This document shows positions 1 to 25,769 of a stretch of DNA of 25,769 nt, one piece after another. The DNA is from Deltaproteobacteria bacterium (lineage in GTDB: Bacteria; Desulfobacterota; Desulfobacteria; Desulfobacterales; B30-G6), in NCBI GenBank assembly GCA_003647375.1, contig QMMS01000026.1:1-25769 (forward strand), given 5' to 3'. A model generated the notes under the pieces. It was given only the letters and a program-made list of their open reading frames with translations, was not told the origin of the DNA and made no database searches. The translations under genes and the position numbers were made by a program. Position 1 is the first letter of the stretch. Each line of letters begins with the position of its first letter.

Positions 1-479
1 GCGATATCCAGGTGGTTGCAACGGATCATTGCCCGTTCGACTTTAATGGTAAAAAGGACATGTTTGGAAAGGATGACTATAAAAAAATTCCCAACGGTGC
101 GCCTGGCATCGAGACACTTCTCATGCTGATGCACACGGAAGGCGTCGTAAACGGCCGCATCAGCCTCGAACGGATGGTGGATGTTCTTTCTACAGGAACT
201 GCCCGAATGTTTGGATTAAAGGACAAAGGTGAAATCATCGTGGGCAAGGATGCCGATATCGTTGTTTTTGATCCGGATCAGAAATTTACAATTACCCAGG
301 ATAAACTGCATATGAATGTCGATTACACGCCTTATGAGGGCATGGAAATGACCGGCATGCCGTATGCTGTTTATTCCAGAGGCAAGCGGGTTGCAGAATG
401 GAATGGCGAGCAGGTTGCCTTTGTGGGCGAAATCGGCAGGGGTCGATTCGTCAAACGGGAACCATTTGAAGGATTTTAA
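1..479 (+). CDS. hydA: Dihydropyrimidinase / D-hydantoinase, C-terminal part (5' end outside window)
   Basis: The reading frame is open from the window edge to a TAA at 477-479, giving the last ~158 residues of a cyclic amidohydrolase of the dihydropyrimidinase/hydantoinase family. These cytosolic enzymes hydrolyse the ring amide of dihydropyrimidines or hydantoins. Visible family marks are VATDHCPF at the very start, whose Asp is the last metal-site/catalytic residue of the TIM barrel, and the substrate-loop NGAPGIE. These are followed by the helix with STGTARMFGL and the GxIxVGKDADIVVFDP beta-sandwich return typical of amidohydrolases. The C-terminal stretch (MNVDYTPYEGMEMTG) is also characteristic. 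The metal-binding HxH and carboxylated Lys lie upstream and cannot be checked. Allantoinase or dihydroorotase are less likely because the NGxPGxE loop and C-terminus fit dihydropyrimidinase best. The next gene begins 42 nt downstream on the same strand. Confidence 0.9.
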   Translation, partial: DIQVVATDHCPFDFNGKKDMFGKDDYKKIPNGAPGIETLLMLMHTEGVVNGRISLERMVDVLSTGTARMFGLKDKGEIIVGKDADIVVFDPDQKFTITQDKLHMNVDYTPYEGMEMTGMPYAVYSRGKRVAEWNGEQVAFVGEIGRGRFVKREPFEGF

Positions 480-521
480 TTCCCCAATTCGTAAAACGAA
501 TCTATTTCGGTGGAAAGCGCT

Positions 522-2117
522 ATGACAGTTGAAATTAACACCAGTAATCAGGATGACATTCACCCCCGCGTCAAAGAGCTGAGCGAACTTCTGGATGCCG
601 TGCATCAGTTGAGCGATACCCGATGTTCAGATGAACTGTATGAGATTTTTGCCGACATTCTCAGCAGGAAACTGGGTGCCGACGCTATTGCTATTTTTAA
701 TTTTAATCAGGAAATCAACAGTTTTAGCCTTGTTTACAACCAGGGGTTTAAGGTCTGGAAAGATGAACTCAAAAGTGGGGATGGCCTTTTATCCCGGCTG
801 CGCCAAAGCAGCTTTCAACCCATGGAAGACATCGACGATATCCCTGAAGTTAAGTCGTTTTTCAGAGAAAAAGCACCCAGAAGCTTGAAATTTGTGACAT
901 GGGCCTTGTTGAACATGAAGGAGAATGTCATCGGTTTAGTGGCGTTGAACAAATCTTTTGAAGAAATTTCCAAGAATGAATTTCATCTCGATTTTTTAAA
1001 ACGGATCTGCATGCATGCGGCCGTTTCCATCAACAGTTGCCTCCTTTTTGAGCGGCATAAAAAGGAAAAGGAGGATCTGGACAAGACACTTAACAACTTG
1101 TCTCTCCTATATAATATCGGACGGGCCATGACCTATATCAGTGATCTCAAGAGCCTTTTGAAGTACATACTGAATCAGGCTATCGATGTGACAGTGGCCG
1201 AGAAGGGCTCCATCATGCTTCACGACCCGGATACGAATCAGTTGAGTGTTCGTGTGCTGGCAGGCTTGCAAGACAAAGAGTACCAGCGAAAAGTCAACAA
1301 CAATGAAATCAAGTGCAAAACCTTCGAGCCGGGAGAAGGTGTTGCCGGGACCGTGTTCCAAAAAGGGGAGCCGACTTTCATCAACAAAACCGTTGAAGAC
1401 AAGAGGTTTATTGGGGGCGGTACATCTTTTGCAAACTCCATTGCCTGCATCCCAATGAAAGTGTATGAGGACATCATTGGTGTTATCAATGTCACCAACA
1501 AGAAGACGGGTGGCGGTTTTACGGATGAGGATATCGAAATGCTGGGCGCGGTGGCGGACCAGGCAGCGATCTCCATCAGCAAGGCGCAATTGTGGGAAAT
1601 GGCCATCAATGACTCATTGACCGGTCTGCATGTGAGGCGTTATTTCATGGCTAAGCTTCAGGATGAAATTCACCGAACCCAGCGGTATAAAAAAAGTTTG
1701 TCCATAGTCATGGGAGATCTGGATACGTTTAAGACCGTCAATGATACATACGGGCATACTGCCGGAGACAAGGTGCTGAAAGCCGTTGGCGCTTTCTTGC
1801 AAAAAAGCGTTCGAGATGTGGACAGTGTCGGTCGATATGGCGGCGAAGAATTTATCATATTTTTGCCGGAAACCGTCAAGGAGGCCGCTTTTATTCTGGC
1901 TGACCGTCTTCGCAAAGGTGTTTCCGAAATCGAGGTCGGCAGTCTCCCGCCGGTGACCATCAGTTTGGGTATCGCAACGTTTCCCGATGATGGAAAGAAT
2001 ATCGATGATCTCTTGCTACGGGCCGATACAGCACTGTATACGGCCAAGAAAAGCGGACGGAATCAGGTGGTGGTCTATTCCGAAGAAATCCCTGTTCTGG
2101 AAAACAGAGAGATTTAG
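522..2117 (+). CDS. GAF-GAF-GGDEF diguanylate cyclase
   Basis: Predicted 531-residue cytosolic diguanylate cyclase that makes c-di-GMP from two GTP. Two GAF-like sensory domains are inferred at about residues 30-175 and 195-355, followed by a GGDEF domain at about 365-525. The catalytic loop is GGEEF (residues 440-444), an active variant. An inhibitory I-site RxxD (RDVD, 431-434) precedes it by five residues, so product inhibition is expected. The DSLTGL entry motif and the DLDTFKTVNDTYGH metal/GTP segment are intact. No transmembrane segment is visible, so the signal is probably a cytosolic small molecule or redox cue. A GTG at 510 is in frame, but ATG 522 follows a GGAAAG (512-517) and is preferred. 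The ligand of the GAF domains cannot be told from sequence. Confidence 0.93.
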   Translation: MTVEINTSNQDDIHPRVKELSELLDAVHQLSDTRCSDELYEIFADILSRKLGADAIAIFNFNQEINSFSLVYNQGFKVWKDELKSGDGLLSRLRQSSFQPMEDIDDIPEVKSFFREKAPRSLKFVTWALLNMKENVIGLVALNKSFEEISKNEFHLDFLKRICMHAAVSINSCLLFERHKKEKEDLDKTLNNLSLLYNIGRAMTYISDLKSLLKYILNQAIDVTVAEKGSIMLHDPDTNQLSVRVLAGLQDKEYQRKVNNNEIKCKTFEPGEGVAGTVFQKGEPTFINKTVEDKRFIGGGTSFANSIACIPMKVYEDIIGVINVTNKKTGGGFTDEDIEMLGAVADQAAISISKAQLWEMAINDSLTGLHVRRYFMAKLQDEIHRTQRYKKSLSIVMGDLDTFKTVNDTYGHTAGDKVLKAVGAFLQKSVRDVDSVGRYGGEEFIIFLPETVKEAAFILADRLRKGVSEIEVGSLPPVTISLGIATFPDDGKNIDDLLLRADTALYTAKKSGRNQVVVYSEEIPVLENREI

Positions 2118-2165
2118 CTCTTCGCCCCTATGTGTAACGCAATTAATGTAAAGACAGGATATGCC

Positions 2166-2924
2166 ATGTTTACCCACGCACTCGTGAGAGAACCCGGTCC
2201 TAATTTCAGCATGGGCTTGACAACCTCACTTCTCGGAACCCCCGGCTATACCCTGATCAAAAAACAGCATGATGCTTATGTTGCGGCGCTGTCGAAACTG
2301 GGCCTTGAGGTGAAGGTCCTGGATCCGCAGCCCGATTATCCGGACGCTTATTTTGTGGAAGATACGGCCGTGGTGACACCGGAAATTGCCGTGATTACCA
2401 TCCCGGGAGCCATATCCAGACAGGGAGAGCAAACGAGTATCGAACCGGCCTTGTCGCAGTTTCGAAAGATTGAGAAGATCCAGGCGCCCGGTACTGTGGA
2501 CGGTGGTGACGTCCTGATGGCGGGGAACCGGTTCTTTATCGGTATTTCAGACCGTACCAATTCCGAGGGTGCCCGACAGCTGGGTGCCATCCTTGAACCA
2601 TACGGCTATGCCTGGGATACCATATCCGTGGGAGAGGGGCTGCATCTGAAATCGAGTGTCAATTATGTGGGCAAGAATACACTGCTTTTAACAGCGCCGT
2701 TCCAAAATCTGAGCTGCTTCGACAGCTATGACAAGATCATCCTGGATAAAACAGAGACATACGCTGCCAACACGTTGTGGATCAACGATTCCCTGATCAT
2801 GCCCGGGGGGTTTCCGTCAGCTAAAGAAAAACTGTCTACGATGGGTATGCCTCTCGTCGAACTGGATGTGAGCGAAGTAGCCAAAATGGACGGTGGACTG
2901 ACCTGCCTTTCCCTTCGTTTTTAA
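2166..2924 (+). CDS. Dimethylargininase (DDAH family amidinohydrolase)
   Basis: A 252-residue protein of the guanidine-modifying superfamily, closest to NG,NG-dimethylarginine dimethylaminohydrolase, which converts methylated arginines to citrulline plus methylamines. The catalytic set is in place: Cys247 in the C-terminal DGGLTCLSLRF, His160 in GEGLHLKS, and an acidic residue in TVDGGDVL (Asp112 region, as in animal DDAH rather than the Glu of the Pseudomonas enzyme). The substrate-side VEDTAVV motif (64-70) and the N-terminal ALVREPGPNF are also family-typical, and length matches the ~255-residue norm. The start is set at ATG 2166 because AGGA (2156-2159) sits 6 nt upstream; an in-frame ATG at 2130 has no ribosome site. 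Related bacterial enzymes may act on other guanidines, so the exact substrate is uncertain. Confidence 0.88.
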   Translation: MFTHALVREPGPNFSMGLTTSLLGTPGYTLIKKQHDAYVAALSKLGLEVKVLDPQPDYPDAYFVEDTAVVTPEIAVITIPGAISRQGEQTSIEPALSQFRKIEKIQAPGTVDGGDVLMAGNRFFIGISDRTNSEGARQLGAILEPYGYAWDTISVGEGLHLKSSVNYVGKNTLLLTAPFQNLSCFDSYDKIILDKTETYAANTLWINDSLIMPGGFPSAKEKLSTMGMPLVELDVSEVAKMDGGLTCLSLRF

Positions 2925-2997
2925 CTTGGATAATTTACAAAGCGAACCCGAACTATCACCATTTGAACCACAACAGATAGCGAATTTCAGCAATGCA

Positions 2998-3916
2998 TTA
3001 ACGAATATTTGTTTGTGCAGGTAGGTTCGATTTTGCCCGGCTCAAAGGCATCAAGCCGGCAGTTATGCCGAGTATACCGAATAAAATTCCCAGTGTAACG
3101 GGGAGCCCTTCAGGGCCTATCAGGTTCATGGCGCTTCCTACAACCGAAGGCCCGATGATGCCGCCGATTCCCCACATCAAGCCAAATGCAGAATTTCCGG
3201 CCAGCAGCAGTGTACCGGTGAATCGATCTCCGAGTTCAACCATGGCAACGGTGTAGGTTCCAAATGCAACTGCCCCCCAGACAAACAACATCGGCCATAT
3301 TAGCATGGATCCATCAATCAACCAGACAAGTAATATGCTACCGGCTACTGTTCCGAATGCAAGATAGCAGATCAGGTTCTTTCGAGAGATGCGATCAGCC
3401 AACCACCCGATGGGTATCTGAAGGAGGACATTGCCGACAATGAGCACCATAAGCATCAAGGATGCGGTCGATTCGGAAAGGCCGTGCCGCAGGCTGTAAA
3501 TCGGCAGCAGCAACGGTGGTGTAAAGACCGATGATCCGGCCCCGTATCTTCGGAGGCGCCAATTGATTAATCCAGGTTTCGCTCGTAACAAAAATGACTG
3601 TGTTGGCAATACCAAGTAAAAACCGCAACAAAAACCAAATTGTGACATCTCTGAAAACAGCCATCAGCATTAGCAAGACGGCTGCCAGGCATAAGCTGAA
3701 AACACACACGAACCAGGCTCCGAAACGCCTTGCCAGCGGCGGTATGAACGGAGATGAAGCAATGATGCCCAGCGGTGTCATAGCCGCGTTTAGACCAATC
3801 ATGCCGGGACTTAACCCCATGCCATCCAGAATCAGCGCCAACAGCGGATAGCTGAGTCCTAATGTCAGACAAAAAACACCGATAGCGGCAATGGATGCAA
3901 TAATTCCCGGATTCAT
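2998..3916 (-). pseudogene. MFS transporter, broken by frameshift plus internal deletion
   Basis: An N-terminal half starts at ATG 3916 (GGGGAG 4 nt upstream) and runs through about four transmembrane helices to RGRIIGLYTT near 3520-3545. A C-terminal half in another frame begins PLLLPIYSLRHGLSES near 3500-3525 and continues through helices typical of TM7-12 (VGNVLLQIPIGWLADRIS is the loop after TM8) to a stop at 2998-3000. Major facilitator proteins of this kind have ~390-400 residues and 12 helices. Here the first half leads from the TM4-5 loop straight into TM7. So about 90 residues (TM5, TM6 and the central loop) are missing and the frame changes at the join. A single sequencing error would explain the frame change but not the missing helices. 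The substrate cannot be inferred. It is convergent with the DDAH gene. Confidence 0.85.
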
Positions 3917-3967
3917 ATTTCTCCCCAAAAGACCACGTTGCTGGAGGATTATAGTCGAATTTAGCAA

Positions 3968-4327
3968 GGTATCAATATATTCTTCAAATTCTCTGAAAAA
4001 CGCTGTTATTCGGTTTCGATACTACGGAGTTCAATTTCAACCTTTGAATGAATGGGCGTCACACTTGACTTTTTTATTTTTACAAAAAACGAATCCGGTA
4101 ACGTTGCTTCACTCACGCTAATTAGCCGTAACTGCAGTATGTTTCATAAACAATAGCGATTGACAATCCGTCTCGGCTTTGATAACCGATTCAGTGTAAA
4201 CCATAGCCGTTGGGCTTCCATCTCTTGCGGTTTCTCTTGGTGCTTAACACAATCAGAAATTTCCTGTATATCCGCTATCAAGGAGCGGGTTCTCATCAAT
4301 ATCATTTTAAAGTTAAAGGGGTGTGAC
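3968..4327. other. 360-bp intergenic region upstream of the ABC importer
   Basis: No gene is supported here. It separates the divergent MFS pseudogene from the ABC-importer operon, so the importer promoter should lie within it. The best -35-like box is TTGACA at 4160-4165, but the hexamer 17 nt later (TAACCG) is a poor -10. A TTGACT near 4067 has no convincing partner. The AAAGGGG at 4315-4321 is the ribosome site of the next gene. No clear operator palindrome was seen. Confidence 0.5.
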
Positions 4328-5407
4328 ATGAGATTAAAAGCGTTGGTATTATTTTTTTTGTTTGTTCCATCTGTCGTATTTGCGGCTTCTTCCGGACTTA
4401 TTGAAGCAGCAAAAAAAGAGGGGAACATTACCGTGTATTCCATAACGAGCCGCATCGCAAATGCCGCCAAAGATTTTGAGGCCAAATACGGCATCAAGGT
4501 TAGCGCCCACAACCTGAAAGACTTTGAGCTTATTGATAAGGTCACCCAGGAAGGGAAAAACAATGTATATGGTGCGGACTTACTTATCGCTCAGGATTCG
4601 GGACGCGTATTTGGAGAGATCATAAAGCCTGGATATGCCTACAGTTATGTCCCGGAAGACATGAAAAATATTATTCCGAAAAAGTATCAAAATCCGTTGT
4701 TCTTTAGCTTCATCACAAAAGCGTTTATTTACAACTCAGAGACATATGTGTATCCGAAGGTCAACAACGTCTGGGAACTGACAGAGAAAAAGTGGGAAAA
4801 TAAATTCTGGTTCAAAGACCCCCTTAAAGAAGGCGTCAATGCCAATTTTCTTACAATGGTCACTTCCCCGGAAGTATCCAAAAAACTGGAAGCAGCTTAT
4901 GAACGATATTTTAACAAGAAGATTGTGCTGACAACTCCCAATGCAGGTTATGAGTGGATTAAAGGAATCATCAATAATAAATTGGTCATGTTCACCAGTG
5001 ATACAAAAATGGCTAGTGCGCTTGGCGTTAAAGGCAAAAACATCGATGCAGTTGCACTGGGTACTTATTCAAAGCTTAGATACAGAGAAAAGAAAAATCT
5101 GGCACTCATGCCCATTATGGGAATGGAACCGTTCGCCGGATTTTTCTACCCAAGCTTTCTGCTGATTCGAAAGAACGCAGAAAATCCCAATGCCGCCAAG
5201 CTCTTTGTTGAATATCTTTTAACAAAGGAAGGATTTAAACCTTGGTCAGGATCTCTGGGGACCTACTCTTCCAATCCCAACATTAAACCCTACCCAGGAG
5301 ATAATACATTGGAGGTGTGGTCTCAACTTCTGGTTCTTGAGTCCCCTGAGTTTATTTATCAAAACAGGGCGGATGTGGAAGAATTCTGGAATAGCCTGAT
5401 ATATTGA
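4328..5407 (+). CDS. ABC transporter periplasmic substrate-binding protein (FbpA-like)
   Basis: A 359-residue exported solute-binding protein. The first ~20 residues (MRLKALVLFFLFVPSVVFA) form a signal peptide ending VFA, with cleavage before or near ASSGLIEAA. The mature part begins with the AAKKEGNITVYS pattern of family-1/iron(III)-type binding proteins and ends with a hinge-lobe segment containing FYPSFLLIRKNAENPNAAKLF, as in FbpA-like proteins. The start at ATG 4328 is chosen because an AAGGGG box lies 7 nt upstream and the signal peptide begins there; the frame is open further upstream but without a ribosome site. Next come a double permease and an ATPase on the same strand, giving a complete importer. 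Ligands of this family include ferric iron, phosphonates, thiamine and polyamines, and I cannot choose among them; iron(III) is only a family-based guess. Confidence 0.85.
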   Translation: MRLKALVLFFLFVPSVVFAASSGLIEAAKKEGNITVYSITSRIANAAKDFEAKYGIKVSAHNLKDFELIDKVTQEGKNNVYGADLLIAQDSGRVFGEIIKPGYAYSYVPEDMKNIIPKKYQNPLFFSFITKAFIYNSETYVYPKVNNVWELTEKKWENKFWFKDPLKEGVNANFLTMVTSPEVSKKLEAAYERYFNKKIVLTTPNAGYEWIKGIINNKLVMFTSDTKMASALGVKGKNIDAVALGTYSKLRYREKKNLALMPIMGMEPFAGFFYPSFLLIRKNAENPNAAKLFVEYLLTKEGFKPWSGSLGTYSSNPNIKPYPGDNTLEVWSQLLVLESPEFIYQNRADVEEFWNSLIY

Positions 5408-5609
5408 TTCCAATCGGGAAAGCCGGAGAACATCAGGTCCTTGCCTGCCACGCCACAGGCGTGGTTGTCAAGGGTCCGCGGTAAACTACTACAGCTTGAC
5501 TTCGGCTGAGCTCGGTCGATGCCCACCCTTGACGCCTTGGCTCTGAAGCCCTCCGGCTTTTGCAACGTTGGGGATAACTCTGTGATGTCGTATCGGAAAG
5601 ATTGAGACA
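5408..5609. repeat. Palindrome-rich spacer between binding protein and permease
   Basis: This 202-bp spacer interrupts an otherwise tight importer operon and is full of inverted repeats. A perfect hairpin has arms CCACGCC (5448-5454) and GGCGTGG (5458-5464) around ACA. A longer pair has arms GTCAAGGGT (5467-5475) and ACCCTTGAC (about 5525-5533). A small hairpin near 5546-5560 has arms AAGCC and GGCTT around CTCC. Its composition (GC-rich, palindromic) differs from the flanking genes and suggests a dispersed intergenic repeat. Functionally it could stabilise the upstream binding-protein message or attenuate the permease, as is common for such operons; that is inference. Confidence 0.6.
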
Positions 5610-7397
5610 ATGCCTCTTGTGCATCGTGCCAAAAGTTTTCTCCAAAAACCTGAAAATGTAATTTTACTCAGTCTTATCATTATCCTCCTGTATCTTATCT
5701 TCCTGCCACTTTTTTCGATTGTCGATGACACGTTCAGGGTCCATTCATCCGAACTTATGCGAATAAAAGGCTCTGAAGCCGGAGATTTTACAAGCTATCA
5801 CTGGAAAAGCATTTTTATCGGTAAATACAGCAAGAATATTTTCTACAAACCACTTATCAATACAGTCTTAATGGCAATGGTAACCTGCTTGTTCGCCATT
5901 TCTTTGGGAGGCGTTTTTGCCTGGCTGGTTACGCGTACCGACATTCGATTTAAAAAACTCATTTCCAGTTTGTTTATTCTTCCTTATATCATGCCTTCAT
6001 GGACACTGGCCATGGCATGGCTCAATTTTTTTAAAAACCAACACGTTGGCGCGCCCGGATTGTTTACGGCTTTTACGGGTATTCAGACACCGGACTGGTT
6101 TGCCTATGGTTTTTTCCCCATAACCGTGGTCCTGGGGCTTCATTATGCGCCATTTGCATATATTCTAATTGGCGGCATTCTAAAAAATATGGACGCGAAT
6201 ATGGAGGAAGCGGCCCAAATACTGAAAGCTGGAAGATGGCGTATTATTCGAAAAATAACGATTCCTATCGTACTCCCTGCGATGCTTTCCACGTTCCTTC
6301 TCGTGTTTTCAAGCGCAATGAGTGCCTTTGCTGTGCCGGCTTTTCTGGGCACGCCTGTCCGCTTCCAGGTTCTGACCACGCAGCTTTTCAGAACTCTGAA
6401 CGGGATGAGCCCCGGTTATGGATTCCTGATCGCGTTGGTTATGATCGTTATCGGCGCGGTGATCCTTACCGTCAATCAGATGCTGGTTGGGAAACGAAAA
6501 TCTTTTGCAACTGTAACCGGTAAAAGCTCGAATATTTCTCTGGTGAACCTGAAAAAAAATAGAACGCCGCTTTCAATTTTTATTCTGGTGTTGCTGTTAT
6601 TGATCACCGTCGTTCCACTGATCACATTTGCCGTTGAATCCTTTATGATATCTTCAGGAAGTCTGGCGATCGATAATTTTACTACGTTGTTCTGGACCGG
6701 GGAAGGCCAGCCGGATGTGTTGAGTGGAGAACCGGGGATCCTGAGAAACAAGTATATTTATATCGGATTATGGAATAGCTTCAGGTTGTCGGTCATCGTA
6801 TCGTTGCTGGCTGGAACGGTTGGATTACTCGTTGGTTATGCGGTGGTTAAAAAGCGGGGTACCTTCGGAGCGAATACACTCGATCGGCTCTCGTTTTTTC
6901 CCTATCTTATTCCCAGCATGGCCTTTGGGGCCATTTATCTTTCCATGTTTGCCGTGAGAAGAGGCTTTATTCCCTCATTGTACGGCACCTTCGCCATCCT
7001 GGTTCTCATCGGTACCGTTAAATACTTACCGTTTGCGTCCAGGGCGGGTATCAATGCCATTTTCCAGTTGGGCCGGGAAATTGAAGAAGCTGCTATGATA
7101 TTTGGTGTTAGCTGGTGGAAAAGAATGGTGAAAATAATTATACCTATCCAGAAAGCAAGTGTGCTATCTGGATTTTTGCTCCCATTTATTTCAAGTATGC
7201 GGGAATTGTCTTTATTTATCCTGCTGGTTACACCGGGCACTAGGATTTTGACCACCATGCTATTTCAATATAATGAGAAAGGATGGGATCAATATGCGAA
7301 TGCTATTATACTGTTTATTGTGCTCGTCGTAATCTCGATAAATTTAATCGCCAATAAGATTGCGGGAGCATCCATAGATAAAGGGATAGGAGGCTGA
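5610..7397 (+). CDS. ABC transporter permease, fused double membrane domain (FbpB-like)
   Basis: A 595-residue inner-membrane permease made of two MetI-type halves in one chain, as in FbpB-, ThiP- and CysT/W-like importers. The first half spans roughly residues 20-290 and carries an EAA loop, EEAAQILKAGRWRIIRKITIPI. The second half spans about 310-590 and carries EEAAMIFGVSWWKRMVKIIIPI. These loops dock on the ATPase coupling helices, so one polypeptide supplies both contact sites. About a dozen hydrophobic helices are visible. The soluble stretch between helices in each half (for example around residues 350-390, ISSGSLAIDNFTTLFWTG) faces the periplasm. The start is ATG 5610 after GGAAAG. The stop TGA (7395-7397) lies 3 nt before the ATPase ATG, indicating translational coupling. 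Substrate follows the binding protein and is unresolved. Confidence 0.92.
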   Translation: MPLVHRAKSFLQKPENVILLSLIIILLYLIFLPLFSIVDDTFRVHSSELMRIKGSEAGDFTSYHWKSIFIGKYSKNIFYKPLINTVLMAMVTCLFAISLGGVFAWLVTRTDIRFKKLISSLFILPYIMPSWTLAMAWLNFFKNQHVGAPGLFTAFTGIQTPDWFAYGFFPITVVLGLHYAPFAYILIGGILKNMDANMEEAAQILKAGRWRIIRKITIPIVLPAMLSTFLLVFSSAMSAFAVPAFLGTPVRFQVLTTQLFRTLNGMSPGYGFLIALVMIVIGAVILTVNQMLVGKRKSFATVTGKSSNISLVNLKKNRTPLSIFILVLLLLITVVPLITFAVESFMISSGSLAIDNFTTLFWTGEGQPDVLSGEPGILRNKYIYIGLWNSFRLSVIVSLLAGTVGLLVGYAVVKKRGTFGANTLDRLSFFPYLIPSMAFGAIYLSMFAVRRGFIPSLYGTFAILVLIGTVKYLPFASRAGINAIFQLGREIEEAAMIFGVSWWKRMVKIIIPIQKASVLSGFLLPFISSMRELSLFILLVTPGTRILTTMLFQYNEKGWDQYANAIILFIVLVVISINLIANKIAGASIDKGIGG

Positions 7398-7400
7398 TGG

Positions 7401-8534
7401 ATGCCGGAGATTATTATTAAAAATGCAACAAAAAGATTCGGTAGCTTTTTGGCCGTAGACAAACTCGACATAACCATTCAAGATAAAGGTTTTGTAACAT
7501 TGCTGGGTCCATCCGGCTGTGGGAAAACGACGACGCTCAGGATGATTTCCGGTCTTGAAAATCCTACAGAGGGAGAAATCTATATCGACGATGTGTTGGT
7601 ATTTTCTTCTGAGCAAGGGATTGCTTTGTCGCCGGCAAAAAGAGATGTGGGATTCCTGTTTCAGAACTATGCTTTATGGCCCCATATGACGGTCAGTCAA
7701 AACATCGCTTTTGGACTTGAAAATTTAAAATGGAACAAAGCGGACATCAACCACCGGGTTCATGAATTGACGGAACTGCTAAAGATTGATGAATTTCTGA
7801 TCCGTTATCCAGCAGAATTGTCAGGCGGGCAGCAGCAGCGTGTTGCCATTGCCAGGACATTGGCGCCCCGGCCTAAAGTGTTGTTTATGGATGAACCGCT
7901 TTCCAACCTGGATGCAAAACTCAGAATAGAAATGCGGGCGGAATTGAAACGACTCCATCGCGAAACAAATTCTACCTTTGTTTATGTAACCCATGATCAG
8001 CTGGAGGCCATGACCCTTTCCAGTCGAATTTGTTTGATGAAAGAAGGTCGGGTGCAACAATATGAAGAACCGCTGAAAGTGTATAATGAGCCGTCTAACT
8101 TGTTCAGCGCTGAATTTGTCGGAAATCCGACGATTAATTTTGTTGACGTCGAATGTCACCAAGTCGGACCGGAAAATATCCAGCTGGTATCTAAGGATCT
8201 TATCTTCTCTTTTACACCGGTTTCCCATCACCCGAGCCTTCAAAAAGGTCAAAAACTGATCCTGGGCTTGCGGCCCGAATGCATCAGTCTTTCAGAAGAA
8301 GGGCTCGTCCGGGGAGCTATTTATTCGGCGTTGCCATCCGGCATGGAAACAACTGTCATATTGAAAATCAAAAACACCTTGCTCACATCGGTTGTCTTCG
8401 GCAGTCTGGACTTTCCGGTAGATACTGAGATCGGTCTCGAACTGGACCACGACAGTTACATTCTTTTTGACAAAAGCAGCGAAGAAAACATTGCCACGGG
8501 TTCGTTAGGTGTTTCAATGAGAGATGACATCTAG
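7401..8534 (+). CDS. ABC transporter ATP-binding protein (FbpC/PotA-like)
   Basis: The 377-residue ATPase subunit of the importer. Walker A is GPSGCGKTT (36-44), the Q-loop Gln is at 88, the signature LSGGQ is at 140-144, Walker B LFMDEP is at about 161-166, and the switch His is at 198 (THDQ). A C-terminal extension from about 240 contains LGLRPECISL and a beta-rich segment, which is a TOBE-type regulatory domain as in MalK, PotA and FbpC. AGGAGG (7388-7393) inside the end of the permease gene sets the start at ATG 7401. The stop codon overlaps the stop of the converging HAD gene by 4 nt, leaving no room for a conventional terminator between them. Confidence 0.94.
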   Translation: MPEIIIKNATKRFGSFLAVDKLDITIQDKGFVTLLGPSGCGKTTTLRMISGLENPTEGEIYIDDVLVFSSEQGIALSPAKRDVGFLFQNYALWPHMTVSQNIAFGLENLKWNKADINHRVHELTELLKIDEFLIRYPAELSGGQQQRVAIARTLAPRPKVLFMDEPLSNLDAKLRIEMRAELKRLHRETNSTFVYVTHDQLEAMTLSSRICLMKEGRVQQYEEPLKVYNEPSNLFSAEFVGNPTINFVDVECHQVGPENIQLVSKDLIFSFTPVSHHPSLQKGQKLILGLRPECISLSEEGLVRGAIYSALPSGMETTVILKIKNTLLTSVVFGSLDFPVDTEIGLELDHDSYILFDKSSEENIATGSLGVSMRDDI

Positions 8535-9337
8535 TCCGCCTCAATTTCATCGACAACACCTTCCAGTTCTTTCAGGTGGGATATCGTGTAGTCAGGAATC
8601 ATAAGGCTGCGCACGTGCTCCGGGGAGTGTTCCTTTGAAAAAAAAGGATGTCTCGCTGCAAGACGTTGATAGGCCTTGAAAGCTTTATCGATGTCTTCAT
8701 TCGTGTGGGCCCCTTGATTCAATTTTACTGTAATCATGCCGAGTCTCTTTGCGCCGAAAATATCTTGCAGGTATCGATCACCCACCATTATCGCACGGGA
8801 AAAATCAAATCCGATATCTTTTTGTGCCTTAAGCCACAAGTTGGGGTAGGGTTTCCGCTTTCCGCTTTCATCCGAAGCATAAAAATAATGCTTGCGAAGG
8901 TTCATCTTGTTGTCATAGCGGGAAAAAAAATGGTTTAAACTCAGGCGGGTGATTTTGCCCGCCTGTTTGATGGGGGGACCGTTGCTGATAATCGTCAAAG
9001 GGTATTTTGAATACAAAAGGTTGAGAATCGGGTTTGCTTCCGGCGCGCTGGTCATCAGACTGATTTTGCAGTCCCAATATTTCTCAACACCTGCGGCAAT
9101 GATAATGGGATCGTGTTCACTGTTGAAATGAAAGCAGAGTTGATTAAAATGATCCTTGGCATTGGAATCCAGGGAACGAATTGCCTTCAATGTGCTCAAA
9201 GATGTTTCTTGTTCAGCTCTCAAGCCGGCCTGGATCATGGCATTGACCGACACTTGAAGTGCTGTTTCAAGGAAATCGGCTGGAACATACAGGACGGAAT
9301 CCAAATCAAAATGAATGCACGCAATCTTTTCTTTCAT
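8531..9337 (-). CDS. HAD-superfamily hydrolase (phosphatase, subfamily IA-like)
   Basis: A 268-residue haloacid-dehalogenase-type hydrolase. Motif I is FDLDSVLY, with nucleophile Asp11 and acid/base Asp13; the usual G or D/N-T after DxD is replaced by SV. Motif II is ISNG at about residues 117-120. The motif III Lys lies in GKRKPYPNLW. Motif IV is VGDRYLQDIFGAK, with the magnesium-binding Asp. A helical cap is expected between motif I and about residue 95. Substrates of this group are small phosphate esters such as 2-phosphoglycolate or sugar phosphates; the sequence does not say which. GGAGGG precedes ATG 9337 at a long spacing. It converges on the ABC ATPase and is probably a single-gene unit. 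Confidence 0.85.
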   Translation of the reverse strand: MKEKIACIHFDLDSVLYVPADFLETALQVSVNAMIQAGLRAEQETSLSTLKAIRSLDSNAKDHFNQLCFHFNSEHDPIIIAAGVEKYWDCKISLMTSAPEANPILNLLYSKYPLTIISNGPPIKQAGKITRLSLNHFFSRYDNKMNLRKHYFYASDESGKRKPYPNLWLKAQKDIGFDFSRAIMVGDRYLQDIFGAKRLGMITVKLNQGAHTNEDIDKAFKAYQRLAARHPFFSKEHSPEHVRSLMIPDYTISHLKELEGVVDEIEAD

Positions 9338-9507
9338 TTTTTTACGAACCCTCCTTCATCAAGATCCCGGTACATCTCTTCGGGAAAAATCGCTCAGTTC
9401 AGATTTTATTTACATGATTATCCTTTAACAGACTGCTTTTAAAATGGAAATGCATTTTTACGTAAACAAATAAAAAATTATAGAGAAAACCTTGACTATG
9501 GCTATAT

Positions 9508-9534
9508 TAGGGACGTCTATGATTTTATGCTTTT
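9508..9534 (+). repeat. Left inverted repeat of the RAYT element
   Basis: TAGGGACGTCTATGATTT followed by TATGCTTTT. With one gap and few mismatches it is the reverse complement of 10569-10597 beyond the transposase gene. Both contain the palindromic core GACGTC. The pair brackets the transposase gene and probably marks the element's ends or its recognised REP-like sites. Confidence 0.8.
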
Positions 9535-9565
9535 CATCGAAGATTGAATGTGGTACTTATCAATC

Positions 9566-10570
9566 ATGCCACGAAAAGCGCGAATAGATGCACCGGGTGC
9601 ACTCCATCATGTGATCATCAGAGGAATCGAACGAAGGAAAATTTTCCGATCCGATTATGATCGAAAAAACTTTCTAAAACGACTCCAAGAATTAATTCCT
9701 GATACGCAAACCGATTGTTTTGCGTGGACGTTGATCCCAAACCATGTACATTTATTATTAAGGACCGGTTTGATCCCGATTTCCGTACTAATGAGCCGTC
9801 TGCTTACCGGATACGCAGGATGGTTCAATAAGAAATACCGGCGGCATGGGCAACTTTTTCAAAATCGTTACAAATCAATTTTGTGCCAGGAGGATCCCTA
9901 TCTTATGGAATTGGTCCGCTATATTCATTTGAATCCTTTGAGAGCGGGACTTGTGGAAGATATAAAAGAATTGGAAAAATATCCGTGGAGTGGTCACAGT
10001 GTTCTTATGAATAAAACGGAGCAGACATGGCAGAATGTTGATTATGTTTATGGACTGTTTTCCGAACGAAAAAGATTCGCTCAAAAAAAGTATCGAGTGT
10101 TTGTCGAAAAAGGGATTTCCACAGGTAGTCGCCCCGATCTTACCGGCGGTGGATTATTAAGGAGCATCGGCGGTTGGACGGTTCTCAAAGGGCTCCGTAA
10201 GGCCGGTATCCGAATCAAGGGGGATGAACGTATTTTAGGTGACAGTGACTTTGTCGAGAATGTACTTAAGTCAGCTCAAGAAGAACTTGAACAGAAATAT
10301 GATTTAAAAGCAAAGGGCTATGATTTTGTTCGCGTCGTCCAGCGGGTAGCCGAAGTAATGTCCATGGAACTTGAGCAAGTAACGGCTTTTGGAAAATCAC
10401 CTCAAACAGTTAAAGCGCGGAGTCTTTTATGTTTTTGGATGCATCGAAAGCTTGGAATAACAACCGTTGAAATTGGAAGAAAGTTAAATATAAGCCAATC
10501 TGCAGTTAGTCGTTCATCTCTAAGGGGTGAAAAAATTGCAAACGAAAAACGGTTCGAGTTAATTGTATAA
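9566..10570 (+). CDS. REP-associated tyrosine transposase (RAYT, Y1/HUH family)
   Basis: A 334-residue protein of the IS200-like Y1 transposase superfamily, RAYT branch. It starts with the canonical MPRKARIDAPGALHHVIIRG. The HUH metal site is NHVHLLL (His60, Val61, His62). Candidate nucleophilic tyrosines lie in the conserved block about residues 80-105 (GYAGWFNKKYRRHGQLFQNRYKS). The segment VRYIHLNPLRAGLV (118-131) is diagnostic. The C-terminal ~110 residues form a helical extension ending in a helix-turn-helix-like stretch (TTVEIGRKLNISQSAVSR) reminiscent of DnaA or sigma-type DNA-binding domains, common in deltaproteobacterial RAYTs. An ATG at 9548 is in frame, but 9566 gives the family N-terminus. 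The stop codon at 10568-10570 overlaps the right inverted repeat. Such proteins act on REP palindromes and are usually single-copy and domesticated. Confidence 0.92.
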   Translation: MPRKARIDAPGALHHVIIRGIERRKIFRSDYDRKNFLKRLQELIPDTQTDCFAWTLIPNHVHLLLRTGLIPISVLMSRLLTGYAGWFNKKYRRHGQLFQNRYKSILCQEDPYLMELVRYIHLNPLRAGLVEDIKELEKYPWSGHSVLMNKTEQTWQNVDYVYGLFSERKRFAQKKYRVFVEKGISTGSRPDLTGGGLLRSIGGWTVLKGLRKAGIRIKGDERILGDSDFVENVLKSAQEELEQKYDLKAKGYDFVRVVQRVAEVMSMELEQVTAFGKSPQTVKARSLLCFWMHRKLGITTVEIGRKLNISQSAVSRSSLRGEKIANEKRFELIV

Positions 10571-10597
10571 AACGCATTAAATCATAGACGTCCCCTA
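10569..10597 (-). repeat. Right inverted repeat of the RAYT element
   Basis: On the minus strand it reads TAGGGGACGTCTATGATTT then AATGCGTTTT, matching the left repeat at 9508-9534 with about three differences and one extra G in each half. It begins inside the transposase stop codon, so gene and element end are fused. Confidence 0.8.
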
Positions 10598-10706
10598 TCT
10601 CTTACAGATAAATCAGGAGGGGTGCTGCGCCATAGGGGTGGCGTGCGGTGATGATATAGCTCTTGTCTCCCTGCAGTCTGTGTGCCTTAAGAATGGAGAG
10701 AATGTT

Positions 10707-11588
10707 TTACTTACGTGCTTTGGATCCGGCCTTTTTTATCTCTTCCAGATACATTTTAATGATGGGAGAAGCCTCGGGCGGATGCCATTTCGTGTCTTTG
10801 GGGTCTTCGTGCCAGGTATATGGCAGATGAACTACCTTGCCTGGATTCTTTGCAGCACCCAGAACCGACAATGTCTCCAGAAGCACATGCCGTTGCCCAT
10901 AAGTATCGTTCACTTCACCGACAACTCGCCCATAAGGGTATTCGATGGCCGCAATGCGCGGTATCCCGATTTCCCTGTTAAATTCGGGTGTGATGGTGAG
11001 AAGGATGGTGGAAATTCCATTTTCCTCGAGAAACCTTGCGACCAGTCCAACGGACCGGCAGCATAACGGTCAGGCCGGGGTGAGAAGAACGGCTTCCACC
11101 CCCTCGGATTTCATGCTTGCCGCGACCTTTGGCATGGTCTCTTCCAACAGGACGGTGGGATCCGTTTGATATCCATAATAGGAATAGGCTGTGGGTGCTA
11201 ATGCGCCGATAACACCATCGGCTTCGAATTCCCGAAATCGTCCCAGGGGCAGGGTCACATTCATATCCTGTTTGATATAGTCCGTGTTGACATGCAGGTG
11301 ATTGACATGGATGTCTGCTTCCATGGCCGATTTTGGTATTTTTCTGTAGGAGGGATCTCCCCATGTGGGTTCCTGCTTTTCCCGCTCCATGTCAAAGTCC
11401 GGGTCTGTCTTCATGCTGATGCCGGCGGAGGTCATCAAAGAAAAAACGGCTTCAGAAACCGGTTTCTTCAGGGGTGTCCAGGGAATTGCGCCTTCAAAAA
11501 TATTTTCGGGTATGGTTTGTCCGATCCAGGCGCTGAGTGATGGCGGCATGAAATAGAATCCATTTACCTTTTTGATTGATACGGGCAT
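10707..11588 (-). CDS. GrdB-family selenoprotein (glycine/betaine/sarcosine/D-proline reductase type) with in-frame UGA = Sec
   Basis: Reading through a TGA at 11070-11072 gives one 293-residue protein with Sec173; both sides belong to the same frame and family. The N-terminal part shows conserved GrdB-family blocks: FSLMTSAGIS, WGDPSYRKIPKSA, DIHVNHLHVNTDY, then TLPLGRFREFEADGVIGALA and YSYYGYQ. The UGA lies in VLLTPA-U-PLCC, a UxxC redox motif like those of selenoprotein B proteins, followed by RSVGLVARFLEENGI. A hairpin just after the UGA fits a bacterial SECIS (separate entry). The start ATG 11588 has GGGAGG upstream. Full-length GrdB is longer (~430 residues), so this is a short relative of unknown substrate, not proof of glycine reductase; no grdA, grdC or grdE lies nearby. 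It is the last gene after tupC on the same strand. Confidence 0.87.
11042..11072 (-). promoter_or_regulatory. Sec-coding UGA and putative bacterial SECIS hairpin
   Basis: On the minus strand the UGA (11072-11070) is followed by 11 nt and then a seven-pair stem: CCGGTCC (11058-11052) with GGACTGG (11048-11042), one G-U pair, closing the triloop GTT (11051-11049). The loop begins with G, 18 nt after the UGA. Published bacterial SECIS rules ask for a small apical loop with G among its first two bases, 16-37 nt after the UGA, so the match is good. Inference, since no probing is possible here. Confidence 0.75.
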
Positions 11589-11603
11589 GTTTTCCTCCCA
11601 ATT

Positions 11604-11626
11604 ATAAAATCGTTATACGATTTTAT
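11604..11626. promoter_or_regulatory. Operator-like palindrome P1 upstream of the selenoprotein gene
   Basis: Perfect inverted repeat: arms ATAAAATCGT (11604-11613) and ACGATTTTAT (11617-11626) around TAT. It lies in the 90-bp gap between tupC and the selenoprotein gene, 15 bp before the latter's start codon. It shares arm length, 3-bp spacer and sequence pattern with P2 (13477-13499) and P3 (14599-14623). As an RNA it could also fold into a hairpin before the selenoprotein start. Confidence 0.6.
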
Positions 11627-11678
11627 TTTATTATCAAAAGTTATCTTTTATTGCCAGCTGAAATGCCCGGGGTTTATA

Positions 11679-12683
11679 TCAATACCAGGTAATATCTTCC
11701 GGTAAATAGCAGAGTCGGATCTTTTGGCCGGGGTAGAGGGTGCGGCTGTGCGCGTTTTCCGGTGACAGCTTGGCGGTAATTGCCTGATTAGCTGCCTGAA
11801 CAATGATGATGATTTCCTGGGTGTGTTTTTCCAGAACCAGCCTTGTGACAATTCCTTCGATCATACAGGCATTTTTGTCTGTGGCCGGTAGCATGTTTTT
11901 CGGGTTGATGATGGCAATGGCATCTTCCGAAGGGGGGCATGGCACTTCAAGCGCTTGACCATCCTGGAGTTCTTTAACCCATTTACCGGGTGTTGGTTCA
12001 GACCATGGGCCGAAAATAAAATTCTGACGGCCGGTGCCAAAAAACCGTCCCCTGAACAAATGAACCACATGTTCGCAGATATCATACAGCCATTCCCAGT
12101 CATGGCTGGCAATCACCAATGTCGTACCCCACTTTTTCTGGGCCATAAGGGCGGTGTCCTTGATTATCTGGGCACTGGCGGCATCGATGCTGGCTGTGGG
12201 TTCGTCCAGTAGAAGCACTTCCGGTTTTAGAATCAGGCGTGCGGCCAGGGCTACACGCTGAGTTTCGCCGCCGGAAAGTTCATACCATTTCCGATGCGAA
12301 AAATCATTTCCGGACAATCCCACAAGAGACAAAGCATCGTGCACACGATTTGAGAGGTCGTGGATATCCCTCCGTAGCTCGAGTCCGTATGATATGTTTT
12401 TGAAGACCGAGCGCTTCATGAGGTAGGGTTCCTGGGTCAGGAGCGTAACCTGAAATCTGACATTTTCCGCAAAGGGTTCGGTAGATTCACCTTTGAAAAG
12501 GATATTGCCTTTCCCGGGCTTGTCGATGAAAGCCAGCATTTTAAGCAACGTGCTTTTGCCGCTGCCGTTGGGGCCGATGATACCGGTGATAGTACCCGGT
12601 TGGATAGAAAAATTGTCGATGTCCAGGGCCGGAAGGCCATTATAATGGTGCTGGAGATTATTTATTTGATAAAGATTTTTCAT
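11679..12683 (-). CDS. tupC: Tungstate ABC transporter ATP-binding protein TupC
   Basis: A 334-residue ATPase. Walker A is GPNGSGKST (37-45), the Q-loop is at Gln84, the signature LSGGE at 136-140, Walker B VLLLDEP at 156-162 and the switch His at 194. After the ATPase core (about 1-225) comes a C-terminal domain of ~110 residues ending in a beta-rich segment (GIVTRLVLEKHTQEIIIIVQ, 283-302, and GQKIRLCYLPEDI), which resembles a Mop/TOBE oxyanion-binding domain. Together with TupA and TupB upstream it forms a tungstate importer. The start ATG 12683 has no clear Shine-Dalgarno because a copy of the intergenic repeat element runs up to it; coupling to tupB is not possible across the 106-bp gap, so its translation signal is odd. 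Confidence 0.92.
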   Translation of the reverse strand: MKNLYQINNLQHHYNGLPALDIDNFSIQPGTITGIIGPNGSGKSTLLKMLAFIDKPGKGNILFKGESTEPFAENVRFQVTLLTQEPYLMKRSVFKNISYGLELRRDIHDLSNRVHDALSLVGLSGNDFSHRKWYELSGGETQRVALAARLILKPEVLLLDEPTASIDAASAQIIKDTALMAQKKWGTTLVIASHDWEWLYDICEHVVHLFRGRFFGTGRQNFIFGPWSEPTPGKWVKELQDGQALEVPCPPSEDAIAIINPKNMLPATDKNACMIEGIVTRLVLEKHTQEIIIIVQAANQAITAKLSPENAHSRTLYPGQKIRLCYLPEDITWY

Positions 12684-12789
12684 AGCTTTTTAGGGGCTTA
12701 GGCTGTAGACTGTTAGGCGCCCATCGCGGATCGCTTTCAGCGACCCTTGGACCCTCGAACCCTTGTATCCCCCTCCACCCCTCAGACCC
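12684..12789 (-). repeat. Intergenic repeat element, short copy (between tupB and tupC)
   Basis: Read on the minus strand it begins soon after the tupB stop and contains AAGGGTTCGAGGGTCC. A hairpin with arms TCGCT/AGCGA and loop GAA follows, then the terminal block GCGCCTAACAGTCTACAGCC with TAAGCCCCTAA. The first and last blocks match the copy at 18025-18367 (GGGTTCGAGGGTCC and GCGCCTAACAGCCTAC). The middle T/G-rich block and the hairpin array of the longer copies are absent. Confidence 0.75.
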
Positions 12790-13476
12790 TTATCTTTTAT
12801 TCACCAACGCCACCGACAGGTTCACCGCAAAAGCGATCATCAAGAGGACCAGCCCGAGCGCGATTCCCATGCCAAAGAGTCCCTTGTTGGTTTCCAGGGC
12901 AATGGCCGTTGTAATGGTCCGGGTGTGCCATTTGATGTTGCCGCCCACCATCATGGAGATGCCCACTTCCGTCATGACTCTGCCGAAGGCTGTCAATGCT
13001 GCCGCCGTAATGCTGAAGCGAACCTCCCAGAGGCTACTGAGGAGAAGCTGTCTTCGGTCGGCACCCAGTGAAATGAGGGTGGTCCTCAGATGGCGGTCCA
13101 TGCTTTCGACGGCTGCTGCTGTCAAGGCAGTGACTATGGGAAGCGCCAGTATGGTTTGACCGATGGCGATACCCGGCAGTGTAAATAACAGGCCCATGTG
13201 CCCCAGGGGGCCTCGGTTGGACAGGAACGCGTAGACAACAAGCCCGATGAAAACCGTCGGCAGCGCCAGGGCGGTGTCCACCAGAAGGCGCAACGGTCGT
13301 TTGCCCTTAAATTCGAAGTGGCCGAGCATAAATCCCAGAGGGATGCCCATCAACAGACTGGCTGTCATGGAATAGCTCGTCACGCGAACCGTCACGAAAA
13401 TGGCGGAATAGGTTTGTTCATCTCCGCTGAACAGGAGTTGAAACGCCTGAATAAATCCTGTGAAGATGTAGTCCAT
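12790..13476 (-). CDS. tupB: Tungstate ABC transporter permease TupB
   Basis: A 228-residue inner-membrane permease of the molybdate/tungstate/sulfate type. About six hydrophobic helices are seen, beginning with VTVRVTSYSMTASLLMGIPLG. The MetI-family coupling loop is ESMDRHLRTTLISLGADRRQ, and the TupB-typical GRVMTEVGISMMVGGNI and TITTAIALETNKG follow. ATG 13476 is chosen as the start; a GTG at 13491 is in frame but lies inside palindrome P2. No strong Shine-Dalgarno precedes either. A 235-bp gap with repeat element and promoter-like boxes separates it from tupA, so tupBC may have its own promoter besides read-through from tupA. It transports WO4(2-) delivered by TupA. Confidence 0.93.
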   Translation of the reverse strand: MDYIFTGFIQAFQLLFSGDEQTYSAIFVTVRVTSYSMTASLLMGIPLGFMLGHFEFKGKRPLRLLVDTALALPTVFIGLVVYAFLSNRGPLGHMGLLFTLPGIAIGQTILALPIVTALTAAAVESMDRHLRTTLISLGADRRQLLLSSLWEVRFSITAAALTAFGRVMTEVGISMMVGGNIKWHTRTITTAIALETNKGLFGMGIALGLVLLMIAFAVNLSVALVNKR

Positions 13477-13499
13477 ATAAATTCGTTCCACGAATTTAT
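13477..13499. promoter_or_regulatory. Operator-like palindrome P2 at the tupB start
   Basis: Perfect inverted repeat with arms ATAAATTCGT (13477-13486) and ACGAATTTAT (13490-13499) around TCC. It abuts the tupB ATG (13476) and overlaps a TATAAT box (13503-13498 on the minus strand). A protein bound here would cover the -10 region or start site. It belongs to the P1-P2-P3 set. Confidence 0.65.
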
Positions 13500-13526
13500 T
13501 ATACGCGACGTTGTCGCTATTTAACC
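13498..13526 (-). promoter_or_regulatory. Putative tupB promoter
   Basis: On the minus strand a consensus TATAAT occupies 13503-13498. Seventeen bases upstream lies GGTTAA, a poor -35, suggesting dependence on an activator or weak activity. The spacer is almost filled by palindrome GCGAC-GTT-GTCGC. Confidence 0.45.
13505..13517. promoter_or_regulatory. Second operator-like palindrome, tupB copy
   Basis: GCGAC, GTT, GTCGC. It is the exact reverse complement of the 13-mer at 14582-14594 before tupA and has the same 3-bp spacer. It lies between the candidate -35 and -10 of tupB, a classic repressor position. A candidate TaoR site (inference). Confidence 0.6.
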
Positions 13527-13559
13527 TGCATTTTTAGCCTGGGGTATTTTCCGCAATAC

Positions 13560-13726
13560 ATTCAACACACATCGGATGTCATTTGCCTTTCAGGCGTCAC
13601 TTACACTTCGTGTGTCATTAGCCTACGGGCGTCATTTATTGTTGCTCATAGCCTGGATCTTTCTAAAACTTAACACCTAAAACCTAAAACGATTTGGTAG
13701 CCTTCTCGACCCCTTGAACCCTGTCT
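13560..13726 (-). repeat. Intergenic repeat element with hairpin array (between tupA and tupB)
   Basis: On the minus strand it starts just after the tupA stop with AGGGTTCAAGGGGTCGAG (near 13722-13705). A T/G-rich block follows, GTTTTAGGTTTTAGGTGTTA (from 13690). Next is GCTATGAGCAACAATAAATG (13652-13633). Four units with starts at 13635, 13618, 13600 and 13582 (17, 18 and 18 nt apart) follow. Each is ATGAC or GTGAC plus a mini-hairpin: GCC/GGC, ACAC-GAA-GTGT, GCCT-GAA-AGGC and ACAT/ATGT. Order and blocks match 18025-18367. Confidence 0.8.
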
Positions 13727-14554
13727 TTACTTCGCATTCGGTGTAAACAACTGCTGTCCCAGCAGGCGGAAGTTCTTGATCATTTCCTGTGCTTCGGTGC
13801 CGGCCATCCAGTCGCTGAAGGCCATGGCCAGATCAAACTTTGCATTGGGACAGTTGCCGGTGTTGATGGCAATGGCGCTGTACTGGTTGAGAAGAATGGC
13901 ATCGCCTTCCACAATGACCTTCAATACAGGATTGCCGCCGCTGTTGTGGCTGTACTTGATATAAGTTCCCCTGTCCGTCATGGTATAGCCGTTGCGCTGT
14001 TCGGCGATTTGAATGGTTGCAAGCATCCCCTGGCCGGTCTGGATGTACCAGGGATCTTTATCCGGGACAGCCATGCCGGCATTTTTCCAGAGCAGGATTT
14101 CCTTTTTGTTGGTGCCGGAGTTATCCCCTCTGCTGACAAACAATGCTTTTGACTTTTGGACACCCATCATGGCCTTGCCAATGGAGAGGCCTTTGATTCC
14201 GGCAGGGTCGGCCGCAGGCCCGATGATCACAAAATCGTTATACATGAGCTCCCGACGTTTGGTGCCGAAACCGGCATCGATAAATTTCTTTTCAGCGCCG
14301 GGTGCGTGGACCAGCAGGATATCCACATCGCAGTTTTGGCCCATTTTCAACGCCTTGCCGGTTCCGATCGCGGTCCAGCGCAAATCGATACCGGTGGCTT
14401 TTGTAAATGCCGGCGCCAGATAATCGAGTAACCCGGTATTGTCTGTACTTGTGGTGGTGGCCATCATCAGTACCTTCTCCGCTCCCAGCGAAACACCACT
14501 GAACATTCCCATCAAGAAACAACCGATAAGTCCCGCAACAAGTACTCTTTTCAT
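13727..14554 (-). CDS. tupA: Tungstate-binding periplasmic protein TupA
   Basis: A 275-residue solute-binding protein for tungstate. A signal peptide covers residues 1-25 (ending SGVSLGA). The mature chain opens with EKVLMMATTTSTDNTGLLDYL, in which the TTTS motif (33-36) is the TupA oxyanion site. The second diagnostic motif is SRGDNSGTNKKE (141-152). The end, FSDWMAGTEAQEMI, is also typical. TupA binds WO4(2-) far more tightly than molybdate in known cases. The start ATG 14554 has AAAGGAG 7 nt upstream. It lies directly downstream of taoR, with a 64-bp gap holding two palindromes and a promoter-like TTGACG. Tungstate would supply W-dependent formate dehydrogenases or aldehyde oxidoreductases encoded elsewhere. 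Confidence 0.95.
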   Translation of the reverse strand: MKRVLVAGLIGCFLMGMFSGVSLGAEKVLMMATTTSTDNTGLLDYLAPAFTKATGIDLRWTAIGTGKALKMGQNCDVDILLVHAPGAEKKFIDAGFGTKRRELMYNDFVIIGPAADPAGIKGLSIGKAMMGVQKSKALFVSRGDNSGTNKKEILLWKNAGMAVPDKDPWYIQTGQGMLATIQIAEQRNGYTMTDRGTYIKYSHNSGGNPVLKVIVEGDAILLNQYSAIAINTGNCPNAKFDLAMAFSDWMAGTEAQEMIKNFRLLGQQLFTPNAK

Positions 14555-14572
14555 CTAATGCTCCTTTCTAAA

Positions 14573-14598
14573 TTTAAAAAAGCGACAACGTCGCGTCA
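14573..14598 (-). promoter_or_regulatory. Putative tupA promoter and ribosome site region
   Basis: On the minus strand TTGACG (about 14597-14592) is followed 17 nt later by TTAAAT (about 14574-14569). The palindrome GCGAC-GTT-GTCGC fills most of the spacer, and P3 lies just upstream. AAAGGAG then precedes the tupA ATG. This layout suggests repression through the spacer site. Confidence 0.5.
14582..14594. promoter_or_regulatory. Second operator-like palindrome, tupA copy
   Basis: GCGAC, AAC, GTCGC. It is identical in reverse complement to 13505-13517 in front of tupB. It lies between the candidate -35 and -10 boxes of tupA. Two exact copies of a 13-mer palindrome, each at a tup promoter, point to a shared regulator. 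Confidence 0.62.
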
Positions 14599-14623
14599 AA
14601 TAAATTTGTGAAACAAATTTATT
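14599..14623. promoter_or_regulatory. Operator-like palindrome P3 between taoR and tupA
   Basis: Perfect inverted repeat with arms AATAAATTTGT (14599-14609) and ACAAATTTATT (14613-14623) around GAA. It includes the taoR stop codon (14619-14621) and sits just upstream of the tupA -35. It is the third member of the P1-P2-P3 set. As RNA it could also act as a hairpin at the end of taoR. Confidence 0.62.
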
Positions 14624-15524
14624 GGGGGTATCTCATTTTTCCCCGTTCGCCGATATCGTAACCATCAAGACCCTGGGCAATCTTAAGGAACGCATCTTCA
14701 TGCAGGAGTGTCTGGAAATACTGTACTCCCTGCTCGAAAAAGCGTTCCCGGGATATCAGCAGATCATATCGTTCCCATCGCAGGGGCATGAAGTCGAGAC
14801 CCAGAAGCGACGCGATCGGCCGGATGCCCGGGCCGGCATCGGCATGCCCGGACAATATCTCGAGGCCGATATCCATGTGCCGGTTTACAATATGGTGGTA
14901 CCCATGGATTTTATCACCCGTGAGACCGGCGGTTTTCAATTCCTTGTCAAAAAGAAGGCGGGTACCTGTTCCCAGATCTCGATTGACGACCCGAACGCCT
15001 TTTTTCCCGAGATCGGCTATGCTGTTTATGTGCCTGGGATTATCTTTCCCCAGAAGGATTCCCTGCTCACGCTTGCAAAAATTGACAACGGCCGGCATTT
15101 TATGGAGCTCTTCAGAGGCAAAGGAAAAATTATATTCATTTTCGTTATCCTGAAGCAGGTGGCTCGATGCGATATGACACATATCCCTTTTCAGTGCCCT
15201 TAATCCGCCCATGCTGCCCAGGTTCCCGAAAACAGCCAGGTGATCCGGGTAGCGGGTGTTGAACAGGGAGATGGTTTTGTCCAGAAGCAGATCGTTGCTG
15301 CCGGCGATGATGAGCAGACCCTGGTAAGGCGGCAGTCGATTTCCTGCTTCCGGATAATTTTTGGTGTTGGTTTCAATCCACTGTTCCACGAGGTGCTTTG
15401 GAAACAGCCATTTGCCTGTCACTTTGGTGGCCGGCAATCCTTTTTCCGACACCAGGGTATATACCATTTTCTCGTTGATGTTGAGGAAAACGGAGACTTG
15501 TTTGGTGGTCATCAGGTCTTTCAT
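14619..15524 (-). CDS. taoR: TaoR-family transcriptional regulator (excisionase-type HTH + periplasmic-binding-protein-like domain)
   Basis: A 301-residue cytosolic regulator. Residues ~5-52 (MTTKQVSVFLNINEKMVYTL, then KVTGKWLFPKHLVEQWIE) are an excisionase/MerR-like winged helix. Residues ~70-295 resemble a ModA/TupA-like type 2 binding-protein fold without a signal peptide (GLLIIAGSNDLLLDKTISLF, RVVNRDLGTGTRLLFDKEL, HADAGPGIRPIASLLGLDFM). This architecture is that of the family containing TaoR, which in Desulfovibrio vulgaris represses tupABC and activates a tungsten aldehyde oxidoreductase gene when tungsten is plentiful. Its place directly before tupA supports the same role. ATG 15524 has GGAT upstream; Met5 is an alternative start. 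Whether it senses W or Mo cannot be read from sequence. Confidence 0.85.
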   Translation of the reverse strand: MKDLMTTKQVSVFLNINEKMVYTLVSEKGLPATKVTGKWLFPKHLVEQWIETNTKNYPEAGNRLPPYQGLLIIAGSNDLLLDKTISLFNTRYPDHLAVFGNLGSMGGLRALKRDMCHIASSHLLQDNENEYNFSFASEELHKMPAVVNFCKREQGILLGKDNPRHINSIADLGKKGVRVVNRDLGTGTRLLFDKELKTAGLTGDKIHGYHHIVNRHMDIGLEILSGHADAGPGIRPIASLLGLDFMPLRWERYDLLISRERFFEQGVQYFQTLLHEDAFLKIAQGLDGYDIGERGKMRYPQ

Positions 15525-15717
15525 CAGTGGCGGATCCTTTCTATGAAAACTGGGTAGTGCAACAACGAGTTGTCTGCAGCGCCCTGTTGAGCCATTATTG
15601 TCAACACAGCCAGCACTTATATTTAAAGTTATTTTTCGTCAATAATTTTATTTTTCGTTTGGAATAAAATCTTATAAATAACCCATGCTAACGATAAATA
15701 ACATTTATGAAATTTTT

Positions 15718-15983
15718 CGGGATTATAACCCAAAAGAAAGTTGGTGGTATCGCGGACGGATAATCCCTGTGCGAACGTGAAAAACTCGCTCCCAAGAGAC
15801 CGTAATGCCGAACAGGGCCATATCTTTAAGATGAATTTTATTTTTTGAATGCCGGATGTGTTTATCTGGTTATATTTACGATCTGCTCGGCATAACGGGC
15901 TCTATGGACCTCAGACAGTTTCACTTTCGCACAGGGATCACCCATCCGCTTTCGGGGGTACCGTTTTATTGGTTATAATCCCG
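15718..15983. repeat. Long imperfect inverted repeat between taoR and pit
   Basis: Two ~100-nt arms face each other across 67 nt. Three blocks are conserved in order. The first is CGGGATTATAACC (15718-15730) with its exact complement at 15971-15983. The second is 31 nt at 15752-15782 pairing with 15919-15949 (27/31), core ATCCCTGTGCGAA. The third is CCGTAATGCCGAACAG (15800-15815) pairing with 15883-15898 (14/16). Block 1 to block 2 distance is 21 nt in both arms. No protein is supported in it. It may be a MITE-like palindrome, two facing copies of a structured RNA, or a taoR leader. I do not recognise it as a known riboswitch. The rest of 15525-16110 holds no gene. Confidence 0.8.
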
Positions 15984-16110
15984 ATTTTTTTTAAAAAGGG
16001 CAGGCTTTTTTTGCGTTGCCTTAACTTTTTTCGAATGGTATGGACGGTGCGAACCTGAACATTTGTGGATGGGCACTAGTTAATTTTGTATCAGTGTACA
16101 ACGTGAAAAT

Positions 16111-17343
16111 ATGTCGGCTGAATACCTGATTCTCATCATTGGTTTTGTGTTTGGTTTTTATATGGCCTGGAACATCGGTGCCAATGATGTTGCCAATTCC
16201 ATGGCATCGGCTGTGGGCGCCAAGGCGATTACCATCCGCCAGGCTGTATTCATTGCAGGTATTCTGAATATCGTGGGCGCGACCTTTATCGGCTCGCATG
16301 TCACCAACACCATTCGTAAAGGCATCGTTTCCACCGATGTGATGTCGGATCCCCATATTGCTTTGGCCGGTGCACTCGCGGCCCTGCTGGCAGCCGCGTT
16401 ATGGGTCAGTTTTGCCACCTGGCGCTCTCTGCCGGTTTCGACAACCCATTCCATCGTCGGGGCCATGATCGGCTTTGGTATTATGGCGGGCGGTTTTTCA
16501 GTGATCAATTGGGGGAAACTGGGAGCGGTGGCCCTGAGTTGGGTCATCTCGCCTGTTTTCAGCCTCGTTATCGCGTTTGTCATGTTCAAAGTGATTGTCA
16601 GGGTCATCCTTTCAAAAGATGCCGTATTCGAACGATCCATACGCTTCTCGCCCTATTTTATAGGGATTGCCATATTCGTGGTGGTTCTTTCGTTTCTCTT
16701 TAAAACCCCCCTCGGTAAAAAATTTTCCATATCAATGCCCATGGCTTTGATCCTGTCGTTTGTTTTAGCAGCTGTTTTGGGGTATATTGGAAAAATATTG
16801 TTGCGGAAATTTCTAGTGGAAAAACAGGGTAACGGGAACGGCGCCGAAGAGGTTTTTCGAAAAATTCAAATTGGCACATCCTGCTATGTTGCCCTGGCGC
16901 AGGGTGCCAATGATGTGGCAAATGCCATTGGCCCTCTGGCTGTGATTTACTTTCTGGTCAAGACGGGTACCATCGGTGCCAAAGTTCCTGTGCCAATTTT
17001 TCTGCTAATGTTTGGTGGTGTCGGTATTGCCCTAGGTATCGGTATGGCCGGGAAGCGGGTGATGACGACCATCGGAACCAAGATTACCACGTTGACCAAT
17101 ACCCGTGGGTTTTCCGTCGATTTTGCTGCTGCCACAACGGTCTTGCTGGCTTCGAAGCTGGGACTACCCGTTTCTACGACCCATGCGGCCGTGGGTGGGG
17201 TTCTGGGTGTCGGTCTTGCGCGGGGGCTCGAGGCTGTTAATTTCAGGATCATATTTCAGATCATGATCTACTGGGTTCTGACGGTTCCGGCGTCAGCCAT
17301 TACCAGTATGATTATTTATAAAATTATCCGGATCTTTTATTAA
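16111..17343 (+). CDS. pit: Inorganic phosphate transporter, PiT family
   Basis: A 410-residue inner-membrane carrier for phosphate (or metal-phosphate) coupled to cations. The family signature appears in both inverted halves: NIGANDVANSMASAVGA (about 21-37) and QGANDVANAIGPLA (about 265-279). Paired PVSTTH motifs (SLPVSTTHSIVGAMIG and GLPVSTTHAAVGGVLG) mark the other half of each repeat. Ten or more hydrophobic helices are seen, with a central hydrophilic loop near residues 225-255 (FLVEKQGNGNGAEEVF). ATG 16111 has only a weak purine stretch upstream. It is followed after 12 nt by a DUF47 gene, the usual pairing for low-affinity Pit systems. It is divergent from taoR. Confidence 0.94.
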   Translation: MSAEYLILIIGFVFGFYMAWNIGANDVANSMASAVGAKAITIRQAVFIAGILNIVGATFIGSHVTNTIRKGIVSTDVMSDPHIALAGALAALLAAALWVSFATWRSLPVSTTHSIVGAMIGFGIMAGGFSVINWGKLGAVALSWVISPVFSLVIAFVMFKVIVRVILSKDAVFERSIRFSPYFIGIAIFVVVLSFLFKTPLGKKFSISMPMALILSFVLAAVLGYIGKILLRKFLVEKQGNGNGAEEVFRKIQIGTSCYVALAQGANDVANAIGPLAVIYFLVKTGTIGAKVPVPIFLLMFGGVGIALGIGMAGKRVMTTIGTKITTLTNTRGFSVDFAAATTVLLASKLGLPVSTTHAAVGGVLGVGLARGLEAVNFRIIFQIMIYWVLTVPASAITSMIIYKIIRIFY

Positions 17344-17355
17344 AGGAGAGGGGCC

Positions 17356-18024
17356 ATGAGAATACCTTTCTTATCCATGTTCATGACATCGCCGTTTGAC
17401 GGAATGCAGGAACATGCAGAGGTTGTAAAGGACTGTGCATGGGCATTTCAGGAGGCAGTGGAGTGCCATATATCTTATCAATGTTCCCGTTTTGACTCCC
17501 TCCGGGGAGATATTATCGAGATGGAGAGAGAGGCTGATGCCATCAAACGGAGAATTCGGGGGCATATTCCAAAAGGTACGATCATGCCCATCGATAAATT
17601 TCAGCTGTTTCGATATTTAAGAGAGCAGGACAGTGTATTGGATTCAGTGGAGCATGCCCTGGACTGGCTTTCCCTCAGACCTGATGAAAAATATCCAAAG
17701 GAGATCCAGCAAGACATTTTCCATCTGGTGGAAACGGTGGTGGACCCTATCGATGAACTGAGCAAAATGATCGTGGAAGCCAGGAAATATTTCCATAGCT
17801 ATAAAGAAGACCAGCGTATTGTCGTCAAGGATATCATCCGGACGCTGCGTTTACAGGAACGGGAAGCCGATCGTGTGGAACATACGATAAAGGCGAAAAT
17901 ATTCAACATGGATGTCGATCCGATTACCGTTTATCATGTCGTCAGGCTGGCTGAAATTATCGGTTCCATTGCAGATCATGCTGAAAATGCCGGTGACATG
18001 ATGCGGGCGATGGTGGCAAAGTAA
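17356..18024 (+). CDS. DUF47 / PhoU-like phosphate transport accessory protein
   Basis: A 222-residue all-helical cytosolic protein of the DUF47 (TIGR00153) family, distantly related to PhoU. Repeated acidic clusters that bind metals in this fold are present: EMEREADAIKRRI (about 55-67), LQEREADRVEHTI (about 172-184) and ADHAENAGDMMRAM near the C-terminus. AAAGGAG before ATG 17356 gives a strong start. The 12-bp spacing to pit means one transcript. These proteins are thought to tune Pit transporter activity; the mechanism is not established. A copy of the hairpin-array element follows the stop directly. Confidence 0.92.
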   Translation: MRIPFLSMFMTSPFDGMQEHAEVVKDCAWAFQEAVECHISYQCSRFDSLRGDIIEMEREADAIKRRIRGHIPKGTIMPIDKFQLFRYLREQDSVLDSVEHALDWLSLRPDEKYPKEIQQDIFHLVETVVDPIDELSKMIVEARKYFHSYKEDQRIVVKDIIRTLRLQEREADRVEHTIKAKIFNMDVDPITVYHVVRLAEIIGSIADHAENAGDMMRAMVAK

Positions 18025-18367
18025 GAAGGGCAGGGTTCGAGGGTCCGAGGTTTGGAGGGGAAACCAATCCGTTTTAGATGTTAGGTTTTAGGTATTAAGT
18101 TCAACTGTTAGCACTTAACTGGGGTGTTAAGTTTTAGGTTTTTAGTGTTAGGCAGGTCCCGAGTTAAAAGCTATGAGTAACAATAAATGTCGCGCGCAGC
18201 GCTAATGTCGTCCGAAGGACAAATGTCTATCAATGACGCCCGCAGGGTAAATGACGCGCGAAGCGCTAATGTCGTCCGATAGGACAAATGACAGCCGGAG
18301 GCTAAATGTCGCCTACAGGGCAAAATGCGCCTAACAGCCTACAAGCTGAACCCCTAATAGCCTATCC
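18025..18367 (+). repeat. Intergenic repeat element, longest copy, with 18-nt hairpin array
   Basis: It starts 4 nt after the DUF47 stop: GGCAGGGTTCGAGGGTCC, then T/G-rich repeats such as GTTAGGTTTTAGGTATTAAG (from 18080). GCTATGAGTAACAATAAATG (18170-18189) comes next. ATG triplets at 18187, 18205, 18223, 18233, 18251, 18269, 18288, 18306 and 18325 head the units (18 nt apart except one 10-nt and two 19-nt steps). Stems: GCGC/GCGC, GTCC/GGAC, (short unit), GCCC/GGGT, GCGC/GCGC, GTCC/GGAC, AGCC/GGCT, GCCT/GGGC, with loops of 3-4 nt. It ends GCGCCTAACAGCCTAC then AACCCCTAATAGCC. It overlaps the hydrolase stop by a few bases. No gene is supported inside. Confidence 0.85.
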
Positions 18368-19180
18368 GTTTAATAGGCCGGCATCCCTGAGAAACCCTCT
18401 CACATCTTCCCAGAACTGAGGCCAATCCGGCGGACAATCGTTATGACCACATTCATAGGAGAGGAACCGGGCGTTCGGGGACGCCTGGTAAAGGGATTTT
18501 CCGTGGGCATAGGGAATGACCTCATCGTGCTTTCCGTGCAGGATTAATACCGGGCCCTGAAATGTTCGTACAGCAGCAAGGTTGTCAAACGGATCGCGAA
18601 CCAAAAAAGTGGGAACGAGATACCTTGATGCAAACGAACGGACACTCGTGAAGGTGGACATCAATATCAGTGCTGCAGCCCGACGATGTTTTAACAAGGA
18701 ACAGACGGCACCGCCACCCATGGATCGCCCGTACAGAATAATCCTTGAGGCATCGATATCTTTTCGGCGGGTCATGAGATCATAAGCGGCTACAAAAGTT
18801 TCTGTGATGCCGGCCTGGGACGGCGATCCTTCGGATCGACCATAACCCGGAAACTCCACCAGCAAGGTCCCGATACCCCAATGCGAAAATTGGCGCATTT
18901 CCTGGACACAGAAGTCGATACGTTCTGCATTCCCGTGGGCAAATATGACCAGCGGAGCGGGGTGATTATCAGATTGTTCTGCCGGCGGTAAAAACCATGC
19001 CTCCACTTTTCCAAACTTCGTTTGAATCCAGAGGGTTTCCAGTGACGGTATTTCCTGACGTTCTTCCTGGATCAAAGACGGCATCATGTACCGGGGAAAC
19101 AGCATGTGTCTTTGGGCCAGAAAAAGAAGCAGGCAATATCCGGCATATAGCACGAGAGACCAGAGAACCACCTTCAGCAT
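18362..19180 (-). CDS. Membrane-anchored alpha/beta hydrolase (ABHD13/Bem46-like serine hydrolase)
   Basis: A 272-residue hydrolase. Residues 1-24 (MLKVVLWSLVLYAGYCLLLFL) form a membrane anchor, so the catalytic domain is probably on the periplasmic face. Ser153 in the nucleophile elbow GRSMGGG, Asp219 in LHGKHDEVIP and His246 in CGHNDCP make the triad. The oxyanion-hole motif is FAHGNAE (80-86). The architecture matches Bem46/ABHD13-type hydrolases; natural substrates are generally unknown (esters, lipids). ATG 19180 follows AGGGGG at 10 nt; an in-frame ATG at 19213 lacks a ribosome site. It converges on the pit-DUF47 operon, with the hairpin-array element between. Confidence 0.87.
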   Translation of the reverse strand: MLKVVLWSLVLYAGYCLLLFLAQRHMLFPRYMMPSLIQEERQEIPSLETLWIQTKFGKVEAWFLPPAEQSDNHPAPLVIFAHGNAERIDFCVQEMRQFSHWGIGTLLVEFPGYGRSEGSPSQAGITETFVAAYDLMTRRKDIDASRIILYGRSMGGGAVCSLLKHRRAAALILMSTFTSVRSFASRYLVPTFLVRDPFDNLAAVRTFQGPVLILHGKHDEVIPYAHGKSLYQASPNARFLSYECGHNDCPPDWPQFWEDVRGFLRDAGLLNG

Positions 19181-19350
19181 GGTATGTGTTCCCCCTGAGT
19201 AAATGGAAAACATAGACTTATCCCTGATATTTCACAAACCTGATCGGGCCTTGCGCGAGTTACGTCCTCCCGAAATTCGAGGAAAAAATGAAATATCTAT
19301 TTTACTCATAAGTTGAGCGATTGTCGAGGCTTGAAATCTGCGTTATGATT

Positions 19351-19379
19351 TTGACAATAGATCAAGATACCGCTATTAT
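19351..19379 (+). promoter_or_regulatory. Strong sigma-70-type promoter, possible leaderless start
   Basis: TTGACA (19351-19356), 17-bp spacer, TATTAT (19374-19379). The expected transcription start, about 7 nt after the -10, coincides with the ATG at 19386. No Shine-Dalgarno lies between box and start codon, so the transcript may be leaderless. Confidence 0.75.
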
Positions 19380-19385
19380 ACACAA

Positions 19386-20285
19386 ATGCCAATGACAATA
19401 CACCACGTCAAGAAAAGCCTGTTGATCGTTTTCATGATAGGCGCCGTTGTTTTGGCGGCCTCCGGATATGCAGACCACCTGGTGGATGCTGTCGGCATGG
19501 GAAGAATTACCGATGCCAACCTTATCTATCTGAATGATGCTTTTGATCGGAGCCTGGCGGGCTTCCTGGTGTTGTCGGGTATAAAGAGCGGACTGGCCAT
19601 CATCGAAGGCTCTGAAGTGGGTATCGGATTCAATCTGGAAATCGGTGATATTGTGCAGGCGGTTTACGATTATGTGGACGTAGCCTGGAAAGCAGCATTG
19701 GCCGGCGGTACGATCCTGCTGATGACCCGGATGTGTCTGGAAGCAGTGGCTTTAATCGATCATTGGTGCCTGGCGGCGATGTTATTGGGGGTCGGGGTTT
19801 TTTTGATTTTTCGCTGGTTTTTAGCGGACTGTCAACGAATGACCCAGGTTGTTCGAGAATCGACTATGTTTCTGGTTGTTCTGACCTTGATTTTATATGT
19901 GATCCTCCCCATATCTATTACCGGGGCCTCATTTTTATCGAAAAGAATCACACAGCCGATCATCGAAGAGACCCAGACAGGTTTTGAAGACATCCACAGA
20001 GAATTTTCTCCTGGTTACCTGAGCGAGGGGTTTTTCCCGGAAGATGTCAACGAAGGATCGCTTTTTCCGGGTTTTGATTTCAAGGCAAAATATGAGAGCA
20101 CCAAGGAGCGTATTCAATTCATCGGTACATTTTTCAAGGACAGGACCCGCCACATGGCTGTTCTGACGTTGAAGCTGGTCGCCGGATACGTATTTGACTG
20201 CATTATTTTTCCCTTAACTTTTTTCGTGGTGCTTTATCTCTTTACCAAAAATCTGGTCAATTTTCTCAGCAGGGCTATCAGCTGA
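19386..20285 (+). CDS. Membrane protein of unknown function
   Basis: A 299-residue protein I do not recognise. An N-terminal hydrophobic segment (LLIVFMIGAVVLAASGYA, about 12-29) could be a signal or anchor. Further helices are likely at about 100-115 (AALAGGTILLMTR), 128-146, 160-178 (FLVVLTLILYVILPIS) and 265-290 (VFDCIIFPLTFFVVLYLF). Between the last two is a ~85-residue hydrophilic region with conserved-looking acidic and aromatic residues (GFEDIHREFSPGYLSEGFFP). A start at ATG 19392 is possible. The racemase gene follows 37 nt later on the same strand, suggesting cotranscription. No function is proposed. Confidence 0.82.
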   Translation: MPMTIHHVKKSLLIVFMIGAVVLAASGYADHLVDAVGMGRITDANLIYLNDAFDRSLAGFLVLSGIKSGLAIIEGSEVGIGFNLEIGDIVQAVYDYVDVAWKAALAGGTILLMTRMCLEAVALIDHWCLAAMLLGVGVFLIFRWFLADCQRMTQVVRESTMFLVVLTLILYVILPISITGASFLSKRITQPIIEETQTGFEDIHREFSPGYLSEGFFPEDVNEGSLFPGFDFKAKYESTKERIQFIGTFFKDRTRHMAVLTLKLVAGYVFDCIIFPLTFFVVLYLFTKNLVNFLSRAIS

Positions 20286-20322
20286 AAGTTTGCAACCGCA
20301 AGGTTGCCATGGAGCGGCAATA

Positions 20323-21018
20323 ATGAAAACCATTGGTTTGCTGGGCGGCATGAGTTGGGAATCTTCCCTGGAATATTATCGGATCATCAATCAGTTGGTT
20401 AAGGAACGACTGGGCGGACTGCATTCCGCTAAATGTCTGTTGTATTCGGTGGATTTTCAGGAAATCGAAAGCCTTCAACACCGGGGATTATGGGATGAGG
20501 CCGGGAGACTCCTGGGGGAGGCGGCGAGAGGTCTCCAGAAGGGTGGGGCGGATTTTCTGCTGATATGCACGAATACCATGCATAAGGTTGCGCCTGTTGT
20601 CCAGCAGCATATCAGCATGCCACTGCTCCACATTGCCGATCCCACCGCAAAGAGCGTACTGTCGCGGGGTATCAGGAAAATTGGATTGCTGGGGACGCGG
20701 TTTACCATGCAAGAGGACTTCTATAAGGGAAAGCTGGTGCATGACCACGGACTGGAGGTGTTGACACCCATTGATGCGGACATGGATATGATTCACCAGG
20801 TAATTTTTGATGAACTGGTTCTGGGTCTGATCAAGGACATCTCAAAGGGAAAATATATTGCGGTTATCAAACGTCTGGAAGCAGCCGGAGCAGAAGGTGT
20901 GATTCTGGGGTGTACGGAGATCGGTTTGCTCGTGAAAGACCAGGACAGCCCCATCCCCTTGTTTGACACCACTTTTATCCATGCCGAAGCGGCAGTGGAA
21001 TATGCCCTGACAACATAG
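20323..21018 (+). CDS. Aspartate/glutamate racemase family protein (YgeA-like)
   Basis: A 231-residue PLP-independent racemase that works with two cysteines. Cys82 in ICTNTMHK and Cys197 in ILGCTEIGLL are the catalytic pair. The N-terminus MKTIGLLGGMSWESSLEYYR is characteristic of the aspartate racemase/YgeA group, in which some members act on several amino acids such as homoserine. The length is typical. GGAG sits 8 nt before ATG 20323, and the frame is open further upstream without a ribosome site. It would make a D-amino acid for cell-wall or regulatory use, or scavenge one; the sequence does not decide. Confidence 0.92.
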   Translation: MKTIGLLGGMSWESSLEYYRIINQLVKERLGGLHSAKCLLYSVDFQEIESLQHRGLWDEAGRLLGEAARGLQKGGADFLLICTNTMHKVAPVVQQHISMPLLHIADPTAKSVLSRGIRKIGLLGTRFTMQEDFYKGKLVHDHGLEVLTPIDADMDMIHQVIFDELVLGLIKDISKGKYIAVIKRLEAAGAEGVILGCTEIGLLVKDQDSPIPLFDTTFIHAEAAVEYALTT

Positions 21019-21075
21019 CATTATATTGAGGTGAGGCTCCAAAAAACAGGAAATATTTATCATGCAGGGTATAAA

Positions 21076-21612
21076 CTATGGCTGTGAAGCTCCGAAACCC
21101 CCTATCAACTGAAAAAACAGAACAAAAACAATTAACTGAACAATAAAACCAATAAGGCAAACAGCAACTGACCGCCAAGTACTTTTATAGTCAAGTGCTT
21201 GTTTTACGGCAATGATCATCGCTACAAGCATCCAGATACCGCAAATTAAATTTAGGATATTCCCCAGCATGGGGATGATACCAAAAAATCGAAGCACTCC
21301 AGGAGAACTGGAGAAACCGATAGTACGCAGTAATTCCCCATAGTCCGCTTTTGTTTGTGGCTCAGCTAACAACTTGGTCCCAATAGCATATGTCAAATAC
21401 GCCCAGATAAACCAGCCTACTAGAGCAGCAATAGTTCCTATAATAAGGCCCTTTAGCCCTATTGTGCCGATAGTTCCGATTCCTGCTGCAACACTGGAAA
21501 GAATAACGACTGTCATGGCTTGTCCCATGGCCTCTTTATCCGCCTCGACCTCTTCATAAAGGCTTACATCCAGTTTTGCTGCCCGCATCATTCGGTCTGT
21601 GAGTGATGCCAT
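21076..21612 (-). CDS. Yip1-family membrane protein
   Basis: A 178-residue integral membrane protein of the YIP1 (PF04893) type. The N-terminal cytosolic ~30 residues (MASLTDRMMRAAKLDVSLYEEVEAD) are followed by about five helices. They are GQAMTVVILSSVAAGIGTIG, GLIIGTIAALVGWFIWAYLTYAIG, a short one after FSSSPGVLRFFGIIPMLGNI, CGIWMLVAMIIAVKQAL and SVAVCLIGFIVQLIVFVLFF. The motif GFSSSPGVLRFF followed by AVKQALDYKSTWRSVAV is typical of bacterial members. GGAGG 5 nt before ATG 21612 sets the start; the in-frame codon at 21630 would put the ribosome site inside the gene. The role of bacterial Yip1 proteins is not known. Confidence 0.88.
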   Translation of the reverse strand: MASLTDRMMRAAKLDVSLYEEVEADKEAMGQAMTVVILSSVAAGIGTIGTIGLKGLIIGTIAALVGWFIWAYLTYAIGTKLLAEPQTKADYGELLRTIGFSSSPGVLRFFGIIPMLGNILNLICGIWMLVAMIIAVKQALDYKSTWRSVAVCLIGFIVQLIVFVLFFQLIGGFGASQP

Positions 21613-21717
21613 ACTTTCCTCCCTTGCCATGTTGTTTATGCAACCTTGGGGTGTAATTCACCTCGGATCCATACAGCATAGCTCGACATGTTTAATTTCT
21701 TAACCCAAGCAATATCA

Positions 21718-21879
21718 TCAAACGATTCCCTTAACCAGCCAATACACAGCGTACCCGACGCCTAAGCCCAAAGGCAGCATGATTCATGGGCGGCACAGTG
21801 GAGTCTCTTTGAATTTCCAGGCAAAGATTCCCGCTGCCAAAAGGCCAAATATGATGCCTATGATTTTGGGAATCATCAT
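21718..21879 (-). pseudogene. Small two-helix membrane protein gene with in-frame TGA
   Basis: From ATG 21879 a 31-residue hydrophobic peptide (MMIPKIIGIIFGLLAAGIFA and so on) ends at TGA 21784-21786. The same frame then continues with IMLPLGLGVGYAVYWLVKGI, a second clean helix, to a TGA at 21718-21720. The two parts together look like one ~53-residue small membrane protein interrupted by a single nonsense codon. Read-through as selenocysteine is possible but poorly supported: the nearest hairpin (GCCT/AGGC) puts its loop G at about +15. A GAGGGAG lies 12 nt upstream of the start. Its neighbour is the Yip1-like gene on the same strand. Confidence 0.5.
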
Positions 21880-21965
21880 TTATTCACCCGCTCCCTCAAC
21901 CCTTTTCCACATTTAAAATACGGTAATTTCTTCGGCTTAATTTCCACTTTTTGGTATCCCTTTCT

Positions 21966-21993
21966 TTGATAAGTGCTTTTAGTTGAATAAAAT
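21966..21993 (+). promoter_or_regulatory. Putative promoter of the small ORF at 22102
   Basis: TTGATA (21966-21971), 16-bp spacer, TAAAAT (21988-21993). Downstream in the ~100-nt leader are a 12-bp palindrome AACACATGTGTT (22030-22041) and a second short palindrome TCTGC-GT-GCAGA just after it. Apart from this promoter and the small gene at 21718-21879, nothing was seen in 21613-22101. Confidence 0.45.
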
Positions 21994-22101
21994 AACAATA
22001 AATTTACAACAGTGTGACCGGATCTGTCAAACACATGTGTTAATCTGCGTGCAGACATACAGATAAAAGGTAATTTTACACAATCAAAGGAGAGGATCAA
22101 A

Positions 22102-22290
22102 ATGCGAAAACATGAACTGTACACTGAATATCACGACCATTTTGAATACTTCGGGAATACTGAGATCGAAAGGATCCGCAAACAGGGTGAAAAGACCATA
22201 CGGCATGACTGGATAATCTTTGATACCGTTAGTGAAGCGATGGAATTTTTCAATGATCGGTGCGGAGAGTTCGTGGGTTATTATGCTTGA
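22102..22290 (+). CDS. Small conserved-looking hypothetical protein
   Basis: A 62-residue soluble protein, MRKHELYTEYHDHFEYFGNT and so on, rich in charged and aromatic residues. It has no signal peptide, helix-turn-helix or cysteine pair (a single Cys near the C-terminus). The ribosome site GGAGAGG 6 nt before the ATG is strong, and a promoter-like pair lies upstream, so it is probably a real gene despite its size. The C-terminus DTVSEAMEFFNDRCGEFVGYYA looks like a helix followed by a short strand. I do not recognise a family. Confidence 0.7.
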   Translation: MRKHELYTEYHDHFEYFGNTEIERIRKQGEKTIRHDWIIFDTVSEAMEFFNDRCGEFVGYYA

Positions 22291-22381
22291 TCAATGAAGA
22301 TTTTCTGATTCAGAAAATGCAACGACGTGTTGAAACATACCGAGGAGTGGTGATTCGTTGGAGCATTCAGGCAAATAAAGA

Positions 22382-22407
22382 AGGCAGGGCCATAATTGGC
22401 CCTGCCT
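22382..22407. terminator. Perfect 11-bp hairpin, terminator-like
   Basis: Arms AGGCAGGGCCA (22382-22392) and TGGCCCTGCCT (22397-22407) around TAAT. On the plus strand it is followed by ATTTGATAAT, a weak U-tract; on the minus strand by TCTTTATTT, which is better. It lies 92 nt after the small ORF and would serve as its terminator, possibly in both directions. Confidence 0.65.
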
Positions 22408-22578
22408 ATTTGATAATGGTAGAGTATCAGGTAGGGATTTTGTTCTTTACCGAAAGAAATGACCTTTTTATTTGTGTAGTTAATTTCATATTTATTGAGC
22501 AATAGGATCCATAGATGATTCATATGTTTGAATTATCTACCTCGGGATTAATTGCCTTTGGGGCCTGTCAACACGTTC

Positions 22579-22716
22579 TTACACTGAAAGACCAGCTTTT
22601 TCCCCAATTATCTCCAGCAATTTTGGCCCCTTTTTTGCATTAAAGTTTGGAGGTTGATCACTTTCTATACAGTTTAACTTTTTATAAAAGGTTTTGGATA
22701 TGAATATTAGGTCACT
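22579..22716 (-). pseudogene. Possible C-terminal gene remnant
   Basis: A 45-codon open stretch on the minus strand ends at TAA 22579-22581. Its last residues read FNAKKGPKLLEIIGEKAGLS V, preceded by FYKKLNCIESDQPPN. The residue usage is protein-like, but there is no start codon or ribosome site, and a TGA closes it upstream. It overlaps the 5' end of the acyltransferase gene. It may be the tail of a gene truncated when the AT-rich patch arrived, or chance. Apart from this and the hairpin at 22382, 22291-22699 holds nothing I can support. Confidence 0.25.
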
Positions 22717-23824
22717 TCAAATGACAAATTCACTTAAATGGATCAATTGTTTAATTGACATTTGTAATAGCCTGAAGAGTCGAATCATACACATCATGGA
22801 AAGAGTGTTTTCGATACTTAGAAAAGAAGTATGGCTCCTGGAAGCAGTCGATGCAAATGATCTGAATAACAATTCCGTCCTGTTTATCGGCAATACCCAA
22901 GAAATGCACTATATAAGCAGGCTATTTTTTAATGATTATACCCAGCGGCTTATAGGGCGCCACTGGTTATGGCAAGTACTGTTTCCAAAAAGAAAGATAC
23001 ATAAAACCTGCTCATTTAGTGTAATCCAGACCGGTTGGAAGAGCGACAAATTTATTCGATCAAAAAGGATGTTCTGTGTCCCAACCTGGGTATTTGGCAG
23101 TGTGGATTTAACCGCGGATTTTGATGCGCAACTGAGAAATAATAAAAGTGCTAAAAGAAACTTGAGGAAAGTCAAAAACGGTCATTTTGAAGTTGAAGTA
23201 TCATCAGATCCCTTATTGTTTGAGGAGTTTTATTATAAAATGTATCAGCCGTACATATATAAAAGATACGGAGAGTGCGCTATAGATATGAGTTATAATC
23301 GTCTGAAAGGGCAATTTGTAAATGGTAGCGAAATATTATTTGTAATTAAGGAGTCTCAACGTATTGCTGGCACAATGATTTGTTATAAGGACGATAATAC
23401 AGTAGCTTACGAACTGGGTGTAAGGGATGGCGATTTTCGCTGGGTTGAACAAGGTGCGATCAGTGCGCTTTACTTCAATACAATAAACTACTGTCGTTCC
23501 AAAGGGATCAAGAAGCTAAGTCTTGGAGGGTCGCGGCCTTTTTTATCGGATGGTGTATTAAACTACAAACTAAGAAACTGGAACATGAAAGTCGATGATT
23601 ATTCAAAAACCTTCTATTTTCTCATCAAACAACATAGGCAAAGTAATTTCGCTCAGGATTTTTTAAGTAAAAATCCGTTCATATCTCTTAAAAACGGAGA
23701 TATGGTGGTTAATACTTTTTATCTAAAAAAGGACAAAGAGAACAATGTGACAAAGGATACAGAGGCTAAATTTATTAAATATGGACTTCCTAAGGTAGAT
23801 GTTCATTGTTTTGACGTTAAATAG
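22700..23824 (+). CDS. GNAT-superfamily acyltransferase (FemAB/BioF2-like), AT-rich
   Basis: A ~374-residue protein whose C-terminal two thirds (about 130-330) resemble the acetyltransferase-6/FemAB-type GNAT fold. Support comes from FDAQLRNNKSAKRNLRKVKN, typical of the helix before the acyl-acceptor site; FEEFYYKMYQPYIYKRYGE; AGTMICYKDDNTVAYELGVRDGDF; and GAISALYFNTINYCRSKGIKKLSLGGSRPFLSDGVLNYKLRNW, where the last part matches the pseudo-GNAT fold end. Such proteins add acyl or aminoacyl groups to cell-surface glycans or lipids. The first ~90 residues are unassigned. ATG 22700 is chosen over a TTG at 22694; later Met codons are possible. Codon use is distinctly more AT-rich than the flanking genes, which suggests horizontal acquisition. 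Confidence 0.7.
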   Translation: MNIRSLQMTNSLKWINCLIDICNSLKSRIIHIMERVFSILRKEVWLLEAVDANDLNNNSVLFIGNTQEMHYISRLFFNDYTQRLIGRHWLWQVLFPKRKIHKTCSFSVIQTGWKSDKFIRSKRMFCVPTWVFGSVDLTADFDAQLRNNKSAKRNLRKVKNGHFEVEVSSDPLLFEEFYYKMYQPYIYKRYGECAIDMSYNRLKGQFVNGSEILFVIKESQRIAGTMICYKDDNTVAYELGVRDGDFRWVEQGAISALYFNTINYCRSKGIKKLSLGGSRPFLSDGVLNYKLRNWNMKVDDYSKTFYFLIKQHRQSNFAQDFLSKNPFISLKNGDMVVNTFYLKKDKENNVTKDTEAKFIKYGLPKVDVHCFDVK

Positions 23825-23881
23825 TAAAATATGGCCTTTTATCAAAACCGGTAGGTAACCCTCATCTTTTCAAGTGCGTTA

Positions 23882-24046
23882 TCAGATTTTGATTGGACGA
23901 TCACCAGGGAAACTGCCATCGTAAGAAATGGTTTCAACTTTACCACTAAAATCAAAAGAAAACAGAGTTGTCGAATTTGTCATTATATTACTCATTTCTC
24001 CGTCTGCCGATAGATAATTCTAATCTTTATCATTGCACATTTGTCA
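23882..24046 (-). pseudogene. Decayed 3' extension of the exported protein gene
   Basis: After the TGA at 24044-24046 the same frame meets a TAG nine codons later. It then runs 37 codons from ATG 23995 (GGAG nearby) through TLFSFDFSGKVETISYDGSF to a TGA at 23882-23884. The residues look like a genuine C-terminal beta-rich tail. Either the upstream gene carries two nonsense codons, or a separate 37-residue peptide is made. Nothing else is seen in 23825-24043. Confidence 0.35.
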
Positions 24047-24508
24047 TTTGGATCTGTCCAATAAAATGACACTAAGTCCTGCAGGTACTGAAGTAGAGTA
24101 TTTTTTTATTGCACTTATACTATAATAATGTATCTCACCAAAAGTCGGAATTGGTTCTTTCTTATCCATAAAATTCATTTCTTCTGCCGAATTATAATTC
24201 TCCATTTTTTCATCGAATTTAAGCTTACTTCTTAATGAGATCTCCTTGGCAACTAACCCATCGACATCCTTCTTCCTAATCAATTTTATTATTTCCCTTA
24301 TATCATCATCCTTAAGTACCACTTTTGATTTATCTATCTTAAATTTATCAACTTTTGATTCGTCATATTTCCATTCAAGTTCAATGTTTTCCTTGAATGC
24401 AACCCATTTTCCCGGTACATACTCCCAATAATCAGGAAGTTTTGCCATCTGATCGGAACAGCAAAAGATGAAGAGGGATGCCAAACATACAGCTATTAAT
24501 TTCTTCAA
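24044..24508 (-). CDS. Exported protein of unknown function, probable TTG start
   Basis: A 154-residue protein starting at TTG 24508, chosen because AAGGAG (24521-24516) lies 7 nt upstream and the product then begins MKKLIAVCLASLFIFCCSDQ, a clean signal peptide. Two cysteines at the cleavage point (FIFCCSDQ) suggest a lipoprotein, though the lipobox is not canonical. The mature chain is lysine- and glutamate-rich (ESKVDKFKIDKSKVVLKDDD), with a segment IREIIKLIRKKDVDGLVAKEI that looks like a helical repeat. No family was recognised. The gene is AT-rich like the acyltransferase next to it. Its reading frame seems to continue past the stop (separate entry), so the protein may be truncated. Confidence 0.68.
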   Translation of the reverse strand: MKKLIAVCLASLFIFCCSDQMAKLPDYWEYVPGKWVAFKENIELEWKYDESKVDKFKIDKSKVVLKDDDIREIIKLIRKKDVDGLVAKEISLRSKLKFDEKMENYNSAEEMNFMDKKEPIPTFGEIHYYSISAIKKYSTSVPAGLSVILLDRSK

Positions 24509-24660
24509 TTTAGGTCTCCTTACAATATGGACAGATAGCAATTGTCACCTCGGCTGGAACCGATGATAGATCATCTTACTAATTGGAAGTTAAGAAAATA
24601 TTGCCGATATGCCTTGGTTGTTCCCAAGGTGCTACGGGAGCTATTATCAATGCAAGATTG

Positions 24661-25749
24661 TTAACCCAAGTGACGACCAAGCGCATCTGCCATCCGGATG
24701 GCCTCTACGATCCCTTCGGGTGTCAAATCGAATCTCACGTTGTGCAAATAACTTTGTTTGTTATCAAATACCGGATGAATGGCTGCATCCAATTCCCTGT
24801 CTGTAACGCCCTCCAGACCGATCTGCGCCAATGTGGTCGGCAGCCCGACTGATCTGCAGAATGCGTACACTTCGTCTACCAACGGCTGTGGTCTGGTTTC
24901 AAGGAATAACCCGGCCAGGGTACCGAATGCCACTTTTTCGCCGTGATAATATGCGTGCGTGCCTTCCAGATTGCAGAGACAGTCATGAATGCCGTGTGCG
25001 GTTGAGAGACCACCTGATTCGAAACCAAGGCCGCTGAGAAGGGTATTGGCTTCTACAATGCACTCAAGCGCTGGACTTACCACATTGTTTTCACAAGCGA
25101 TCTTGGCTGTGCTGCCGTATGTTAAAAGGGTCTTGTAGCACGCTTCGGCAAGGGACATGATGGCCCTGAGATTGAACCCGCCGCATATGTTTCGGAAATT
25201 AGATCGATCACAGGTCTCCGCTTCAAACCATGTTGCAAGAGCGTCGCCCATTCCGGAAACAAGAAACCTTGCCGGTGCTTCAGCAATGATCCTCGTATCA
25301 ACCAGAACATAATCGGGATTGCTTGTGATGAAATAGTCGACAACAGAACCTTCGTTACTGTAGACGACACAAGCACTTGCGGTGGGTGCGTCTGTAGCGG
25401 CGATGGTAGGCGCTGCAATATACTTGACACCCAATTGTCTGGCAACCACCCTGGCGGTGTCAATGGTCTTCCCACCCCCCATGCCGATGATGAAATCATA
25501 GACGCCATCTCTTGCTATCTCGAGCACCCTGTTGATCTCATCCCAGGTGCACGCACCACTGAATTTCTCATAGTTGATTTCGCATATACTTTTCCAGGTT
25601 GAAAGGTTTTCCGGAACAATGCTCTTAACGGCCTTGTTCGTAGCGAGAAGAAAAACTCTTTTCTTTTTAAGTTCTTCAATTTCCCCGAGATTTCGGAGAA
25701 TATCCTTCCCCTGTATATAACACCCTGGGAAAAAGGCCTTTCGTATCAT
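24661..25749 (-). CDS. gldA: Glycerol dehydrogenase (iron-containing alcohol dehydrogenase family)
   Basis: A 362-residue NAD-dependent polyol dehydrogenase converting glycerol to dihydroxyacetone. The nucleotide site is IIGMGGGKTIDTAR (87-100), followed by the GldA-typical APTIAATDAPTASACVVYS (113-131). The metal ligands are Asp169 (SGMGDALATWFEA), His252 (STAHGIHD) and His269 (YYHGEKVAFG), which in GldA bind zinc. Length and the GFESGGLSTAHGIHD block match GldA closely. ATG 25749 has GGGAGG 8 nt upstream, giving a firm start, and the gene is complete just inside the window edge. Related dehydrogenases such as hydroxybutyrate or 1,2-propanediol enzymes share the fold, so substrate is likely but not certain. 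Confidence 0.92.
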   Translation of the reverse strand: MIRKAFFPGCYIQGKDILRNLGEIEELKKKRVFLLATNKAVKSIVPENLSTWKSICEINYEKFSGACTWDEINRVLEIARDGVYDFIIGMGGGKTIDTARVVARQLGVKYIAAPTIAATDAPTASACVVYSNEGSVVDYFITSNPDYVLVDTRIIAEAPARFLVSGMGDALATWFEAETCDRSNFRNICGGFNLRAIMSLAEACYKTLLTYGSTAKIACENNVVSPALECIVEANTLLSGLGFESGGLSTAHGIHDCLCNLEGTHAYYHGEKVAFGTLAGLFLETRPQPLVDEVYAFCRSVGLPTTLAQIGLEGVTDRELDAAIHPVFDNKQSYLHNVRFDLTPEGIVEAIRMADALGRHLG

Positions 25750-25769
25750 GGTTAACCCTCCCTTCTCAA

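What the first reader, a model, noticed from the sequence alone, without database searches (positions are those of the whole stretch)
18170..18331. 18-nt periodic array of mini-hairpins with changing stems
Nine ATG-headed units follow one another, mostly exactly 18 nt apart. Seven of eight complete spacings hold a 4-bp stem and 3-4 nt loop. Stem sequences differ (GCGC, GTCC, GCCC, AGCC, GCCT) but pairing is retained by matched changes, with G-T only twice. This is the mark of structure kept under constraint or of a copying process that preserves palindromes. It is not CRISPR (no spacers, no long repeat) nor a simple tandem repeat.
Basis: seen in the sequence. Interest (0 to 1): 0.75.

Follow-up and report, generated by a model that had tools for sequence, protein, structure and literature searches.

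The report
Intergenic arrays of tagged DNA mini-hairpins
Between two ordinary genes lies a row of tiny DNA hairpins, each behind a short fixed tag, and it belongs to a class of repeated, fast-changing gap-filling DNA that turns up in at least three distantly related groups of bacteria.

Summary
The array has 7 ATG-anchored mini-hairpins; no more than 2 occurred in any of 5,000 dinucleotide shuffles. A second composite of the same make lies at 13566-13722, minus strand. Relatives occur in MAGs titled Deltaproteobacteria, Bacteroidales/Prolixibacteraceae and Calditrichaceae.

They share a grammar: tag AATGAC/AATGTC, a stem, a GNA loop closed by C-G, one spacer base, so unit length is 10 + 2 x stem (14, 16, 18, rarely 20 nt). 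Stems differ yet pair: 91% Watson-Crick against 59% after shuffling. Opposite-strand arms diverged from a centre in 34 of 34 pairs.

Between sister species whole units appear and vanish far more often than stems change in place. In one genome 54 of 59 matches are one identical 24-mer, and all 18 copies examined sit in mosaic intergenic cassettes.

I read this as a DNA-level intergenic mosaic repeat built from very stable single-strand DNA mini-hairpins: REP/NIME-like in kind, but failing the tests for GTAG and CGTC REPs. What copies it is unknown. Y1 transposases are present but do not discriminate and are rarely adjacent.

The parts
18032..18050 (+). Leader module, 9-nt-like repeat (AGGGTTCGAGGGTCCGAGG), 7 nt after the stop codon of the PhoU_div gene
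   Evidence: conserved at the same site in G008
18071..18151 (+). Run of degenerate 7-nt repeats (GTTTTAG-like)
   Evidence: absent at the orthologous site in G008
18169..18185 (+). Head AGCTATGAGTAACAATA, directly before the first unit; variants precede units in many arrays of G008
18186..18203 (+). Unit 1, 18 nt, stem GCGC, loop GCA
18204..18221 (+). Unit 2, 18 nt, stem GTCC/GGAC, loop GAA
18222..18231 (+). Unit 3, 10 nt, hairpin-less AATGTCTATC; the same 10-nt type (AATGACNATN) occurs in Bacteroidales and Calditrichaceae arrays
18232..18249 (+). Unit 4, 18 nt, stem GCCC/GGGT (one G-T), loop GCA
18250..18267 (+). Unit 5, 18 nt, stem GCGC, loop GAA; identical at the orthologous site in G008
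18268..18286 (+). Unit 6, 19 nt, stem GTCC/GGAC, 4-nt loop GATA (GNNA); G008 has loop GCTA
18287..18304 (+). Unit 7, 18 nt, stem AGCC/GGCT, loop GGA; G008 has loop AAA
18305..18323 (+). Unit 8, stem GCCT/GGGC (one G-T), loop ACA
18324..18361 (+). Degenerate last unit and tail module (CGCCTAACAGCCTACAAG...CCTAATAGCC); the tail alone recurs at other sites of G008
13566..13722 (-). Second composite: leader (13722-13704), GTTTTAG run (13690-13663), head CTATGAGCAACAATA (13651-13637), then units 13636-13566 with new stems ACAC/GTGT and GCCT/AGGC; between genes matching PBP_like_2 and BPD_transp_1
   Evidence: in G008 the orthologous gap has the leader but no hairpin units

Best explanation
The array is part of a DNA-level intergenic mosaic repeat. 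Its basic unit is a strand-specific element: a 5' tag (AATGAC, or AATGTC in this lineage) followed at once by a mini-hairpin with a C-GNA-G (rarely GNNA) apex and a freely varying but paired stem. Units sit in tandem in arms that diverge from a centre towards the neighbouring genes, mixed with hairpin-less AATGAC units and other short repeat modules, and the whole gap turns over by gain, loss and copying of units and blocks, including dispersal of composite blocks to other gaps. Shown: the grammar, the pairing, the divergent arms, the position at gene edges, unit turnover, one dispersed composite in G008 and a many-copy cassette in G206. Inferred: that the hairpin works as folded single-stranded DNA (the loop rule is that of exceptionally stable DNA mini-hairpins), and that new units arise by a single-strand process (replication template switching or an HUH-like enzyme) that makes both arms together. 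Not identified: the enzyme.
For: Pairing: 178 18-nt units, 91% Watson-Crick over pairs 1-4 against a shuffle mean of 59% and maximum of 63% in 500 shuffles; 17-29% when slid; 113 distinct units 87% against 54%. The search pattern fixed pair 4 and the loop, but not pairs 1-3 (85, 93, 90% paired). Length rule: 14-nt units 90 of 96 with a 2-bp stem at the expected place, 16-nt 49 of 69 (3 bp), 18-nt 132 of 178 (4 bp), 20-nt 6 of 19 (5 bp). Loops: of 242 3-nt-loop hairpins with stem of 3 or more behind a tag, 205 are GNA and 230 closed by C-G; of 16 with 4-nt loops 9 are GNNA (6% expected for G..A). Genomes picked without any hairpin condition: G207 10 of 14 perfect 4-bp stems of five kinds plus 2 with one flaw, G216 5 of 5, G206 54 of 59 one identical unit. 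Loop chemistry: GNA/GNNA loops with at least two G-C pairs, GCGAAGC Tm 78 C (PMC4686876, passages). Divergent arms 34 of 34, convergent 0. Array 3' end within -40..+30 nt of a called gene edge 53 of 82, 5' end 10 of 78. Turnover between sister genomes; window against G008 at the same site: 3' units shared, 5' units and 7-nt run not. Dispersed composite in G008: C278, 127 bp, 87%. Cassette in G206: 18 copies. No significant strand bias: sense to antisense 30 to 21, p 0.26; G-T to A-C mispairs 18 to 14, p 0.60.
Against: No enzyme was identified. No target-site duplication or clean empty site was defined. The nearest-neighbour energy model sees no special stability in the units or in the + strand over the - strand, and gives 0 kcal/mol for the 14-nt unit, so the DNA-hairpin argument rests on published chemistry. 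Hairpins are not universal: of 997 tag sites in array context only 271 carry a stem of 3 or more, and G306/G345/G244 have mainly hairpin-less arrays. No gradient of tag decay along arrays was found (27 head-better, 28 tail-better, 48 ties of 103), which gives no support to growth from one end. Arrays looked absent from 42 of 43 loci fetched for other reasons, so they are not genome-wide filler. Most genomes are MAGs.
Confidence: 0.6

Rival explanations
1. Replication slippage plus template switching alone: arrays expand and shrink by slipped-strand mispairing, and imperfect hairpins are corrected to perfect ones by copying one arm from the other. No dedicated enzyme; similarity between phyla by gene transfer of seeds.
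For: Tandem arrays with changing unit number; identical units more frequent within an array (7% at lag 1, 12% at lag 2) than between arrays of a genome (2.8%); template switching is known to create and maintain perfect stems (PMC8794818, abstract and opening text).
Against: Most neighbouring units are not identical, whereas the tag and the C-GNA-G apex recur in distant phyla; slippage does not explain 34 of 34 divergent arms or the G206 cassette.
Confidence: 0.2
2. REP/REPIN elements in the strict sense, mobilised by a Y1 HUH transposase (TnpA_REP/RAYT) that reads the tag as guide and the hairpin as structure.
For: Same layout: 5' guide at the foot of a hairpin, strand-specific, intergenic, paired inverted arms (compare PMC6006769 and PMC8266576, passages). 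Y1_Tnp in 11 of 11 array genomes and 6 of 7 more genomes with tag matches. A Y1_Tnp gene lies in the window at 9548-10570. In G006 an array lies 150 nt before a Y1 open frame.
Against: Y1_Tnp is in 132 of 146 genomes of the order, 128 of the 142 without arrays, so presence does not discriminate; G216 has arrays and no Y1 hit, but it is only 1.2 Mb. None of 30 fetched Y1 loci has a core unit; of 44 fetched in all, one has a run of two tags and none a longer one. Tag is not GTAG/GTGG and stems are 2-5 bp rather than 7-20.
Confidence: 0.13
3. RNA-level element: transcribed hairpins that bind a protein or tune mRNA ends or translation.
For: Arrays abut start or stop codons and lie between co-directional genes in 51 of 77 cases with both neighbours called; RNA fold of the window array z -1.66, 11 of 200 shuffles as good; one weak terminator-like match inside the array on the minus strand.
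Against: Orientation flips at the centre of each gap whatever the genes do; sense to antisense 30 to 21, p 0.26, though the upstream neighbour is on the array strand in 47 against 30, p 0.07; G-T against A-C mispairs 18 to 14 shows no clear RNA-strand preference; no Rfam match in the window.
Confidence: 0.06
4. Chance or low-complexity artefact.
For: None beyond the shortness of the stems.
Against: Shuffles; zero backward-pattern controls in all 11 genomes; conservation at the orthologous site of G008.
Confidence: 0.01

Closest known systems
GTAG-tagged REPs, BIMEs and REPINs (with TnpA_REP/RAYT)
   Same: Extragenic palindromes with an unpaired tag at the 5' foot, strand-specific, many copies, paired inverted arms, variable stems
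   Different: Tag AATGAC/AATGTC not GTAG/GTGG; stems of 2-5 bp (one 7-bp unit in the G206 cassette) instead of 7-20; head-to-tail tandem units; no adjacent transposase found
CGTC-tagged REPs (Di Nocera 2013, PMC3733652)
   Same: The reverse complement of a unit that begins with stem base G reads ...CGTCATT; said to occur in Bacteroidetes among five phyla; no dedicated transposase known
   Different: CGTC REPs have 8-9-bp stems, 4-5-nt loops and mostly head-head dimers with negligible head-tail dimers; here 2-5 bp, GNA loops and tandem runs
Neisserial dRS3 repeats and intergenic mosaic elements (NIMEs; PMC3898611 passages)
   Same: Short palindrome-bearing repeats interleaved with other modules in intergenic arrays of hundreds of bases
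   Different: dRS3 is ATTCCC(N8)GGGAAT with a fixed 6-bp terminal repeat; here the stem varies and the tag and loop are fixed
d(GCGAAGC)-type GNA/GNNA DNA mini-hairpins (Hirao, Yoshizawa; via PMC4686876 passages)
   Same: Loop rule, C-G closing pair; the 14-nt unit contains the GCGNAGC heptamer itself
   Different: Those are synthetic oligonucleotides studied for stability; here the motif recurs in genomic arrays

Membership tests
GTAG REP | GTAG/GTGG tetranucleotide 0-2 nt before the hairpin | tested here: not met
   Tag at the foot is AATGAC (232 of 849 triloop hairpins in array context have exactly that 6-mer, the commonest); definition from PMC6006769 passages
GTAG REP | Basal stem of 7-20 nt fully paired | tested here: not met
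   Stems of 2-5 bp; a 7-bp unit only in the G206 cassette
GTAG REP | Y1 transposase gene flanked by the repeat | tested here: not met
   0 of 30 fetched Y1 loci with core units; 44 loci in all, one run of two tags; one exception among array-selected loci, L163
CGTC REP | Stem of 8-9 bp, loop of 4-5 nt | tested here: not met
   definition from PMC3733652 section 6
CGTC REP | Mostly head-head dimers, head-tail negligible | tested here: not met
   Units run head-to-tail within each arm; only the arms are inverted
REPIN/BIME (works like) | Dispersed intergenic copies in inverted pairs | tested here: met
   Divergent arms 34 of 34; dispersed composites
NIME/dRS3 | ATTCCC(N8)GGGAAT | tested here: not met
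   Consensus differs; pattern from PMC3898611 passages
CRISPR | Repeats separated by unique spacers of similar length | tested here: not met
   Units follow directly with one spacer base
Simple tandem repeat/VNTR | Near-identical neighbouring units | tested here: not met
   Identical at lag 1 in 48 of 663 unit pairs; TRF gives 69% matches for the window array
Described RNA family (Rfam 15) | Match above gathering score | tested here: not met
   0 matches in the window
Exceptionally stable DNA mini-hairpin | GNA or GNNA loop on at least two G-C pairs | tested here: inconclusive
   Loop met in 205 of 242 and 9 of 16, C-G closing 230 of 242; second pair is often but not always G-C; stability itself not measurable here
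MITE or transposon | Terminal inverted repeats and target-site duplication | not tested
   Ends of the G206 cassette were read by eye only; no empty site available

The most novel reading that the evidence does not exclude
A phylum-spanning class of self-propagating single-strand DNA elements: a six-base tag plus an exceptionally stable GNA mini-hairpin is all that a dedicated, still unknown single-strand enzyme needs, and each new hairpin is made by fold-back copying of its own first arm, so that any stem sequence comes out paired. Arms grow in opposite directions and fill the gap between genes.
Probability: 0.22. Interest if true: 0.87.

Novelty: new variant of a known kind. Interest (0 to 1): 0.68.

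Why it matters
If right, genomes of at least three distant bacterial groups carry intergenic DNA written in one small grammar whose only fixed parts are a tag and a single-strand DNA fold. That would be a natural setting for the GNA mini-hairpin known mainly as a chemical curiosity, a fresh test bed for how paired stems originate (mutation plus selection against arm copying), and a source of intergenic variation between close relatives. It also warns that covariation, usually taken as proof of functional RNA, can arise in a DNA repeat.

Tried and rejected
Y1 transposase as the obvious driver: present in 11 of 11 array genomes, but in 132 of 146 genomes of the order and not flanked by units. 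Polarity: the window/G008 comparison (3' units shared, 5' part different) suggested growth at the centre, but tag decay shows no gradient, so I do not claim it. Genus of G011: only itself is held. Gaps beside the NuoN-like gene in G405 and G403 were printed but the loci were not turned to one orientation, so I draw nothing from them. Plasmid BLAST of a flanking gene gave nothing; viral contigs gave no match to the two-unit pattern. Rfam and tRNA scans of the window were empty. The terminator scan found 10 sites against 6.1 expected in 13400-18700, one of them weak and inside the array on the minus strand. Hydrolase-based relatives search gave an orthologue only in G008 (80%), the other three family genomes only distant homologues.

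Weak rows kept or dropped: of the 16 loci, the Betaproteobacteria MAG (L006) and Scatolibacter (L008) have a single repeated unit type and I do not count them as secure members. Of the 11 of 146 genomes matching, seven have one match each and look like chance; the four others are exactly the four genomes held of G008's family. In one search, 132 of 247 genomes match but the backward control also matches many, so I give no prevalence; clear excess is seen for example in G206 (59 against 3), G306 (42 against 0), G011 (22 against 2), G002 (16 against 1), G207 (14 against 1). Of the five genomes looked at, G359 (0 of 5) and G396 (0 of 9) do not show the hairpin. One search left out L091, which was the orthologous array locus itself. 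In one search all units were kept, including those from G005 and G007.

Literature: 12 unit or module strings searched in full text gave one unrelated paper; topic searches gave REP, NIME and template-switch papers but, as far as listings and the passages read show, not this element. I read sections 6 and 14 plus passages of PMC3733652; passages only of PMC12306157, PMC6006769, PMC8266576, PMC11292364, PMC4686876, PMC3898611; abstract and opening of PMC8794818. The rest were seen as listings. The guide logic of IS200/IS605 is as read in passages; other chemistry remarks on GNA loops are recalled.

Full report
What is there. At 18186-18334, between a PHO4/PhoU_div gene pair on the plus strand and an alpha/beta hydrolase gene on the minus strand, nine ATG-headed units follow one another. 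Seven carry a 4-bp hairpin; spacings are 18, 18, 10, 18, 18, 19, 18, 19. No shuffle of 5,000 came near this. The gap is filled from stop codon to stop codon with short-period modules: a 9-nt leader, a 7-nt GTTTTAG run, a head AGCTATGAGTAACAATA, the units, and a tail. The same succession leader, GTTTTAG run, head, hairpin units recurs on the minus strand at 13722-13566 with other stems.

Relatives. A strict two-unit pattern found 16 stretches in one genome per species of the GTDB-based collection: MAGs titled Deltaproteobacteria (two isolates), Bacteroidales, Bacteroidia and Prolixibacteraceae, Calditrichaceae, one Betaproteobacteria MAG and Scatolibacter. A looser pattern gave 136 matches in the 11 genomes I followed and none for the backward control; the last two genomes have only 1 and 2 matches and are doubtful. 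In a sample of 146 genomes of the order of isolate Ww484 (G008), convincing matches occur only in the four held members of its family. Window 12464-21012 is syntenic with G008 contig C135 at 78-86% identity in its long pieces, so the window comes from a close relative.

Grammar. In 178 18-nt units the four pairs are 91% Watson-Crick; shuffling the 3' letters gives 59% (maximum 63%), sliding gives 17-29%. Loci were found with a pattern that fixes pair 4 and the loop, so pairs 1-3 (85, 93, 90%) are the fair test. Unit lengths step by two: 14 nt with 2 bp (90 of 96), 16 with 3 bp (49 of 69), 18 with 4 bp (132 of 178), 20 with 5 bp (6 of 19). Hairpin-less units also occur: AATGACC, AATGACYY, AATGACNATN, AATGACNATTG. 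Of 997 tag sites in array context 271 carry a stem of 3 or more; of the 242 with 3-nt loops 205 are GNA and 230 closed by C-G, and of 16 with 4-nt loops 9 are GNNA. C-GNA-G makes up 305 of 849 triloop hairpins in arrays and 231 of 18,579 outside them. As an independent test, five Bacteroidales-order genomes with at least five matches to a pattern blind to the hairpin were inspected: G206, G207 and G216 obey the rule, G359 and G396 do not.

Layout. Runs of the tag on opposite strands within 150 nt are always divergent, 34 of 34. With a simple gene caller, the 3' end of an array lies within -40..+30 nt of a gene edge in 53 of 82 cases, the 5' end in 10 of 78. In Prolixibacteraceae, Calditrichaceae and Bacteroidales MAGs the two arms can fill a gap from one gene to the next. 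Orientation relative to genes is not significantly biased: sense 30, antisense 21, convergent or divergent 26. Twenty sampled neighbours are mostly host genes (OTCase, EPSP synthase, NADH:quinone oxidoreductase/Mrp subunit, transporters and others, five without a Pfam match at the cut-off) and one Y1 transposase. Of 43 loci fetched for Y1 or hydrolase matches, 133 kb in all, one has a run of two tags.

Turnover. At the orthologous site G008 shares the window's last units (GCGC unchanged; two further stems unchanged with changed loops; the fourth decayed differently in each) but lacks the first units and the GTTTTAG run. At the window's second site G008 has the leader and no hairpin units; at 20270-20330 G008 holds repeat modules where the window has a short gap. 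In the sister genomes G009 and G402 (about 91% DNA identity over long syntenic pieces), six blocks were aligned: 10 perfect-stem units align without gaps (9 same stem, one C-G to T-G, none two-sided), 21 are gapped or absent in the sister and 16 are not alignable. So units mostly come and go whole. In G008 a 127-bp copy of the composite lies elsewhere (C278, 87%); one of its units differs by a two-sided change (GTCC/GGAC to TTCC/GGAA) and two by one-sided decay. In G206, 54 of 59 matches are the identical 24-mer. In all 18 copies with enough flank, from 20 regions fetched, it lies in a mosaic cassette: loose motif counts give the left terminal part in 13, the core spacer in 12, an optional CTTGG hairpin module in 8, a 7-bp unit in 11 and 0-10 left-arm units. 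Most of these copies run up to an ATG.

How it most likely works. The tag sits only at the 5' foot, and the loop is the one that makes DNA, on the AATGAC strand, unusually stable (GNA or GNNA on at least two G-C pairs; PMC4686876, passages); the 14-nt unit contains the GCGNAGC heptamer itself. The standard energy model does not show this. Orientation flips within each gap whatever the genes do, and G-T and A-C mispairs are equally frequent (18 and 14), which argues for DNA rather than a fixed RNA strand. New units appear complete with perfect stems, which fits a single-strand copying step. Whether this is template switching at replication forks or a dedicated enzyme is open. The Y1 HUH family fits in principle but presence does not discriminate (132 of 146 genomes) and adjacency was seen once (L163).

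Place among known things. It resembles REPs (tag at the foot of a hairpin, inverted pairs) and neisserial intergenic mosaics (modules in arrays), but fails the tag, stem-length and transposase-adjacency tests for GTAG REPs and the stem, loop and arrangement tests for CGTC REPs. I call it a new variant of a known kind. Twelve sequence strings searched in the paper library found no description.

Noticed in passing
window 9510-10596: A Y1_Tnp (IS200-like) gene (9548-10570) flanked by an inverted repeat GGGACGTCTATGATTT / AAATCATAGACGTCCC; no AATGAC array beside it.
   Followed up: partly
window 13566-13722: Second composite array on the minus strand between genes matching PBP_like_2 and BPD_transp_1 families; G008 lacks the hairpin units there.
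   Followed up: yes
window 18032-18151 and 13690-13663; many G008 loci (L105-L120): Other short-period intergenic modules in this lineage: GTTTTAG heptamers, AGGGTTCGAGGG nonamers, AGCCATAAGC-like decamers, each varying between orthologous gaps.
   Followed up: partly
L015 about 1235-1370; L288 and L283 (G402): Further low-complexity gap-fillers beside the arrays: a divergent CACCACAAAGGACACGG-type inverted repeat, runs of TGAAAAATGAAAAATG, and TACGCAATACG repeats where the sister genome has an AATGAC array.
   Followed up: no
G306, G345, G244 loci L215-L228: Bacteroidales-order genomes with mainly hairpin-less AATGAC arrays (8- and 10-nt units), and G359 with AATGACCTAAAAGACCTA: possible relatives or ancestors of the hairpin arrays.
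   Followed up: partly
L339-L358 (G206): Many-copy intergenic cassette of several hundred bases whose right end often runs up to the start codon of the next gene; may carry a promoter.
   Followed up: partly
L008 (Scatolibacter) 7303-7356: Three near-identical AATGTCGCTCGTAGCGCC units just before a gene with an ABC-transporter ATPase-like start; doubtful member.
   Followed up: no
window 22500-24540: AT-rich stretch (33-38% GC in most 500-bp windows against about 45-50% elsewhere) with a 376-aa frame (22694-23824) without a Pfam match; perhaps acquired.
   Followed up: no
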